Assembly (NCBI RefSeq): GCF_009905725.1
Contig: NZ_JAAAKV010000006.1
Location: 1 to 64,000 of the forward strand
Source of the DNA: Emticicia sp. CRIBPO
GTDB taxonomy: Bacteria; Bacteroidota; Bacteroidia; Cytophagales; Spirosomataceae
DNA: 64,000 nt
Reading direction: 5' to 3'
Below, in pieces: positions 1-64,000 of this stretch (its first letter is position 1; each line of letters opens with the position of its first letter). The notes below the pieces were generated by a model. It was not told the origin of the DNA. It saw nothing but the letters and a program-made list of their open reading frames with translations, and did no database searches. The position numbers and the translations under genes are program-made.

Positions 1-3000
1 GTTACAGGCATCGACAGCAGGGACTGCTGAGCTGATGGTGTACCCGTTCGGGTTGGCATTCTCCCCTTTGATGCGGACGGTCTGGGTTTGCTGGCGGGTA
101 CCGTTGATGGCCGACCCGCAGCCATTGTTACCCAGGGCCTGCAGGTTCATTTTGGTACCGCTGACGAAGTCACAGGCTACGGTCCTGACTTTATAACGGA
201 TGGTGTAACCCTGGTTATAAGGCAGGTTGGCAGCCACAGAGGCCGGGATGGTGAAGGTGATGCTGGTGGCTGTTTCAGTGACCAGGGCATCGTTGTTCAC
301 ATTGGCCAGTGAGGCGGCGGCAGGCAATATGGTCGGGGAGAGCTGATAGCTGTTAGCAATATAAGCCACCCCTGCAGGTTTCTGGACAGTAAACTTCAGG
401 TCGAAGGCTGTACCCTGGGCAGGGTTTTTGACTTCGGCGATGTATTCGAGTTCCTGGCACAAATCCACAGTCCCGTCGGGATAAGTGGGGACAGGCTGGC
501 TGAGCAGACTCACCTGAAGGTTCGCCGGGGTTGGGATGACGGTCAGGTCAACATCATCAGAACAAACAGCTGCGGCCACCGAGGTAGGATAGCCTGAGCA
601 GTTCCAGCCGTAGGCCAGCTGAAGGTTGTCCTGGTTACAATTATTGAAGGTACCTGTGACCAGGTAATACTGGCTGGTTGACGCCGGGATGGAACCGAGC
701 TGATAGATGTCACCGCTGGCAGATACGGCAGTGCCCGAAGCCGCCCCGCTACCAGGTAACTGTTGTACCGAGGTGATGGTTACCGATCCTCCACCCGCAG
801 CATTTCTGCCCAGCCATACATTGGCCATTTCAGCAACATTGCCGGTATTGGTCACCTGTATTTCCCAGCTGACGGTATTGCCTGTCACGGTCTTCACCGG
901 TGAGGTAGCTGCAGCAGTCAGGTTGCCCTGGGAGGTGACTGTGTACGGCCAGTTATTGGTTGCTGTATAGACGGTCGGATCTGTTCCGTAAGTATAGATT
1001 ATTTTATTACTCAGGTTTCCTGAAGCGGAGGCCTGACAAGTGGCCCTTAAGATCGGATGCGAAACGATGGCCATACCTTCATCAAAAAACGAAGGTGAGC
1101 TGCCTTTTAAAGTATTGATGATGGCCTGGAGGTCATAGTGGTAATCCTGACCGGTAATATAATCCGGGGTGGCCTTATTCACAACAAAAGGTGCCCCGCC
1201 CTGCCCATAAATGGTAATGCGGGTATTAATAGCCTCCAGACCTGCCGGGAGCGTAAATACAAATTCTTTGGGCTGGATAAAACGGTTAATTTCATAAGGG
1301 AATACCGCGTTTTGTTGCCTTCCTGAATCATAGTTATTAATGTCTGAGGCAAAATAAGTGCCGTTACCTGTATCGTCTGGAAGACAGCCGTTATAGCTCA
1401 GGGCACGGGATCCGTTTCCATAAAACCAGTTGTTACCTACATGCTGCATGGTTGCTGAAAAAGCATCACAAGCCAGCTGGTCAGCCGGAGCGGGGTTAGC
1501 TGCCAGGCCGCCGTATAAAAGATTTTTAAAAATGACAGTCTTTTCTTCATTGAAAGTCAAATGACCACTTCCGTCAGGATTGAATATGATGTTACCGGTG
1601 GTAGGATAATCAAAAGTCAAAGTTACCGCTATTTTATCCCCTGGTTCGTAAGTGAAAGTGGCAGGCACGCCAGCTGCTACCAGGGCTGCCTTGCTGATAT
1701 CAGTCTTGAAATTCGGGTAAGTACCACTTACCGGCAGACCGGTCAGGGTGTAGGTGGTGGAAGTACTGGCATCGGTAATGACCGATTTGGCAGTGGTTCC
1801 CAACAACGTAAGGGCTGGCTGAGCCGGGGCAGTCGTTTCGAGGTAAGCATAATCAAAAGAACCTACTCCGGCCACCTCGCCGGTTGCAGTGATTTCAAGC
1901 TGATCTCCTACGGTAAAATAAGAGGTTTTCAGATTGGCCGGATAGTTGGAGCCCAGAGCATCCACACTGCCATTATTATTGTCATCAGGCAGACCCAGGG
2001 TGATACGCTTACCGCTGCTTTCCTTATTGACAATGGCTAAAGGCAATGTACAAGCCGGGCAATGCAATAACGGCTCCCAGGTGGAACAGCCCAGCACCTG
2101 AGTGCATGGACAGGTGGCTGATTGCTTAAAAATAATTTTCGAGGTGATCTGCGGCGAAGGACAAGCTACAGCACAATCCACCATGGTCTTGAACCTGAGA
2201 ATTTTATTCTGCAGGTCCAGGCCGCCACCTGCTGCCAGATTAAAACGGATGTGTATACCAGCAGCGTCGGCAAATACCATATCGGGTGTAACCGAACCTG
2301 ATCCGCTGATATCAGTCAGCGTTAAAGTACTGAGGTCTGCAGTGAGGCATGCGGGTAAATTGACGAGCATTTCGGTATACGCCCCCGGACCTGCCAGTTT
2401 ATTGTCCCATATATTTTGGGTAATGTTCCATTGATTTAATTTGTACTGCACCCAATAAGGAGACCCTCCGACGGCATCCACTCCCATTTCAGGAACATGT
2501 TTACCACGCAAATAAGAATATGTTCTTAAATCCTTGAAGTTTAAAGTATAGTTGCCTTCTCCGCAACTGTTTTTATAGGATCCTGACAGTAAGCTTTCTT
2601 TCATGAAATTTATTTCATTCAGTGAGCAGCTGCTGTTACAATCAATGTGTTTTTTAAAGCGTATCTGTATAGTCTGACCAGGAGCTATGGTTAAAGACGT
2701 GACAATCACGTCCAAAGGCTTGCCGTTAGCATCAGTGTTGACCGCATTCCCAATAGTAGTGGAAGTAGTATACGGTAAAGCAGACCAGGTGGTCCCACCA
2801 TCAGAGCTGATCTGCACGCCATCAGCTTCATCAATCCAGGCCGAAGCAAAATTGCCATAGTTATTCTGTATACCAGGGTTCATTATGGCATTATAAGTGC
2901 CCAATCCAAACCTCAGGTTTGTAGCCATCGCAGGACTGGTACCTGTATTAGTAACGCTGGCAGTGATCCAGCCGGAGGCAGGGGCACAACTTAGGTCATC

Positions 3001-4041
3001 TGCAGAGACAAAAGCCACGGTCAGGTTGGGCGTTTTGGAATTGTCTATCGCTAAAGCGGTTGTCTGGGTGTCATTCTGTCCTGCACAAACCTGTGGGTTC
3101 GGTCCATTGCCATACCAGGCGTTAAGACCTGTATTCAGGTCTGTGCAGCTGTTGATCTGCAGATTCTGTGTAAATGTAAAATATTCACTTTGCCCCAAGT
3201 GATTGTCCTGGGCGGTGCTGCTGACAATAAAGCGATACAAATAGGTGGTGTTGCTGCCCGAAGGCGTGCTGGAAATGAGGTCAACGGTGACAGTGGCTCC
3301 GTTGTTGGTCGTTGAAACCGAGTGGCTCAGATGGGCCACGCCATTGCCACTGAGGTCTGTCACGTAAACCGTATCAATACTACCGAAGCCGTCATTCCTG
3401 ATCTGGTAGGTACGGGTATAGGTGTCACCTACAGAACCGGCGGTGTTGGGTGCGTTAACCAGGTTGAGGATGTTTATTTTGGCATTCAGCAGGTTAAACG
3501 CGTTACTGAGAATTTCAGGCTGGGCAGACCCGCCTGAAGGTGTCAGCACATAAGAAGCCTGGTTTCCGGCTTCGCCTATGGCCTCGCAACTTGCACGGGC
3601 TTTATAGGTAAACGTAGCGTTGGTGCCTGTGGCCGGAATACCGCTGAGATTTAAAGTAGCCGTATTTCCTGAGACAGAGGTCTGGGTGACGGTAAGTCCT
3701 CCTGCTCCGGTGGCCGAGCCTGATTCATAGACATACCCGGTGGGAAGCGTAACGACCAGCGAGCCTGAAGAGGTCGTTCCTCCCAGGACGGTGACAGTAA
3801 ATTGTCTTGAGCCGTTGGCTACTTCAAATGAAGCCGTAGGGGCTCCGGTACCGGATTGTATCTGCTGGGCATTGGCCCCCATCGCAAATAATAATAAAAA
3901 ACTTAAAGTAAAACTGATAAAGGAGAATGATTTTCTCCCGGTTGGTAGAGCAGAGTCCTGTGGTTGCAGGTGTGAGGAATCATAACAAGGGCTAAACCCT
4001 TTGGATGATTTTCCAAAGAAAAGTAGATGTGTTTGGTTCAT
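1..4041 (-). CDS. Large secreted DUF11-like repeat surface protein (C-terminus outside window)
   Basis: An open frame of 1347 codons runs from ATG at 4041 off the left edge without a stop. It starts with an extended N-region and a Sec signal peptide (hydrophobic stretch about residues 39-54, likely cleavage ANA|QQ near residue 58). The rest is Thr/Asn/Gly-rich beta-sandwich sequence with phrases such as VTNTGTSPAMATNLRFGLG and VTNTGNVAEMANVW, typical of DUF11-like repeats in Bacteroidota surface adhesins. Cysteines are scattered in pairs, and an LPDDNNNGSVD stretch resembles a calcium-binding loop. A T9SS or gliding-associated tail is expected but lies outside the window. The gene has the TGTGACC-N16-GTCT box 50 bases upstream (4092-4123). 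The 36-residue extension before the signal peptide is unusual, but no better ATG exists upstream of the hydrophobic core. Plus-strand ORFs here are shadows. The family assignment is firm at the level of an exported repeat protein; the ligand is unknown. Confidence 0.85.
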   Translation of the reverse strand, partial: MNQTHLLFFGKSSKGFSPCYDSSHLQPQDSALPTGRKSFSFISFTLSFLLLFAMGANAQQIQSGTGAPTASFEVANGSRQFTVTVLGGTTSSGSLVVTLPTGYVYESGSATGAGGLTVTQTSVSGNTATLNLSGIPATGTNATFTYKARASCEAIGEAGNQASYVLTPSGGSAQPEILSNAFNLLNAKINILNLVNAPNTAGSVGDTYTRTYQIRNDGFGSIDTVYVTDLSGNGVAHLSHSVSTTNNGATVTVDLISSTPSGSNTTYLYRFIVSSTAQDNHLGQSEYFTFTQNLQINSCTDLNTGLNAWYGNGPNPQVCAGQNDTQTTALAIDNSKTPNLTVAFVSADDLSCAPASGWITASVTNTGTSPAMATNLRFGLGTYNAIMNPGIQNNYGNFASAWIDEADGVQISSDGGTTWSALPYTTSTTIGNAVNTDANGKPLDVIVTSLTIAPGQTIQIRFKKHIDCNSSCSLNEINFMKESLLSGSYKNSCGEGNYTLNFKDLRTYSYLRGKHVPEMGVDAVGGSPYWVQYKLNQWNITQNIWDNKLAGPGAYTEMLVNLPACLTADLSTLTLTDISGSGSVTPDMVFADAAGIHIRFNLAAGGGLDLQNKILRFKTMVDCAVACPSPQITSKIIFKQSATCPCTQVLGCSTWEPLLHCPACTLPLAIVNKESSGKRITLGLPDDNNNGSVDALGSNYPANLKTSYFTVGDQLEITATGEVAGVGSFDYAYLETTAPAQPALTLLGTTAKSVITDASTSTTYTLTGLPVSGTYPNFKTDISKAALVAAGVPATFTYEPGDKIAVTLTFDYPTTGNIIFNPDGSGHLTFNEEKTVIFKNLLYGGLAANPAPADQLACDAFSATMQHVGNNWFYGNGSRALSYNGCLPDDTGNGTYFASDINNYDSGRQQNAVFPYEINRFIQPKEFVFTLPAGLEAINTRITIYGQGGAPFVVNKATPDYITGQDYHYDLQAIINTLKGSSPSFFDEGMAIVSHPILRATCQASASGNLSNKIIYTYGTDPTVYTATNNWPYTVTSQGNLTAAATSPVKTVTGNTVSWEIQVTNTGNVAEMANVWLGRNAAGGGSVTITSVQQLPGSGAASGTAVSASGDIYQLGSIPASTSQYYLVTGTFNNCNQDNLQLAYGWNCSGYPTSVAAAVCSDDVDLTVIPTPANLQVSLLSQPVPTYPDGTVDLCQELEYIAEVKNPAQGTAFDLKFTVQKPAGVAYIANSYQLSPTILPAAASLANVNNDALVTETATSITFTIPASVAANLPYNQGYTIRYKVRTVACDFVSGTKMNLQALGNNGCGSAINGTRQQTQTVRIKGENANPNGYTISSAVPAVDACN

Positions 4042-4091
4042 TCTTTGCTTTTTGGATTACGAATGTTATAAATTGATCTTTATCAATTTGT

Positions 4092-4123
4092 TATTGAGAC
4101 GAAATAAAAATATCAAGGTCACA
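4092..4123 (-). promoter_or_regulatory. Promoter-like box G (TGTGACC-N16-GTCTCAATA)
   Basis: On the minus strand TGTGACC (4123-4117) is followed after exactly 16 bases by GTCTCAATA (4100-4092). The start codon of the large surface-protein gene is about 50 bases downstream. Spacing and sequence match the other boxes in this window. An ECF-sigma-type promoter is inferred, not shown. Confidence 0.6.
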
Positions 4124-4302
4124 ATCATCCGCAACTACCACCTCTGCAAGCAGTTAACATATACAAGGACAGTTCAAAAACACGTCTTACCTAACTATCT
4201 TAAACACAATAAATTACAACTCATTGATAATCAATAATAAAAAAATAATAAAATTTCACAAAGCCGATGACGAAGGCTGTCAACCTATAGTGACAGGTTA
4301 AG

Positions 4303-4331
4303 AAAGCCGGATAAAATAATTGTCCGGCTTT
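4303..4331 (-). terminator. Hairpin A1 of the AAAGCCGGA family
   Basis: A perfect 9-bp stem (AAAGCCGGA / TCCGGCTTT) with an 11-base loop. On the minus strand it is followed by CTTAACC, only weakly T-rich. It carries the conserved TACTAAAGCCGG entry sequence shared with hairpins B, C and D. It lies about 180 bases upstream of box G, so it would insulate the surface-protein promoter from transcription coming from the right. Confidence 0.55.
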
Positions 4332-4424
4332 AGTAAAGGTTCAATCTTACTTACTTACAACTATAAATCGCTTACTCGTCTATTCAAACTCTCACAACTC
4401 TCCAGGCCGCCGGTATTTATTAAG

Positions 4425-4455
4425 AAAGCCGGATGGAATATTGCCATCCGGCCTT
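4425..4455 (-). terminator. Hairpin A2 of the AAAGCCGGA family
   Basis: An approximately 12-bp stem (AAAGCCGGATGG / CCATCCGGCCTT, one non-Watson-Crick position) 60 bases downstream of box A on the minus strand. It ends in CTTTCTTAAT. With box A it defines a putative transcript of roughly 80 nt. Confidence 0.55.
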
Positions 4456-4514
4456 AGTGATGGTAACTTTTTTCAAAGTGTATTGTTACTAATTATTAAA
4501 TTCCATAGTGGTAT

Positions 4515-4546
4515 TATTTAGACGCAGACGCTGCCGGATGGTCACA
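4515..4546 (-). promoter_or_regulatory. Orphan promoter-like box A (TGTGACC-N16-GTCTAAATA)
   Basis: TGTGACC (4546-4540), a 16-base spacer and GTCTAAATA (4523-4515) on the minus strand. No gene follows before hairpin A2. The T-run of hairpin A3 directly abuts and overlaps the first bases of the box, so a terminator ends exactly where the next promoter begins. Confidence 0.55.
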
Positions 4547-4550
4547 AAAA

Positions 4551-4575
4551 AAAGCCGGATATAATAACCCGGTTT
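4551..4575 (-). terminator. Hairpin A3 with T8 tail
   Basis: CCGG/CCGG core with flanking AAA/TTT pairs and a bulged base. Read on the minus strand it is followed by eight T residues, a good intrinsic terminator. It would end minus-strand transcripts from the methyltransferase gene (stop at 4740). Confidence 0.6.
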
Positions 4576-4739
4576 ATCCTTCGTCGTATCATTGTATTTT
4601 TGGGGTTACTGAAATATAACATTAATCCGGCTGAAAGTAAGAGAGTAAAGGCTAACAAGTCGGGGCTCTTTCTGAAAAATACGCTTTTAAGACTCTGGTA
4701 TGGATATAAGAGTCTTAAGAGTGGTCATCCCGTGCGTTC

Positions 4740-6233
4740 TTACTCTTCCCCAAACACTCTTTTAAACCAGTTCTTTTTCCGGAGATTTAAAGTCCCCAAC
4801 TCTTTTTTTTCTAACACTACCAAATCCTGATACCCCATCAGCCCGGCATGTACATACTCTTTTATTTCAAAGAATTGAGACCAATACTTTCGCGTATATT
4901 TTTCAGTCTGAAAAACATCTCTGTAATAGCCCTGCGGAGCAATACCATCCAATGCAGGATCGAGATAACCATCCACTATTCCTTTTATTTTCATCTTCTC
5001 TTTAAGACCGCTGATTTGAGCCGCTGCCGTAAAACCGAGTACAGACACCACAAAAATACCCCCTGGTTTCAGTATCCTGGCAATCTCTTTAAGCCATAAC
5101 AGCTGGTTTTGTTTATCGAGGTGTGTCATTACAGAAGATGCAATGACAGAGGAGAATTGTTCATTAGCGAACGAAGTGGGGACATAGGGACTATTTACGA
5201 CAAATTTACCTCCTCTAATATTGTTATTGCACCAGGCAATGGCTTCAGTATCAATATCGGACCCCGTATACAAAACCCGCGGCCACTTTTTTATAATATG
5301 ATTGGAATATCGCCCACACCCACATCCCCAGTCAAGCAAACCAGGTTCTTTTGAGTGATCATATTTTTGTACATAAGACATCATCTGAGAAGATCCCTGT
5401 ATGCCGTTAAGTACAAAAATCCTATCGTCTGAAGTACCTGAAATACGAAATCGTAAATCAGGCGGCGGTAAAGGAGTTTCTTTATATGCTTGAGAAAGAG
5501 AGACAAGCCCGGCAATATGATCTGTTTGATGAAGCTTCCGGGTTTCAACTTCCTGCTGAAGATGCTCAACAGCAGTGACCGGCTTTAATTTACATCTACT
5601 GCAAACGCAATTTAAATTGCCTTGTAATAACGATTCTCGCAAATGGGAGATTCCCTTCGATAAAGTGTCTATTTCTTTAAAATTCCACATGGCAGGCAAT
5701 TGACTACAAGGAGACCACTCGCCATGAAGACCAACGGGGTTTTCTTCCCATGGTTCAAAGCATAAACGTGTTTCATTTAACAAAGGGATATTCTTTTTAT
5801 CTTCTGTTTCTTTTACCGTCTTATAAAAATCACTAAAGGTTTTTAAGCTATAGGCTTCTGAGCCTGTAGACAGCAAAATTATGGCCCCGATCTTCGTAAC
5901 CAATCTGGATTGGTTTTCAAAGATGTAATCTGAATTACTGTTTTTCTGTGCCTGCTGAACTAAATGTTTCATTCCTTCATTTAAAGGAATCCTGACATCT
6001 TCATTCCTGTAGTTTTTAAATTGAATAAAGCTAAAGTCCGGGCAAACCGCTGACCACTTTGAATGCTCGGCTTGTTTAAAATCTACTTGATTAAGCATGG
6101 CGTCAAAGCAAAAATTCACAAGGTACTCATCGCCCACGTAATTCGTTATAAACTGAATATACCCGCTCAACGGGTCTGAGCTATGAGGAGCTTTTAACTT
6201 ACCCATATAAAAAAAGAAGTCCCTTATTTCCAT
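4740..6233 (-). CDS. SPASM/Twitch-like domain fused to SAM-dependent methyltransferase
   Basis: 497 aa. The C-terminal half is a class I methyltransferase: motif I LLDWGCGCGRYSNHI (about residues 299-313), then SDIDTEAIAWC and a VIASSVMTHL/ILKPGGIFVV core. The middle carries a Twitch/SPASM-like cysteine pattern: C158, a glycine four residues before C176, and CSRC at 211-214. This is the auxiliary [4Fe-4S] module usually attached to radical SAM enzymes. The radical SAM CxxxCxxC core is absent; the first 150 residues look like a remnant of such a core's C-terminal half. The gene stands alone on the minus strand next to plus-strand glycosyltransferases, so modification of a glycan or of a glycosylated protein is the likely role, by inference. 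The methyltransferase call is firm; the substrate is unknown. Confidence 0.8.
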   Translation of the reverse strand: MEIRDFFFYMGKLKAPHSSDPLSGYIQFITNYVGDEYLVNFCFDAMLNQVDFKQAEHSKWSAVCPDFSFIQFKNYRNEDVRIPLNEGMKHLVQQAQKNSNSDYIFENQSRLVTKIGAIILLSTGSEAYSLKTFSDFYKTVKETEDKKNIPLLNETRLCFEPWEENPVGLHGEWSPCSQLPAMWNFKEIDTLSKGISHLRESLLQGNLNCVCSRCKLKPVTAVEHLQQEVETRKLHQTDHIAGLVSLSQAYKETPLPPPDLRFRISGTSDDRIFVLNGIQGSSQMMSYVQKYDHSKEPGLLDWGCGCGRYSNHIIKKWPRVLYTGSDIDTEAIAWCNNNIRGGKFVVNSPYVPTSFANEQFSSVIASSVMTHLDKQNQLLWLKEIARILKPGGIFVVSVLGFTAAAQISGLKEKMKIKGIVDGYLDPALDGIAPQGYYRDVFQTEKYTRKYWSQFFEIKEYVHAGLMGYQDLVVLEKKELGTLNLRKKNWFKRVFGEE

Positions 6234-6393
6234 AAAACATCTACGATTACAAGGGCCTAAAAAAAATACAACCCGTTGATTTTAAGCACAATAACATCAA
6301 AACTAACTCTTAAGAAAGCAGAGACCGGAACAGTCCTCCCTTGCTGATCTCCCTGTCGAAAAGTGGGTAAGTTAACATTTACGTCATAAATAA

Positions 6394-6618
6394 ATATCTT
6401 TCTCTGCAATAAATTTTGAAATTAAATGCCCCCTGCGACGGTCTCATCGACACATCATCATCCCCCTTGGTAAATTCTTTCGGGCAGGCATAATTCCCGG
6501 CCAGGTACAATCAAAAGAAAAGAAAATACTTAAGCAAAACACCATTCCGGATTTTAAAGAAGGAATTTATAAAATGAAATTTTCGGTAAAAAGCACAAGT
6601 TTAATTTTTGAAGATTAA
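6394..6618 (+). pseudogene. Possible decayed 3' end of a coding sequence
   Basis: In the 447-base gap before the first GT2 gene, one plus-strand frame is open for 74 codons after a stop and has no start codon. Its end reads like protein (IPDFKEGIYKMKFSVKSTS, then LIFED and a stop). The G-I-Y-x-M-x-F-S-V pattern recalls the C-terminal carbohydrate-binding fold of Wzt-type polysaccharide ABC proteins, but this is a weak impression only. No promoter or other gene is seen in the rest of the gap. Confidence 0.25.
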
Positions 6619-6680
6619 TATTATCTTGCAACCGGAACATCAGAATTACACTCAATTTTCTGGTATTAAAATCTCAACAA

Positions 6681-7412
6681 ATGAAAATATCCGTCTGTCT
6701 TGCCACTAAAAATGGTGAACTGTTTATAAAAGAGCAAATAGACTCTATCCTTCCACAACTTGCTTACAATGACGAATTAATTATTTCAGACGACAATTCC
6801 GATGACAGAACTTTATCTATTTTGTACGCTTACCACGATTCGAGAATAAAGATTTACAGAAGCACTTATAATAATCTTGTTAAGAATTTTGAGTTTGCCC
6901 TTGAAGTGGCCAAGGGTGATTACATTTTTCTCTCCGATCAGGATGATGTCTGGCTGGAAAACAAAGTAGAAGTAATGTTACCCTTTCTAAAAGAATTTGA
7001 TATGGTAGTCTCAAATGCGGTGGTAACGGATGAAAGTTTGAAACCGTTATTTAACTTTTTCAAAAGACCGGCGTCTGTGATGAATAACGACCCCGCAATC
7101 TTAAAAATTTTAAGATCACCAACCTCAGGATGTTGTATGGCATTCACACGCCCCCTTCTTGAGAAGGCATTGCCTTTCCCTTCAAATATGTATATGCACG
7201 ACCGATGGCTCTGGGCTATATCATGTGTTTTCGGAAAGCCATTGATAATAGACGACCCTTTAATCTTATACAGAAGACATAAGTCCAACTTTACTAACCT
7301 TAATAATCACGACCCGGTAATTCTTGGTAAAAGCCATGCCAGTCTCCGGAAAAAAATTCACTTAAGATATCTGCTCATGTCAAACCTTCTTCACAAAATT
7401 GTGTTTTTCTAA
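6681..7412 (+). CDS. Family 2 glycosyltransferase
   Basis: 243 aa, GT-A fold. Starts MKISVCLATKNGELFIKEQI with the usual GT2 entry strand, then IISDDNSDDRT (nucleotide-sugar-binding Asp) and LSDQDDVWLENK (about residues 90-100), the DxD-like motif and WlxxK signature of rhamnosyl/galactosyl-type GT2 enzymes. It lacks membrane segments and should act at the cytoplasmic face, adding a sugar to a growing lipid-linked or protein-linked glycan. The same domain recurs as the C-terminal half of the GT4-GT2 protein 2 kb downstream. The gene is AT-rich compared with flanking housekeeping DNA, as is the whole cassette. Donor and acceptor cannot be read from sequence. Confidence 0.88.
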   Translation: MKISVCLATKNGELFIKEQIDSILPQLAYNDELIISDDNSDDRTLSILYAYHDSRIKIYRSTYNNLVKNFEFALEVAKGDYIFLSDQDDVWLENKVEVMLPFLKEFDMVVSNAVVTDESLKPLFNFFKRPASVMNNDPAILKILRSPTSGCCMAFTRPLLEKALPFPSNMYMHDRWLWAISCVFGKPLIIDDPLILYRRHKSNFTNLNNHDPVILGKSHASLRKKIHLRYLLMSNLLHKIVFF

Positions 7413-7545
7413 AGAGTACATTGGTCAAATAAAAAAAACTTCTTTTTTTTGTAAAACTTTCTGAGATCAACATACGTAAGGTCTCAAGAATTAGCACATA
7501 AAAAACTCCATTTAATAAAACGATTCACAGTAAGATAATTATAAA

Positions 7546-8388
7546 ATGATCTACCTTTCGTTAGTAATATACGATAGTCCGCCCGATGATCTTAGAAGGT
7601 TAGTACAATCCCTAAAGATAATTTCTACTCCATACAAGCTATGGGTAATCAACAATTCTCGAAAAATCAATTACGAGCCTCTTTTTGATGATATCCCTTG
7701 CATTAAGTATGTTCAAAATAAAAAAAACGAGGGATTCGGGAAAGCTCACAATATGACTCTGGCAGCTGCAAAAGCACATGGTATCAAATATGTATTTGTA
7801 ATAAACCCTGATATCTATTTTTACGAGGATATTTCTGTACCGATACTGAATTTTATGGACAAACATAAAGATGTTGGTATGCTCATGCCAACCATTTTAA
7901 ACACAGACGGGACAAAACAGCATTTACCCAAGCTATTACCAAACCCTGCTCTGGTTTTGCTCCGAAAATTAAACTTACGCCACAGTAAATTAGTATCCGT
8001 CATCGACAACTATGAGCTACGCCATGCCCCGAAGGAGAAAATCTTTGAAACTCCGAATATTTCCGGATGCTGTACGGTCATCAGGACCGAAATTCTCGGA
8101 GAAACCGGGTACTATGATCCCCGCTTTTTTCTTTATTTTGAAGACTGGGATCTTTCCAGAAGGGTTTTCAAAAGACACAAAACGATACTTTTCCCGTTTG
8201 TAAATATCTTTCATTCCCGCAGTTCACAAAAAAAAACAAGCTTAAAAAAGTTGACGCATTATTTTATTTCATACTTGAAATATTTCAACAAATGGAGCTG
8301 GCTTAATGAAGAGGAGAGAAAGAGCGTAAATGATCGAATTTTTGCGGGTTTTAAAAATGACTTATGTCATTTGAAGAAAGTGGTATAA
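7546..8388 (+). CDS. Family 2 glycosyltransferase, WbbL/rhamnosyltransferase-like
   Basis: 280 aa. Starts at ATG 7546 (MIYLSLVIYDSP). It shows NKKNEGFGKAHNMTL (about residues 60-75), then VFVINPDIYF (the DxD-like metal site) and the distal RFFLYFEDWDLSRRVFKRH. These are hallmarks of the WbbL/WcaA-type GT2 clade that transfers rhamnose or related sugars during polysaccharide assembly. No signal peptide or TM segment. The 133-base gap to the upstream GT2 and the 184-base gap to the downstream acetyltransferase, with the same strand and AT-rich composition, suggest one functional cassette. Specificity is inferred from family only. Confidence 0.87.
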   Translation: MIYLSLVIYDSPPDDLRRLVQSLKIISTPYKLWVINNSRKINYEPLFDDIPCIKYVQNKKNEGFGKAHNMTLAAAKAHGIKYVFVINPDIYFYEDISVPILNFMDKHKDVGMLMPTILNTDGTKQHLPKLLPNPALVLLRKLNLRHSKLVSVIDNYELRHAPKEKIFETPNISGCCTVIRTEILGETGYYDPRFFLYFEDWDLSRRVFKRHKTILFPFVNIFHSRSSQKKTSLKKLTHYFISYLKYFNKWSWLNEEERKSVNDRIFAGFKNDLCHLKKVV

Positions 8389-8572
8389 GCTTAATATTAT
8401 AAATTAAATCTTTTAGAAATTCCGGCGACATTATGAAGTCAATAAAAAAGGAAGATCTGATACCAGTCATAAAGCCTGAATAAATCTGAATTAATACGAT
8501 AATGTATATTTTAAGTTTTCAATATAGAATTCAGGAACAATTAAACCGCTTAAACGCAAATCGAATTACAAA

Positions 8573-9241
8573 ATGAAAAAGCTTATCATCTGCGGCACAG
8601 GAGCACAATCGGAGTTAGCCTATATCTATTTCAGCAAAGACTCTGACTATGAAGTAGTTGCATTTACTGTTGAACAAGCTTATCTCAGAGAAACCCATCT
8701 TCTGGGATTGCCCGTTTTTCCATTTGAAGAGATAGAAAAATACATAAGTCCTGAGGAAGCAGACATGTATATCGCGATCGGCCCCATAAAATTGTGTTCC
8801 GTAATGGAACATTTCTGCATAGCAGCTAAAGGGAAAGGATACACGCTGGCCAGCTATTGTCCTACTGTAGTAAAGAATTATTTTGAACCTTCTTATGGAG
8901 AAAATTGCTTCATCGATCACGTAGCTCAGTTTCATCCACTTGTCAAAATAGGAAACGGCGTGACGATAATGAACTCGGAAATAGCCCATCACTCAGAAAT
9001 AGGTGACTTTTCATTTCTAACCTGTGCCATGCTGGGAGGGAGGGTAATTGTCGAAGATCATGTTTTTATCGGAATGAAAACCGTTATAAAAGAAGGAGTC
9101 CGAATTGGCAAAGGCAGTATCATCGGTATGGGATGTGTTATTACCAAAGATGTGGAGCCCTATTCTGTCTACAGTGTTTCGGGTACTAAAGCCAGAGAAG
9201 GAGTTGACTCCCGGGACATCGAACTGTTTAGAAAACAATAA
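8573..9241 (+). CDS. NeuD/PglD-like sugar O- or N-acyltransferase
   Basis: 222 aa. An N-terminal Rossmann-like PglD_N domain (KKLIICGTGAQSELAYIYF, residues 1-90) is followed by a left-handed beta-helix of hexapeptide repeats (about 95-205: VKIGNGVTIMNSEIAHHSEI, GDFSFLTCAMLGG and onward). The AHHSEIGDFS histidine pair matches the general-base region of NeuD/PglD/PerB enzymes, which acetylate an amino or hydroxyl group on a sugar using acetyl-CoA. It stands 25 bases before the GT4-GT2 gene and is probably co-transcribed with it. It likely prepares or decorates the sugar transferred by the neighbouring glycosyltransferases. The acceptor is unknown. Confidence 0.85.
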   Translation: MKKLIICGTGAQSELAYIYFSKDSDYEVVAFTVEQAYLRETHLLGLPVFPFEEIEKYISPEEADMYIAIGPIKLCSVMEHFCIAAKGKGYTLASYCPTVVKNYFEPSYGENCFIDHVAQFHPLVKIGNGVTIMNSEIAHHSEIGDFSFLTCAMLGGRVIVEDHVFIGMKTVIKEGVRIGKGSIIGMGCVITKDVEPYSVYSVSGTKAREGVDSRDIELFRKQ

Positions 9242-9266
9242 GTGACTGTCTCATAAAGGTGCCCTA

Positions 9267-11528
9267 ATGCATAACAATACAAGAAAAATATTATTCATAA
9301 CTTCAGGAGACCAAACCGGTGCCAACACCGCCCTTATAAAAATTGCCGAAGCACTGCATAATCAGGAACACCGGGTTGCCGTTTTGGTGCGAAACAAAAG
9401 TGAGTACAATCCCATAGTAACTCAACTGCCGGCCCGGAACGGGTATGCTTCGGAGCTTGGTTTCCTGATAAATAAAAACGGTTCAAAAACAAGACTTAAC
9501 AGAGACCCCAAATACCTTTTCAATACAATAAATGAAGAAAACTCTTACCAGGATACTACCGTTATACTTAAGCACCTTTCATTTATACCCGAGATTATCT
9601 TTGTAGGCATCACTTTCGATTTTCTTACCTCGACTGATATTCTAAAACTTTCAGAAGCGACATTAGCCACCGTTTATAACATGGCTGTTGACATGAATCA
9701 CTTTACAGGGGGGTGTCATTTTGCATGGGACTGTACAGGGTACATAAAGGGATGTAACAGCGTTGACTGCCCTGCAGTATTGGATCCAGAATACAAAGAG
9801 TTGGTTTCGAGAAATTTCTCTATAAAAAAAGAAAATGCACAGAAAGGAAACTTCAAGATTCTGGCAGGAACAAAATGGACGGCAACTCAGGCACAGGATT
9901 CATTGATTTATAAAAATCAGCAACCCATTTTCAATATTCCCGGAATCATTGAAACCGGGATTTTCAACCCGGGAAAAAGGAAAATTGCCAAGGAAGTATT
10001 TGGGCTTTCAGACGACAAATTCTATATTCTGGCAGGAGCAGAAAACACCCTTGACCCCCGCAAAGGGTACATCTATTTCGTAAAAAGCCTCCATGCTTTC
10101 TGGGAGAAATTATCACAGTCGGAGCGGGAAAAGGTAGAGGTTTTGTCGTTAACCCGTATAATAGACGAAGAATCGCACAAAGAAATCAGGTTCAAAAAAA
10201 CATTTATTCCATATATCAAAGATGACCGCCTCCTGGCATTGATGTATCAGGCAGCCGACGCCTATGTAAACAGCTCACTGGAAGATTCCGGTCCGGCCAT
10301 GCTGATAGAAGCCATGGCTTGCGGGGTACCCGTGGCATCTTTTAATATGGGGGCAGCACAAGACTATATAACCAATGAACAAACCGGTTATATCGTCGAA
10401 AATAAAAATCACGAAGCACTTGCCGTTTCATTGTTGAGGATATTCCGGGCCACATCTGACGAACGCTTAGTCATGGGAGAAAAAGCATTTGCCGCCATTT
10501 CAGAGAAAGGGTCTATGAATCAAGCTATGAAAACCATGGATCAGCTGTTTAAGCATGAACAGCAAGATTTTTTTTCTCAATGCAGGTCGATATCTGTGGC
10601 GTTATGCACACATAATGGAGAAAAACATATAAAAGAACAATTGGAAAGTATCCTGAACCAAAACCTGGTAGCCGATGAAATAGTTATATGTGATGATGCC
10701 TCTACTGACCAGACCTGGAATATTCTCGAATCGTACAGAACCAGATATCCGCAGGTTTTCAGGATTTACAAGAATAAAAAGCAACTCGGAATTGTAAAAA
10801 ACTTTGAGAAGGCAATAAACCTTTGCTCCCGGGAAATCATTTTTTTATGCGATCAGGACGATGTCTGGTTCCCTCATAAAACCGAAACGGTAATCCGCGT
10901 TTTTAACAGGTTTCCCCATATTGAAGCTGTATCTCATAACCTGCAGATATGTAAGGAAGATAATGAATTGACAGAATACTCCATCTGGGATACCATGGGC
11001 TTCGGTTTTTTCCAACAACAGAAGTACCCCGATAAAGACTATTTTTCTCATACTTTGTTCTTTGGCAATATGGTTACCGGGGCTGCACTCTGCATAAAAA
11101 AACCAAGAGAACCGCTTATTTTTCGTGAGGGCTACCCAAAGGTTATCCATGACTACCAATTGGGGATTGAGTACCTGTCAAAAAAAACCATGCACTTTCA
11201 TCATGAAAACCTGGGACTATACCGTCAGCACGAGGAGCAACAAATAGGGCCGGTATTAGATAAAATTGACCAACATGAAAAATCCATTAACATATATTAT
11301 GCCGCTAATATTCCGATACTGAATCTGATTCATATAGCCCGACGGGAATATAGTGAAGATATCTTCCGGTACATAAAGCATACCAACGATCAGTATCTGA
11401 TACGTTTAGCAAAACAAGCAAAAATAAACCAACTGAAAAATTGCTTCCGGTTAAAAATCTGGACGGATGTGATTAAACTTATACTTCGCAAACTCACTGA
11501 AAAACTTCTTTCCTTTTTGAAAGGATAG
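9267..11528 (+). CDS. Bifunctional GT4-GT2 glycosyltransferase fusion
   Basis: 753 aa with two catalytic domains. Residues 1-430 form a GT-B family 4 enzyme. It has an insertion with the Cys/His motif HFTGGCHFAWDC (145-156) and CNSVDCP (163-169), typical of a GT4 subgroup, and the nucleotide-sugar E-x7-E region SLEDSGPAMLIEAMACGVPV (337-356). Residues 440-753 form a GT2 enzyme with SVALCTHNGEKHIKEQL, ICDDASTDQT and CDQDDVWF (528-535), closely resembling the GT2 at 6681. Two transferases in one chain imply sequential addition of two sugars. It is the last gene of the cassette; an array of promoter-terminator modules on the other strand follows. No membrane segment, so cytosolic. Confidence 0.87.
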   Translation: MHNNTRKILFITSGDQTGANTALIKIAEALHNQEHRVAVLVRNKSEYNPIVTQLPARNGYASELGFLINKNGSKTRLNRDPKYLFNTINEENSYQDTTVILKHLSFIPEIIFVGITFDFLTSTDILKLSEATLATVYNMAVDMNHFTGGCHFAWDCTGYIKGCNSVDCPAVLDPEYKELVSRNFSIKKENAQKGNFKILAGTKWTATQAQDSLIYKNQQPIFNIPGIIETGIFNPGKRKIAKEVFGLSDDKFYILAGAENTLDPRKGYIYFVKSLHAFWEKLSQSEREKVEVLSLTRIIDEESHKEIRFKKTFIPYIKDDRLLALMYQAADAYVNSSLEDSGPAMLIEAMACGVPVASFNMGAAQDYITNEQTGYIVENKNHEALAVSLLRIFRATSDERLVMGEKAFAAISEKGSMNQAMKTMDQLFKHEQQDFFSQCRSISVALCTHNGEKHIKEQLESILNQNLVADEIVICDDASTDQTWNILESYRTRYPQVFRIYKNKKQLGIVKNFEKAINLCSREIIFLCDQDDVWFPHKTETVIRVFNRFPHIEAVSHNLQICKEDNELTEYSIWDTMGFGFFQQQKYPDKDYFSHTLFFGNMVTGAALCIKKPREPLIFREGYPKVIHDYQLGIEYLSKKTMHFHHENLGLYRQHEEQQIGPVLDKIDQHEKSINIYYAANIPILNLIHIARREYSEDIFRYIKHTNDQYLIRLAKQAKINQLKNCFRLKIWTDVIKLILRKLTEKLLSFLKG

Positions 11529-11657
11529 CGGAGTCCAGAAATGGAACAAAATAGGAGAAATTTAAAACCAGCCTGAGATATATAATCCATTAAACAGGAA
11601 CTCAGAGCTGATAAGGAAAACCTCCAAAAACCGCTGCAACATCCTTATAAATTAAAA

Positions 11658-11687
11658 AAAGCCGGATAAACATCGTCGCCCGGCTTT
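11658..11687 (-). terminator. Hairpin B with T7 tail
   Basis: An 8-bp stem AAAGCCGG / CCGGCTTT, followed on the minus strand by TTTTTTTAAT, a strong intrinsic terminator. It lies 48 bases downstream of box B. Confidence 0.65.
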
Positions 11688-11734
11688 AGTAACGTGTTTA
11701 AAGTCATAACAACTTAAATTTTATCACTACTCAT

Positions 11735-11766
11735 CATTTAGACTGCGTTAACGAAAAATAGTCACA
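11735..11766 (-). promoter_or_regulatory. Orphan promoter-like box B (TGTGACT-N16-GTCTAAATG)
   Basis: Minus strand TGTGACT (11766-11760), 16 bases, GTCTAAATG (11743-11735). A terminator follows within 48 bases instead of a gene. Confidence 0.55.
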
Positions 11767-12023
11767 CCTGCTACTAAATTATTGCTTTACTATACTGAAA
11801 AGCCAGCCAATACAGGGCTGGAAAACCTGGGAAATCGGTGATAAAGAAATCCGGGTGAAATGTCTACCCGGATTTGGTCATATTTCCCGCTAAACTCAAA
11901 CTTGCAACACAAATCAAAGTTTCGGCTTTATATTGGTTCAAATTCACTGTCTACTTTTAAAATACCATCTTCTGGCTTGAATAATTAAAATTTATACAAA
12001 AAAACTATATCCAATTGCTGAAG

Positions 12024-12050
12024 AAAGCCGGATGAAAACCCTCCGGCTTT
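12024..12050 (-). terminator. Hairpin C
   Basis: A perfect 9-bp stem AAAGCCGGA / TCCGGCTTT, followed by CTTCAGC on the minus strand. It lies 46 bases downstream of box C and is the near-copy of the module B hairpin. Confidence 0.55.
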
Positions 12051-12095
12051 AGTAAACTCTTTAAATTCATACAACTTAATTTTATCACTACTCAG

Positions 12096-12127
12096 TATTT
12101 AGACTATGTCAGAGAAAAATGGTCACA
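12096..12127 (-). promoter_or_regulatory. Orphan promoter-like box C (TGTGACC-N16-GTCTAAATA)
   Basis: Minus strand TGTGACC (12127-12121), 16 bases, GTCTAAATA (12104-12096), the exact consensus in both halves. The sequence after it is about 75-80% identical to that after box B. Confidence 0.55.
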
Positions 12128-12187
12128 CCAACCCCTGAAGAAACATCCATTCATACAAGACTTTATAGGCCGCATTGTCAGATAAAA

Positions 12188-12215
12188 AAAGCCGGACGAA
12201 AACCCATCCGGCTTT
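12188..12215 (-). terminator. Hairpin D with T7 tail
   Basis: A perfect 9-bp stem AAAGCCGGA / TCCGGCTTT with TTTTTTTATC after it on the minus strand. It has no box of its own directly upstream. Confidence 0.65.
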
Positions 12216-12283
12216 AGTAGCGGCTAAATCTACACAACTAATAAACCCTTTCAACGAAGGTTAATGTAATTCCAGGATTAAAG

Positions 12284-12313
12284 AAAGCCGGATAGAGATC
12301 CTCATACGGCTTT
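12284..12313 (-). terminator. Hairpin E
   Basis: A 10-bp stem with one mismatch (AAAGCCGGAT / ATACGGCTTT), followed by CTTTAATCC on the minus strand, 36 bases downstream of box E. Confidence 0.5.
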
Positions 12314-12348
12314 TGTAAACATGAACAAAATCTATTTTCTGTCACTTT

Positions 12349-12380
12349 TATTTAGACGGGAAATCGTAAAAACAGTCACA
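12349..12380 (-). promoter_or_regulatory. Orphan promoter-like box E (TGTGACT-N16-GTCTAAATA)
   Basis: Minus strand TGTGACT (12380-12374), 16 bases, GTCTAAATA (12357-12349). It lies downstream of the terminator of the 12536-14182 gene, so it is not that gene's promoter. Confidence 0.55.
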
Positions 12381-12445
12381 TCATTTGTATCAATAAGATA
12401 GGGCTTTTTATCGGTTACATTTAAACAGCCGGTAAGGCTCAGACA

Positions 12446-12477
12446 AAAAAAGAGGGCGTCTTTATCAGACGCCCCCA
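12446..12477 (-). terminator. Intrinsic terminator of the 12536-14182 gene
   Basis: The GGGGGCGTCTGATAAAGACG stem-loop (arms GGGCGTCT / AGACGCCC) followed by a run of seven T residues on the minus strand, 60 bases after the stop codon. Confidence 0.8.
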
Positions 12478-12535
12478 TTCATATTAACAGGGCGGCTTGG
12501 ACTCATTTAAAGTATGATCTTAATCTCAGTGCTTT

Positions 12536-14182
12536 TTACTGCATCAACAGCCTTTTTACCACTACTTTATTGTTCTTGTCTCTTACCGTCAGATAGTATT
12601 GACCCATCGTCATATTGGGTACATGTAACTCATACTGGTTGGTATCTGTTTTCAGGGTTTGAATACCTGCCCTTACGCCCAGCACGGTTCTCAGTTCGAA
12701 CACCGGTTCGTCCATATTGGTCGTCAGGTTGATCACTCCACCGGTCGATGGATTTTCAACCACCAGGTAGCTGCCATCTTTTTCATAATATACAGAGATC
12801 ATCTTAGAAACGGCCGATGATCCGTCAAGGTCAACCATTTCCAGCTGGTAATAGTTATCTCCTTCGGCCACTTCAGCATCCGTGAAGCTGTATTGTCCGT
12901 TGCTGCTTCCTCCGCTTACTTTGCCAATGGCTTCAAAGTCTTTGGCATTAAGGCTTTTCTTTACTTCAAAGTGGCTGAAGTCCGTTTCTTCGGCCGTTTT
13001 CCAGGTCAGATTTACTTTATCTCCGTCTACTTTCCCTTCAAAACTGACCAGTTTTACAGGAAGTACCGCACAACTGTAGTTGTAAGTGACCGTGGCGGTG
13101 GCGTATCCTTTTGTGGCGATCTTGAATTTTACATTGCCCCCGAAAGCTGTAAAACTATTATCTGCGATCACATCAGCAGTCAGACCGACATCCCCTGATC
13201 CGCTAAACATAGCTAGGTCGGATGCGGAAGTATAAGAAGAACTACTTGAATTTGACCCTTGGCCAAGATAGTGTATCATATCATCATCAGTAGATGCCAG
13301 ACCCGTCACGTTGGTAACCCAGGCTGAGCTCAAGGTAGGGTCAGCAAATATATTCTGCATATAATCTGCCAATCCTAATGATTCTGAAGTAGTCATTGTA
13401 AATAATGTTCCTCCACCCTCGGGTGTATCGCCGGGCCAGGTGGAGCCGTTAGTACCTGCCGGAACAAGGACGCTGTGCCCGATGGATATCAATCCGGAAT
13501 TCAGAACCGGATCATTATAAGTCTGAAGCGTTGTTCCGCCTAACTTAACGGTAGCCTCTCCGTTCAGAATTTCCTCGGCAAACTGGCTGCCGGTGTTACT
13601 TGAGTTTTCAGCAACAAACGCTGTAGCCAGAGTGTAAGAAGTTCCCAGACCGACACTCGTCAAGGTCCTTGTACCACCATTGGTATCAAACTTCGGAATA
13701 AACAGCGGAACATTTCTAAGATTGGTATGCAGAAACGGCGACCTGTAGGTATAGCTCACGCTGCCTGGCGAACAGGGTGCGGCAGCTGAAGAACAGGTGC
13801 CAGGATCAGAAAGTGTAACGGTACCCGTACAACCTCCGCTGCTGGTGATAGTCAATGTGACACTACCGTGACCGGCGGTGCCTGTCGGGGTTCTGAAAGG
13901 GCTCTCATAGCCGAAATACAATCCGGAAGCCGAAGAGCCATCACTGAGGGTTATGGTAATCGGGCTGCCCCCTTGTGTGGCAGATACGCTGTAGTTGTGA
14001 TTCAGATCTCCTTTAGAGACATCGCCGTCCAGCAGAAAAGTAATGTAGTCATCACCGGCATTCGCCACCGTGCCGTTATCATGACAGGAAACACTGCTCA
14101 GCAAAGGGGTAAGTGTGGGGCACTGGGCCTGGGTTTGGAACCAACATGCAGTCCCAAAGATAAGTACGTACAATTTTTTCAT
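12536..14182 (-). CDS. Secreted choice-of-anchor-E-like protein with T9SS type A sorting tail
   Basis: 548 aa. A Sec signal peptide (MKKLYVLIFGTACWFQTQAQ, cleavage near residue 19) is followed by a Thr/Ser/Gly-rich beta region with a Cys-containing head. A middle domain (about 130-370) matches the choice-of-anchor E pattern (SVSYTYRSPFLHTNLRNVPL, then FIPKFD). Then come VLPVKLVSFEGKVDGDKVNL and a fibronectin-like FSHFEVKKSLNAKDFEAIG module commonly placed before Bacteroidota sorting tails, and a C-terminal T9SS type A domain (about 475-548, ending VVVKRLLMQ). It should be exported by Sec, then by T9SS, and fixed on or released from the surface. Box F lies 61 bases upstream and a strong terminator follows, so it is monocistronic. 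The ligand is unknown. Confidence 0.88.
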   Translation of the reverse strand: MKKLYVLIFGTACWFQTQAQCPTLTPLLSSVSCHDNGTVANAGDDYITFLLDGDVSKGDLNHNYSVSATQGGSPITITLSDGSSASGLYFGYESPFRTPTGTAGHGSVTLTITSSGGCTGTVTLSDPGTCSSAAAPCSPGSVSYTYRSPFLHTNLRNVPLFIPKFDTNGGTRTLTSVGLGTSYTLATAFVAENSSNTGSQFAEEILNGEATVKLGGTTLQTYNDPVLNSGLISIGHSVLVPAGTNGSTWPGDTPEGGGTLFTMTTSESLGLADYMQNIFADPTLSSAWVTNVTGLASTDDDMIHYLGQGSNSSSSSYTSASDLAMFSGSGDVGLTADVIADNSFTAFGGNVKFKIATKGYATATVTYNYSCAVLPVKLVSFEGKVDGDKVNLTWKTAEETDFSHFEVKKSLNAKDFEAIGKVSGGSSNGQYSFTDAEVAEGDNYYQLEMVDLDGSSAVSKMISVYYEKDGSYLVVENPSTGGVINLTTNMDEPVFELRTVLGVRAGIQTLKTDTNQYELHVPNMTMGQYYLTVRDKNNKVVVKRLLMQ

Positions 14183-14243
14183 TTTTTTAACTTTTACTTT
14201 TTAGTTTATTATCTACAGACCTCTTAAAGGACCTCTGTAAAGA

Positions 14244-14275
14244 TATTTAGACGGTATTGCAGGCCGCTGGTCACA
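14244..14275 (-). promoter_or_regulatory. Promoter-like box F (TGTGACC-N16-GTCTAAATA)
   Basis: Minus strand TGTGACC (14275-14269), 16 bases, GTCTAAATA (14252-14244), ending 61 bases before the ATG of the T9SS protein gene at 14182. This is the best evidence that the box is a working promoter element, since it fronts a clear gene at normal leader distance. Confidence 0.65.
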
Positions 14276-14282
14276 CATAGGC

Positions 14283-14760
14283 GTTACGGGTAAAAAGAGA
14301 GGCTGTTAAATGAGGCCCCTTAAAACACTGAAAATAAACACATTGAATAAATCATAAAAAAGTACAAATTTTTCACGTAAGAGATGTTACAGTTATTACC
14401 CGGGAGATGCTTCCGGGCTGGCATAAACGGACCGATCAAACGGAGTCAGAGGCCGTGTTTTCTGCAGACACGTAGGGTCGTGTATACCTTGCTAAAAGAG
14501 ACCGGATAGAAACACAGCCTGTCACATCTCTTCTGTAGATGTGTTCCGGTTAAAAAAACCGGCAGGCTATGGGTTTCTGATTTAAATGTTCAACCGGGAG
14601 CTGTGGATTCTCTCATCTGTGCTATAAGTTTTTTTAAGCTTTTTGTGGTAAAGAACCGGATGTCATTGTGACTATTTAAAAATCCTGCGTCAAATAGAAT
14701 ACCGGAATTTCTTCTGACATGCCGGAGTTGTTTAAATTTAAGATGGATAAAAAAAAAGTG
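14283..14760. other. Gene-free structured spacer
   Basis: No convincing gene. Between 14500 and 14580 the sequence is rich in nested complementarity: an AGAAACACAGCCTG arm matches a CAGGCTATGGGTTTCTG arm, an inner ACATC/GATGT pair, and CCGGTTAAAAAAACCGG. It may be a folded RNA leader or leftover repeat. A 79-codon minus-strand frame here lacks family features. Confidence 0.35.
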
Positions 14761-14798
14761 ATTCTCAGTGAACGCTGTTTGCTGAGAATTTTTCTTTG
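14761..14798 (+). terminator. Hairpin with T-tract upstream of the lactonase gene
   Basis: ATTCTCAG / CTGAGAAT arms with a 13-base loop and TTTTTCTTT behind on the plus strand, 20 bases before the lactonase start codon. A9 on the left side makes it partly bidirectional. It is either an attenuator in the lactonase leader or the end of an upstream plus-strand RNA. Confidence 0.6.
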
Positions 14799-14818
14799 AG
14801 GGCTTAGCAGTATATCCA

Positions 14819-16009
14819 ATGAAAAACAAAAGAGTCTGTTTATTTCCATATATATTTGAATTTAAATGTATTCATCCTAAAACATCTCCGGCATTCGTGA
14901 ATAGATATATACTGGCCTTACTACTCATGGGCTCTAAAGTTTTTGCCCAGCAGGAATATGTTTTCCTGGGATCTTATAACCACGACAAGGAGGCAGAAGG
15001 CATCTATGTCTATCGATTAGACGCTGTCAGCGGGAAACTCACCAAAGTCACTTCCGCTAAGATCCGGAATCCCTCCTATTTAACTGTTTCGCCCGATTCA
15101 AGATTTGTATATGCCTGTACCGACACCAAAACGCCCAATGCAGGAAGTGTAAGTGCGTTTGCATTTGACCCCGCAAAACACACCCTGACTTTTCTTAACA
15201 GCCAGAGAAGCGGAGGCGAAAACCCGGTCTACCTAAGCACAGACAAGGACAACAAATGGCTGATTAACGGAAATTACACAGAGGCAAGCTTTTCGGTTTA
15301 CCCGATCCTGGCAAACGGGAAAATTGATACTGTGGTACAGCACGAAACATTTACCGAAGGCAGTGTAAATCCCCTCAGGCAGGAAAAAGGGCATATCCAT
15401 GCAGCAGTCTTTTCACCCAAAGGCGAACAGGTCTTTTTTCCTGATTTAGGGGCAGACAAAATCAGGATGTACCCTTTTAACGGCTCTTCTGCATACCCTG
15501 TAACGACAGATAAGGCTGATTTTGTAAAAACGGAACCGGGAAGCGGCCCCAGGCACTTTACCTTCAGTCCGGACGGTAATTTCGCCTATTGTATCGAAGA
15601 GATGTCAGGCACCCTTTCTGCCTACGCTTATAAGGAAAACCATCTGACAGCCATACAAAGGATCGCTACACATCCTGCCAGCCTGCAAAGCGGCTTTGAA
15701 AGCTCCGATGTGCACATTTCGCCGGATGGAAAGTTTCTGTATGCCACCAACAGGGGAAAGGAAAACAACATTGCCATCTTTAAAATTGTTGAAAACGGCA
15801 CTTTAGAGCACATCGGGTACCAGTCAACGCACGGAAAACACCCGAGGACATTTGCCATCACAGAGTCAGGAAATTTCCTGATCGTCACCAACGTGCTTAC
15901 CCATAATGTGGTGGTTTTTAAAAGGAATAAAACCACGGGCCTGCTCAGAAAAGCAGGGAGAAAAGTGAAGGTAAAAAATGTCTCCTGTGTAAAAACCGGC
16001 AGTATCTGA
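14819..16009 (+). CDS. Exported lactonase-family beta-propeller protein (YbhE/Pgl fold)
   Basis: 396 aa of the 6-phosphogluconolactonase/lactonase beta-propeller family: EYVFLGSYNHDKEAEGIYVY opens blade 1, followed by repeated blades (SPDSRFVYACTD, SPKGEQVFFPDLGADKI, GSGPRHFTFSPDGNFAYCIE, SPDGKFLYATNRGKENNIA, HGKHPRTFAITESGNFLIVT). The conserved GPRH and HGKHPR arginine/histidine residues are present. A signal peptide ends KVFAQ|QE. The annotated ATG gives a 28-residue extension before the hydrophobic part; a GTG at about 14900 (VNRYILALLLMGSKVFAQ) is a plausible alternative start. Export makes a cytoplasmic pentose-phosphate role unlikely; hydrolysis of sugar lactones made by the envelope dehydrogenases is possible but inferred. 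Confidence 0.85.
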   Translation: MKNKRVCLFPYIFEFKCIHPKTSPAFVNRYILALLLMGSKVFAQQEYVFLGSYNHDKEAEGIYVYRLDAVSGKLTKVTSAKIRNPSYLTVSPDSRFVYACTDTKTPNAGSVSAFAFDPAKHTLTFLNSQRSGGENPVYLSTDKDNKWLINGNYTEASFSVYPILANGKIDTVVQHETFTEGSVNPLRQEKGHIHAAVFSPKGEQVFFPDLGADKIRMYPFNGSSAYPVTTDKADFVKTEPGSGPRHFTFSPDGNFAYCIEEMSGTLSAYAYKENHLTAIQRIATHPASLQSGFESSDVHISPDGKFLYATNRGKENNIAIFKIVENGTLEHIGYQSTHGKHPRTFAITESGNFLIVTNVLTHNVVVFKRNKTTGLLRKAGRKVKVKNVSCVKTGSI

Positions 16010-16098
16010 CAATTTCACAAATGCTGCTTTTCTTTCCTTAGCAGACGACTATCACCGGGCCTGCCCCCGCCAGGCCCCACTCTTTTTTCCTCCAATTT

Positions 16099-16130
16099 AG
16101 TGACCTTTTTGGACAGTGTACGTCTCAAAG
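16099..16130 (+). promoter_or_regulatory. Promoter-like box H (AGTGACC-N16-GTCTCAAAG)
   Basis: On the plus strand AGTGACC (16099-16105), 16 bases, GTCTCAAAG (16122-16130), 94 bases before the ATG of the T9SS protein at 16225. It deviates from consensus at the first base of the -35-like half and in the -10-like tail, but keeps the core and exact spacing. Confidence 0.5.
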
Positions 16131-16224
16131 ATATGGGTCTGAACTTCAAGCCTTCCGTTTACATAATAAGGTTCGGAATTATGACCCTGCCTCTTCAAGA
16201 ATTTTTACACTAAAAACAAAAAGT

Positions 16225-17286
16225 ATGAAACAGTTTCTACTCTCTATTCCTTTGCTGCTAAGCAGCGTGCTCGCCAATGCACAATCTACTACCTTCTGTA
16301 TTCCGTCAGCGACAGCAACCGCTGAAGTGGATTCAAAGATTGGTACGCCACCTGTCTGGAGCAATGTTTCGCAGGCTGCCGACAACAACAATTCCACCTA
16401 TGCCACCGCTACTTTTGTGGCTATCCCAGGCAGTTCGCATGCCTCCATTACTTTTGATCTGGGAACAACCGTCGCGGCAGGATGTTCTGTCAGGTTCAAA
16501 GTAGGAACCTCAATACCATCGGCAGGGGCATTTATACAAATAAGTACAAATGGCGGCCAGAATTTTGACCCCACAGGCACCGTGCCGCCTCTTTCAGGAG
16601 ACTACGTAGGAGACACCGGCCCCTCAGATGCTGACGGATTTGTGTTAACGGCAGCAGCAAGCACTGTGACTATCGGACTGGCGGTTCTCGGCGGCAATGT
16701 CTATTCCGGCGAATTTTATGTTTACGATGTGGAAACCAACTGTAACTGTACGGTATTGCCGGTAAACCTGGTCTCATTTACAGCCCTTAAAAATAATGGA
16801 TCATCGCAACTTCACTGGTCAACTTCCGTAGAAACCGACAACAGGGGTTTTGAAGTACAACAAAGTACCGATGCCAAAAACTGGAAAGCCATCGGCTTCG
16901 TATCCAGTGAAAGCACCAACAGCACCCGTCAGATTGACTATACCTTTACAGATGAAGCCCCTGAAACAGGCGTTAACTATTACAGGTTAAAACAAATAGA
17001 CATTGACGGCACCTTCAGCTACAGCCCGATCAAATCCGTCAGGTTTACAGAGGAGAAAAACCCGCTGACCCTGGGAGCTAACCCGGCTTCTGAATCGATT
17101 AACCTGGCCGGTAACCTAAGCCAGATCAAAAGCATGAAAATTGCCGATTCATATGGCAGGATCATGATCAGCAATATTACACCCAAAAACAAAATAGAAA
17201 TCAGCGAACTGCCTAAAGGCGTTTATCTCCTCCTGATCGAAACCACCTCGGGCGGAAGGATCAGTAAGAGGTTTGTGAAGGAGTAG
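16225..17286 (+). CDS. Secreted T9SS type A sorting-domain protein
   Basis: 353 aa. Signal peptide MKQFLLSIPLLLSSVLANAQ. A small beta-sandwich follows (about 20-170) that reads like a discoidin/lectin-like fold (SNVSQAADNNNSTYATATFV, SITFDLGTTVAAGCSVRFKV), then NCTVLPVNLVSFTALKNNGS, a fibronectin-like module (NRGFEVQQSTDAKNWKAIGF), and a C-terminal T9SS tail (about 275-353: NPASESINLAG ... LPKGVYLLLIE ... ISKRFVKE). It shares its module order and box-type promoter with the 12536-14182 protein, so both probably belong to one surface-protein regulon. A strong terminator follows 20 bases after the stop. Binding target unknown. Confidence 0.87.
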   Translation: MKQFLLSIPLLLSSVLANAQSTTFCIPSATATAEVDSKIGTPPVWSNVSQAADNNNSTYATATFVAIPGSSHASITFDLGTTVAAGCSVRFKVGTSIPSAGAFIQISTNGGQNFDPTGTVPPLSGDYVGDTGPSDADGFVLTAAASTVTIGLAVLGGNVYSGEFYVYDVETNCNCTVLPVNLVSFTALKNNGSSQLHWSTSVETDNRGFEVQQSTDAKNWKAIGFVSSESTNSTRQIDYTFTDEAPETGVNYYRLKQIDIDGTFSYSPIKSVRFTEEKNPLTLGANPASESINLAGNLSQIKSMKIADSYGRIMISNITPKNKIEISELPKGVYLLLIETTSGGRISKRFVKE

Positions 17287-17306
17287 GTCCTCAAAATAAT
17301 TAATGC

Positions 17307-17340
17307 ACAACCCGGGGTTTGTTCTCCGGGTTGTTTTTTT
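17307..17340 (+). terminator. Intrinsic terminator of the 16225-17286 gene
   Basis: ACAACCCGG / CCGGGTTGT stem, short loop, then seven T residues. Confidence 0.85.
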
Positions 17341-17479
17341 GGGTATATGAAATGTGACATCGCAGAGAGAAATGAATCAACACAGAGTTACCGGACACAT
17401 TAATCATAATTTCATATTTCTTTCCCAACCTCCAGACACAAGTAAACTTTCAGGTCAATGTAAACCTTACAATTTTCAT

Positions 17480-17487
17480 TAACTTTG
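17480..17487 (+). promoter_or_regulatory. Bacteroidota -7 box (TAACTTTG)
   Basis: An exact TAnnTTTG match 32 bases before the ATG at 17519. No clear -33 TTTG is seen. Confidence 0.45.
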
Positions 17488-17518
17488 AATCAAATCAACC
17501 AAAACCGGATAATTGGTT

Positions 17519-18085
17519 ATGAACACATTCAGGGATTTTTTGGAACAGAAAATAAAGTTGACCGAAAATGAGTGGACATTTTTTACCTCCGGACTTGTGA
17601 GGCAGGAATTCCCCTCAAAGAAGATAATTCTGAAAAAAGGAGAGACTGAAAAATACATTTCATTTATAGAAAAAGGTTCAGTCAGGTTTTTTGTCCCTAA
17701 TGATGAATCAGAACTGACTTTTGCTTTTATTTTTGAGAATGACCTGGTTTGTGCCTATGATTCATTTCTGACCCAAACTCCCTGCCAATATGCGGCTGAA
17801 ACGCTGACCCCTACTGTTATATGGCGTTTTTCTTATGATACACTTCAGAAACTGTATTCAGAATTACCCGTCAGCAATATCATCGGCAGAATTGCCAGCG
17901 AAGAAATTTACCTGAAAAAGGCAAAACGGGAGTTATCATTTTTACTTGACAGTGCAGAAGAACGCTATCTCAGGATATTCACAGAAAGGCCCAACCTGTT
18001 AAAAGAAATACCACTCAAATACATTGCTTCATATATAGGAATAAGCCCTCAGGCCCTAAGCCGGATCAGGAAACGCATTACTTAA
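17519..18085 (+). CDS. Crp/Fnr-family transcriptional regulator
   Basis: 188 aa from ATG 17519; a TTG two codons earlier is less likely. N-terminal cyclic-nucleotide-binding-like beta barrel (IILKKGETEKYISFIEKGSV, FIFENDLVCAYDSFLTQTP), a long dimer helix, and a short C-terminal helix-turn-helix (LKEIPLKYIASYIGISPQAL, then SRIRK). It lacks the cysteines of Fnr-type iron-sulfur sensors and the cAMP arginine signature is not evident, so the ligand is unknown. It lies 54 bases upstream of a serine hydrolase lipoprotein, the likely target. A paralogue at 51218 heads another operon that also contains a serine hydrolase; both share FLTQTP and the AEERYL/AEQRYI and SRIRK signatures. Confidence 0.85.
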   Translation: MNTFRDFLEQKIKLTENEWTFFTSGLVRQEFPSKKIILKKGETEKYISFIEKGSVRFFVPNDESELTFAFIFENDLVCAYDSFLTQTPCQYAAETLTPTVIWRFSYDTLQKLYSELPVSNIIGRIASEEIYLKKAKRELSFLLDSAEERYLRIFTERPNLLKEIPLKYIASYIGISPQALSRIRKRIT

Positions 18086-18139
18086 CCCAGGTTCATTGAC
18101 AGCCTTGCATATATTACTCATTTTTGTAAAAAAAATAAA

Positions 18140-19303
18140 ATGAGAAATATCATCATCATATTCATGGCCTTACCTGTACTTCTGGGATGCGGCCACATGC
18201 ACAAACGTTCCTCTGACTACTATTACCGTCAACCATTGCAATACAATGATGGCATTAGAGTTGCCAACCTAAATAAATCAGGGATAGATTCCACACAAAT
18301 CATCCGGTTAACAAAACTGATATTAAATGACAGTCTTCGGAATGTTCACAGTTTGCTTATTTTAAAAGACGGACAACTTATCTACGAAAATTATTTTGCG
18401 GGCAAGGATCAGAACCACGGAAAAAGATTGGGGTACATCCACCACACCGTTAATCAGTTACACGATGTCCGGAGTATTTCCAAGAGTATCGTTTCGGCCT
18501 GTATAGGCATCGCTCTGAAAAACAAAATGATCGGAAGCATAGATGAACCTATTTATAAATACTTTCCTGAAATAAAGGACAGCCCGGCCGGGACTATCAC
18601 GGTACGGCAGCTATTAACAATGACATCTGGTCTTGAATGGGACGAAATAGGCAGCTACGGAAGTTTTTTCAACAGTGAAACACAAATGCATCTGCGTTTT
18701 AACCCCATCAGATATATATTAAAGAAACCATTGGCGGCTAAGCCCGGAACTCAATGGAATTACAGCGGTGGAAACACCCAACTTCTGGCCGAAATCATTT
18801 ATAAAACCAGCGGGATGAGAATTGATGAATTTGCCGAAAAATTTCTTTTTAAGCCGCTTGGCATCAAAAGATATCAATGGGTCAACCTGACTTTAAAGAA
18901 AATTCCGGCAGCAGCATCAGGATTAAGAACCACCTCGAGAGATTTACTAAAATTCGGACTTCTTTACATGAATAACGGAAAATGGAATGATAAACAGATT
19001 TTAGACAGTTCCTGGACAAATGAATCATTCATTAGTCACATCAAAAGGACCAACCTCGAAAAATACAAAATTAAGGACGGGGGCTATGGATATCAGTTCT
19101 GGCAGTATACAGATGCTATAAACGGACATACCATTGAAATCACAGAAGCAAAAGGCAACGGCGGACAATCGATATTTTTCTGCAAGTCTTTAAACCTCGT
19201 GGTTGTCACGACAGGCGGAAATTATAACCAGGTCAATGATAACCCTTATGTTATACTGTCAGAATATATACTCACCTCGATCCAGCAGTTAAAAGAACGC
19301 TGA
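18140..19303 (+). CDS. Serine hydrolase lipoprotein, beta-lactamase/class C fold
   Basis: 387 aa. Lipoprotein signal MRNIIIIFMALPVLLGC with lipobox LLGC (Cys 17). The beta-lactamase-related (DUF/PF00144) fold carries SISKS (S-x-x-K, about residue 112), the WNYSGGN tyrosine motif (Y-S-G rather than strict Y-x-N) and a C-terminal KGNGGQ that takes the place of KTG. Such proteins act as esterases, D-aminopeptidases or 6-aminohexanoate-dimer-hydrolase-like amidases rather than true beta-lactamases; the RSISKSI/TMTSGLEWDE arrangement is closest to the NylB-like group. It should be tethered to the outer or inner membrane facing the periplasm or outside. The adjacent Crp/Fnr gene probably controls it. 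Substrate unknown. Confidence 0.83.
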   Translation: MRNIIIIFMALPVLLGCGHMHKRSSDYYYRQPLQYNDGIRVANLNKSGIDSTQIIRLTKLILNDSLRNVHSLLILKDGQLIYENYFAGKDQNHGKRLGYIHHTVNQLHDVRSISKSIVSACIGIALKNKMIGSIDEPIYKYFPEIKDSPAGTITVRQLLTMTSGLEWDEIGSYGSFFNSETQMHLRFNPIRYILKKPLAAKPGTQWNYSGGNTQLLAEIIYKTSGMRIDEFAEKFLFKPLGIKRYQWVNLTLKKIPAAASGLRTTSRDLLKFGLLYMNNGKWNDKQILDSSWTNESFISHIKRTNLEKYKIKDGGYGYQFWQYTDAINGHTIEITEAKGNGGQSIFFCKSLNLVVVTTGGNYNQVNDNPYVILSEYILTSIQQLKER

Positions 19304-19447
19304 AATTAAGACCCACCTGTTAACTTTAAATCGTGATGAAAAGGTGCAAAGAAAGGTATTCAGTATTTTCAGAACTTAATATTTTCCACTGACATAGGGT
19401 TGTCACCGGGCCGTTTTACTTTTGATTAAACAATAAATGAAATCAAA

Positions 19448-19870
19448 ATGAAAAACTCACATGTATTACGCGGACTAGCCACCATCAGTTTCTACGCTAC
19501 TGACCACGAAGCAGCAAAAAAATGGTATAGTGAATTTTTAGGTGTTGAGCCATATTTCAATGTTTCGGGGTATTCTGAGTTCAGAATCGGCGATTACCAG
19601 CATGAACTGGGTATTATTGACGCCCGGTTTGCTCCGGAAGGTACTGCCAAAGGCCCGGCGGGTTCTATCGCTTACTGGCATGTCGACGACCTGCAAGGCA
19701 CACTTGATCATCTGATATCATCAGGGGCCACACTCTACCAGCCCATTACCGACCACAGTGGGGGGAAAGGAAATTTCGTAACCGCATCCGTCGTTGACCC
19801 TTTCGGAAATATCCTGGGAATCATGACCAACAAACATTTTCTGGAGGTATTGGAGGATGGAAAACGGTAG
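19448..19870 (+). CDS. VOC-family protein (glyoxalase/bleomycin-resistance fold)
   Basis: 140 aa with the paired beta-alpha-beta-beta-beta modules of the vicinal oxygen chelate fold: RGLATISFYATDHEAAKKWY opens the first and SIAYWHVDDLQGTLDHLISS the second. FVTASVVDPFGNILGIM ends the fold. Metal-ligand candidates are scattered His/Glu residues (HELGIID, YWHVDD). These proteins range from dioxygenases to resistance or lyase enzymes; function cannot be assigned. Stands alone after a short A-rich leader, followed by the REP-like cluster. Confidence 0.8.
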   Translation: MKNSHVLRGLATISFYATDHEAAKKWYSEFLGVEPYFNVSGYSEFRIGDYQHELGIIDARFAPEGTAKGPAGSIAYWHVDDLQGTLDHLISSGATLYQPITDHSGGKGNFVTASVVDPFGNILGIMTNKHFLEVLEDGKR

Positions 19871-19895
19871 ATCGAAAAAGGAATTCGCAGAATGA

Positions 19896-20367
19896 GGTGA
19901 CCCGGTCTGGAGGACCCTGTTTGGGTCGTGGTTATATCCGGATGCCTTTTCTATAAACATACTCAGGATTGTTCGTCATATGCAAAACAGATATTCAGAT
20001 TTAATATGAGGGGGAATGAATCCGAAGGATTCACATGTTTATAGCATACACATGATCACGAAGAAATCCGACCCTGAGGGGGTCGCATACGGGAATCGAA
20101 TACCTGTTCGTTGTCCCAATTTCCCCTTTACGAAACCATGTCCGATAACCTGCAATTTCGCCGAAAGATGCGACCCGGTCTGGAGGACCCATTTAGGGTA
20201 GTTGCCGTGTCGGGGACATTGTTTTCTATAAACATGCAACCCCTTCAAGGTTGTTCGTCGTATGCAAAACAGACATATTCATTTATCATGACAGAGAACG
20301 ACCCCAGGGGGTCGAATATCTGTAGAAAAGCATATCTTCTCCAAATTTCACGACCCCGGAGGGGTCG
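19896..20367. repeat. Cluster of REP-like palindromes, with a duplicated block of about 120 bases
   Basis: This stretch of the 766-base gene-free gap holds two direct copies of a block (19896-20008 and 20168-20291), both containing GACCCGGTCTGGAGGACCC and later TCTATAAACAT and TTGTTCGTC, TATGCAAAACAGA. Interspersed are GC palindromes of the type CGACCCC-n-GGGGTCG at 20069-20085, 20299-20314 and 20351-20367, and GAATCCGAAGGATTC at 20018-20032. Several are followed by TGTTTATAG or TCTGTAGAAA. This matches Bacteroidota REP/BIME-like elements that a REP-associated transposase (RAYT) spreads; no such gene is in the window. Confidence 0.75.
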
Positions 20368-20636
20368 CATAATGGCTCCAGATATGGACTCTTTCTCCAA
20401 TTCCGACCATGCAAACCCGGGCCCCAACATATGGGTCAGGGGCACAGCTATGGCAACCACACGCTCAGATATCGCGGCTGCACCGTCAGGTGTCTAAGGT
20501 GTGTGAATAGGGAGGCTTGGTCCGCGATAACTTATATGCCGCACCCCATTAAAATTAACTTTCCCATAACAGCTTATTTATTTAATTTTAGGGTTCAATA
20601 TTCAGTCCGTCTGAAAACCTTAAAATTATTCATTAC

Positions 20637-22412
20637 ATGAAATTTTTCTTTCTTTCCATGGCATTGCTTTGTCAGTGTCTTTTCTTACAAGCTGCCGGGC
20701 CCGGCGACCAGGGTCTATACCTGGATAAGTATTCATTTAAAGAAGCGAGCACCACGCTGCCGGTGGCGAAGCTGATCTACAGCGGTAAGCCCGTTTTTAA
20801 ACTGAAAGGCGAGCATGCTTCCTTGTTCCAGATTAAAAACAACCAGTTGTACCTGAGCCCTAAAGGCAAGGCTTTTTATGCCAAAGCCACCAGGGCAGCG
20901 ATCAGCATCGAAGCTATTGAAGGCAAGAAAACAGTTTCTGTCAGTTCATTTATTATCCTCAAAGATGAATTTATACAAAACCGGGTAGTGGCCCACCGCG
21001 GAGCCTGGAAAAACACCAAAGTACCTCAGAATTCTATCGCTTCGCTACAAAAAGCCGTTGAACTGGGTTGCGGAGGCAGCGAATTTGACATCCATATGAC
21101 CCTTGACAGCGTGCTGGTGATTAACCACGATGCCACGTTTGAAGGTCTGACCATCGAAAAAACAAATTATAAAGACCTGTTAAAGCATTCTCTGAAAAAC
21201 GGGGAGCCTATCCCTACTTTTGAAAGCTACATCAAAGCCGGGATGCTGCAACAGAAAACCCAGCTGGTAGCAGAACTGAAACCATCGGTGATCAGCAAAG
21301 AAAGAGGCCAGAGACTGGCTGAGCGTGTCATGAAAGAAGTGAGAACCCTGCAGGCCCAGGCCTGGGTGGTCTATATCAGTTTTGACTATGATATCCTGAA
21401 GAGGCTCCTGGAACTGGAAAGCACAGCCAAAGCCATGTACCTCAACGGCAACATAGCCCCGGCACAGCTGAAAGCCGACAATATGCTGGGTGCGGATTAT
21501 CATTTCAGTGTATATCAGAAGGATGAAAACTGGATTCAGAACGCCCACAAGGCTGGTATTGAAGTCAATGCCTGGACGGTGAACGATACATTGGTGATGG
21601 ATTACCTGCTGGTCAGAAATGTGGATTATCTGACGACCGATGAACCGGAAAAAGCCATCATCAGAACGCCCCGTTATATCACCAACAACAAATGGAAGCT
21701 GGTCTGGAGTGACGAGTTTAACTACAAAGGCCTGCCTGACGCCACCAAGTGGGATTATGATATGGGCGGAAATGGCTGGGGAAACAACGAACTGCAGTTT
21801 TATACCAAAGCCGATACCAACAACGCCATAGTAACCGGCAGCTCATTAAAAATCATCAACAGGAAACAAAGCCGGGAAGGTAAAGAATATACTTCAGCCA
21901 GGATGGTGACCAAAAACAAGGGCGACTGGAAATACGGCAGAGTGGAAGTGCGGGCTAAACTACCTAAAGGACGTGGCCTGTGGCCGGCCATCTGGATGCT
22001 GCCGACCGACTGGAAATACGGAGGCTGGCCTGCCAGCGGCGAAATCGACATCATGGAGCACGTGGGCTACAACCCCGATTCGCTGTACGGAACGGTACAT
22101 ACCAAAAGCTTTAACCACTCCATTCATACACAGGTGGGCAAAAACATCAGACTGCCTGAGCCTTACACTACTTTCCATGTTTATGCCATTGAATGGTATG
22201 CCGACCGCATCGACTTTATCTTTGACGGTGCTACCTATCTGACTTTCAAAAACTCAGGAAAGGGTTCGGCAGAGTGGCCGTTCGACCAGAACTTCCACCT
22301 GATACTCAACATCGCTACGGGAGGCAACTGGGGAGGACAGAAAGGCATAGATGAAAGTATATTCCCGGGAACGATGGAAGTGGATTATGTGAGGGTATTT
22401 CAGGAGAAATAA
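20637..22412 (+). CDS. Exported GDPD and GH16 glucanase fusion
   Basis: 591 aa. Signal peptide MKFFFLSMALLCQCLFLQAA, then a beta module of about 90 residues resembling a cadherin-like repeat. A glycerophosphodiester phosphodiesterase domain follows (about 115-345): HRGAW (120-124), E149/D151 in SEFDIHM and H164 in INHDA are the metal and catalytic residues. Residues 350-591 form a glycoside hydrolase 16 (laminarinase-like) domain with catalytic GEIDIMEHVG (E469 nucleophile, D471, E474) and the ending MEVDYVRVF. GH16 cuts beta-1,3 or beta-1,3/1,4 glucans or galactans; GDPD releases sn-glycerol-3-phosphate from phosphodiesters. The combination suggests attack on a glycerophosphate-substituted glucan. 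A terminator follows. Confidence 0.9.
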   Translation: MKFFFLSMALLCQCLFLQAAGPGDQGLYLDKYSFKEASTTLPVAKLIYSGKPVFKLKGEHASLFQIKNNQLYLSPKGKAFYAKATRAAISIEAIEGKKTVSVSSFIILKDEFIQNRVVAHRGAWKNTKVPQNSIASLQKAVELGCGGSEFDIHMTLDSVLVINHDATFEGLTIEKTNYKDLLKHSLKNGEPIPTFESYIKAGMLQQKTQLVAELKPSVISKERGQRLAERVMKEVRTLQAQAWVVYISFDYDILKRLLELESTAKAMYLNGNIAPAQLKADNMLGADYHFSVYQKDENWIQNAHKAGIEVNAWTVNDTLVMDYLLVRNVDYLTTDEPEKAIIRTPRYITNNKWKLVWSDEFNYKGLPDATKWDYDMGGNGWGNNELQFYTKADTNNAIVTGSSLKIINRKQSREGKEYTSARMVTKNKGDWKYGRVEVRAKLPKGRGLWPAIWMLPTDWKYGGWPASGEIDIMEHVGYNPDSLYGTVHTKSFNHSIHTQVGKNIRLPEPYTTFHVYAIEWYADRIDFIFDGATYLTFKNSGKGSAEWPFDQNFHLILNIATGGNWGGQKGIDESIFPGTMEVDYVRVFQEK

Positions 22413-22450
22413 ATGAAAAAGCCCGGATTGCTCCGGGCTTTTTCATTTAT
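22411..22450. terminator. Bidirectional terminator between GDPD-GH16 and ROK genes
   Basis: AAATGAAAAAGCCCGG / CCGGGCTTTTTCATTT is a perfect inverted repeat with T-runs on both strands, serving the two converging genes. Confidence 0.9.
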
Positions 22451-22461
22451 ATTTTATCTAA

Positions 22462-23370
22462 TCAGAAACACAAACTTGCAGCTCCTAACAAGCCCGCATC
22501 GTTAGCCAGTGTTGCTCTTTTGATATCAAGTGTTTTAAGATAATAAGGAGTCAGCCAGAACTCAAGCTGACGGGTTACCGCCGGCATGATGTAATCAAAT
22601 GAAGCCGACAATCCGCCACCGATCAGGATGGTTGTGATGTCCAGTATCCTGATCATTGATACAAGCCCGTCACCAAGCATAGTACCTACTTCATCAAAGA
22701 TCTTAAGGGCCAGGTCATCACCTTCCGAGGCCGCTGCTACCAAGCCAGTGGTTGAGATAGAGCCGTCTGCAGGCAATTTGGTCACGTTTTTATATTCCTG
22801 ACGCATGCTGTTGGCCAGGTCAAGCAATTCGTTTTTACCGATGTTACGCTCCAGTACTTTGTGGTTTCTGGACGGCATATGACCAGGTTCCATGGCATTT
22901 CCTCCGCCGCCTTTGAAAACCTGCTTGTCGATAATGGCAGCACCACCCACGCCTGTACCCAGGGTCACAAAAATATAATCTTCAGGAATTTCGCCTTCTC
23001 CGAAATAGTACTCTCCCAATGCTGCTGCGTTGGCATCGTTTTCAAGGAAGAATTCATGATTGGGGAAACGTTCTCTTAGTTGTGGTATGATGGCCATTCC
23101 GTCAATTTCCGGGATAGCGGTGATTTCTACCAGGTAAAGCCTGTCACGGGTAATCAGTCCGGGAACTCCGATACCGACTTTCTGAACTTCAGGATTTTCT
23201 TTTAACTGAACGGCTATTGCATCGCCTAATCTTTCTATGAAGTGCCCTGAGGACCGCCAACTGCCAGTGTCATGACTATAAAAATTTGTAATATTACCGG
23301 ATTCCGCGTTTACTATTCCCATTTTGACATTGGTCCCTCCTACATCAATCCCTAGATATTCAGTTGCCAT
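22462..23370 (-). CDS. ROK-family sugar kinase or regulator, glucokinase-like
   Basis: 302 aa. N-terminal ATP phosphate loop GIDVGGTNVKMGIV (residues 7-20), NDANAAALGEY with the catalytic Asp (about 110-120), VTLGTGVGGAAI, and C-terminal adenosine loop LIGGGLSAS. There is no DNA-binding helix-turn-helix, so a kinase rather than a NagC/XylR repressor is likely. The usual ROK zinc motif CxCGxxGCxE is missing: the region reads EPGHMPSRNHKVLERNIGKN, keeping the E-x-G-H part only. This variant is also known from other Bacteroidota ROK proteins. Likely phosphorylates glucose or a related hexose in the cytosol. Convergent with the glucanase gene, which could supply glucose. Confidence 0.85.
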   Translation of the reverse strand: MATEYLGIDVGGTNVKMGIVNAESGNITNFYSHDTGSWRSSGHFIERLGDAIAVQLKENPEVQKVGIGVPGLITRDRLYLVEITAIPEIDGMAIIPQLRERFPNHEFFLENDANAAALGEYYFGEGEIPEDYIFVTLGTGVGGAAIIDKQVFKGGGGNAMEPGHMPSRNHKVLERNIGKNELLDLANSMRQEYKNVTKLPADGSISTTGLVAAASEGDDLALKIFDEVGTMLGDGLVSMIRILDITTILIGGGLSASFDYIMPAVTRQLEFWLTPYYLKTLDIKRATLANDAGLLGAASLCF

Positions 23371-23426
23371 TATTATTCAGCTTATTCTGTATTGGTTTAA
23401 AAAATGTCTACAAATATAAAGTGAAA

Positions 23427-24029
23427 TTATGATATTCCAATAGTTAATATCTCATCAATGAGAGACAACAGTTCATGTTTGCCATTGGACTTTTCTGAGG
23501 AAGTGACAAAATACTCAGGAATGATTTCCCAATTCTCTGTCATCGCACTTCTGAAGGCATCGATATTTCTTTGTCCCTCTCCTTTTTTGACTTTATCCGA
23601 CTTGGTAAACACCAGTTTAAGCGGTATTCCCTCCTCTCCTATTTTATTGACAAACTCAAGATCAATTTTCTGGGGTGGCAGCCGGATATCAATCAGCACA
23701 AAAACATAGAGCAGATTTTCACGGTTTTTGAGGTAATCCCAGATCATTCCCTGCCATTTTTCTTTTTCCTTGAGGGGTACTTTCGCAAAACCATAGCCGG
23801 GTAAATCGACCAGATACCATTTATTGTCGATGAAGAAATGATTGATCAGCTGGGTTTTTCCTGGTGTGGCCGAGGTTTTTGCCAGTTTCTTTTGTCCCGT
23901 AATCATGTTGATCAGAGAAGACTTTCCCACGTTCGATCTGCCTATGAATGCAAATTCAGGTTTATCGGGCTTGGGAGAGTTTTTATGATCCGAGGCACTT
24001 TTTAAAAATATAGCTTCTTTGATGGTCAT
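23427..24029 (-). CDS. engB: Ribosome biogenesis GTPase EngB (YsxC/YihA)
   Basis: 200 aa, full length for the family. Circularly ordered GTPase motifs: G1 GRSNVGKSSLI (about 30-40), G2 KTSATPGKTQ, G3 DLPGYGFA (about 74-81), G4 TKSDK (about 142-146), and the C-terminal VTSSEKSNGKHEL G5 region. EngB is an essential GTPase for assembly of the 50S subunit. It is the last gene of a minus-strand run (gldB, ABC exporter, fur, engB) with 9 bases between fur and engB, so co-transcription is likely. Confidence 0.95.
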   Translation of the reverse strand: MTIKEAIFLKSASDHKNSPKPDKPEFAFIGRSNVGKSSLINMITGQKKLAKTSATPGKTQLINHFFIDNKWYLVDLPGYGFAKVPLKEKEKWQGMIWDYLKNRENLLYVFVLIDIRLPPQKIDLEFVNKIGEEGIPLKLVFTKSDKVKKGEGQRNIDAFRSAMTENWEIIPEYFVTSSEKSNGKHELLSLIDEILTIGIS

Positions 24030-24038
24030 TCTATTGGT

Positions 24039-24464
24039 TCATTTTGGGATACAGTTGGGGCAAATCCCCTGTACCAGCATGTTGACATCTTCCCTTACGT
24101 ATCCTTCAGGTAAGCGGATGGCCGGTATGTGTACGCTTTCCAGGCAGGTGGTATCACCGCAGGTGGAGCATTTAAAATGGATGTGGTCATGGTGGTGTTC
24201 GTGAGAACTGCATTCTTCTTTACAAAGGGCATATTTCACGCCACCTTCGTCATCCGGTATTTTATGGAGAATTCCTTTTTCTACAAAAGTTTTGAGTGTC
24301 CTGTAGATGGTTACGCGGTCAAAACCATCCTGCAGCAAACTCTCAAGGTCGCCATGCGACAAAGCAGCGGATTTGTTCAAAAAAGCCTCTAAAATGCTTT
24401 CACGGCAATCAGTATGCCTGAGAGCGTAGGTTTTGAGTGTATTTTTCGAATCTGTCATCATCAT
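24039..24464 (-). CDS. Fur-family metalloregulator
   Basis: 141 aa. N-terminal winged helix (AALSHGDLESLLQDGFDRVT, IYRTLKTFVEKGILHKI) and C-terminal dimer/metal domain with HEHHHDHIHFKCSTCGDTTC (C-x-x-C zinc pair and His-rich regulatory site) and a closing CPNC. This is the Fur/Zur/PerR set of ligands; Zur is possible given the rich His cluster, but the metal cannot be assigned. Three consecutive ATG codons start the frame; the first is taken. The start is one base from the stop of the ABC exporter gene, indicating translational coupling. It may sense metal in connection with the exporter or the envelope. Confidence 0.85.
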   Translation of the reverse strand: MMMTDSKNTLKTYALRHTDCRESILEAFLNKSAALSHGDLESLLQDGFDRVTIYRTLKTFVEKGILHKIPDDEGGVKYALCKEECSSHEHHHDHIHFKCSTCGDTTCLESVHIPAIRLPEGYVREDVNMLVQGICPNCIPK

Positions 24465-24465
24465 A

Positions 24466-26280
24466 TTATTCCAACACCAGACTGGCGTTTTCGAATTGTA
24501 ATTTTACCAAATTTGCATAAATTCCGTCATTTTTCAAAATCAGCTCCTCATGACTTCCTGTTTCTGCAATCTCTCCTTCTTTGATCACATAAATCCTGTC
24601 CACATTACGGATCGTGGCCAGACGGTGGGCAATAATGATCGTGGTCCTGTCTTTCATCAGCTCGTTCAGGGCACCCTGAACCAGTTTTTCAGATTCCGAA
24701 TCCAGGGCACTGGTGGCCTCATCCAGCAATAATATAGCCGGATCTTTCAGAATAGCCCTGGCGATGGCGACGCGTTGTCTTTGTCCTCCTGATAACTTAA
24801 CGCCACGCTCACCCACTACCGTATCAAATTTCTCCGGGAATTTTTCAATAAACTGTAAGGCATTGGCCCTTCTGGCGGCATTGTAGACTTCTTCAAGACT
24901 GGCCGAAGGGTTACCGTACAGGATGTTCTCCATGATCGTACCGCCAAAAAGCATGACTTCCTGGGGAACAATCGCTATGTTTTTTCTCAGGTCCGTCACG
25001 TCCTGGTCAGCGATCGATTCGCCGTCAACACTGATGGTACCCGAAGTTAAAGGGTAGAATTTCATCAGCAATTGCACGATCGTCGATTTACCGGCACCGC
25101 TCTGGCCCACCAAAGCGACTTTCTCACCCGCACTGACGTGGAAAGAAATATCTTTTAAGACTTCAATATCCGGTCTGGATGGATAATTAAACGATACGTT
25201 TTCAAAACTCACTTCTCCGTTTATCTTATGATCACGCGGTATATTATCTACATTTACCTCTGATTTTTCTTCTATGATCTCGAGTAATCTTTCTGAAGAA
25301 CCGACGGTTCTCTGCAACTGGGCGTATAAATCACCCAGGCCGCTCAGTGACCCACCGATAAAAGTGGTATAAAAAAGAAAGGTCAGCAAATCAGCCAGCT
25401 GCATTTCTCCGGCCTCAACCAGTCCCCCGCCATACCAGACCACCCCGACAATACCCCCGAACATGCCTACAATAAAGAATGTGATGAAACCTCCACGCAA
25501 AGCCGCGGCTTTCAAAGCGGTCTCAACGATTTCTCCCATTACTTTTTTATATCTGTTGATCTCCAGTTTTTCGTTGGTAAACGACTTCACGATATGCACC
25601 GACTGAAGGGTTTCTTCCACAATGACGTTGGACTCAGCCAGCTTATCCTGGGTTCTTTTGGCCAACACCCGGATATATCTGCCGAAAACGATCGCAGCAA
25701 TAACCAGCACAGGAAAAGTTGCCAGCATAAACAGGGTGAGTTTCCATGATAAAACTATGATGATGGAAATACCGACGATCAGCGTCACGATCTGTCTGAA
25801 AAATTCGGCCAGTGTGGTAGATAAAACCACCTGGAGGGAAGATACATCTGAAGAGATCCTGCTGGTCAGCTCCCCTACCCTGCGTTGTTCAAAAAAATGA
25901 ATGGGTAAGGTAATGAATTTACTGTAAACCATCTTCCGGATATCAGCGGCGGTCCACTCACTTACCTGCGAAAAGAAATACACCCTGAAATAAGAGAAGA
26001 GCCCCTGCAGCAATAAAATGCCTGCAAAAAACATCGTCACGTTATTGAGTGTATATTTTGATTTCCCTTCAATCACCCGGGTCATCTCCCCGATCAGCAT
26101 CGGGAAAGCGAGGGTGGAAGCACTGGAAAGTGTCAGGAAAACCATTCCGATTGCGAAAGTCCATTTGTAAGGTTTTATAAAAGCGAGCAATTGCAATGCC
26201 TTTTTAAGTCCTTCTCTACTTATTTTTCTTTTGTCTTTCGGGGCTACTTCGTCCCAAAATCCTTTTCTGCCTTCAGCCAT
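24466..26280 (-). CDS. ABC exporter, MsbA/BmrA-like fused permease-ATPase
   Basis: 604 aa. Residues 1-330 form the six-helix ABC transporter transmembrane domain (hydrophobic blocks around 40-60, 80-105, 160-200, 265-300). Residues 360-600 form the nucleotide-binding domain with Walker A GQSGAGKST, the Q-loop IVPQEVMLFGG, signature LSGGQRQRVAIARAIL, Walker B ILLLDEATSALD and the H-loop IIIAHRLAT. The half-transporter length implies a homodimer. Lipid A flippase-like or multidrug export is typical of the group; specificity is not readable. It starts 4 bases from the gldB stop and ends one base before fur. Confidence 0.92.
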   Translation of the reverse strand: MAEGRKGFWDEVAPKDKRKISREGLKKALQLLAFIKPYKWTFAIGMVFLTLSSASTLAFPMLIGEMTRVIEGKSKYTLNNVTMFFAGILLLQGLFSYFRVYFFSQVSEWTAADIRKMVYSKFITLPIHFFEQRRVGELTSRISSDVSSLQVVLSTTLAEFFRQIVTLIVGISIIIVLSWKLTLFMLATFPVLVIAAIVFGRYIRVLAKRTQDKLAESNVIVEETLQSVHIVKSFTNEKLEINRYKKVMGEIVETALKAAALRGGFITFFIVGMFGGIVGVVWYGGGLVEAGEMQLADLLTFLFYTTFIGGSLSGLGDLYAQLQRTVGSSERLLEIIEEKSEVNVDNIPRDHKINGEVSFENVSFNYPSRPDIEVLKDISFHVSAGEKVALVGQSGAGKSTIVQLLMKFYPLTSGTISVDGESIADQDVTDLRKNIAIVPQEVMLFGGTIMENILYGNPSASLEEVYNAARRANALQFIEKFPEKFDTVVGERGVKLSGGQRQRVAIARAILKDPAILLLDEATSALDSESEKLVQGALNELMKDRTTIIIAHRLATIRNVDRIYVIKEGEIAETGSHEELILKNDGIYANLVKLQFENASLVLE

Positions 26281-26283
26281 TAT

Positions 26284-27279
26284 TTATTCTTCTATCTGTC
26301 CCCTGTATTTTGAATCTTTAAAAATCTTTTGTGCGTCATTGTCTTTCATCAATTCTTGTAACGTAACCGAAGGGTTTTCAGTTCTGTAGCGGCTCACGAT
26401 TCGCCACCCAAGCCACTGCCCGATTCTGCCTGGGCAGTCAGGACCTACTTCCGGTACATTCGGCCTCTCGTCCACGTATTTCTTTTTGATCCTGAAATTC
26501 TGTTCAAAGAGCAGTTTCTTGTCCACAAAATGAGCCCACACTAGGTCCTGGGCATCCCAGACTTCCTTCATTTTGGCTTCGGTATATCCGATGATGAGAT
26601 AGTCTGGCGTTTCGGGCATAGCCGCTTTGGTAAACTCAAAGGCTTTGCCAAAAAACACCATATCCGCCAGTAACGAGCGGTCGGAGTCATTCATTTTAAT
26701 GAAGCCGTTAGACAAAAAGCGAATGATGGTAGGCACCAGGTAAGGTTTCTGGTATCTTTCGAGTAAATAATCCGGTTGCTGTGGCCTGTACTTGGCCGTT
26801 GGCCCTACAAACGCCTCCAACGCGATGATGACCAGGGTGTCCGATACAAAAATATCATTTTCGAGACCCGTAAAAGTAGTCACGATTTTAGGCTCTTTAA
26901 AATCAGGGTAATAGGATTTGATGTATCTGAAAGCCGATTCAAACTCTTTTTTGATGTCTGACAATTCGCCGAAATGCACCTGGGTCTGGTCATACAATGC
27001 CCGGGTTTCAGGGTGCGTAATGAGATAATATAAGTGAGAGACAAACGCGGTGTCTTCCGGGAAAGTCCTGTAAAGCGAATGTATGTAGGTCTGATTTTTC
27101 TTCAGGAGGGCTTGAAGCTCTTCTTTACTTTTGACGGCCATCAACTGGCGGTCAAACCGTTCGATATTGACGGATACCTTGATATCTTCTACGTCAGGTT
27201 TTTCAGCGGTCTTGTTGCAGGATATAATAAAAACGGACAGGATCAAAAGAAAAAAAGTACTCCTTAAATAAAACTTCAT
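26284..27279 (-). CDS. gldB: Gliding motility lipoprotein GldB
   Basis: 331 aa when started at ATG 27279, which gives a clean lipoprotein signal (MKFYLRSTFFLLILSVFIIS followed by the lipobox Cys). A longer frame to 27420 would add 47 hydrophilic residues and overlap the upstream gene, so it is rejected. GldB-specific features include NIERFDRQLMAV near the N-terminus, the ENDIFVSDTLVIIALEAFVG block and the C-terminal DCPGRIGQWLGWRIVSRY. GldB is a membrane lipoprotein required for gliding in Flavobacterium johnsoniae; homologues exist also in non-gliders. Its presence supports a T9SS/gliding Bacteroidota host. First gene of the gldB-ABC-fur-engB run. Confidence 0.88.
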   Translation of the reverse strand: MKFYLRSTFFLLILSVFIISCNKTAEKPDVEDIKVSVNIERFDRQLMAVKSKEELQALLKKNQTYIHSLYRTFPEDTAFVSHLYYLITHPETRALYDQTQVHFGELSDIKKEFESAFRYIKSYYPDFKEPKIVTTFTGLENDIFVSDTLVIIALEAFVGPTAKYRPQQPDYLLERYQKPYLVPTIIRFLSNGFIKMNDSDRSLLADMVFFGKAFEFTKAAMPETPDYLIIGYTEAKMKEVWDAQDLVWAHFVDKKLLFEQNFRIKKKYVDERPNVPEVGPDCPGRIGQWLGWRIVSRYRTENPSVTLQELMKDNDAQKIFKDSKYRGQIEE

Positions 27280-27388
27280 ATTAATTTTTCGGTTTTTGTG
27301 CAAATTTAAGGAATTATTGAACCCGTTGAGAATTAATACTTCATAAACCTTTTTAAATATTTCCGGAGTAAAAGAATCTGATCCTGAA

Positions 27389-27982
27389 TTATTCCTTGAA
27401 ATTTTTCTCCCCCGCTTCAATTCTGACCTTTAAATGATTCTCTCTCGGGGGAACGGGGCAGCTGAAACCTGTTTCATAGGCACACAAAGGATTGTAGGCC
27501 TTGTTAAAATCGATGAGCAGTGCATCTCCTTTTATTTCTTCCATTTTAAAATCAAGATACCTGCCTGCTCCATACGTGTCGTTCCCACTGGTGAGGTCTT
27601 TAAAAGGAACAAAGAGCAGATTCCTGGTAAGCGGTGTCAGGACAGCTGAACGGTAGACCTGCAAAACGCATTTTTTAGCATTTACGGTAAAATGAAGTTC
27701 TCCGAAAACAACAAAAGATTTCCGGTCGCCGGAAGAGGTAATCATCTCTGTTTTTTTTGCCTTTCCTTTGATTTCAAACCGGGCTTTGATGATGAAGCTG
27801 GTATCGGGATCATAATATTTAAGGTACTTCGAAACCTGGTCGCCGGGTCCGAAGTCAACTTTATCTTTCAGTTTCTCAAAATATTCCTGCCTGTCCTGCC
27901 TCACCTTATCAGCGTAGCCCTGGGCCAGGCATTCAGTTCCGGCCACAAACAGGATAAAGAAAACAAAAAGTAGTTTTTTCAT
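27389..27982 (-). CDS. Secreted DUF1684 family protein
   Basis: 197 aa from ATG 27982, which overlaps the response regulator stop as ATGA (translational coupling); an in-frame ATG at 27994 is less likely. Signal peptide MKKLLFVFFILFVAGTECLA. The DUF1684 signature follows: YLKYYDPDTSFIIKARFE, LFVPFKDLTSGNDTYGAGRY, and the C-terminal LIDFNKAYNPLCAYETGFSC then PVPPREN. Members are beta-rich envelope proteins of unknown biochemical function. Being last in a LytS-LytTR operon it may be an effector or reporter of that system. Confidence 0.85.
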   Translation of the reverse strand: MKKLLFVFFILFVAGTECLAQGYADKVRQDRQEYFEKLKDKVDFGPGDQVSKYLKYYDPDTSFIIKARFEIKGKAKKTEMITSSGDRKSFVVFGELHFTVNAKKCVLQVYRSAVLTPLTRNLLFVPFKDLTSGNDTYGAGRYLDFKMEEIKGDALLIDFNKAYNPLCAYETGFSCPVPPRENHLKVRIEAGEKNFKE

Positions 27983-28674
27983 TTGACGGTCCATATTTGT
28001 TTTAAAGCTTCCATCAGGTCGGTGTGATAATTGGATGCCACCGGCACCACTTCTTTTTCGGAAAGGCTGACCTGGTGCCTTTCGATTTTCTGGATATGGG
28101 CCAGGTTGATGATGTAAGACTTGTGCACACGCATGAAGCTTTTGGCCGGCAATGTTTCTACCGCTTCGGTCATCGTCATTCGGGTCACGGTCTTTTTATC
28201 TTTTTCCCTGAAAGTCAGATAGTTGCCTTCTGACTGCACATACAACAAATCTGCCACGGCAATCCTGACCAGGTCATAGCCGTCTTTCAGGAAAATATAC
28301 GGCATCTCTGTTTCTTCTTTATTAATGACTTCCGAAGCTTTCTGGCAGGCTTTCATAAACCTGGAGAAGTCGAAAGGCTTGACAAGATAGTCAATCGCAC
28401 TTAAATTAAAAGCGTCAACGGCATACTGAGAATAAGCTGTCGTAAAAATAACGCCTGCGTCTTTGGGTAAAAGCTGGGAGAAATCCAGTCCTGAAATGTC
28501 CGGCATGTTGATATCCAGGAAAACCAGGTCAACCGGGTTTTTCTTCAGATAGTCAAGAGCCTCAATGGCACTCACAAATGTTTCCTTCAGGTCCAGGAAA
28601 CCTACTTTGGCTGAGTGGGCCTTGATGACTTCAAGGGCCATCGGTTCATCATCTATTGCTATTGCTTTGATCAT
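27979..28674 (-). CDS. LytTR-family response regulator
   Basis: 231 aa. Receiver domain with acidic pair DD (residues 8-9), phospho-acceptor D54 in VFLDINMP, T/S near TTAYS and K in VKPFDF (about 103), then a LytTR DNA-binding domain (about 130-230: YIFLKDGYDLVRIAVADLLY, MRVHKSYIINLAHI). LytTR proteins bind direct repeats upstream of envelope or secretion genes. The partner histidine kinase lies immediately upstream, 8 bases away. Paired with LytS-type kinases they are abundant in Bacteroidota and often regulate surface structures. Confidence 0.93.
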   Translation of the reverse strand: MIKAIAIDDEPMALEVIKAHSAKVGFLDLKETFVSAIEALDYLKKNPVDLVFLDINMPDISGLDFSQLLPKDAGVIFTTAYSQYAVDAFNLSAIDYLVKPFDFSRFMKACQKASEVINKEETEMPYIFLKDGYDLVRIAVADLLYVQSEGNYLTFREKDKKTVTRMTMTEAVETLPAKSFMRVHKSYIINLAHIQKIERHQVSLSEKEVVPVASNYHTDLMEALKQIWTVK

Positions 28675-28682
28675 CGCTTAAT

Positions 28683-29906
28683 TCATGTTAATCTGACCTG
28701 TAATTTTACTTCAAATACGCCCTCACTGGCTTCAACAGAAAGCTGGTGCCTGCCGGGATAATACAATTCAAGTCGGCGTTTGGTGTTTTCAAGACCGGTG
28801 GATGTCCCTGCCTCCAGTTTATCCACATGGCGGATGATGCTGTTTCGGCATATAAAACTCAGTTTATTGCTTTCTACTTTCAGGTCGATATGAATAAATG
28901 ATTCCTGGTTGATGCTGATACCATATTTGAAGGCATTTTCTACATAAGGAATGACCAGCAGCGGGGCGATCTTCGCAGGGATTTCGTCCCAGTAAATATC
29001 AGTCGTGATTGAAATGTTCGGGCGTTCTGGTATCCTCATTTTCTGAAGCTGAATGTAATCTTCGAGAAACGTCAGTTCCTTTTCTATCGGCGAACGCTCG
29101 GTTTTAGTTTCTTCCACCACATGCCGCATGATCCTGGAAAGCTGTTCGATTCCAGCCGCGGTTTTAGGACTGTCTTCCACGATGGCAGAGCCGTAAAGAT
29201 TGTTCAGCACATTGAACAGAAAGTGCGGGTTGATCTGGGCCTTCAGAGCTACGAGTTCTGCTTTGGTTTTCTGATAAACCAGTTCTTTAAGTCTTCTATG
29301 CGACTCTGACGTGTAACGTGCGACAGCGTAAACAAAGGCGAACATCATCCAGAAATTGGTCAGGAAGAAATTCAGACCGAACGGCTGCATTTTTTCTCCC
29401 AGCAAGCCCCTCATGGCCAAAAGGATAAAAATATAAAAAAACACCAGCACCAGGGCATAGAAAAACTTGCCTTTGCGGCCTTCTTCCACAAATAACACCT
29501 TGAAGAGATACTGATAATTAAACTCCGAAAAAAGTACTGAAACACCCAGCAGACTAAAAATAAGGCTTTTTGTCCTGAAAAACCGTATAATCCAGAAACC
29601 GGTATTATAGCCCCAAAGGTATATTTCACCTTTTGACCTGGTTTTGACAGAACCTTTGGCATAGTCAGCCGCGAGTTCATCAAGAGGATAATAAACCGTA
29701 TAATACCAGACTGTATGAATGAGACAAATCAGCGTAATAACCGCCACAATACTCACCCAGTGCTTCTTCACAAACGGGATTACCTGGTTTATCTGAAATG
29801 TATTACTGATGCTCACTTTATTCATTCCTGTTTGTTTTAAGCCTTCAAAACCCATTTGCAGGTCCTGACCAGGTCTTAAACGTTGTAAATTTAGTAGCTT
29901 TCTCAT
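28683..29906 (-). CDS. LytS-type sensor histidine kinase
   Basis: 407 aa. Four or more hydrophobic segments between residues 45 and 220 form a membrane sensor region; then the His_kinase domain INPHFLFNVLNNLY (phospho-His about 243), followed by a HATPase domain with VIPYVENAFKYGI (N box) and STGLENTKRRLEL (G box). ATGs at codons 18 and 28 are alternative starts; the upstream ATG at 29906 is kept with modest certainty. Partner of the LytTR regulator. Upstream of it are two small membrane proteins that may contribute to sensing, by context only. Confidence 0.92.
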   Translation of the reverse strand: MRKLLNLQRLRPGQDLQMGFEGLKQTGMNKVSISNTFQINQVIPFVKKHWVSIVAVITLICLIHTVWYYTVYYPLDELAADYAKGSVKTRSKGEIYLWGYNTGFWIIRFFRTKSLIFSLLGVSVLFSEFNYQYLFKVLFVEEGRKGKFFYALVLVFFYIFILLAMRGLLGEKMQPFGLNFFLTNFWMMFAFVYAVARYTSESHRRLKELVYQKTKAELVALKAQINPHFLFNVLNNLYGSAIVEDSPKTAAGIEQLSRIMRHVVEETKTERSPIEKELTFLEDYIQLQKMRIPERPNISITTDIYWDEIPAKIAPLLVIPYVENAFKYGISINQESFIHIDLKVESNKLSFICRNSIIRHVDKLEAGTSTGLENTKRRLELYYPGRHQLSVEASEGVFEVKLQVRLT

Positions 29907-29961
29907 AATTTCTGTCTTTTTTCGTAAGGGGAAACAGGATTCTTATCTTTTTTACGGACTT

Positions 29962-30207
29962 TCAATTGGATTCAGGGCTCGTTTTTACACTGATCAATAT
30001 CACGACCAATCCGACAAATGCAGACCTGAACAATATTTTCACCCAGTTAATGATCTCAAACTGATGGATGTAATCTGCCCAGCCCCATGTTTTCCCTTCC
30101 ATTACCAGGGATTTGAAAAGGGGGTAAAATTCGGCCAGGATAATCGACATCAGCATATATCCCAAAGCAATCCCCGCGGCCCTTTTCAGGTTAAATGTGG
30201 TTTTCAT
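29962..30207 (-). CDS. Small membrane protein
   Basis: 81 aa from ATG 30207 (MKTTFNLKRAAGIALGYMLM). An earlier ATG at 30255 would overlap the upstream gene by 26 bases and adds a hydrophilic stretch. Two predicted membrane segments (about 10-32 and 55-75) separated by a short loop containing WGWADYIHQFEIINW. No recognised family. Sits 22 bases after the 148-aa membrane protein and 55 bases before the LytS kinase gene, so it is probably co-transcribed. Confidence 0.6.
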   Translation of the reverse strand: MKTTFNLKRAAGIALGYMLMSIILAEFYPLFKSLVMEGKTWGWADYIHQFEIINWVKILFRSAFVGLVVILISVKTSPESN

Positions 30208-30229
30208 ATGGTCCGGGTAAATGTTCTGC

Positions 30230-30676
30230 TTATTTTTTTCGACCGGATGAAACAAGAATAAGGAAACCTGCTGTTATTCCACAAATGATCAGGGTGCCTT
30301 TGATGAGTTTGCCTGTATCCGACAAGTGGCCAAGCCACGAAGTGGTCACCAGGTAACCGAGAATTCCGCCAAGGAAACCGATCAGGATAAGTATGATTGA
30401 CTTTACAGGTTTAGCCGTATTTCCGTGATTGGTAAAGACCTGTTTTTCATTTCTGAATATGTCATACACCACGCCCCTCATCAGGTCAAGTCCGACTTTG
30501 ATCCGGTAACTTACCGGATGCCCGTTTTCCTCTTTCTGAAATTCATGAGTGGCACCAAGAAGGGAAGTTTTTTCAGACACTTTCTCTTCATTGTAAAAGA
30601 TGGTTTCTTTTCCCCAGAAGGTATTATTAATGTCAATTTTAGTATTGTCGTCTAATTGTAGCGTAAGGAATCTCAT
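30230..30676 (-). CDS. Membrane protein with cytosolic beta-rich N-domain
   Basis: 148 aa. Residues 1-85 are a charged beta-rich domain (NTFWGKETIFYNEEKVS, ATHEFQKEENGHPVSYRIKV); residues 92-143 hold two transmembrane helices (SIILILIGFLGGILGYLVT, then LIKGTLIICGITAGFLILV). No known motif. Starts an apparent five-gene minus-strand run with the 81-aa membrane protein, LytS, LytTR and the DUF1684 protein. I do not recognise it; a sensing or accessory role to the two-component system is only inference. Confidence 0.65.
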   Translation of the reverse strand: MRFLTLQLDDNTKIDINNTFWGKETIFYNEEKVSEKTSLLGATHEFQKEENGHPVSYRIKVGLDLMRGVVYDIFRNEKQVFTNHGNTAKPVKSIILILIGFLGGILGYLVTTSWLGHLSDTGKLIKGTLIICGITAGFLILVSSGRKK

Positions 30677-30863
30677 TGTTTTTAATTGTTTAAGTTTTCA
30701 CCTGCTTTGTTGCCGGTTTGATGGTTCAAAAGTATCTGACGGAGACAGATGAAAAAAAAGCGTGTGATGAAAGTGCCGGATGTTGGGATGAAGTGGGAGT
30801 CGTTTGTGATTTTGGCAATTTGTGAATTCCGGTATTCCCTGCCTGTCAGCCACAAATTGAGAT

Positions 30864-30937
30864 CCGGAACTAAGCACTACTGTTTACTTTTTTGATGTAG
30901 TAGATTCGCACGGCCGTGCGAATCTACTTAGTTCCGG
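30864..30937. repeat. Nested palindrome with a perfect 30-base core
   Basis: 30899-30928 is a perfect palindrome centred on CGGCCG (half site AGTAGATTCGCACGG). Outside it CCGGAACTAAG (30864-30874) is complementary to CTTAGTTCCGG (30927-30937). A degenerate relative lies at 42415-42442, and a GAGTTCCGGAACTC palindrome at 38474-38487. This could be a mobile REP-type element or a dimeric protein site. Confidence 0.6.
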
Positions 30938-30954
30938 AATCTGCAAAAGAAATA

Positions 30955-31149
30955 TCAGGCAAAAAGTCTCCTGAAAAACCTCCCCGCAGCATAGACCAGG
31001 CTCATCGTGACACACATGGGGCAAATACCAAAACGGAAAAAAGTCAGAAGCACTTTTTTGTACCATGGCATATCAGCGGGGATAATGGGACAGCTTACAC
31101 CATCGCCTTCATATTCTTTGATTCCCCAGACATTGACCGGATTTTTCAT
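30955..31149 (-). CDS. Small Cys-containing membrane protein
   Basis: 64 aa from ATG 31149 (MKNPVNVWGIKEYEGDG); the frame stays open upstream to 31185 but the upstream part overlaps the 29-codon ORF. A hydrophobic segment (VLLTFFRFGICPMCVTMSLV) contains a CPMC motif, followed by an arginine-rich end (RFFRRLFA). It lies five bases after the tiny TM ORF and downstream of the ECF sigma gene. No family recognised. Positively charged termini fit a single-pass inner-membrane peptide; a role in restraining the sigma factor is speculation. Confidence 0.5.
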   Translation of the reverse strand: MKNPVNVWGIKEYEGDGVSCPIIPADMPWYKKVLLTFFRFGICPMCVTMSLVYAAGRFFRRLFA

Positions 31150-31154
31150 GATTT

Positions 31155-31244
31155 TCAACCGAAAAAGTGATAGATACAAACACACAACAGGGAAACCGAC
31201 ACGGCACAGAGGATGATTTTTGTTCTTTTAGTCATTGTATTCAT
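31155..31244 (-). CDS. Tiny single-TM ORF downstream of ECF sigma
   Basis: 29 codons from ATG 31244 (alternatively ATG 31235): a basic start MNTMTKRTKI, then one hydrophobic helix ILCAVSVSLLCVCIYHFFG and stop. The spacing, 39 bases after the sigma gene and 5 bases before the 64-aa gene, suggests a small operon. Too short for family assignment; shown because the layout is consistent with translation. Confidence 0.35.
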   Translation of the reverse strand: MNTMTKRTKIILCAVSVSLLCVCIYHFFG

Positions 31245-31283
31245 TTTTTAAGTTTGGTTATTAATACCCCGCTTACAAAATGA

Positions 31284-31832
31284 TCACCCTTTTGTTTCAA
31301 GTTGTTTTTCTTTTCTGAGTTGCTGCATGCATTTATATTGCTGATTGGCAGCAGAATGTTTGTTTTTCCAGCCCATCTTCAGCATCAGGCTTTCCATGGG
31401 TTCATGATAGAAGAAGAGGGCTTTTAAAATACGCTGGCAGTTTTTTGTGATTTTAGTCAGCCACCGGCTGAGCTTTTCTTCTTTTGCCGGTTCAGGCTCC
31501 GTTTCAAAAGTGCATGACTCCTGCTGGTAAATGCTGATATCTTCCACACTGATCACCTTATTATCTCTCACTCGTTTGAGCCAGATATTCCTGTTGATTG
31601 CAAACAAATAGGTCTTAAGCGAGCTGGTCAGTTTAAATTCCGGCTTGCGGATTTTCTGAAGCAACACCATAATGGCTTCCTGGAAAACATCTTCCGCATC
31701 TGCCCGGTTTCCGCCGTGACGGGTGATGTGTGTCGAAACAGAAGGAAAACAGGAGGTATAAAGTGCCTCAAAAGAGGCGTTTTTCCCCTCTCTGAGTTGA
31801 TTGAGCAGTGTTTCTTCGGGTATACTTGTCAT
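31284..31832 (-). CDS. ECF-type RNA polymerase sigma factor
   Basis: 182 aa from ATG 31832 (a GTG one codon earlier is less likely). Region 2: NRADAEDVFQEAIMVLLQKI and LKTYLFAINRNIWLKRVRD. Region 4: CQRILKALFFYHEPMESLML and KNKHSAANQQYKCMQQLRK, with a helix-turn-helix for the -35 element. Two-domain sigma-70 of the ECF class. The expected anti-sigma (FecR-type) gene is absent; instead two tiny membrane ORFs follow. No copy of the TGTGACY-N16-GTCT box lies upstream, so there is no sign of autoregulation through that element. Divergent from the sugar dehydrogenase gene. Confidence 0.88.
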   Translation of the reverse strand: MTSIPEETLLNQLREGKNASFEALYTSCFPSVSTHITRHGGNRADAEDVFQEAIMVLLQKIRKPEFKLTSSLKTYLFAINRNIWLKRVRDNKVISVEDISIYQQESCTFETEPEPAKEEKLSRWLTKITKNCQRILKALFFYHEPMESLMLKMGWKNKHSAANQQYKCMQQLRKEKQLETKG

Positions 31833-32028
31833 CACATTGCAATTTAGTTAATAATTATATACCCTGATACGCCCTCGATCACCCTTACTGCTCATTTTTT
31901 ATTTCCACATGCCTTCTCCGTTGTCCTTTTTCCTTTCTCCTTCCCACCATAAATCTTGTTTTTTACATATTTTATCTATGATTTAACCCATATGGTCGAA
32001 AAGGAAAAAAGTACTATATTCGTTGCTT

Positions 32029-32036
32029 TAACTTTG
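32029..32036 (+). promoter_or_regulatory. Bacteroidota -7 box (TAACTTTG)
   Basis: An exact TAnnTTTG match 28 bases before ATG 32065. It would leave only about 10 bases of leader for the ATG at 32053, which favours the second ATG. Confidence 0.45.
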
Positions 32037-32064
32037 ATTTTCAACTTAATAGATGAACATCTGT

Positions 32065-34884
32065 ATGAAGATAAATAAACTTCCTAAAACCCTCTGTTTT
32101 TTACTTTTTATTTCAGTATCTGCCTTCGCCCAGGCTCCGGACGAGAGCCGTTTCAACAAAGTAATCATCACCGAAGGGCTGGACGAGCCTATGGAGATGA
32201 CGATCCTGAAAGACAAACGGGTCTTGTTTGTTGAGCGTAAAGGCAATCTGAAGCTTTATGATCCTGAATCCGGGGCGATCAAAACCATCGCTACTATTCC
32301 CGTCAACACCAAGTACACCAACCGTGAAGGCAAGGTCAGAGAAGCAGAAGAAGGATTGATGGGCATTATCCATGACCCTCAGTTTGAGCAAAACCACTGG
32401 ATTTACATGTATTATGCGGACCCGGCCACTCCGAAACACATCCTGGCCCGCTGGGAACTGAAAGGGGAAGAACTCGTGGAATCTTCCAAGAAAATCCTGC
32501 TTGAAGTGCCTACGCAAAGGGAAGAATGCTGCCATACAGGCGGTGGGATGGTTTTTGACAAAAGCGGCAACCTGTACCTGACGGTCGGAAACAATACCTC
32601 CAACAGTAATTCGGACGGCTATGCACCTATTGACGAAAGACCGGGTCAGGAAGTATGGGATGACCAGCGTGGTGCTTCCAACACCAACGACCTGAGAGGT
32701 AAAATACTCAGAATCAAACCTTTGCCTGACGGCACTTACAGTATACCTTCAGGCAACTTATTCCCGAAGGGCACCCCGCAGACCAAACCGGAAATCTATA
32801 CCATGGGACACAGAAACCCGTGGAGACCTACCATCGATTCAAAAACAGGATATTTATACTGGGGTGAAGTGGGCCCTGATGCCTCTGTCGACTCAGAAAA
32901 AGGCCCGAGGGGTTATGACGAGTTCAACCAGGCCAAAGGTCCGGGCAACTTCGGCTGGCCTTATTTTATCGGTGACAACAAAGCTTACGCCGACTGGGAT
33001 TTTGCCACTTCAAAACTAAAATCTGAGGCGAGATTTAACCCGGAAAAACCTATCAATGATTCTCCCAACAACACAGGTCTGAAAGAATTGCCTCCAGCTC
33101 AGAAAGCCTTTGTATGGTATCCTTATGGTATCTCAGAAGAGTTTCCGCTGGTAGGAAGCTCAGGCAGAAGTGCCACGGGCGGCCCGGTTTTCAGGGCAGC
33201 AGACTACCCGGCAGCCGAAAGACTATTCCCGTCTTATTATGAAGGCAAATGGCTGATGGTCGAATTTATGAGAGGCTGGATCATGTCTGTTACGATGGAC
33301 GAAAAAGGTGACTATAAATCCATGGAGCGTTTTCTGCCCAACGAAAGCTTCGGCAGTGCCATCGACATGGACTTTGGTCCGGACGGAGATTTATATGTAC
33401 TCGAATACGGTTCGGCCTGGTTCAAAGGCAACGACAACGCCAGATTGGTGAAAGTTCAGTACAACGCAGGCAACAGAAAACCGGTCGTAAAACTGACTGC
33501 AGATAAAAACTCAGGGGCATTGCCGCTTACCGTGAAGTTATCAGGCGAAGGAAGTGCTGATCCTGATGGTGATGTACTGACCTACAAATGGGAAATCACA
33601 GACGAAAAAGGTGTAGCCAAAAAACTGACCGGCAAAAACGTCAGCAATGTCTTTGTTAAGCCGGGAATCTACACTGTAGAACTGACCGTAAAAGACATCA
33701 AAGGGGAAGAAAGCTTCCAGTCTGTGGAAATCAAAGCCGGAAACGAGTCGCCCCAGGTGAGTTTCAATCTTGACAACGGCAATAAATCGTTCTATTTCCC
33801 TGGCAAACCGCTTAATTACACCGTCAATGTGTCGGACAAAGAAGACGGAGACCTGAAAAGCGGTAAAATCAAACCGGAAGAAGTAGCCGTAAGCATAGAT
33901 TATTTACCGGCCGGATTTGACAAAATCGAAGTGTCACAAAGCCACAGGGGAACAGATGCCCTGGCGTTTGCTTCCACTGGTCTGCAACTTATTGACCAGA
34001 GCGACTGTAAGTCATGTCACCAGATGAAAGAGAAATCGGTTGGCCCGAGTTACATAGATGTGGCCGCCAAATATAAAGGAGATAAAAGGGCCCTTGACCG
34101 CCTGTCTCAGAAAGTGATCAAAGGCGGTATGGGCGTGTGGGGCGAACATGCGATGAGTGCCCACCCGCAATTGTCAAAAGCAGAAGCCACTTCTATGGTG
34201 GAGTATATCCTCAACATCGGAGATGAGAGTGCCTTCAAAACCATGCCTGTCAAAGGCACTTATGAACCTAAACTGCCGGAGCAGCTGAAAAGCGAGGGTG
34301 TTATCTTCCTGAGAGCCGCTTACCGTGACAAAGGATCCAAAACGATGAAATCCCTGACCTCCGAAGAGATCAGGATCCTGAGAAGCCCGGTGGTCAATCC
34401 TGAAAATGCCGATTATAAAAAAGGTATGAACCAGGTGATTACACCGTCCAGGTCGTTGTTTGCCGTAGGTCAGAACGCCCATTTAGGTTTCAAAAAGATC
34501 GATTTCACCGATATCAAATCTATTGAAATGCTGGTACAGGTAACTTCCCGTGTAGGAGCTGCCGGTGGTGAAATAGAAATAAGACTGGACTCTCCGGAAG
34601 GTAAACTGGTAGGTAAAACACCATTTGTGGCTTTAAAAGATGTGGCATTTACCCCGCCGCCGCCAGCCAAACCCGCTGCACCGGGAGCAGCCCCTGCACC
34701 CGCTCCGGCCCAACCGGATATGGCGGCCATGAGAAGAAGAATGTCTCAGACACTCAATATCAATGTGGCCGAAACAGGTATCCATGATGTGTACTTTGTC
34801 TACAAAAACCCTAAAGCGGAAAAGAACCAGATACAAATGCAGGTACAGGAGATACAGTTCAGAGATAAAGAAATTAACCAGTAA
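32065..34884 (+). CDS. Exported PQQ-type sugar dehydrogenase with PKD, cytochrome c and CBM6-like domains
   Basis: 939 aa from ATG 32065 (MKINKLPKTLCFLLFISVSA, signal peptide); an ATG four codons earlier also exists. Domains in order: glucose/sorbosone dehydrogenase beta-propeller (about 25-470: GLDEPMEMTILKDKRVLFVE, EECCHTGGGMVFD, GHRNPWRPTIDSKTG); PKD fold (about 475-570); a linker; mono-haem cytochrome c (CKSCH about residue 650, KTM-type ligands further on); and a C-terminal carbohydrate-binding CBM6-like domain interrupted by a Pro/Ala-rich insertion (PPPPAKPAAPGAAPAPAPAQ). PQQ oxidises a sugar and the haem passes electrons into the respiratory chain. The Pro/Ala insertion inside the lectin domain is odd. 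Neighbouring dehydrogenases point to surface sugar oxidation. Confidence 0.88.
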   Translation: MKINKLPKTLCFLLFISVSAFAQAPDESRFNKVIITEGLDEPMEMTILKDKRVLFVERKGNLKLYDPESGAIKTIATIPVNTKYTNREGKVREAEEGLMGIIHDPQFEQNHWIYMYYADPATPKHILARWELKGEELVESSKKILLEVPTQREECCHTGGGMVFDKSGNLYLTVGNNTSNSNSDGYAPIDERPGQEVWDDQRGASNTNDLRGKILRIKPLPDGTYSIPSGNLFPKGTPQTKPEIYTMGHRNPWRPTIDSKTGYLYWGEVGPDASVDSEKGPRGYDEFNQAKGPGNFGWPYFIGDNKAYADWDFATSKLKSEARFNPEKPINDSPNNTGLKELPPAQKAFVWYPYGISEEFPLVGSSGRSATGGPVFRAADYPAAERLFPSYYEGKWLMVEFMRGWIMSVTMDEKGDYKSMERFLPNESFGSAIDMDFGPDGDLYVLEYGSAWFKGNDNARLVKVQYNAGNRKPVVKLTADKNSGALPLTVKLSGEGSADPDGDVLTYKWEITDEKGVAKKLTGKNVSNVFVKPGIYTVELTVKDIKGEESFQSVEIKAGNESPQVSFNLDNGNKSFYFPGKPLNYTVNVSDKEDGDLKSGKIKPEEVAVSIDYLPAGFDKIEVSQSHRGTDALAFASTGLQLIDQSDCKSCHQMKEKSVGPSYIDVAAKYKGDKRALDRLSQKVIKGGMGVWGEHAMSAHPQLSKAEATSMVEYILNIGDESAFKTMPVKGTYEPKLPEQLKSEGVIFLRAAYRDKGSKTMKSLTSEEIRILRSPVVNPENADYKKGMNQVITPSRSLFAVGQNAHLGFKKIDFTDIKSIEMLVQVTSRVGAAGGEIEIRLDSPEGKLVGKTPFVALKDVAFTPPPPAKPAAPGAAPAPAPAQPDMAAMRRRMSQTLNINVAETGIHDVYFVYKNPKAEKNQIQMQVQEIQFRDKEINQ

Positions 34885-34966
34885 TTCAGATAAAGTAAGG
34901 ATAGCCTTAAAATGTTCAGCCGATTGATTAATTTTATAAATAAACAACAGCCTTACGTTTGAAACT

Positions 34967-35830
34967 ATGGATCAAAAACTTATCAACCTTTATGATGAAT
35001 ACACGCATAAGCCTCTGAAAAGAGAAGTATTCATGAGTCGCCTGGCCAAACTTACCGGTAGTCTGGCCGCAGCGATGTCGGTTCTTCCCATGCTTGAAGC
35101 CAGTGCGGCCTATGTCGGTCAGATTTCTGAAGACGACGCCGATCTGATTATCGAAGATATCACCTACCCGATTTCAGAAGGACAAATGAAAGGCTATCTG
35201 GCTAAACCCAAAAGCAGCACAGGCACTTTGGGAGCAGTCATCATTGTCCATGAAAATAGAGGATTAAATGCCCATATTAAAGATGTAGCCAGAAGGGTAG
35301 CCAAAGCCGGCTACATTGCCCTGGCCCCGGATGCCCTGTCTCCGCTCGGAGGCACCACTGCCAATGACGACGAAAACAGGGCCGGATTCGGCAAACTGGA
35401 TATGCCTAAAACCATCGCCAATTTTGTGGCCGGTGCAGACTATCTTTCCAAAAGAAAAGACAGCAACGGTAAAGTAGGTTGTGTAGGTTTCTGCTGGGGT
35501 GGTGCGATGGTCAACAACATGGCCGTAAGTGCCCCGCTTTCTCTTAAAGCTGCTGTGGCTTATTATGGCCGCCAGCCTGAAGCGGCAAGTGTGAAAAATA
35601 TCAAAGCGAAAGTCCTGTTACATTATGGCGGACTGGACGAACGTGTCAACGAAGGCATCCCGGCCTATGAAGCTGCATTAAAAGCGGCGGGTGTTTCTTA
35701 TGAACTGTATGTTTATGAAGGTGCTCAGCATGCTTTTAACAATGATACCTCGGCAGCACGTTACAACAAAGAAGTGGCCGACCTGGCCTGGGGAAGAACG
35801 CTGAAGCTCTTCGGAGAAACGCTCAAATAA
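34967..35830 (+). CDS. Dienelactone hydrolase family protein
   Basis: 287 aa. Alpha/beta hydrolase of the DLH family: IIVHENRGLNAHIKDVARRV (about 89-108), nucleophile region VGCVGFCWGGAMV with Cys in the G-x-C-x-G elbow (about 170), and the His-containing YEGAQHAFNND (about 250). The Asp in GGLDERVNE completes the triad. The N-terminus (HKPLKREVFMSRLAKLTGSL, AAAMSVLPMLEASA) resembles a Tat-type signal with K-R in place of R-R, so the enzyme may be exported. It follows the sugar dehydrogenase by 82 bases and ends with a terminator. Hydrolysis of lactones produced by sugar oxidation is a reasonable inference. Confidence 0.85.
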   Translation: MDQKLINLYDEYTHKPLKREVFMSRLAKLTGSLAAAMSVLPMLEASAAYVGQISEDDADLIIEDITYPISEGQMKGYLAKPKSSTGTLGAVIIVHENRGLNAHIKDVARRVAKAGYIALAPDALSPLGGTTANDDENRAGFGKLDMPKTIANFVAGADYLSKRKDSNGKVGCVGFCWGGAMVNNMAVSAPLSLKAAVAYYGRQPEAASVKNIKAKVLLHYGGLDERVNEGIPAYEAALKAAGVSYELYVYEGAQHAFNNDTSAARYNKEVADLAWGRTLKLFGETLK

Positions 35831-35862
35831 CGTCTATTTAACCCTGAACATAAATAAAACGG

Positions 35863-35893
35863 CCTGCGGAATGTATTTTTCGCAGGTTTTTTG
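35863..35893 (+). terminator. Intrinsic terminator of the DLH gene
   Basis: CCTGCG / CGCAGG stem with an AATGTATTTTT loop and TTTTTT behind. Confidence 0.8.
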
Positions 35894-36000
35894 TTGGATG
35901 GAATGATTGCACCAGGGTGTAGTAATCCTGCACTTTCCGGAAAAAGGAGAAATATTTGTCTGGTCATTCACCCGTAATAAAAAAAGGAGAAAGTGTTTCT

Positions 36001-36030
36001 CTTCCTCCTTTTTCCGTACTCCTTTCTCCT
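36001..36030 (-). repeat. GA-rich 3'-UTR repeat copy b
   Basis: Reading on the minus strand directly after the GMC gene stop: AGGAGAAAGGAGTACGGAAA, then AAGGAGG. Other copies lie at 31912-31946, 38812-38848, 47868-47908 and 56838-56877. Confidence 0.5.
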
Positions 36031-37743
36031 CTAAATATTCTTCTTCTTCAACTCCTTCACGGCGAAATCTGCAGCTCTGGCGGTCAGTGCCATGTAGGTC
36101 AGTGACGGGTTGACACATGAAGCAGAGGTCATACAGGCTCCGTCGGTTACGAAGACGTTTTTGACATCGTGCATCTGGTTGTTGCCGTTCAATACCGATG
36201 TTTTCGGATCGCGGCCCATCCTGGCAGTTCCCATTTCGTGAATGGCCATACCCAGGTATGATTTCCTGTCGCTTCCCGTTACGTTTTTCAGACCGGCTTT
36301 TTCTAGCATCTCAATGGCGTCGTTCATCATATCCTTACGCATTTTGTGCTCGTTTTCTTTCAGTTCGGCATCAAAAACCACCAGCGGGTTGCCCCACTTG
36401 TCTTTTTCGGTTTTATGCAGGTACATTTTGTTTTCGTAGTAAGGCAATGTCTCACCGAATCCACCCAGGTTCATTCTCCATTCGCCCGGTCTCACCAGTT
36501 CGTTTTTCAGATCAGCCCCGAAACTCAGTTCGTTTACGCTTCTGTTCCAGCCTCCGCGGCTTCCTCCGCCCTGGTATCCGAACCCTCTCAGGTAGTCTCT
36601 CTTTTCGCCGTTGAGGTTACGGTAACGCGGCACGTAGATACCCGTCGGTCTTCTTCCGTAGTAGTATTTGTCCAGATCGCCTTCCCAGTCGCCGCTGGCA
36701 CCGATCCTGAAATGGTGATCCATCAGATTGTGACCCAGTTGTTCAGAGTCATTACCCAGACCATTCGGAAAACGGTTGGAGGTAGAGTTCAGCAAAACGG
36801 CAGTTGAACCCAGGGCACTCGCACAAACGAATATGATTTTAGCATAATATTCCTTGGTTTCCATCGTCTTGGCATCGACAATCCTTACCCCGGTGGCTTT
36901 CTTTTTGTTTTCGTCATACATGACCTCTTTCACTACCGAATCAGGTCTCAGTGTAAGTCTGCCGGTTTTCATGGCAGGAGGCAAAGTACACGATTGTGTA
37001 CTGAAATAGGCACCATACGGACAACCCAGAGCACATTTATTACGTCTCTGGCAGGCAGCTCTACCTACTCCCAGCTGGGCTTTCTGAGCTTCAGACAAGT
37101 TGGCCACACGGCCGATCGTCATGGTTCTGCCCGGAAAATTCTTTTCGATACGTGTTCTTACTTCCTTTTCGACACAATACATCTCAAACGGAGGCAGAAA
37201 CTCCGAATCAGGCAACTGGGGCAGTCCCAGTTTTTCACCGGAGATACCCGCGTGCTTTTCAACATAGGAATACCACGGAGCGAGGTCTTTGTAGCGGATA
37301 GGCCAGTCTACAGCAATCCCTTCTTTGGCGTTGGCTTCAAAGTCGATGTCACTCAACCTGTAAGATTGGCGGCCCCACATAATAGATTTTCCCCCCACGA
37401 TATCCGGTCTGAACCAGTCAAAACGCTTCTCTTCTTTGTAAAGCGAGTCGCTGTCGTTCATCCAGTAATTCTGGCTCAACTCATTGAACGGATAATCCCT
37501 CGAAAGTTTCGGGTGAGATTCTTTCAAAGCCACCGTCAGACGGCCGTTGTACTGGGTTTCCCACGGATCTTTCATGGCGTTTTCGTAGCCTGTCACGTGT
37601 TCCAGGTTTTTGCCTTTCTCAAGCATCAGGACTTTCAGCCCTTTTTCGGTCAGTTCTTTTGCAGCCCAGCCTCCGGTAACCCCCGAGCCAATCACGATGG
37701 CATCATAAGTCTGGTCTTTAATTGCATCTATGTTTAAATTCAT
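36031..37743 (-). CDS. GMC-family FAD oxidoreductase
   Basis: 570 aa. FAD-binding Rossmann motif DAIVIGSGVTGGWAAKELTE (residues 14-33), the FDWFRPDIVGGKSIMWGRQS substrate region, a Cys-rich insertion RAACQRRNKCALGCPYGAYF (about 232-251) and the C-terminal GMC active-site block HEMGTARMGRDPKTSVLNGN with SCVNPSLTYMALTARAADFA. The GMC_oxred family couples FAD to oxidation of sugars or alcohols; with a gluconate-2-dehydrogenase-type small subunit next door it should form a periplasmic dehydrogenase feeding cytochrome c. No signal peptide of its own; it may be co-exported with the Tat-signal-bearing partner. Gene order: subunit 3 first, then this gene. Confidence 0.9.
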   Translation of the reverse strand: MNLNIDAIKDQTYDAIVIGSGVTGGWAAKELTEKGLKVLMLEKGKNLEHVTGYENAMKDPWETQYNGRLTVALKESHPKLSRDYPFNELSQNYWMNDSDSLYKEEKRFDWFRPDIVGGKSIMWGRQSYRLSDIDFEANAKEGIAVDWPIRYKDLAPWYSYVEKHAGISGEKLGLPQLPDSEFLPPFEMYCVEKEVRTRIEKNFPGRTMTIGRVANLSEAQKAQLGVGRAACQRRNKCALGCPYGAYFSTQSCTLPPAMKTGRLTLRPDSVVKEVMYDENKKKATGVRIVDAKTMETKEYYAKIIFVCASALGSTAVLLNSTSNRFPNGLGNDSEQLGHNLMDHHFRIGASGDWEGDLDKYYYGRRPTGIYVPRYRNLNGEKRDYLRGFGYQGGGSRGGWNRSVNELSFGADLKNELVRPGEWRMNLGGFGETLPYYENKMYLHKTEKDKWGNPLVVFDAELKENEHKMRKDMMNDAIEMLEKAGLKNVTGSDRKSYLGMAIHEMGTARMGRDPKTSVLNGNNQMHDVKNVFVTDGACMTSASCVNPSLTYMALTARAADFAVKELKKKNI

Positions 37744-37804
37744 TGGTCTGATTTGATAGGTTGATGCAGCACATCAACGGGTGATTCATTTTATTTCCGG
37801 AATT

Positions 37805-38335
37805 TTAAAGGGCCCAGGTTTTCTGGTCTTTTTCAAGAGGTATACATCCGTCAAACCTTCCCGGAATAGGAAGATAAGCCAGGGCTTGTGTAGCTCCGAT
37901 CTCAGAAATAAAGTAGCCCGTAATGGTCAGTTCACGCATCCTGACAAAAAAGTCTTTGTTATAGACCGTAGCATCCTGGATCATGATGTTCTTTTGCTGA
38001 AGAGACAGATCCGCAAAACCTTTTTTGAATTTGGCTTTACTGTCGGCGTCAAGCTTGGCCAGCCCGCCGAAGAATTTTTCCTGATCAGGTTTTTCATAGC
38101 AGTCTCTCATGACCCTGATGATAAATTGTTCGACACCGGCCGCTTTGGCCCCCGGAGTGTCGGTAGTCGGAATGATGATGTCTGCCACTTCGGCGATCAG
38201 GGAGGCCTGGTCTACAGTGGGTCTGATACTTTCCCCGCCATAAATAGCCTGACCCATGGCCCCTGCCAGCAAAGGTGCGGACATAACACCTCCGAGCATT
38301 AAGGTTACCCTTTGAATTGCTTCTCTACGATCCAT
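37805..38335 (-). CDS. Gluconate 2-dehydrogenase subunit 3 family protein
   Basis: 176 aa. Twin-arginine-like start MDRREAIQRVTLMLGGVMSA followed by a hydrophobic stretch; then the subunit 3 fold with LIAEVADIIIPTTDTPGAKA (about 44-63), VEQFIIRVMRDCY and FFVRMRELTITGYFISEIG. These small subunits are paired with GMC flavoproteins (the large gene 61 bases downstream on the same strand) and are often needed for Tat export of the complex. This supports folding in the cytoplasm before export. Co-transcription with the GMC gene is likely. Confidence 0.87.
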   Translation of the reverse strand: MDRREAIQRVTLMLGGVMSAPLLAGAMGQAIYGGESIRPTVDQASLIAEVADIIIPTTDTPGAKAAGVEQFIIRVMRDCYEKPDQEKFFGGLAKLDADSKAKFKKGFADLSLQQKNIMIQDATVYNKDFFVRMRELTITGYFISEIGATQALAYLPIPGRFDGCIPLEKDQKTWAL

Positions 38336-38340
38336 TTTTT

Positions 38341-38851
38341 CTGAAATTTCAGGTTAGTTAAATTGAATAATGAACTAGGTTTTCCCTCTTCAAAACATAA
38401 TACAAAAAGCAGTTTAGACAGAGATAGAATTATACCCTAAAATTATATCTTTTTATTGATATTATACCAATTTGAGTTCCGGAACTCGTCTACGGAATGG
38501 GAGGATTGCTCTATTAAATACTTCAATGATTGAATGATGGAATGCCTCAGTGGGAAGTGGTGATTTCTGATTTAGTGATTTTTCAACGTTCAATGATAGA
38601 ATGCCTCAGTGACGAATGGAGATTCCTGATTAGTAATTTTTCTGTTTGTGGTATAGTCGTTTGCAGAAGGGCATTTCCAAGCAAGTCCTTAAAATCAAAT
38701 AGTCAGCTGATACAAACATACGTTCATACCAGCTGACTATTAAAAAGCGATCAGATCGCTATAACTCCCTTTCTACGTCCGACATCACAGTCAGGCCGGG
38801 CGGGCAGGCTTACTCCTTTTTTCGTTCTCTTTACTCCTTTTTCCTCTAAAA
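38341..38851. other. 511-base spacer with short repeats
   Basis: No credible gene. It holds GAGTTCCGGAACTC (38474-38487), an imperfect direct repeat (GATGGAATGCCTCAGTG / GATAGAATGCCTCAGTG, about 38533 and 38595), a terminator-like inverted repeat TAGTCAGCTG / CAGCTGACTA (about 38700-38740) and a GA-rich 3'-UTR repeat copy c (38812-38848) directly after the stop of the next gene on the minus strand. Confidence 0.5.
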
Positions 38852-41800
38852 TTACTTCAGATTCGACAGGAACTCCACCATATCCCTGATCTCTCTTTTT
38901 GACATGATCGATCCCATCGGCGGCATGCTTGACGGCATGTTTTCGCGTTTGGCGATACGGCTTACCGCTATCTTCATCGGCTCGGCATCTGAGGTATTGA
39001 TGATCAGTTCGCTTTCACTTTCTGAAGCCAGTGTTCCGGTGATTTCCTGTCCGTCTTTCAACGTTACGGTAACCACACCAAAACCAGGAGACAACCTCGC
39101 ACTTGGCTCAATAAGAGCCTGAAGAATGGTCTCTCTGCTCAATGTAGCACCGATCTTGGTCAGCGACGGCCCGACAGCCCCGCCGACATTGTTGATCGAG
39201 TGACAACGCACGCACTGACCTGTAGAATTGGTATTGAAATACCTGCGGCCTTCAAAACCGTTACCACCAAACAAAGCTCCTTTGTATTCGTCAAGGATGT
39301 TGGTAACAGGATTGACAGTTTTCATTTTTTCTGCCAGCCTTTCTGATTTACTCACCTCAATGGCCTCTGAGAGGTCAAGAGAAAGCTCTTTCGCCAGTTT
39401 CTGGTCTTTCAGCTGGTCAATCAGACCTGATAGCACAGGTTCTGTTTTCTGAATCGGCATCTGACCCAGCACGCTGATCATTTTCTGTTGTTCCCTGATC
39501 GTTCCTTTCTCAAAGATCGGTTTGACAATGGCCGGAAGGGCACTGGCACTGATATCCAGCTGACCCAGAAGTCCCAGGGCCGTGGTTCTTACGTCTGCAT
39601 CTTTATCTTCCATTCCCGCTTTGATGATCGGTTCAATGCCACTGTATTTCAGATCTGACAAGGCAGTGAGCACCGCTGACCTTACCTTCTCATCTTTGCT
39701 GTCTTTAAATATCTGGGCCAGGGCTTCATTGTGATTGTCTATTTTCAGACTTCCCAGCATCTGAGCGAATGCAATCAGGGTAGCTGAATTTTTATCATTC
39801 AGGAAGTTGCTGATGTTTGGAGCCATTTTGTTTTTCACCATAGCCAGGTCACGCACCACCACACCCCTGTATCTGCCGTCCACACGGTCAAGTACCGAAG
39901 GCTCAGCCCATGTTCCGATAGTCGCCAGAGCTTCTGCTCTCAGGTCATCCGAAATGTCTGATCTCTTGGCAAAAGCAATCGTCAGATCCAGCTCTTTCTC
40001 ACCACCTACACGCAGAGCTGCGTTAATGGCTCTTCTCAGAAGAGGCTCTGATTTGAATCTTTTTTCGCTCAATACTTCCGCCAGGGCAGGCAGAGCAGCC
40101 GGAATAGAATGATCATCGTTGATCGCTCTCGCCGCTTCTGTAACAATATATTCGTCTTTATCCTGCAGGAACTTAGCGATCTGCTCATTCTTTAATCTTC
40201 TCAGCACCAGCACCGCCGCTGTTCTCAAAGCCTTGCTCGGGCTTGAAGCCAAAGCTACCACAGGCTCTACCTGGCCGATTTTGTACAGGGCAATCACCCC
40301 GGCATGTCTGATATACACGTCTTCATCATTGTTTTTCTCGATCATATCCAGCAACGGCTGCACCGCATTTTGCTGTTTGATACGTCCCAGAGCCTCGGCA
40401 GCATAGAATTTCACCCTGAAATTCTGGCTTTTCAATAATGGAATCAGTTGCTCGCCGGCAGTCGCAATTTTAGCATCACCCAAAGCCTTGGCAGCCTGAG
40501 CGACGATTTCCGCATCAGCATCTTTCAATAAATCTATCAGCACAGGAGCATAAGACTTGTCCGCTCTCGACAACTGAGCCACGCCCCACACCCCGTGGAT
40601 ACGGGCCAGCTGGTTTTCCCTCTGGGCGATATTTTCTTTCAGAGTCTCAAAACCTTTTTTACCTCTTTTGGCCAGTTCAAGCTGGGCTTTCTGCCTGATA
40701 CGCATGTCTTCATATTTCAGAAGCGTACTCAGCATCACCTCAGTCTGCAAAGGATATTTCAGCTTCATCAGACGGTTGGTTTCTTTTCTGACGGCCTCAA
40801 GGTCATTTTTACCTTCAGCCACATCTATTTTCCAGACCCTTCCGTAGTTTTTGGTTCCCCAGCCGTTCACCCAGTCGGCAGCGTACAAAGCTCCGTCCGG
40901 ACCAAACTTGATACCTGTAGGCAGGATACCGCTTACCAGGTCTTTTTCTCCGTCCAGGGCAAAAGAGGCACCCTTTGACTTAAGTCCGAATGACCAGATG
41001 TGCGATCTTGAAGGGCTACCTACGAATTCAACCAGGAAGAATTTCTTCAGCCAGTCTTTGCCCAATGCGGTTCCGGGGTTGTAAACCATTCCCGTAGGGC
41101 CGTTGTGATAATTCATGATCGGGGGAATGATGTAAGCCGCCTGGCCTTCCCAGCGAGGCTGATACAACTTCTCGTCCATCCACACTTTATACTTGTTATT
41201 TTTAGGATCAGTATATTTTCCGTATTGCCAGTTAGATCTCCAGCCTGAGTCATATCCTTCTACGATGTGCACCAGACGCTCGCTTTCGCCGGGATGGTCA
41301 CCGTCGTTATCTGAACTGATGATGTTGCCATACTCGTCAAATACGAATTCGTGGGTATTCCGGATCCCTGAAGCAAATACTTCAAAATCGCTTCCGTCAG
41401 GATTTGATCTTACAAGGATACCTTCGTTGGCATAGTTATGATTCACCCCTTCTTTAGTGGTGATGTTGGCTCCGATGTCACCGATCTGCCAGTAAATACG
41501 CCCGTCCGGTCCTTCTGTGGCACCCGACATCCCGTGTCCGCTGAAACCGATGTGAACCGCCCAGCCTGTGCTGATTGAGGTCTTTTTATCAGGAAAACCG
41601 TCACCGTTGGTATCCTGCAAACGCCACATATCAGGGGCAATGTTCAGGAAAATATCGTTTTCCCTGACCAGGATACCTCCTGCCACGTCCGTTACTTCCT
41701 GGTTAAAATCACTGAAGATCATGGTCGACACATCTGCTCTGCCGTCACCATTTTTGTCTTCAAGTCTCCAGATTTCATCTTTTTCTACGGCAAGGTCTTT

Positions 41801-42253
41801 CCAGTCATGGCTTCCGTCTTCGTTAAGGTCTTTTAGCCATTCGTTTTCTGCACTTTTTTCAGGGGCGAATGTCTCTCTCAGGAATTTCCTCCTGTCTTCC
41901 ACCGACTGAAGTGCGATAGACGGAGTCATCCAGTTACGGTGACCGCGGATATCAAATTCAGAGTTTTTCTGCCTGTTGGTTCTGGTCAGATAGATACGAC
42001 CCAGGTCATCTATCGACATAGAAACCGGATCCGGAGCCAGGGTATCAGAAGCCCAGAGGTTGATCTGAAGTCCGTCCGCAATTTTAATAGGTGTTTTATC
42101 CCGGATCTCTTTCGCCTTGGCAGCGGAAGCCTGTGGATCTTCGGTGATTACTACCGGGGTAAAAGTATTCTTGAGTTTCATACATGACAGTACGACAACA
42201 CTAAAGAATACCAGTAACAATAACTTGTTCTTTGTAATGCTTTTAAGAGCCAT
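38852..42253 (-). CDS. Giant HEAT-repeat lipoprotein with PVC-type haem-binding domain
   Basis: 1133 aa from ATG 42253 (MALKSITKNKLLLLVFFSVV, lipobox VLSC); the frame continues to 42307 without a better signal. N-terminal membrane-bound dehydrogenase-type beta-propeller (about 60-470: DGLQINLWASDTLAPDPVSM, DTNGDGFPDKK, GPDGRIYWQIGD, GPDGALYAADWVNGW), a HEAT/PBS repeat region (about 545-960: DADAEIVAQAAKALGDAKIA and similar) and a C-terminal cytochrome c with CVRCHS (about 1035) of the Pirellula/Verrucomicrobium haem-binding type. It should be an envelope-anchored redox enzyme. It belongs to a block with DUF1501 and DUF1549/1553 proteins, a combination typical of Planctomycetes and also found in Cytophagales. 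Confidence 0.87.
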   Translation of the reverse strand: MALKSITKNKLLLLVFFSVVVLSCMKLKNTFTPVVITEDPQASAAKAKEIRDKTPIKIADGLQINLWASDTLAPDPVSMSIDDLGRIYLTRTNRQKNSEFDIRGHRNWMTPSIALQSVEDRRKFLRETFAPEKSAENEWLKDLNEDGSHDWKDLAVEKDEIWRLEDKNGDGRADVSTMIFSDFNQEVTDVAGGILVRENDIFLNIAPDMWRLQDTNGDGFPDKKTSISTGWAVHIGFSGHGMSGATEGPDGRIYWQIGDIGANITTKEGVNHNYANEGILVRSNPDGSDFEVFASGIRNTHEFVFDEYGNIISSDNDGDHPGESERLVHIVEGYDSGWRSNWQYGKYTDPKNNKYKVWMDEKLYQPRWEGQAAYIIPPIMNYHNGPTGMVYNPGTALGKDWLKKFFLVEFVGSPSRSHIWSFGLKSKGASFALDGEKDLVSGILPTGIKFGPDGALYAADWVNGWGTKNYGRVWKIDVAEGKNDLEAVRKETNRLMKLKYPLQTEVMLSTLLKYEDMRIRQKAQLELAKRGKKGFETLKENIAQRENQLARIHGVWGVAQLSRADKSYAPVLIDLLKDADAEIVAQAAKALGDAKIATAGEQLIPLLKSQNFRVKFYAAEALGRIKQQNAVQPLLDMIEKNNDEDVYIRHAGVIALYKIGQVEPVVALASSPSKALRTAAVLVLRRLKNEQIAKFLQDKDEYIVTEAARAINDDHSIPAALPALAEVLSEKRFKSEPLLRRAINAALRVGGEKELDLTIAFAKRSDISDDLRAEALATIGTWAEPSVLDRVDGRYRGVVVRDLAMVKNKMAPNISNFLNDKNSATLIAFAQMLGSLKIDNHNEALAQIFKDSKDEKVRSAVLTALSDLKYSGIEPIIKAGMEDKDADVRTTALGLLGQLDISASALPAIVKPIFEKGTIREQQKMISVLGQMPIQKTEPVLSGLIDQLKDQKLAKELSLDLSEAIEVSKSERLAEKMKTVNPVTNILDEYKGALFGGNGFEGRRYFNTNSTGQCVRCHSINNVGGAVGPSLTKIGATLSRETILQALIEPSARLSPGFGVVTVTLKDGQEITGTLASESESELIINTSDAEPMKIAVSRIAKRENMPSSMPPMGSIMSKREIRDMVEFLSNLK

Positions 42254-42414
42254 TTTTATTATTTTTTTGATTGAATATTTGACAGGTGGCCTTATGAATG
42301 TATACAAAACCGCCAGCTGGGGGTAAATTTATGCCATTTCTATGACAAATGCTCATTCAGGCCTGAAAAATAGACGAAACAGGCATCAGTATCGACGGGG
42401 TGTTTATAAGACAA

Positions 42415-42442
42415 GTAGATACGCATCGCCGTGCCTATCTAC
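42415..42442. repeat. Degenerate copy of the 30899 palindrome
   Basis: GTAGATACGCATCG / CCGTGCCTATCTAC: same outer arms GTAGAT...ATCTAC and CG-rich centre as the perfect palindrome at 30899-30928, with about three mismatched pairs. Confidence 0.45.
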
Positions 42443-42472
42443 CCGAGCAATTAATTTATCATCAAAATCCTT

Positions 42473-43942
42473 TTACGCCAGAATATCCGTCACCACCTTA
42501 CCGGCCACATCGGTCAGCCTGAACGGCCGGCCCTGGAAATCGTAGGTCAGTTTTTCGTGGTCAAGGCCCATCAGGTGCAGAATGGTGGCCTGCAGATCGT
42601 GTACATGGGTTTTCCCTTTGACTCCGAAATAGCCGATATCATCTGTTTCTCCATAAGTAAAGCCTTTTTTAACCCCTGCTCCGGCCATCCAGATGGTGTA
42701 AGCCTCCACATGGTGGTCGCGTCCCATGAAAGGTGCTGGCTTGTTGTCGCGGTTTTCCTGCATCGGTGTGCGGCCGAACTCACCGCTCCACACCACGAGG
42801 GTCTCATCCAATAACCCTCTCTGTTTCAGATCCAGCAACAATGCCGACATGGCCTGATCGGTTTCCTGGCATTTTTTCCAGAGTCCTATTTCCAGGGCTT
42901 CTGAGGCACTTGAGCCGTGCGTATCCCAACCCCAGTCGTACAATTGTACAAAACGCACACCACTTTCCACAAGCTTCCTGGCCAGCAGACAGTTGTTCGC
43001 AAAGGACGATTGCCCGATGGTCGTTCCATACATATTGTGTATATAATCAGGCTCTTTCGAAATATCCATGGTGTTCGGTATCTCCGTCTGCATCTTGAAC
43101 GCCAGCTCATACTGGGCTATCCTCGCCAATGTTTCAGGATCCTGGAACTCCTCGTAATTCCTGTGATTGATCTCGTTGATCGTATTGATAGCCTCCTTTC
43201 TGAGGTCACGGTCAATCCCGTCCGGGTTTTTGACATACAAAACAGGTTCTCCGTCAGAACGGCAGTGGACACCCTGGTAAATTGAAGGAAGGAAACCACT
43301 TCCCCAGATGCTCTTCCCGGCTTCCGGATAACGACCGCTTGACGTCAGTACGATAAAGCCCGGCAGGTTTTCGTTCTCTGAACCCAGTCCGTACACCGCC
43401 CATGAACCCATACCCGGCCGGCCGAGCCTGGCACTGCCGGTCTGCATAAACAGCTGAGCCGGAGCATGGTTAAACTGGTCGGTGTGCATGGCTTTCATAA
43501 AACACACTTCGTCCACCACATGCTGAAAATGAGGCAGATAGTCAGACACCCAGGCTCCGGATTGGCCATGCTGGGCAAATTTACCCTGGGGACCAAGCAT
43601 TTTAGGAGTACCCCTGATAAAAGCAAAGGTTTTGCCTTTCAGAAATTCTTCCGGACAATCCTTACCATGCCATTTCTCCAGCTCAGGTTTATAATCAAAG
43701 AGCTCCAGCTGGGAAGGAGACCCGGCCATATGAAGATAAATGACCCTCTTGGCTTTGGGAGCAAAATGCGGCAGCTTTTCCATGATCTGGCTGGCAATAT
43801 CATTACCTGATGATGGGGTATTACAACCTCCCATCATAGACCCCAGGGCCATGGCTCCCATACCTGAGGCACATTGCTTGAGAAAATGCCTTCTTCTCAG
43901 CATGTGCAAATCTTTTTCCAGGGCTTCTTTAATAATGCTCAT
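42473..43942 (-). CDS. DUF1501 Tat-exported protein
   Basis: 489 aa. Twin-arginine motif RRRHFLKQ with a hydrophobic part GMGAMALGSMMGG (residues 16-40); an ATG at codon 14 is an alternative start. DUF1501 is an alkaline-phosphatase/sulfatase-like fold; here HLAGSPSQLELFDYKPELEK, FGRTPMQENRDNKPAPFMGR and GRDHHVEAYTIWMAGAGV mark it. Its substrate is unknown; it is nearly always encoded next to a DUF1549/DUF1553 cytochrome, as here, where it starts one base after the stop of that gene (translational coupling). Part of the envelope oxidation block. Confidence 0.9.
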   Translation of the reverse strand: MSIIKEALEKDLHMLRRRHFLKQCASGMGAMALGSMMGGCNTPSSGNDIASQIMEKLPHFAPKAKRVIYLHMAGSPSQLELFDYKPELEKWHGKDCPEEFLKGKTFAFIRGTPKMLGPQGKFAQHGQSGAWVSDYLPHFQHVVDEVCFMKAMHTDQFNHAPAQLFMQTGSARLGRPGMGSWAVYGLGSENENLPGFIVLTSSGRYPEAGKSIWGSGFLPSIYQGVHCRSDGEPVLYVKNPDGIDRDLRKEAINTINEINHRNYEEFQDPETLARIAQYELAFKMQTEIPNTMDISKEPDYIHNMYGTTIGQSSFANNCLLARKLVESGVRFVQLYDWGWDTHGSSASEALEIGLWKKCQETDQAMSALLLDLKQRGLLDETLVVWSGEFGRTPMQENRDNKPAPFMGRDHHVEAYTIWMAGAGVKKGFTYGETDDIGYFGVKGKTHVHDLQATILHLMGLDHEKLTYDFQGRPFRLTDVAGKVVTDILA

Positions 43943-43943
43943 T

Positions 43944-46619
43944 TTACTTCTTTGTTACAAATTCATCCAGGTTCATCATGGTGTTGGCCACGATGGTCAT
44001 CCCGAATAATTCCTTATCTTTTTGTGTCCGGCTTCCTGCTTTGTTATACAATGCGGTCAGAGCCGCCAGGTCTTCTTTTTTAATATCTTTCAGGAAAATT
44101 TTCTGATAGCCCAGCCTGATTCTGTCGTCTGTTTTCTTACCGGACTTGAGCATCCAGGCTCCCATGGCTTTGGAGGCCTCCATAAATACCGGGTCGTTCA
44201 GGAGCTGCAAAGCCTGCAGCGGCGTATTGGTCCTGATCCTCCGCTGTGTACAAACCTCGCGGCTCGGGGCATCAAACGTGAGCTGCTGCGGATAAGGACC
44301 TGTACGGCGTACAAAAGTGTAAATGGCCCTCCTGTAATTCTCTTTACCCTCACTTTGCTTATAATTCAGGCTGCTGTTTACCGCCTGCCAGACGCCTTCC
44401 GGCTGATAGGGCAACACAGGCTTTCCGTACATTTCAGGATTAAGAAGATTACTTACCACCAAAGCCTGGTCACGGATCATTTCTGAACTCAAACGCACCT
44501 GGGGAGCATGAGAATAATAATAATTGAGCGGGTCCTTCTTCTTTGCTTCATCTGAAATCACGGATGACTGGCGGTAGGTGGCAGACATCACGATATATTT
44601 AAGCATATCTTTAGGCTTCCATCCCATTTCTTCGCGGTATTTGACCGAAAGGTAATCCAGCAGATGCTGATGTACCGGTTTGGATCCCTGTGAGCCGAAA
44701 TCCTCAAGGGTTTCCACAATTCCCCGCCCGAAAAGCTGTTCCCAGTAACGATTCACGATCACCCTGGAGGTCAGCGGGTTGTTTTTATCTACCAGCCATC
44801 TGGCCAGACCCAGGCGGTTTTTAGGATAGTCTTTGGTATAAGCGTTCAATGAGGCTGGCATGCCGGGCTCCACTTTCTTGCCATGCACCAGCCAGTTGCC
44901 CCGTTCAAAAACGTGGGTATTCCTCTGATAATCCCGGTGATTTTCCAGCATGATCGGTGTGTTCTTTGTCTTGGCTGAAATCAGGCTGAAGAATTCTTTC
45001 ATCATCACCGGATCTTCTCTGAAGGGCAGCTTATCCAGGAAAACAAACCAGTTGGCCGTAAAAACATCCTGGTTAGGCTTAAGCCTGGCATTGCGGGCCA
45101 GCAGATAAAGATCGTGTTTCCCGGTAGTTTCTTTAATCGGGATAGTGTACAGTTTATTCTGCGACATGGTATCCAGGCTGACGCTGGCGATTACCTCTCC
45201 GGTCAGGCTCCCTTTCCTGATTTCCAGCTTCCCACCCGGATTCGGGTTTCTTAAGTTCATCAGCAGGTCAGACTTACCGGTAAGCTCCATGGCAGGTAGA
45301 CGGCAGCTTCCGTTATTCCTTAATCCTATGTTCCGGTCACCCAGCAAGGCCCCGTTGACATACTGATCAGCATAGTGGGCATGATGACGCGGCTCCAGTG
45401 TTCTCAGGAAAAACGAGAGGTCTTTTTTATATTTTGAATCAGGTGGCAGGCTTTTGATAAAACTCACCAGTCTCACTTCATCTTCTTTTTCAAATTCCCG
45501 GTAGAAAGGGGCTTCGTCCTGTGTGTCCTCATCCCTCTGATTATTAAAAAACGCCATAGATTTGTAATAATCTTCGTGCTTAAACGGGTCATAAGGATGG
45601 CTATGACATTGCACACAGCTGAAGGTAGTTCCCTGCCAGACGTCCCAGGTCGTATTGACCCTGTCGATGACCGATGCCACCCGGAATTCTTCATCCACGG
45701 TCCCGGTTTCATCGTTGTTCATCGTGTTGCGGTGAAACCCGGTGGCCACATACTTATTTTTGTCCGGATCAGGCAGCAAGTCTCCCGCCAGTTGTTCGGT
45801 GGTAAACTGGTCAAACGGCATGTTGTCGTTATAAGCCCTGATCACCCAGTCGCGGTACTGCCAGATGTTTCTTGCATTGTCTTTCTGATATCCCCGACTG
45901 TCGGCGTAGCGGGCCAGGTCAAGCCACATAGAAGCCCACCGCTCCCCGAAAGCCGGATTTTTCAGCAATCCGTCCACCATTTTTTCGTACCATTCATCCG
46001 AATCATCTTCCATATGCAGACGCCTCTGGGCAGGGGTCGGTGGCAGTCCGATCAGGTCCAGGTACACCCTGCGGATCAGGATTTCCCTATCCGCCTCATC
46101 AGACATAGACAAGCCGGCTTCCTTCAGTTTATCCTTTACGAAATAATCAATATCGTTTTCCTTCTCTGCTCCGAATCCGAACAGGCTTGAAAAAACACTT
46201 TTACCCGGCACTTTTTCATTCTCAAGGGCTACATAGGCCCAATGTTCCCCCCATTTGGCCCCCTGCTTTACCCATTTCGTCAGCACTTCTATTTCCTTGT
46301 CACTCAAGGGCTCTTTTTTATAAGGCATTCTTTCTTCTGCGTCCTGATGGGTCAGACGGGCAATAAAGTCACTTTGTTCGGGATGAAAAGGTACAATGGC
46401 AGGCTTTCCCGACTTGGTTTTGGCCAGGGCTTCGTTGTGGAACAGCAAGCTGAAACCGCCTTGTTTTTTGACGCCCCCATGGCAGGAAATGCAGTGTTTA
46501 TTCAGAATGGGCTTGACCTCCGTGCTGTAATCCACCTCTTCTTCATTAAAAAAAACTTTCCAGCTGATAGTGCCCAATATCAGGAAGGTGGATAAAAATA
46601 TGATACTCCGTACTCTCAT
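43944..46619 (-). CDS. DUF1549/DUF1553 protein with planctomycete-type cytochrome c
   Basis: 891 aa. An N-terminal anchor or signal (IIFLSTFLILGTISWKVFF), then a PSCyt1-type cytochrome c with CISCHG (about 41-46), then DUF1549 (about 150-345, FGERWASMWLDLARYADSRG) and DUF1553 (about 590-840, NPLTSRVIVNRYWEQLFGRG and TYRQSSVI). A second haem-like CVQCHSHPYDPFKHEDYY lies within DUF1549 (about 334). First gene of the DUF1501 pair. The family is best known from Planctomycetes polysaccharide-degradation loci; the presumed role is electron-transfer-linked sugar modification in the envelope, which is unproven. Confidence 0.9.
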   Translation of the reverse strand: MRVRSIIFLSTFLILGTISWKVFFNEEEVDYSTEVKPILNKHCISCHGGVKKQGGFSLLFHNEALAKTKSGKPAIVPFHPEQSDFIARLTHQDAEERMPYKKEPLSDKEIEVLTKWVKQGAKWGEHWAYVALENEKVPGKSVFSSLFGFGAEKENDIDYFVKDKLKEAGLSMSDEADREILIRRVYLDLIGLPPTPAQRRLHMEDDSDEWYEKMVDGLLKNPAFGERWASMWLDLARYADSRGYQKDNARNIWQYRDWVIRAYNDNMPFDQFTTEQLAGDLLPDPDKNKYVATGFHRNTMNNDETGTVDEEFRVASVIDRVNTTWDVWQGTTFSCVQCHSHPYDPFKHEDYYKSMAFFNNQRDEDTQDEAPFYREFEKEDEVRLVSFIKSLPPDSKYKKDLSFFLRTLEPRHHAHYADQYVNGALLGDRNIGLRNNGSCRLPAMELTGKSDLLMNLRNPNPGGKLEIRKGSLTGEVIASVSLDTMSQNKLYTIPIKETTGKHDLYLLARNARLKPNQDVFTANWFVFLDKLPFREDPVMMKEFFSLISAKTKNTPIMLENHRDYQRNTHVFERGNWLVHGKKVEPGMPASLNAYTKDYPKNRLGLARWLVDKNNPLTSRVIVNRYWEQLFGRGIVETLEDFGSQGSKPVHQHLLDYLSVKYREEMGWKPKDMLKYIVMSATYRQSSVISDEAKKKDPLNYYYSHAPQVRLSSEMIRDQALVVSNLLNPEMYGKPVLPYQPEGVWQAVNSSLNYKQSEGKENYRRAIYTFVRRTGPYPQQLTFDAPSREVCTQRRIRTNTPLQALQLLNDPVFMEASKAMGAWMLKSGKKTDDRIRLGYQKIFLKDIKKEDLAALTALYNKAGSRTQKDKELFGMTIVANTMMNLDEFVTKK

Positions 46620-46836
46620 TGACTTTTAACTTTCCTCAAAGTTAGACATAGTATTTTTCAATTTCTACCTGAAATAATGCAATTTTAAATACAAAATTGA
46701 CCTGTTCAGACCCCGAAAGCGGCCGATGTAAACGGTTGCATTGTCAAAAAGCAATTTTACCGGGTGATAAAAAACATGAACGTTTAGTCTTTGCAGAATA
46801 ATAGCCTTAAATTTGAGCCTCAAAAAAAATACAAGA

Positions 46837-47862
46837 ATGTCAGTTTTCATATCTCCCGTACAAGACTCTCTTTCTGCCTTTTTAGCAGGAAAATCATACT
46901 CAAAAATTGTAGTTCTCGCAGACAATAATACCAAAAGACTTTGTTATCCCCTGCTCAAGCCTTTTTTACCCAGGCATAGCCTGATTGTGGTCAAAAGCGG
47001 GGAAGAAAATAAAAACCTGGCCACCTGCGAACAGATCTGGCTGGAAATGACACGTCTTGAACTCGACAGACACGCCCTGATGATCAACCTCGGTGGCGGT
47101 GTGGCCGGAGATATGGGTGGCTTTTGTGCTGCCACCTACAAAAGAGGCATTGATTTTATACAGATTCCCACTACCCTGCTTTCACAGGTAGATGCCAGCG
47201 TAGGCGGAAAACTGGGCATTGATTTTCACGGGTTCAAAAACCACATCGGGGTATTTACCTTGCCCGAGGCGGTATTGATTGATCCGGTATTTCTGAAAAC
47301 ATTACCCTACAGGGAGCTGAGATCAGGCTTTGCTGAAGTAATCAAACATTGCCTCATCCGCGATGCAGACCAATGGAACGAGATCCGCTTTAACGAGCTG
47401 GAAGAGCAGAACCTGGAGGAGCTGATTGCCCACTCTGTAGCAATCAAAAAGAAAGTGGTGGAAGAAGACCCTACAGAGAAAGGCCTGAGAAAAATCCTGA
47501 ACTTCGGGCACACACTTGGTCATGCCATTGAAACCTATTTTCTCGACAAAGGCAAAGACCGCCTGTTTCACGGAGAGGCCATTGCCGCCGGAATGATCTG
47601 TGAGGCATTCATTTCCTTTAACAGGAACTGGATCGACGAAAGGGCCTTGATTCAGATAGAAGAGTACATTTTCTCACTGTACGGTAAAGTCAAACTGAAA
47701 ACAGAACAGATTCCTGCCATCATAGCCCTTACCCAACAGGACAAAAAGAATCGCGGCAGGGAAGTACGGTTCTCCGTTCTTGACAAAATAGGTTCATGTA
47801 AATTCGACGTGACGGTAGGAAAGAAAGAGATGGAGAAGGCTTTGGCTTATTATATTGGATAA
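46837..47862 (+). CDS. aroB: 3-dehydroquinate synthase
   Basis: 341 aa from ATG 46837 (MSVFISPVQDSLSAFL); a TTG eight codons upstream is less likely. NAD-binding SGEENKNL and LGGGVAGDMGGFCAATYKRG (about 86-105), PTTLLSQVDASVGGK, and zinc ligands E (SGFAEVIKHCL), H (LNFGHTLGHAIE) and H (FHGEAIAAGM). Catalyses conversion of DAHP to 3-dehydroquinate, step 2 of the shikimate pathway. Stands alone; GA-rich repeat copy d follows directly after its stop. Confidence 0.95.
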   Translation: MSVFISPVQDSLSAFLAGKSYSKIVVLADNNTKRLCYPLLKPFLPRHSLIVVKSGEENKNLATCEQIWLEMTRLELDRHALMINLGGGVAGDMGGFCAATYKRGIDFIQIPTTLLSQVDASVGGKLGIDFHGFKNHIGVFTLPEAVLIDPVFLKTLPYRELRSGFAEVIKHCLIRDADQWNEIRFNELEEQNLEELIAHSVAIKKKVVEEDPTEKGLRKILNFGHTLGHAIETYFLDKGKDRLFHGEAIAAGMICEAFISFNRNWIDERALIQIEEYIFSLYGKVKLKTEQIPAIIALTQQDKKNRGREVRFSVLDKIGSCKFDVTVGKKEMEKALAYYIG

Positions 47863-47867
47863 CGCCG

Positions 47868-47908
47868 GAGAAAAGAAGGACGGAGAAAGGAAAACGGAAC
47901 AAGATCCG
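47868..47908 (+). repeat. GA-rich 3'-UTR repeat copy d
   Basis: GGAGAAAAGAAGGACGGAGA then AAGGAAAACGGAACAAG begins five bases after the aroB stop. Copy e at 56838-56877 shares the 20-base run GGAGAAAGGAAAACGGAACA. Confidence 0.55.
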
Positions 47909-48088
47909 GGGAAACGTTTAGCATGATGCTTACTGATTTTTTTCATCTTCAGGGAAGCGACGTTGCCACAGATTCCGGAGTGTTAAGTAATTATTACCTC
48001 TGAGGGCAATCATATGGTATTTGAAAATCTGACAGTCATATTTGTTTAATTTTGATTTTAATACATTCATCAGAAGATATTCTGTACT

Positions 48089-49429
48089 ATGAAAACCTTA
48101 AAGAAAGCTGGTATCATCCTTTTATCCATTGTCCTGGTACTGCTCGTCATTGTGGCTTGTCTGGTAACCACCATCGACAGGACACCTTATAAAGATATGC
48201 CATACTACGGCGAATGGAAAAAGCAGATGAATGAACTGGTCATTTCTCCGGATTCCGGTACAGACAGTTTAAAAGCAGGCTGGGCCAAAGAAAATATCAC
48301 ACCCGAAAACCCCGTACCACTGGCCGGATACGGAGCCCGGAAAGGGAAATCGTACGACAGTGTCCACGATTCGATTTATGTACGGACCTTCTTCTTTAAA
48401 AAAGGCACGCAGAAAGTGGCGGTTGTTTCAGCTGACCTGCTCATACTTCCTCCTACAGTAAAGGTCCTGGTCGAAAAAGAACTGGATAAAGACATCCATG
48501 TCTATTACGGAGCCATTCACTCTCATAATTCTATCGGAGCCTGGTACAATACTTTGGTAGGAAGGCTGTTTGCGGGTAAATATGACCCGGAAATCGAAAA
48601 CTTCCTGGCCCGGAAAATCCTTCTGTCCATCAAAAAAGCCGCCGAAAACCCTCAGAATGCAGAGCTGCGTTTCCACAAAGACATCGACACGGCAGACATC
48701 AGGAACAGGCTGGTGGAAGGTGATCCGGTAGAGCCCTTTATCCGGAGTTTAGAAATAAGGACGCCAGGCAAAAAAGCCATTTTATGTACTTATGCTGCAC
48801 ATGCCACAGTTTTAAATTCCAAAACCATCCAGCTCTCAAGAGATTACCCGGGGGTGTTGGTGGATGCCCTCGAAAAAGACGGGTATGATTTTGCCATGTA
48901 CATGTCAGGGGCAGTGGCCAGTATGGGGCCTATAGAAAAAGGGACAAATGATTTTGAAGAAGTGTCGCGTGAGGGGCAAAACATTAAAACGGAAATTCTT
49001 TCTGAAAACGAAAAAGAGGCCACGCTTATAAATCCGGGGTTAAAGGCTTTTGAAATAGAATTACCTCTGCGAAAACCTTCCCCGAGACTCAACCAGACCT
49101 GGGCATTGAGGCCATGGGTATTCAGATGGATTTTCGGAGACTCGCCTACTCACGTCAACGTCCTTAAAATGGGATCTGTCGTGATGGTAGGCCTGCCCTG
49201 CGACTTTTCGGGCGAATTAATGAAACCCTTGGACGAATATGCCTCTAAAAAAGGCTTAAACCTTATCATCACCAGTTTCAATGGCGGCTATGCAGGATAC
49301 ATCACTGCTGATAACCGTTTTGACATGAATGCCTACGAGACCATCACGATGAGCTGGTTTGGCCCCTATAACGGTGCCTACTTCTCTGAAGCCGTTCGTG
49401 ATGTGATAGACAAGCTTGCCGTTAAATAG
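48089..49429 (+). CDS. Neutral/alkaline ceramidase-like membrane-anchored hydrolase
   Basis: 446 aa. N-terminal anchor (AGIILLSIVLVLLVIVACLV, residues 7-26). The ceramidase N-terminal domain is recognised by AGWAKENITPENPVPLAGYG (about 64-83) and VYYGAIHSHNSIGAW with zinc-binding His residues (about 138-152), plus CTYAAHATVL. Length is shorter than bacterial neutral ceramidases (about 650 aa) and the C-terminal immunoglobulin-like domain is missing. It may hydrolyse ceramides or a related N-acyl lipid in the periplasm; Bacteroidota make sphingolipids, so self or host substrates are both possible. Monocistronic. Confidence 0.82.
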   Translation: MKTLKKAGIILLSIVLVLLVIVACLVTTIDRTPYKDMPYYGEWKKQMNELVISPDSGTDSLKAGWAKENITPENPVPLAGYGARKGKSYDSVHDSIYVRTFFFKKGTQKVAVVSADLLILPPTVKVLVEKELDKDIHVYYGAIHSHNSIGAWYNTLVGRLFAGKYDPEIENFLARKILLSIKKAAENPQNAELRFHKDIDTADIRNRLVEGDPVEPFIRSLEIRTPGKKAILCTYAAHATVLNSKTIQLSRDYPGVLVDALEKDGYDFAMYMSGAVASMGPIEKGTNDFEEVSREGQNIKTEILSENEKEATLINPGLKAFEIELPLRKPSPRLNQTWALRPWVFRWIFGDSPTHVNVLKMGSVVMVGLPCDFSGELMKPLDEYASKKGLNLIITSFNGGYAGYITADNRFDMNAYETITMSWFGPYNGAYFSEAVRDVIDKLAVK

Positions 49430-49436
49430 TTTCAGA

Positions 49437-50162
49437 TTATTTTAACCGGACGGTACCCTTTTCAATACTGCTATTGTAAGCATCAAGGCATTTGTTGAAA
49501 GGCTGACCCTGCTGGTGGATGCAGTCACAGAATTGCCGGCACGCCTCCGGATTACGGCTGTCCTTACATTGCGAGTCACACTCTCCGGGGGTATTCCGGG
49601 GACGCAGCTCATATACATTATATACTGTGACACCCAAAACCACCATCGTCAGGAACACGCTTCCGAAAAAGACAGTTGGGAATTTATTGCTCAGCACTTT
49701 CTTTGTTGTCGTGTCGCTTCCGGCTTTAAAAGGTAAAATGAATCTGAGCCTGTCGTAATCCCAGCAAAGCAGGTACAGGTTAGCCAGGACCATCATCGGG
49801 GCGGTCAGCAGAGAGCCGTCAAACCTTACGGCAAAAGACAGGATACAGATATTCAAAATGACCGGAAAATAGAGCACTGCTCCCAGAAGGGCCGTCCGCG
49901 GAATCAGCAACAAGACAGCCGCGGTCATCTGCAAAACCCCGATAAATGTATAGTAGTAGCCGGTATGATGCAAGGCCTCCAGGTAGTTGCCCATGGGGTG
50001 ATTAACTGACAACGAAGTGAACCGCTCACCCATGATTTTTACAAAACCCGAGGGTAAAAAGCCTGCCGCCAGTGCAATCCTGCAAAAAACAGTAAAATAC
50101 AGCATCCACCTGTTTTCTTTTAACTGACGGTAAACCCGCCCAATTTCTGAAGAAATATTCAT
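49437..50162 (-). CDS. DoxX-like membrane protein with Cys-rich C-terminal tail
   Basis: 241 aa. Four or five membrane helices (about 20-45, 68-92, 96-115, 120-140, 162-185) with the DoxX-type FCRIALAAGFLPSGFVKIMG and YYTFIGVLQMTAAVLLLIP. The C-terminal tail (about 190-235) carries seven cysteines: ECDSQCKDSRNPEACRQFCD, CIHQ and FNKC, likely outside the membrane and disulfide bonded. DoxX proteins are linked to thiosulfate:quinone oxidoreduction and thiol redox stress; the Cys-rich tail fits a redox role but is not typical. Convergent with the ceramidase-like gene, 7 bases between stops. Confidence 0.8.
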   Translation of the reverse strand: MNISSEIGRVYRQLKENRWMLYFTVFCRIALAAGFLPSGFVKIMGERFTSLSVNHPMGNYLEALHHTGYYYTFIGVLQMTAAVLLLIPRTALLGAVLYFPVILNICILSFAVRFDGSLLTAPMMVLANLYLLCWDYDRLRFILPFKAGSDTTTKKVLSNKFPTVFFGSVFLTMVVLGVTVYNVYELRPRNTPGECDSQCKDSRNPEACRQFCDCIHQQGQPFNKCLDAYNSSIEKGTVRLK

Positions 50163-50199
50163 TGATTTTGCAAATTAAAAGTACTTTGTAATTCAAAGT

Positions 50200-50492
50200 A
50201 ATTATAAATTTCTTACACAAGCAAATGAATCCAGGAAAAATGTCTCCCCTTACAACAAGATCATCCCTTCCCAGCATTCCATCACTCACTCACCATCACT
50301 CACTCATTCTATCATTCTATCCCGCCCGGGGCGAAGCCCAGGTCGGGCAGGCATTCTGTCACTCTATCATTTCTCCCCCTCTAAACTTTTAATTCACAAC
50401 TATCGTATGTAATTTTAAACCAGGAAGGACATTCTGACGTTTTAAAGTCATAACCGCCTGGAGGTTGAATTAATCATTTAAAGTAAAATAAG
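50200..50492. other. Low-complexity spacer
   Basis: Contains CACTCACTC / CATTCTATCATTCTATC simple repeats (about 50280-50322) and a GC-rich CCCGCCCGGG/CAGGTCGGGC segment resembling sequence near 38800. No gene seen. Confidence 0.4.
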
Positions 50493-50978
50493 ATGAACAA
50501 ATTACTCATGATCATCGCTCTGCTTGGGATATTCTCTTGTCAGGCACAGGAAAAAAGCAAATCAGTTAAAAATAAAGCAATGGTCAACAAAACAGAAGAA
50601 GAATGGCAAAAGCAACTCACCCCTCAACAATACGATGTATTGAGAAATAAGGGGACTGAGAGGGCCTTTACGGGCGAGTACTGGAATCACTTCGAAAAAG
50701 GGCATTATGTGTGTGCTGCCTGTGGTAATGTATTGTTTGATTCCAAAACAAAATTTAAATCGGATTGCGGATGGCCGTCTTTTGATCAGGCGATCAAGGG
50801 CTCGGTAATCTACCAGACAGACAAAACATTCGGAATGACCAGGACGGAGGTCATGTGTGCCAAATGCCACGGCCACCTGGGACACGTTTTTGATGACGGT
50901 CCGCTTGAAACCACCGGTAAGAGGTTTTGTACCAATTCGGTTTCGATCAAGTTTGTCAAAGACGAAGTAAAGCAATAA
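50493..50978 (+). CDS. msrB: Peptide-methionine (R)-S-oxide reductase, exported lipoprotein
   Basis: 161 aa. Lipoprotein signal [16 protein letters not shown] (lipobox IFSC). The MsrB domain (about 35-158) has two structural zinc CxxC pairs, CAAC (about 76-79) and CAKC (about 125-128), [18 protein letters not shown] and the catalytic Cys in [11 protein letters not shown] (about 148). It repairs oxidised methionine in envelope proteins; the lipid anchor places it outside the cytosol. Downstream is a clear terminator. Upstream of the Crp/Fnr gene but separately transcribed. Confidence 0.93.
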
Positions 50979-50999
50979 AGGCTTAAGAAACCGGAGAGA

Positions 51000-51048
51000 G
51001 GGTTTTTCCGAAAGTCGTTGTGGCTTTTTGAAAAACCCCTTTTTTTGT
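51000..51048 (+). terminator. Intrinsic terminator of msrB
   Basis: GGGTTTTTC / GAAAAACCC stem with an inner hairpin, then seven T residues. Confidence 0.8.
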
Positions 51049-51217
51049 TTCAGAACCATCTGAGGATTCAGTTAATGCCTGTACTGTTGTGATACGGTAA
51101 CGACCCGTATTTGTGGTAGTGATCTTCTTTTTTAGTCAACACAATTATAAATGCCCCTTTTTATGTAAGTTTGAGAATCGTTTTTATCTGTACCCATTGT
51201 CTAATTCAGCAAAAAAA

Positions 51218-51808
51218 ATGATTGGAAGATCAGCGAGTCTGGAGCATCTTAAAAATTTAGCTCTTACTTATATATCTCTGAGTGATGAACATTGGGAAGA
51301 TATCGCTTCTTATTTTAAAGAAATCAATTTAGGTAAAAACGAGTATCTGTTCCGGGAAGGGCAGACAAGCCAGCACATCTATTTTATCTGCTCCGGATTG
51401 ATCCGTAATTATTATCTGCAAAACGGCGTGGAGATTACCCGCCATTTTGCACAGGAAAACGAGTTGTTATCTGCTTATGTAAGTTTCCTAACCCAGACTC
51501 CCACCTTAGAAAATGTACATACACTGGAAGACTGCCGCCTGCTTCAGATAAGCTATCATGATCTTCAGCACATTTATAACACCTACCCGGTTTGGGGTAA
51601 CTTTTTCAGACAGTTACTTGAAAAAGTGTACATAGAAACTACCAAGAGAATTGAAGGTTTCATTTGTAAAACGGCTGAACAACGCTATATTGATCTGATA
51701 AACCGCCGTCCGGAGCTATTGCAAAGGATTCCTCTTCAATATCTCGCCACCTACCTCGGAATCACCCCTGTGTCATTAAGCCGGATCCGGAAAAAAATCA
51801 GCCATTAA
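51218..51808 (+). CDS. Crp/Fnr-family transcriptional regulator
   Basis: 196 aa from ATG 51218 after an A8 stretch; the frame stays open back to 51113 but the extra 35 residues are non-family sequence. Cyclic-nucleotide-binding-like barrel (EYLFREGQTSQHIYFICSGL, FAQENELLSAYVSFLTQTP) and a C-terminal HTH (LQRIPLQYLATYLGITPVSL, SRIRKKISH). Paralogue of the 17519 regulator. It lies 83 bases upstream of the SDR gene and is the probable regulator of the downstream operon. Confidence 0.85.
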   Translation: MIGRSASLEHLKNLALTYISLSDEHWEDIASYFKEINLGKNEYLFREGQTSQHIYFICSGLIRNYYLQNGVEITRHFAQENELLSAYVSFLTQTPTLENVHTLEDCRLLQISYHDLQHIYNTYPVWGNFFRQLLEKVYIETTKRIEGFICKTAEQRYIDLINRRPELLQRIPLQYLATYLGITPVSLSRIRKKISH

Positions 51809-51853
51809 TTTCCTTTCTTATCATTTGATAATTTTTGCTTCATAATTGTATTC

Positions 51854-51861
51854 TAGATTTG
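51854..51861 (+). promoter_or_regulatory. Bacteroidota -7 box (TAGATTTG)
   Basis: An exact TAnnTTTG match 30 bases before the SDR start codon; the -33 element is not clear. Confidence 0.5.
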
Positions 51862-51891
51862 TATCTTTCTCAGAATAAATTATAGATTATC

Positions 51892-52629
51892 ATGAGACTT
51901 GATGGAAAAGTTGCCCTGATTACAGGCGGTGCAAATGGAATCGGTCTGGCCACTGCCAGGCTTTTTGCCAAAGAAGGAGCCAGAATTATCCTGTGGGATG
52001 TATCGCCGAAAGGCCGGGACGTGGTGGATGACTTAAAATCCGGCGGGGTTCAGGCCATTTTTCAACAATTGTCCGTATCCGATGAAGCAGCGGTAATTTC
52101 GGCAGTTAATGAGGCCTGTGAACATTTTGGCCGGATAGATATTCTGATCAACAATGCGGGTATAACCAAAGACAGGACCCTTCTGAAAATGAGCAGCCAG
52201 GAATGGGACGATGTCATATCTGTCAATTTAAGCGGTGTGTTTCATTGTACAAAAGCTGTAGCTGCCGTCATGAAAAACCAAAACTATGGCCGGATAGTCT
52301 CTGCTTCTTCGGTGGTTGGAATACGCGGCAATTATGGACAGACCAATTACGTGGCCACCAAGTCGGCCATCATTGGCATGACCAAAGTATGGGCCCTGGA
52401 ATTGGGCAAATACGGCATCACCTCGAATTGTATCGCCCCGGGTTTTATTTCAACCGACATGACCGATCTCATGCCGGAAGTGGTGCGTAATCAAATGATA
52501 ACACAAGTGCCGCTTGGTTTTTGGGGCAATACTGAGGATGTGGCCTATGCTTATCTTTTTCTGGCCTCAGACGAGGCAAGATATGTAAATGGCGTATGCC
52601 TGAATGTCGATGGCGGATTTACACGATAA
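51892..52629 (+). CDS. SDR-family 3-oxoacyl reductase (FabG/PhaB-like)
   Basis: 245 aa. NAD(P)-binding GGANGIGLATARLF (about 12-25), NNAG, catalytic Ser in SASSVVG and YVATK (Y and K about 152-156), with the C-terminal DGGFTR common in FabG-like enzymes. It interconverts 3-hydroxyacyl and 3-oxoacyl thioesters using NAD(P)H. First gene of an operon with thiolase 21 bases downstream, so here a degradative or PhaB-like function is more likely than fatty acid synthesis. Regulated perhaps by the Crp/Fnr protein just upstream. Confidence 0.9.
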   Translation: MRLDGKVALITGGANGIGLATARLFAKEGARIILWDVSPKGRDVVDDLKSGGVQAIFQQLSVSDEAAVISAVNEACEHFGRIDILINNAGITKDRTLLKMSSQEWDDVISVNLSGVFHCTKAVAAVMKNQNYGRIVSASSVVGIRGNYGQTNYVATKSAIIGMTKVWALELGKYGITSNCIAPGFISTDMTDLMPEVVRNQMITQVPLGFWGNTEDVAYAYLFLASDEARYVNGVCLNVDGGFTR

Positions 52630-52650
52630 TTTAATGCTAAAAGTATTACT

Positions 52651-53832
52651 ATGAGAGAAGCACTTATTGTTTCCACGGCACGTACACCTATTGGAAAAGC
52701 CTATTCGGGTGCGTTTAATGCCACCACGGCACCCACTTTGGTGGGCTTGACTATCAAAGAAGCCGTTGCACGAGCTGAAATTGACCCTCAGGAAATCGAT
52801 GATGTGATTATCGGCTGTGCCATGCCGCAGGGAACTACATCTCCTAACATAGGCAGACTGGGGGCTTTGGCTGCAGGACTGCCTGTATCAGTCAGTGGCA
52901 TGAGCATAGACAGGCAGTGTGCCTCGGGCATGATGGCCATAGCTACAGCGGCGAAACAAATTGTTTGCGATGGAATGGAAGTGGCCATAGGTGGCGGAGT
53001 AGAATCCATCAGCCTGGTTCAGAATAGTCACATGAACACCTATCAGATGATTGACAAGCAACTGATACAACTCCGGCCGGCCATCTATATGCCTATGCTG
53101 GAAACGGCCGAGATTGTCGCTAAGCGTTATAAAATCAGTCGCGAAAAACAGGACGAATATGCCTATCAAAGCCAGATGCGAACGGCTGCTGCCCAGATAA
53201 ACGGGAAATTTAATGATGAAGTGATTTCTGTAAGTACAACCAAACAGGTTATTGATAAAAATACGAAAGAAGAGCGATTTGAGGAAATTGTTCTGAGCAA
53301 AGATGAAGGAAACAGACCCACTACGACAATGGAAGGCCTGCTTGGCCTCAGGCTGGTCAATGAAGGAGGAACTATAACCGCCGGAAACGCAAGTCAGTTA
53401 TCAGACGGGGCATCGGCTTCGGTGCTGATGGAAGCAAAGAAAGCTGAAAAATCGGGACTGAATCCATTGGGTATCTACAGAGGCATGGCTGTGGCCGGCT
53501 GTGAACCGGATGAGATGGGTATAGGACCGGTTTTCGCAGTGCCTAAACTTTTGAAACAACATGGACTTAAGCTGGATGATATTGGTCTCTGGGAATTAAA
53601 CGAAGCATTTGCCGTACAGGTCATTTATTGCCGGGACAGGCTGGGCATTCCCGATGAGCTGTTAAATGTTAACGGAGGAGCCATCTCTATTGGTCACCCT
53701 TATGGTATGTCCGGTGCCCGGATGGTCGGCCACGCCCTGCTGGAAGGGAAAAGGCGGGGGGTTAAGTATGTAGTGTGTACCATGTGTGTGGGCGGTGGAA
53801 TGGGAGCCGCAGGTCTATTTGAAGTAATTTGA
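52651..53832 (+). CDS. Acetyl-CoA C-acyltransferase (thiolase)
   Basis: 393 aa, full-length thiolase. Nucleophilic Cys in [11 protein letters not shown] (about residue 90), NEAFA, the His in [17 protein letters not shown] (about 349) and the second Cys in [17 protein letters not shown] (about 379). Cleaves 3-oxoacyl-CoA with CoA to acetyl-CoA and a shortened acyl-CoA. It stands between the SDR and the acyl-CoA ligase, 10 bases from the latter; together they form the core of a beta-oxidation-like route for an acid of unknown chain. Confidence 0.93.
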
Positions 53833-53842
53833 TCTTATAGCG

Positions 53843-55462
53843 ATGAAAGGATTAATGATGGATTGCCAGCTGCTTATCCCTTCCATTCTGGAAAGGGCTG
53901 AAAGCCTCACGGGCCATAAAGAAATCATCAGCCGGCTGCCTGATAAAAGTATTCACCGGTATAATTATAAAGCCTTGGCAGAGAGATCAAAGAAATTATC
54001 CAGTGCCCTTCAAAAACTTGGAGTAAAAGAAGGCGACAGGGTGGCTACATTTTGCTGGAACCATTACCAGCATCTGGAAGCCTATTTTGCCATTCCCGCA
54101 ACAGGTGCTGTCATACATACGCTCAATATCCGCCTCAGTGCTGAAGACCTGGCATTCGTTATCAACCAGGCTTCCGATAAAATACTGATAGTCGACCAGG
54201 TGCTTTTACCCGTTTTTGAGAAATTCAGGGCGGATATTTCTCCTGAAAAAATAATAGTCATACGGCAATCTGACGAACCGGTTTGTGAAGATTACCTTAT
54301 TTATGAAGAGGTTCTGGAATGGGCTGACTCAGAAATATTTCAGCCTTTCAATGGTGATGAAAACACTGCGGCAATGCTTTGTTATACTTCAGGTACGACA
54401 GGCAAACCCAAGGGGGTTCTTTATTCCCATCGCTCGGTAGTATTAAATGCCATGACGCTTTTATTAAGCTGTTCAGGAATCGGCATTACTGAAAATGATG
54501 TGGTATTGCCTGTAGTTCCTATGTTTCATGCTGCTGCCTGGGGCTTTCCCTTCAGCTGTGCTTTTTCGGGGGCTTCGCTGGTATTACCCGGACCTTATTC
54601 AGATGCACCGGATTTGCTGGAGCTGATCGCTGAACATAAAGTTACCATAACGGGGGGAGTTCCTACGGTATTTGTAACCATGCTGCATTACCTGAATGAG
54701 CATCAGGAGAGATATAAATTGGTGCTGAGACAAATTATCGTGGGGGGCTCTGCTGCTCCAAAATACCTGATAAAGGATTTTCAGGAGAAACATGCCGTTT
54801 CAGTACTTCATTCCTGGGGTATGACTGAACTTTCGCCCCTGGGAAGCACCGCTCCTGTTACTACTGAAATAAAAGCTAAAAATAAAGACCTTCAGCTTGA
54901 GTACGCCGGTAAACAGGGACAGCCGGTGCCATTTCTGAAAGTACGGGGTAAAACAGAACATGGATGGATACCCTGGGACGGGCAATCGCCCGGCGAATTG
55001 GAAGTCCGGGGACCTTGCGTGGCCTCGGGTTATTACCTGGCTGACGAGCCTTCGGAGAGTTTTACGGACGACGGGTGGTTTAAAACCGGGGATATTGCCG
55101 TTATTCATCCCAATGGTTTTATTGAGTTAAAAGACCGCACCAAAGACATTATCAAATCAGGCGGAGAATGGATAAGTTCGATAACCCTTGAAAATACCCT
55201 GATGAGCCACCCTTCGGTATCAGATGCTGCTGTAATCGGCATCCCGGATACCAAATGGATCGAAAGGCCTTGTGCATACCTGGTCCTGAAAGAGGGTCAT
55301 AAGGTCTCGGCGGTGGAATTGAGAGAATTTCTTAAAGATAAAGTGGCTAAATTCTGGATCCCGGAAGAATATCATTTTATTGAATCCATGCCCAAAACCT
55401 CCGTCGGGAAAACAATGAAATCTGCCCTGAGAAGCCGATACCTGGAAGAAGATAATGTATAA
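53843..55462 (+). CDS. Long-chain-type acyl-CoA ligase
   Basis: 539 aa of the ANL superfamily. AMP-binding P-loop CYTSGTTGKPKGV (about 175-187), GWGMTE-like HSWGMTE (about 326-332), FKTGDI, DRTKDIIKSGGEWIS (about 436-450) and the C-terminal lysine in KTSVGKTMKSALR (about 518). Activates a carboxylic acid with ATP and CoA. Starts 10 bases after the thiolase. Most similar in layout to medium/long-chain ligases (about 540 aa); the substrate is unknown. Confidence 0.92.
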   Translation: MKGLMMDCQLLIPSILERAESLTGHKEIISRLPDKSIHRYNYKALAERSKKLSSALQKLGVKEGDRVATFCWNHYQHLEAYFAIPATGAVIHTLNIRLSAEDLAFVINQASDKILIVDQVLLPVFEKFRADISPEKIIVIRQSDEPVCEDYLIYEEVLEWADSEIFQPFNGDENTAAMLCYTSGTTGKPKGVLYSHRSVVLNAMTLLLSCSGIGITENDVVLPVVPMFHAAAWGFPFSCAFSGASLVLPGPYSDAPDLLELIAEHKVTITGGVPTVFVTMLHYLNEHQERYKLVLRQIIVGGSAAPKYLIKDFQEKHAVSVLHSWGMTELSPLGSTAPVTTEIKAKNKDLQLEYAGKQGQPVPFLKVRGKTEHGWIPWDGQSPGELEVRGPCVASGYYLADEPSESFTDDGWFKTGDIAVIHPNGFIELKDRTKDIIKSGGEWISSITLENTLMSHPSVSDAAVIGIPDTKWIERPCAYLVLKEGHKVSAVELREFLKDKVAKFWIPEEYHFIESMPKTSVGKTMKSALRSRYLEEDNV

Positions 55463-55481
55463 AATTAAATATTTAAAAAAC

Positions 55482-56795
55482 ATGAAAAGTATGCCGTTTA
55501 CCTTGAAGCCTTTCGAAAGAAAAATGCTGATTTTAATTATCTTATGCTTGTCAATTGTTTTGGAAGGAACATCTCAAACCCAACCGAAAGTACTGGTGGC
55601 AGCCCAGCCCGAAAACGCCGGTTTTTCAAGTCAGAGACTCTCCCGCTTAGATACCGCTATGGCTGACTGGGTTAAGAAACAATGGATCAACGGCTCTGTC
55701 GCTATGATCGTACGGAAAGGTAAAGTGGTATTTCATAAATCATACGGATATAATGATCTGAATACCAGGCAGCCCCTGGATAAAAATGGAATCTTCAGAA
55801 TTGCTTCTCAAACCAAAGCCATTACTACTGTGGCGGCAATGATGCTCTGGGAAGAAGGTAAGTTTTCGCTCGAAGACCCGGTATTTAAGTATATTCCGGC
55901 GTATAAGATAGTGGCTGTTTTAAAAGATTTCAATGCTAAAGACAGTACGTTTACTACAGTGCCGGCCTATCGCCCGATTACGATCAGGGATTTGCTGAAT
56001 CATACTTCCGGGTTAGGTTACCCGGCCATAGGAACACCGGAAGAAAACGCTATTTACGCCAAATCGGCATTAACGGGAGGGGTAGGCACAAAAAATCAAA
56101 AGCTTTCAGAGGCCATGACTAAACTGGCAGGTTTGCCTTTGTTTTTTCAGCCGGGACAAAAATGGAAATACGGGCTTAATACCGATCTGTTAGGGTATTT
56201 GATAGAAATATGGTCAGGAATGACATTGGAAGAATATTTTTCGAAAAAGATATTTAAACCTTTAAAAATGAATGATACCTATTTTAATGTGCCAAAGGAA
56301 AAATCTTCAAAGCTGGTTAATTTTTTCCAGGAAGACTCGACAGGACTTCATCAACAAGCTTCTGTCTTTGGAGGAACTCTGAATCTGAATTTCCCCCTGG
56401 AACACACTGATTATTTTTCAGGTGGAGGCGGTTTGTCTTCTACTATTACAGACTATGCGGTTTTCCTGCAAATGCTCCTTAACGGAGGGCAATACAATGG
56501 TGTCAGGCTCTTATCACGTAACAGCGTAAGAATGATGACCATGAATCAGATCGGCGACCTAAGTGTCGGTGAAAACAAGTTTGGTTTCGGGTTTTCCATT
56601 ATTACGGAAAATGGAAGCCGCCTGGGCCCGAGTCAGGCCGGAACGTATTCCTGGGGTGGTGTATTTTCAACCACGTATTGGGTCGACCCTAAAGAAGAAA
56701 TGATTGTATTGCTTTACCGCCAGGTATGGGGGCCGCATGTAACGGATACCGACAAAGCTTTTAAGCCGCTGGTATATCAGGCCCTGAATGATTAA
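55482..56795 (+). CDS. Exported serine hydrolase of the beta-lactamase/esterase fold
   Basis: 437 aa from ATG 55482 (signal peptide LILIILCLSIVLEGTSQTQ); an ATG at 55455 overlaps the ligase gene by 8 bases and is less likely. PF00144 fold with catalytic SQTK (about 105-108), the tyrosine motif KYGLNTD (Y-G-L rather than Y-x-N) and a C-terminal YSWGG in place of KTG, as in EstB-like esterases. Likely cleaves an ester outside the cytosol to supply the acid that the operon's ligase activates. It mirrors the Crp/Fnr plus serine hydrolase pair at 17.5-19.3 kb. Confidence 0.85.
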   Translation: MKSMPFTLKPFERKMLILIILCLSIVLEGTSQTQPKVLVAAQPENAGFSSQRLSRLDTAMADWVKKQWINGSVAMIVRKGKVVFHKSYGYNDLNTRQPLDKNGIFRIASQTKAITTVAAMMLWEEGKFSLEDPVFKYIPAYKIVAVLKDFNAKDSTFTTVPAYRPITIRDLLNHTSGLGYPAIGTPEENAIYAKSALTGGVGTKNQKLSEAMTKLAGLPLFFQPGQKWKYGLNTDLLGYLIEIWSGMTLEEYFSKKIFKPLKMNDTYFNVPKEKSSKLVNFFQEDSTGLHQQASVFGGTLNLNFPLEHTDYFSGGGGLSSTITDYAVFLQMLLNGGQYNGVRLLSRNSVRMMTMNQIGDLSVGENKFGFGFSIITENGSRLGPSQAGTYSWGGVFSTTYWVDPKEEMIVLLYRQVWGPHVTDTDKAFKPLVYQALND

Positions 56796-56837
56796 TAAAA
56801 AACAATATTGTTTACGTAATGAAGAAGTGTTGATTTG

Positions 56838-56877
56838 GGAGAAAGGAACAAGGAGAAAGGAAAACGGAACAAGGATG
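56838..56877 (+). repeat. GA-rich 3'-UTR repeat copy e
   Basis: GGAGAAAGGAACAAGGAGAA then AGGAAAACGGAACAAGG, 42 bases after the hydrolase stop. Confidence 0.55.
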
Positions 56878-56983
56878 TCATGTCCTGAATTTTTTTTAAT
56901 CGTCTTTTCATTTTATAGTAAACGATATTGAATAACAGGTACTTATTGATAAAACGTCAGTTTAATATTTTAACCCCTAAGCT

Positions 56984-58261
56984 ATGTCAAATGATCTGAG
57001 TAAAAACGAAAATACGGCAGTTGCCGGTGTTGGCTATCGCAACTATGTGCTGGTGATGCTTACGATTGTATATGTTTTCAATTTTGTCGATCGACAGCTT
57101 TTAGTCATACTTCAGGAATCTATCAAAGCTGAGTTAAAGCTGAGTGACACTCAGCTGGGCCTGCTTTCAGGGTTTACATTCGCCATTTTCTATGTAACAC
57201 TGGGCATTCCGATAGCAAGCCTCGCCGACAAGGGAAACAGGAAAAATATTGTTGCGGTCTCACTGGGTTTATGGAGCCTGATGACGGCCTTTTCCGGGTT
57301 ATCGAAGAATTACGTCCAGTTATTACTGGCTCGCATAGGAGTGGGTATCGGAGAAGCAGGCGGAAGCCCGGCGGCGCATGCCATGATATCGGATTATTTC
57401 CCCCCTGAAAAGCGTTCTACAGCCCTTTCTGTTTATTCAACAGGAATTTATCTCGGTATGCTGGTAGGTTTTCTTATGGGAGGCTTTCTCAATCAGCATC
57501 TCGGATGGCGGGTCGCATTTTTTACCCTCGGAATTCCCGGAGTGCTGTTCTCTGTCTTTTGTTACCTGGCCATAAAAGAGCCCCGGAAAGGAGCTACAGA
57601 TGTAAACCAATCCGGGACTTTGGACCAGCCAACCCTGAAAACCGTGTTACGATACCTGTACGCAACCAAAACCTTTACTTTTCTGGCCCTGGCGTGCGGG
57701 CTTCACGTGTTTTGTATTTATGGCCTGCTTAATTGGACCCCCTCTTTTTTAATACGGTTACATGGCATGCAAACCTCCGAAATAGGGATCTACCTGGGCC
57801 TGATATTTGGGATCGGCGGAGGATTGGGAACCTTCCTGGGAGGATATCTTACCGATTATTTTGGAAAAACTGATAAAAGATGGTACCTGATCATTCCGGC
57901 AATAGCAATTATCGTTTCGGCCATTTTTGTGGTGGGCATACTGACTTCTGAAAGTCTATTTGTTGTCCTCCTTTGTCTTGGAGTCGCTACCTTTCTTCAT
58001 AGTATGTATCTTGGTCCGGCCGTCTCAGTAGCACATGCCATGGTACCTGCCAATATGCGGGCACTTACATCGGCTATCCTGTTTTTCGTGCTTAATCTCA
58101 TTGGATTGGGCTTTGGCCCTTTGGCGGTCGGCATGCTGAGTGATCAGCTGAAGGCCGGCTACGGCAATGAATCGTTAAGGATGGCACTTTATTTAATACC
58201 GGTTATCAGTGTTTTTGCCTCACTGACATTTTTTTATACCTCAAAAAAAATGCGATCGTGA
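56984..58261 (+). CDS. MFS transporter, spinster-like
   Basis: 425 aa with twelve predicted membrane helices. The N-terminal motif YVFNFVDRQLLVILQESIKA (about 31-50) with FVDRQ and TQLGLLSGF, loop 2-3 GIPIASLADKGNRKNIV, and GIGEAGGSPAAHAMISDYFP are the spinster-type MFS signatures common in proteobacterial catabolic clusters. The 188-base gap from the hydrolase includes repeat copy e but no terminator, so it may belong to the same operon. It likely imports the ester, its acid product or a breakdown product. Substrate unknown. Confidence 0.9.
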   Translation: MSNDLSKNENTAVAGVGYRNYVLVMLTIVYVFNFVDRQLLVILQESIKAELKLSDTQLGLLSGFTFAIFYVTLGIPIASLADKGNRKNIVAVSLGLWSLMTAFSGLSKNYVQLLLARIGVGIGEAGGSPAAHAMISDYFPPEKRSTALSVYSTGIYLGMLVGFLMGGFLNQHLGWRVAFFTLGIPGVLFSVFCYLAIKEPRKGATDVNQSGTLDQPTLKTVLRYLYATKTFTFLALACGLHVFCIYGLLNWTPSFLIRLHGMQTSEIGIYLGLIFGIGGGLGTFLGGYLTDYFGKTDKRWYLIIPAIAIIVSAIFVVGILTSESLFVVLLCLGVATFLHSMYLGPAVSVAHAMVPANMRALTSAILFFVLNLIGLGFGPLAVGMLSDQLKAGYGNESLRMALYLIPVISVFASLTFFYTSKKMRS

Positions 58262-58674
58262 TATAAAAAAATTAAAATCATCAGCCCTGAAAAGGTTTCA
58301 CCGCAACGGAAATGTGAACTGCGTTTTACCCGGTCATCAAAACCATAACCCTGTCAGCCTTTGTCAAGACAGGCAGAAGAGGTACAGGCTCCACAGCCTG
58401 GTCTGAAAAGCTCATGGCCCCGGAGCTTGCCGGACCCATGAGAGCTGACAGTTTAAAAATTCCCGCTCACTCCTTTTCAACAAGATATCTTAATCACAGA
58501 TCCGGCCCCGATTTTCCCGTATAGGAAACTTTCAGGATTTCGCTCCCGCTTAATAAAATTTAACCTCAAATTCTTGCTTTCTTAGTTTTTGGTGATTATT
58601 TTCGGTGATATAAGCATCTGTATCACAATTATTTGCGTATGTAAGCCGATATCTAACTTAAAACTATAGTCATA
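58262..58674. other. 413-base spacer without recognised gene
   Basis: Contains a CTGTCAGC / GCTGACAG inverted pair about 90 bases apart (about 58351 and 58443) and an AT-rich leader before the DUF4136 gene. No frame with family features. Confidence 0.4.
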
Positions 58675-59229
58675 ATGAAAAAACTCTTTATTTTCGCCGC
58701 TCTTGCCATGCTGGGTATTACCGGATGCAATACCCTCAGACTTATGGTTGATAACGATTACAGTTACGATACTGACTTCACCACTTACAAATCCTACAAT
58801 TTTCTGAATTGCGAAATTGACACCTCTTTTATCTGTTCCGAGATCCAGGACGCTATCAGAAGGCAGATGAAAGCAAGAGGATATAAAATGACCGAAGAAA
58901 AACCGGGTTTGCTGGTAAGTTACAGCATCATCAAGGAAAGAGTGGGCTATAAAGGTTATTTCCAGCCATCGCTTGACCGCTGGGTTAATCATTATGAAAA
59001 TGAAGATGTTTATAAAGCACAAAACTTCAATTTTGGCGGCGGAATGATTCTGGTGTCACTGCTTGACGCGGAAAGCAGCCGTTTGATCTGGCGTGGCTAC
59101 GCTTCCGGCGTGTTCAATAAAAAGGTAAATAAACCGATCAATTATTACAGGAGCGTGGTGAGGTCGATATTTGACCAGTATCCTTTGTTTGCCGCCGGGG
59201 AAAAACCACGGCGTATTGTGGAAATGTAA
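58675..59229 (+). CDS. DUF4136 lipoprotein
   Basis: 184 aa. Lipoprotein signal MKKLFIFAALAMLGITGC (lipobox ITGC). DUF4136 fold: DYSYDTDFTTYKSYNFLNCE, EIQDAIRRQMKARGYKMTEE, LLVSYSIIKE and the C-terminal LLDAESSRLIWRGYASGVFN. These are small beta-alpha lipoproteins of the outer membrane or periplasm with unknown function. The next gene, 14 bases downstream, is a diverged duplicate. Confidence 0.85.
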   Translation: MKKLFIFAALAMLGITGCNTLRLMVDNDYSYDTDFTTYKSYNFLNCEIDTSFICSEIQDAIRRQMKARGYKMTEEKPGLLVSYSIIKERVGYKGYFQPSLDRWVNHYENEDVYKAQNFNFGGGMILVSLLDAESSRLIWRGYASGVFNKKVNKPINYYRSVVRSIFDQYPLFAAGEKPRRIVEM

Positions 59230-59243
59230 AATAAGATCAGAGG

Positions 59244-59825
59244 ATGAAAAAAGTAAAATTATTATGGATACCTGCTTTGACCGCGGCGGTGATGTTCTTT
59301 GGTGGATGTACAAGGCAGAAAGTTCTGGTTGACCATGATTATCGTTTTTCATCAGGTTTTCAGGATTATGCCAGCTATGCCTTCCTGGATTGCGAAAATG
59401 ACTCCAATTACCTGTGCAGCGATGTACAGGAAGCCATCAGAACACAGATGAAAGCCCGTGGATATGCCTATCAGCCACAAAAGGCCAGCCTGCTGGTCAA
59501 TTTCACCATCTATTATGATCCGCTGGCTTACAAGGGCTATAATCAACCCGGCATGATGCTGTGGCTGTCCAAAAAAGACGACAAGGATTCCAAATATGCC
59601 CCTGTCAATTATTTTCTGAATAAGGGCACGCTGATGATCTCACTCATTGAAGCAGAAACCAGTGAGCTGGTCTGGAGAGGTTATGCCACCGGGATTTTCA
59701 ACGAGAATTCCTCTAAAAAAAATTATTTCAAAAATATCGTCAGTTCTATTTTCAACGAATACCCTCTGATGGCCGGCTCTTCAGCCAAAGCCCGTCACGA
59801 CCGGAGGCAAGACAGTAATCATTGA
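59244..59825 (+). CDS. DUF4136 lipoprotein, tandem paralogue
   Basis: 193 aa. Lipoprotein-type start MKKVKLLWIPALTAAVMFFG then GC (lipobox FGGC). Same DUF4136 fold as its neighbour: DYRFSSGFQDYASYAFLDCE, DVQEAIRTQMKARGYAYQPQ and LIEAETSELVWRGYATGIFN. It keeps the two cysteines (DCEND, LCSD) found in the partner. Co-transcription is indicated by the 14-base gap. Ends 78 bases before a terminator. Confidence 0.85.
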   Translation: MKKVKLLWIPALTAAVMFFGGCTRQKVLVDHDYRFSSGFQDYASYAFLDCENDSNYLCSDVQEAIRTQMKARGYAYQPQKASLLVNFTIYYDPLAYKGYNQPGMMLWLSKKDDKDSKYAPVNYFLNKGTLMISLIEAETSELVWRGYATGIFNENSSKKNYFKNIVSSIFNEYPLMAGSSAKARHDRRQDSNH

Positions 59826-59903
59826 TTTTTAGTCCTGTTCTGATAAAACTTTCAGATAGTTAAAGGGTTGGGTTTGAATTTTCTACACTGGTTATGAAGA
59901 AAT

Positions 59904-59933
59904 TAAGGATGCCGCGTGGCATCCTTTTTTGTT
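59904..59933 (+). terminator. Intrinsic terminator of the DUF4136 pair
   Basis: AAGGATGCC / GGCATCCTT stem with a CGCGT-like small loop and TTTTTTGTTTT. Confidence 0.85.
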
Positions 59934-60776
59934 TTATATCAGCTCTTTTCTGAACTCCCGCGGACTTTGTCCCTTGAAAGTCTTGAAGGTTTTGTTGAAG
60001 TGGGATATGTTATTGAAGCCGCTTTCGAAACAGACATCCGAAATGGTTTTGTCTTCCATTAATAATTTACAGGCGTTGTTCACCCTGAATTCATTGATAA
60101 AATCAGTGAACGTCATGTGGGTCATCTTCTTGAAATACCTGCAGAAAGACGGCACCGTCAGGTTGGCCACTTCAGCCACTTTCTGGATGTCGATCGGGTT
60201 CTGGAAGTTATTCTCCACAAAAGTATAAATCCTGTTGATGCGTTCTTCGTCCTGGTGCCGGTAATCAAACTTATTATCCCCGGAATTCAGAATGCTGTAT
60301 TCAGAGGTAGCCGACAATATCTTGAAGATGGAAAGCAGTTCGACAAGCCGCTCAAAATTGGAAAGCTGGATCATTTTATCCATTTTCTCAGCCACCGTTT
60401 TCCGGGTATTGCCTTTGAATGAAATGCCGTGAGAAGACCTTTCAAAGAGTTTTTTTACGTCCGCCATCTCCGGGGCTTCCAGAAAACCGGGGCCTAAAAA
60501 GTCTTCTTTCAGCTGGATAATGATTTCTTCATGTTCGCCAATCACCCCATAACCCAATCCCGTATGAGGAAGATTAGGGCCGATAAACATCACCTCTCCT
60601 TCCTCGTATTTCCCTAAATGATTACCAATGTGCAACTTACCACTCCCCTTGCGAACATAAATGATCTCAAACTCGGGATGCTGATGCCAGAAAAAGCGGT
60701 CATCCTTTGATTTCCAGTGAATCATTTTGAATGAGCTTCCGGTATCAGGGGCAATTTTCTCGTATTCAATTCTCAT
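59934..60776 (-). CDS. AraC-family transcriptional regulator with cupin sensor
   Basis: 280 aa. N-terminal cupin (about 15-100: HQHPEFEIIYVRKGSGKLHI, EEGEVMFIGPNLPH) for sugar or effector sensing; C-terminal AraC domain with two HTH motifs (about 180-278: IQKVAEVANLTVPSFCRYFK and ISDVCFESGFNNISHFNKTF, then GQSPREFRKE). Such regulators usually activate sugar-utilisation genes. It stands alone between the DUF4136 pair and rdgB, convergent with the former, so its target is not apparent in this window. Confidence 0.92.
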   Translation of the reverse strand: MRIEYEKIAPDTGSSFKMIHWKSKDDRFFWHQHPEFEIIYVRKGSGKLHIGNHLGKYEEGEVMFIGPNLPHTGLGYGVIGEHEEIIIQLKEDFLGPGFLEAPEMADVKKLFERSSHGISFKGNTRKTVAEKMDKMIQLSNFERLVELLSIFKILSATSEYSILNSGDNKFDYRHQDEERINRIYTFVENNFQNPIDIQKVAEVANLTVPSFCRYFKKMTHMTFTDFINEFRVNNACKLLMEDKTISDVCFESGFNNISHFNKTFKTFKGQSPREFRKELI

Positions 60777-60930
60777 GCCTTATTACCGCTACTTTTTGTT
60801 AAAGCCGAAACATGATGTTAATGTAGCACAAATATTGGACAATGTTGAAATAGTTTATGAATATTTTTTACCCCAATTTTGTATTGTTAAAATAGCCTTT
60901 CTAAGGCGGAATATACTTAACAAACCTAGG

Positions 60931-60970
60931 ATAAAAAATACGATAAGCGAGGCTTCCAGGCGTCGCTTAT
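60931..60970 (-). terminator. Terminator of rdgB with stop codon inside the stem
   Basis: Minus strand ATAAGCGA / TCGCTTAT with a 12-base loop, then CGTATTTTTTAT. The rdgB stop TAA (60969-60967) is part of the first arm. Confidence 0.8.
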
Positions 60971-61554
60971 TTTTTTATGAAGGCAAGCAGCTGCTGAACC
61001 GCCAGGCCACGGTGACTGATTTTATTCTTGGTTTCGGCCGGCATCTCGGCGAAAGTCTCCCCGTATCCTTCAGGAATAAACACCGGGTCATATCCGAATC
61101 CGCCTGTGCCCCTTTGCTCCTCTGTGATCCTGCCGTTTACCACACCCTCAAAAGTATGGGTCTGACCACCGGACATAAAAGTAATGACTGTTCTGAATCT
61201 TGCCCTGCGGTTCTCCTTTCCCTGCAGGTTGGCGAGCAGTTTTTCTATGTTCTTCCGGTGATTTCCGTGCTCTCCCGCATATCTGGCGGAATATACACCA
61301 GGCTCGTTATTCAGGGCCTCCACCTCCAGGCCTGAGTCGTCGGCGATGGTATCGAATCCGAATTTATCAAAGATGTACACGGCCTTCAGTTTTGAGTTCT
61401 CTTCGAAAGTGGTGCCTGTTTCTTCTATATCGTCGTAACAACCTGCTTCATTCATCGTTTTGACTTCGAAGCGGTCACCTAACATTTGCTGTAGTTCTTC
61501 TACTTTATGGGCGTTGTTGGTGGCAAGGCACAATAAGGATTTTGATGCTGACAT
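60967..61554 (-). CDS. rdgB: XTP/dITP diphosphatase (RdgB/HAM1)
   Basis: 195 aa from ATG 61554 (MSASKSLLCLATNNAHKVEE); a longer frame to 61626 runs through the upstream terminator. Family motifs: TNNAHKVEEL (about 11-20), ETGTTFEENSKLKA (about 45-58), DDSGLEVEALNNEPGVYSAR (about 71-90), GGFGYDPVFIPEG and NKISHRGLAV. It hydrolyses ITP, dITP and XTP to monophosphates, keeping abnormal purines out of nucleic acid. Downstream of prfA but separated by its terminator. Confidence 0.94.
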   Translation of the reverse strand: MSASKSLLCLATNNAHKVEELQQMLGDRFEVKTMNEAGCYDDIEETGTTFEENSKLKAVYIFDKFGFDTIADDSGLEVEALNNEPGVYSARYAGEHGNHRKNIEKLLANLQGKENRRARFRTVITFMSGGQTHTFEGVVNGRITEEQRGTGGFGYDPVFIPEGYGETFAEMPAETKNKISHRGLAVQQLLAFIKK

Positions 61555-61575
61555 GTTCTGATGGGTATAATGTGA

Positions 61576-61607
61576 AAACAAAAACCCCGATCCCACAAGA
61601 TCCGGGT
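61576..61607 (-). terminator. Intrinsic terminator of prfA
   Basis: Minus strand ACCCGGATC / GATCGGGGT (one mismatch), followed by TTTTGTTTTC. Confidence 0.65.
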
Positions 61608-61634
61608 CTGAATAATAGATGAACAAAGGGGCTC

Positions 61635-62708
61635 TTATGCCACCCCTTCCTTGATTCTATCGGCATTTTCAGCTATTCTCAGTTTCTCGATAAAGTCACC
61701 GATCTGCCCTTCCATCACCGTCGGAAGGTTATAAACCGTATAACCGATCCTGTGGTCAGTTACCCTGCCCTGGGGATAATTATAAGTCCTGATTTTATCT
61801 GATCTGTCTCCGGAACCTACCATCGATTTCCGCTCACCTGCAATGGCGTCGTTTCTTTTGGCCAGCTCCATTTCATAGATTCTTGAACGCAAAACCGTCA
61901 TGGCTTTGTCAAAGTTCTTGATCTGGGAGCGTTCATCCTGGCATTGCACCACAATTCCGGTCGGAATGTGCGTTACCCTGACGGCAGAATAAGTGGTGTT
62001 AACCGACTGCCCACCTGCACCTGACGAACAAAAAGTATCTTTACGGACATCGTTCATGTTGATCACCACGTCCACTTCATCTGCTTCGGGCAATACAGCC
62101 ACCGTAGCGGCCGAAGTATGAATCCTTCCCTGGGATTCTGTGGCCGGTACACGTTGCACACGGTGTACGCCCGATTCGAATTTAAGTTTACCGTACACAT
62201 CCTCTCCTTTTACACTCACTACGATCTCCTTGTATCCGCCGGAAGGGGCTTCGGTATAGTCCATCACCTGGAACTGCCATCCCTGCAAAACACTGAAACG
62301 CTGATACATCCTGAACAGATCACCTGCAAAAATAGAGGCCTCGTCGCCTCCAGTTCCGGCACGGACTTCCAGGATCACATCCTTGCTGTCGTTCGGGTCT
62401 TTCGGAATCAGCATGTCTTTCAGCAAATCCTCGGCCGCATCACGCTTAGGAAGCAGCTCTTCCAGTTCTATTTTAGCCATTTCTCTCATTTCCTCGTCCT
62501 TTTCATAAGCGATGAGGTCTTTGGCTTCCTGGATATTGGCTAAAAGCGTGGTGTATTTTTTATATTCGTTGACGATTTTTTCCAGGTCCTTATATTCCTT
62601 GCTGATTTTCTTGAATTTATTCATATCAGAAACAACCTCAGGCATCGTGATCTGCTGGGTTACTTCTTCAAATCTCTCCTTAATGGATTCTAACTGGTCT
62701 ATAATCAT
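61635..62708 (-). CDS. prfA: Peptide chain release factor 1
   Basis: 357 aa, usual RF1 length. The GGQ motif CSSGAGGQSVNTTYSAVRVT (about 228-247) acts in peptidyl-tRNA hydrolysis. The PAT-type stop codon anticodon region is covered by RVQRVPATESQGRIHTSAAT (about 182-201), which specifies RF1 (UAA/UAG) rather than RF2 (SPF). Ends in IEKLRIAENADRIKEGVA. Flanked by its own terminator and that of dxs. Confidence 0.97.
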   Translation of the reverse strand: MIIDQLESIKERFEEVTQQITMPEVVSDMNKFKKISKEYKDLEKIVNEYKKYTTLLANIQEAKDLIAYEKDEEMREMAKIELEELLPKRDAAEDLLKDMLIPKDPNDSKDVILEVRAGTGGDEASIFAGDLFRMYQRFSVLQGWQFQVMDYTEAPSGGYKEIVVSVKGEDVYGKLKFESGVHRVQRVPATESQGRIHTSAATVAVLPEADEVDVVINMNDVRKDTFCSSGAGGQSVNTTYSAVRVTHIPTGIVVQCQDERSQIKNFDKAMTVLRSRIYEMELAKRNDAIAGERKSMVGSGDRSDKIRTYNYPQGRVTDHRIGYTVYNLPTVMEGQIGDFIEKLRIAENADRIKEGVA

Positions 62709-62774
62709 TATTTACTCCTTTGGATAATAACACAAAATTAAGTTTTTTCGATCAGTTTTTGTAAGTCATCCTGA

Positions 62775-62811
62775 CCAAAACAAAATCCCTGCCTCATGGA
62801 TAAGACAGGGA
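62775..62811 (-). terminator. Intrinsic terminator of dxs
   Basis: Minus strand TCCCTGTCTTATCC / CATGAGGCAGGGA stem then TTTTGTTTTGG, just after the dxs stop. Confidence 0.8.
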
Positions 62812-62837
62812 TATCTATAGTTTACCGTACTCTTTAT

Positions 62838-64000
62838 CTAAATCAAAACCTTCGCGGCAAGGATCTGGCGGACAGCCGCGGCAATTCCGTTGGCATCAAA
62901 ACCACACTCTGCATAAAGCTCGTGCTGTTCCCCGTGCTCAACGATGGTATCAGGAATACCTAACCTCTTTACCTGGGCATGATAGCCATGGTCCATCATG
63001 AATTCCATAATGGCCGAACCTATTCCTCCCATCAGACAGCCGTCTTCGACGGTAATGATCTTGTCAAATTTAGCAAAGACTTCGTGTAAAAGGGCTTCAT
63101 CCAGCGGCTTGGCAAAACGCATGTCATAATGAGCAGCAGATACGCCCTCTGTTTTCAACTTCCCGATGGCTTCTGTGGCTTCATTGCCGATAGGTCCGAA
63201 AGTCAGGATGGCAACATCGTCTCCGTCAGCCACCTGGCGGCCTTTGCCGATTTCAATTTCTGTAAATGGCTTCCTCCAATCCGGCATAACCCCCGCTCCT
63301 CTGGGATAACGGATGGTGATGGCCTGTTTTCCCTGCTGCACTTTGTCAGACTGGGCCAGGAACATCAGATTACGAAGCTCCTCCTCGTTCATCGGAGACG
63401 ACACGATCATGTTCGGAATACACCTCATGAAAGCAATGTCATAGGCTCCGTGGTGTGTAGGTCCGTCGGCTCCGGCAAAACCGGCCCTGTCAAGACAGAA
63501 CACCACAGGAAGATGCTGCAGACAAACGTCATGAATCACCTGATCATAAGCCCTTTGCATAAAAGTGGAATAGATATTACAGAAAACCGTCAGCCCCCTC
63601 GTTGCCATTCCGGCAGAGAAGGTAACCGCATGCTGTTCGGCAATACCCACATCAAAAGCCCTGTCCGGCATGGCTTTCATCATGATATTGAGCGAAGACC
63701 CTGAAGGCATAGCCGGGGTAATCCCTACAATTTTATCATTCTTTTCTGCGAGTTCCACGATCGTGTTTCCGAATACATCCTGGAATTTAGGAGCTACGGG
63801 CTCGTTTATTATTTTTTTCTGGATTTCACCCGTCACTTTATCAAAAAGCCCCGGTGAATGCCATTTGGTCTGGTCTTTTTCAGCGGGAGCGTATCCTTTG
63901 CCTTTTTTGGTGAGGCAATGAAGGATTTTCGGTCCCGGAATGTCTTTGAGGTCTTTCAGCACATGTACCAGGTGATCAATATCGTGTCCGTCGATGGGCC
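62838..64000 (-). CDS. dxs: 1-deoxy-D-xylulose-5-phosphate synthase (N-terminus outside window)
   Basis: The frame runs off the right edge; 387 residues of about 640 are visible. A GTG at 63962 is internal, since the frame continues upstream through [17 protein letters not shown], a conserved Dxs block. Visible motifs: [40 protein letters not shown] (the E in the transketolase-like pyrimidine domain), [20 protein letters not shown] (about middle), then the C-terminal transketolase domain with [11 protein letters not shown] and [13 protein letters not shown]. Makes DXP from pyruvate and glyceraldehyde-3-phosphate with TPP, the first step of the MEP isoprenoid pathway. Confidence 0.96.

Follow-up and report, generated by a model that had tools for sequence, protein, structure and literature searches.

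A two-part promoter-like box, probably of the ECF kind, precedes exported-protein genes, peptide precursors and short terminator-ended units in Emticicia sp. CRIBPO

The window, by which we mean the whole 64,000-nt stretch analyzed (positions 1 to 64,000 of contig NZ_JAAAKV010000006.1), contains seven copies of a 30-base motif, TGTGACY-N16-GTCTMAA. Six copies are exact, and the seventh, box H, has one mismatch. Boxes G, F and H front the genes listed with them here.

1..4041, minus strand: gene of box G, truncated by the contig end; its product is an exported repeat protein with a weak DUF11-type repeat match below cut-off
4094..4123, minus strand: box G, exact; 52 nt to the ATG of the large repeat-protein gene
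4517..4546, minus strand: box A, exact; no gene between it and box G downstream
11737..11766, minus strand: box B, exact
12098..12127, minus strand: box C, exact
12351..12380, minus strand: box E, exact
12536..14182, minus strand: gene of box F; encodes an exported protein of 548 aa whose choice-of-anchor E and T9SS tail matches both fall short of cut-off, narrowly or clearly
14246..14275, minus strand: box F, exact; 63 nt to the ATG
16099..16128, plus strand: box H, one mismatch; 96 nt to the ATG
16225..17286, plus strand: gene of box H; 353-aa protein with a T9SS C-terminal sorting domain

All seven sites had been picked out in a sequence-only reading of the window, and all are present on the strands given there. 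The sites were correctly located, but the 30-base motif is 2 bases shorter than the spans assigned to them (box G, for example, is 4094-4123), and the distances of 50, 61 and 94 bases reported for G, F and H match the 52, 63 and 96 measured from the 30-base motif. It had also been stated that no other gene in the window shows the box; the remaining sites found all have three mismatches, and the total at three mismatches, 17, is at the level expected by chance (mean 14.8).

The protein of box F was tried as a synteny anchor and set aside; it has matches in 20 of 24 genomes, mostly to its T9SS tail, and its body has a clear match in G011 only (39%, residues 21-377). Among named relatives the box-H protein has one weak match, in a Chitinophagaceae MAG (33%, residues 186-353). 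Contigs C36, C5 and C18 end within box-fronted surface-protein genes (window:1-4041; L004; L177; L025), and the genes at these ends have paralogues on other contigs, as though repeats broke the assembly.

The seven boxes are real. The 6.06-Mb genome of the organism contains 12 copies of the exact motif, versus 0 for a reversed-pattern control. A genome scan allowing one mismatch, as the earlier reading had proposed, gave 30 sites versus 8 for the reversed control, so some of the one-mismatch sites are due to chance. When TGTGAC and GTCTMAA were sought at every spacer from 9 to 39 bases, 23 sites were found: 13 at a spacer of 16, five at 15 and five at the other 29 lengths, with nine sites in all for the reversed control. 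The spacer had been described as exactly 16 bases; that length is indeed preferred, but 15 is also used, and the constancy of the original list arose partly from the pattern chosen. The halves are conserved independently of the spacer, as had been claimed. Mean pairwise identity, calculated for 12 of 13 sites with one paralogue dropped, is 0.93 and 0.96 in the two boxes versus 0.30 in the spacer, and is 0.27 and 0.34 in the flanks. GTCT is invariant in all 13 sites, as is the GAC core of the -35 box, and C precedes GTCT in eight of them.

Downstream features were tabulated for 18 sites in the genome that have TGTGAC, a spacer of 15 or 16 and GTCTMAA, one of them with G instead of Y. An ORF starts 31-63 nt downstream of 11 of these sites; five others (A, B, C, E and L226) are followed at 20-110 nt by a strong terminator, with no ORF of at least 50 aa starting near, and two have neither. 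Under a loose rule that accepts any ATG, GTG or TTG frame of at least 50 aa within 110 nt, 54.6% of window positions qualify and 11 of 18 is not above chance (P 0.38). The promoter case therefore rests on long ORFs. Seven of the 18 sites (L004, L005, L006, L025, G, F and L225) have a same-strand ATG ORF of at least 190 aa 44-63 nt downstream, compared to 1.44% of window positions under a wider criterion of 25-70 nt; our arithmetic gives about 4 × 10-9, for a count that includes the paralogue pairs G/L004 and L006/L025. The conclusion that the box is placed like a promoter is supported by its strand, its distance to long ORFs and its preferred spacing.

The 11 ORFs near exact sites comprise seven with signal-peptide-like starts (judged by eye), three that are lasso-leader-like by NCBIfam leader models, all under cut-off, and one that is DUF1444-like. 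The proposal that the box might define a surface-protein regulon was largely right. Among the sites with a spacer of 15, L223 fronts a lasso-leader-like precursor, L225 fronts an exported protein, L226 precedes a terminator-ended unit without an ORF, L224 has a T9SS-tailed protein 240 nt away, and L222, close to a contig end, has nothing clear downstream. At L001 the box lies 46 nt from a 436-aa ORF with a GTG start, the head of a same-strand ORF run that includes two proteins with T9SS tails; upstream of L001 are three tandem peptide precursors (two boxed) and an HprK-related kinase-like ORF. At L174:13476-15420 (G000:C1, about 690-692 kb) three tandem lasso-leader-like precursors with Gly-Ser-rich tails have as neighbours an HprK-related kinase-like ORF and several T9SS-tailed proteins in a row; a cyclase was not identified at that locus.

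One-mismatch boxes front a lasso-like precursor that adjoins an asparagine-synthase-like cyclase (L024/L175), a PorU2-type sortase gene, and genes with DUF937-like, BON-LysM, MscS-type channel and response-regulator domains. Given these targets, the regulon is not exclusively one of surface proteins. At L175:3903-6011 (G000:C13) the lasso-like precursor stands behind a box-type promoter with the cyclase adjoining, and at L223 (G000:C12, about 167 kb) a lasso-like precursor with a box-type promoter has an ORF of similar appearance nearby (by eye).

Boxes A, B, C and E, to which the sequence-only reading had assigned no role, each precede a short terminator-ended unit and no gene. These units and the hairpins related to them are as follows.

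4298..4396, minus strand: unit A2; related hairpin, box degenerate or absent
4421..4512, minus strand: candidate RNA A; terminator hairpin 4426-4454
11653..11732, minus strand: candidate RNA B; terminator hairpin 11658-11687
11842..11948, minus strand: unit CB; lacks a good box; its hairpin is arranged in the same way; weak model match
12021..12093, minus strand: candidate RNA C; terminator hairpin 12026-12048; close paralogue of B
12183..12259, minus strand: unit EC; lacks a good box; its hairpin has the shared stem
12279..12346, minus strand: candidate RNA E; terminator hairpin 12284-12313

The layout at A, B, C and E consists of the box, an AT-rich stretch, a hairpin of the GCCGG...CCGGC type (imperfect in E) and a T-rich tail, and at all four a strong intrinsic terminator lies 38-63 nt past the box. 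The background frequency of strong terminators 25-110 nt downstream is 3.07% of window positions; because the four array units are paralogous, their terminators do not count as independent cases. The close paralogy of B and C runs from the -35 box through the terminator; A and E are more distant. The box columns are intact in the four units, and the sequence from box to hairpin differs. Compared with shuffled sequences, the fold of A is better (z-score -4.2), the folds of B and C are moderately so (-2.1 and -2.2) and that of E is not (-0.8), and covariation in the stem is slight, with a double change in two of 11 stem pairs. On the minus strand there is no ORF longer than 125 aa from B to position 6233, and B, C and E therefore do not act as the leader of any gene; A and A2 are located upstream of box G and its gene. 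A cluster of methyltransferase and glycosyltransferase genes (window:4740-11528) splits the array in two halves.

An Rfam search of window positions 1-20000 returned nothing over the gathering score and one chance match below threshold (E 0.31). In a small test, pairing of the candidate RNAs with 28 window genes was no better than that of 15 shuffles per RNA. Unrelated box-terminator units are present elsewhere in the genome, at C1:8811 and, with one mismatch each, at C1:857750 and 857863; the latter two form a tandem pair (L179:3751-4000) with sequences unlike the window array. The most likely products of the short units are small RNAs of about 65-90 nt.

Exact sites were found in 15 of 118 relatives, with 33 sites versus 15 for controls. 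The three genomes of genus g32 contribute 15 sites versus 0 and genome G072 four versus 0; outside these, 14 sites versus 15 controls is chance level. A terminator is found at five of the 33 sites (L078, L098, L090, L096 and L104; background 3.95%). An ORF of at least 50 aa accompanies three of these as well (L078, L098 and L104), and the other two, L090 and L096, come from one genome and are identical; L078 and L098 have common bases just past the box, and both adjoin the end of a groEL-like gene (by eye). Under the loose ORF rule 26 of the 33 sites qualify, modestly above chance (P 0.0035, calculated with the window rate).

A broader pattern, TGTKACY-N16-GTCTHAA, gave 22 sites versus 3 for the control in nine genus mates. 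The form TGTKACC-N16-GTCTAAA, in which position 4 is T or G, lies 32-38 nt ahead of the same Zn_peptidase_2 gene in seven genus mates, so that 7 of 10 genomes in the genus carry this box; the organism's own Zn_peptidase_2 gene (L219) has no box in the 110 nt upstream. Three genus mates have the broader box, of TGTTAC type, about 195 nt ahead of an rpoN-like, sigma-54 gene (L137, L147 and L152; Pfam match for L137), a position that suggests one sigma factor may control another. In another stretch from a genus mate (L184 and L146; G004:C9, 42.9-50.8 kb) a broader-box PqqD-like gene, a T9SS-tailed protein and PorU2 occur within 8 kb. PorU2 was considered as a conserved member of the boxed set and rejected: 12 of 28 other loci were scanned and none is boxed, with a best score of 4.1 versus 21.7 in the own genome. 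A covariance model of the array found no homologues outside the own genome among 58-59 genomes, with 64 first-look candidates per genome and stricter filters, and because the scan was filtered this absence in relatives is not firm. The best match outside the own genome, in G081 (E 0.05), proved to be a gene-end terminator without a box.

In ECF promoters the -35 and -10 elements are separated by a constant distance of about 15-17, with a CGTC or GTC core at -10 and usually an AAC core at -35. The -35 core of the box, GAC in the own genome and TAC or GAC at genus orthologues, differs from AAC. Taking as our basis the observed box, its spacing, its strand and distance to ORFs, the terminators and the paralogy of the units, we consider it probable, though far from certain, that the box is a promoter for an ECF-type sigma serving a set of surface or exterior genes together with a short-RNA family at A, B, C and E. 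An alternative ECF-type sigma would read TGTGACY at -35 and, after 15-16 bases, (C)GTCTMAA at -10, and would turn on a gene set specific to the lineage, encoding proteins exported by the T9SS, large repeat proteins and precursors of lasso-leader-like peptides. From the same promoter at A, B, C and E it would drive a local family of short RNAs (about 65-90 nt), probably untranslated, that would stop at their own intrinsic terminators. The array RNAs may be regulators, perhaps of exported proteins, by analogy with the sigma-E-dependent sRNAs of enterobacteria.

It is common, though not universal, for a sigma gene to lie under its own promoter. The genome has 44 matches to sigma region 2, and the 44 loci (140,969 bases) contain no box by strict or relaxed patterns at either spacing. 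An autoregulated sigma gene was therefore not retained as a candidate: the best weight-matrix score in these loci, with start codons guessed as the first M, is 6.6 versus 22.3-28.0 for the training sites. The earlier suggestion of an ECF promoter is supported as to the promoter, by strand, distance and spacing; with 0 of 44 sigma loci boxed, the ECF assignment is one that we only infer.

The lack of a boxed sigma gene would also suit a box that is a transcription-factor site near ordinary promoters and not itself a promoter, and two-part sites with fixed spacing are appropriate to dimeric regulators too. However, the halves make a poor inverted or direct repeat, and the uniform orientation toward the gene, the distance of 31-63 nt and the -35/-10-like spacing are those of a promoter, which makes this explanation unlikely. 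If the promoter is real, A, B, C and E might still be decaying remnants of local duplication that yield no functional RNA. A good box is missing from three of the seven hairpins, no homologues were seen in 58 relatives (filtered scan) and there is no target-pairing signal, as would be expected of remnants; yet the box is intact in four units though the interval between box and hairpin differs, and the unrelated box-terminator units at C1:8811, 857750 and 857863 lie outside the array. We regard decay as a lesser possibility, on balance doubtful.

It is highly improbable that the short units encode peptides of about 20 residues. Possible similar frames of about that length do run across the hairpin in B and C (by eye), but the frame is absent from A, E, EC and A2, and the T-rich terminator falls inside it. 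The hairpin loops differ in length by non-multiples of three, so that no reading frame is common to the family.

An ECF-type promoter with a short-RNA family remains our preferred reading. A more speculative extension of it, which we hold only tentatively and think less likely to be right than wrong, is that one ECF-type sigma couples T9SS proteins, lasso-type peptides and a recently amplified sRNA array whose RNAs would reduce the synthesis of exported proteins. Such a system would parallel sigma-E with MicA and RybB and would have arisen independently, by local duplication of a promoter-terminator unit.

The sigma-E-dependent sRNAs MicA and RybB, and FoxJ of Fusobacterium, are short terminator-ended RNAs made from an alternative-sigma promoter beside an envelope regulon. 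If transcribed, the candidate RNAs described here would resemble them in being short, terminator-ended and placed behind a promoter of alternative-sigma type. Unlike them, the candidates belong to another phylum and form a local paralogous array, and the likeness, as far as excerpted accounts of those systems extend, is one of layout.

For comparison, the SM6 (ECF-type) promoters of Flavobacterium psychrophilum have a CGT box at -10; porU and gldN, both T9SS genes, are among their targets, as is one putative regulatory RNA, Rfp11 (PMC9723704, in excerpt). Shared with the present case are a -10 of presumed ECF type, a link to T9SS genes and the presence of a putative or candidate small RNA. The published SM6 list includes an ECF sigma/anti-sigma pair, whereas none is among the boxed genes here, which are mostly cargo and peptides, plus a local RNA array; this comparison draws on excerpts that lack the full SM6 logo (PMC9723704). 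In Porphyromonas gingivalis T9SS expression is likewise linked to an ECF sigma, SigP; this sigma targets components of the T9SS, and the motif reported for it, C(T)AAA(G/C/T)A(T)A(C)T(A/G)A, is unlike the box when compared by eye (PMC4800418, in excerpt). A transcriptome of Bacteroides thetaiotaomicron is also available (PMC7366714, in excerpt). A literature search of titles and abstract openings, with few subscription papers, found no description of the box or the array. Within the compass of these partial sources, the candidate small-RNA array of this promoter-like box, probably of the ECF kind, looks unreported, and ECF-type promoters of T9SS genes and of one sRNA are reported in F. psychrophilum (PMC9723704).

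By analogy, the regulon marked by the box would comprise surface proteins and peptides as well as candidate small RNAs, and would recall sigma-E with MicA and RybB. Sigma factors are numerous in the Bacteroidota, with 44 region 2 matches in this genome alone, and for one of them the box supplies a promoter code that can be tested. A single regulon would join the cargo of the T9SS and the lasso-leader-like peptides to the candidate small RNAs. Should the array RNAs control exported proteins, sigma-dependent sRNA control of the envelope would gain a further case in this phylum, in the unusual form of an amplified array.
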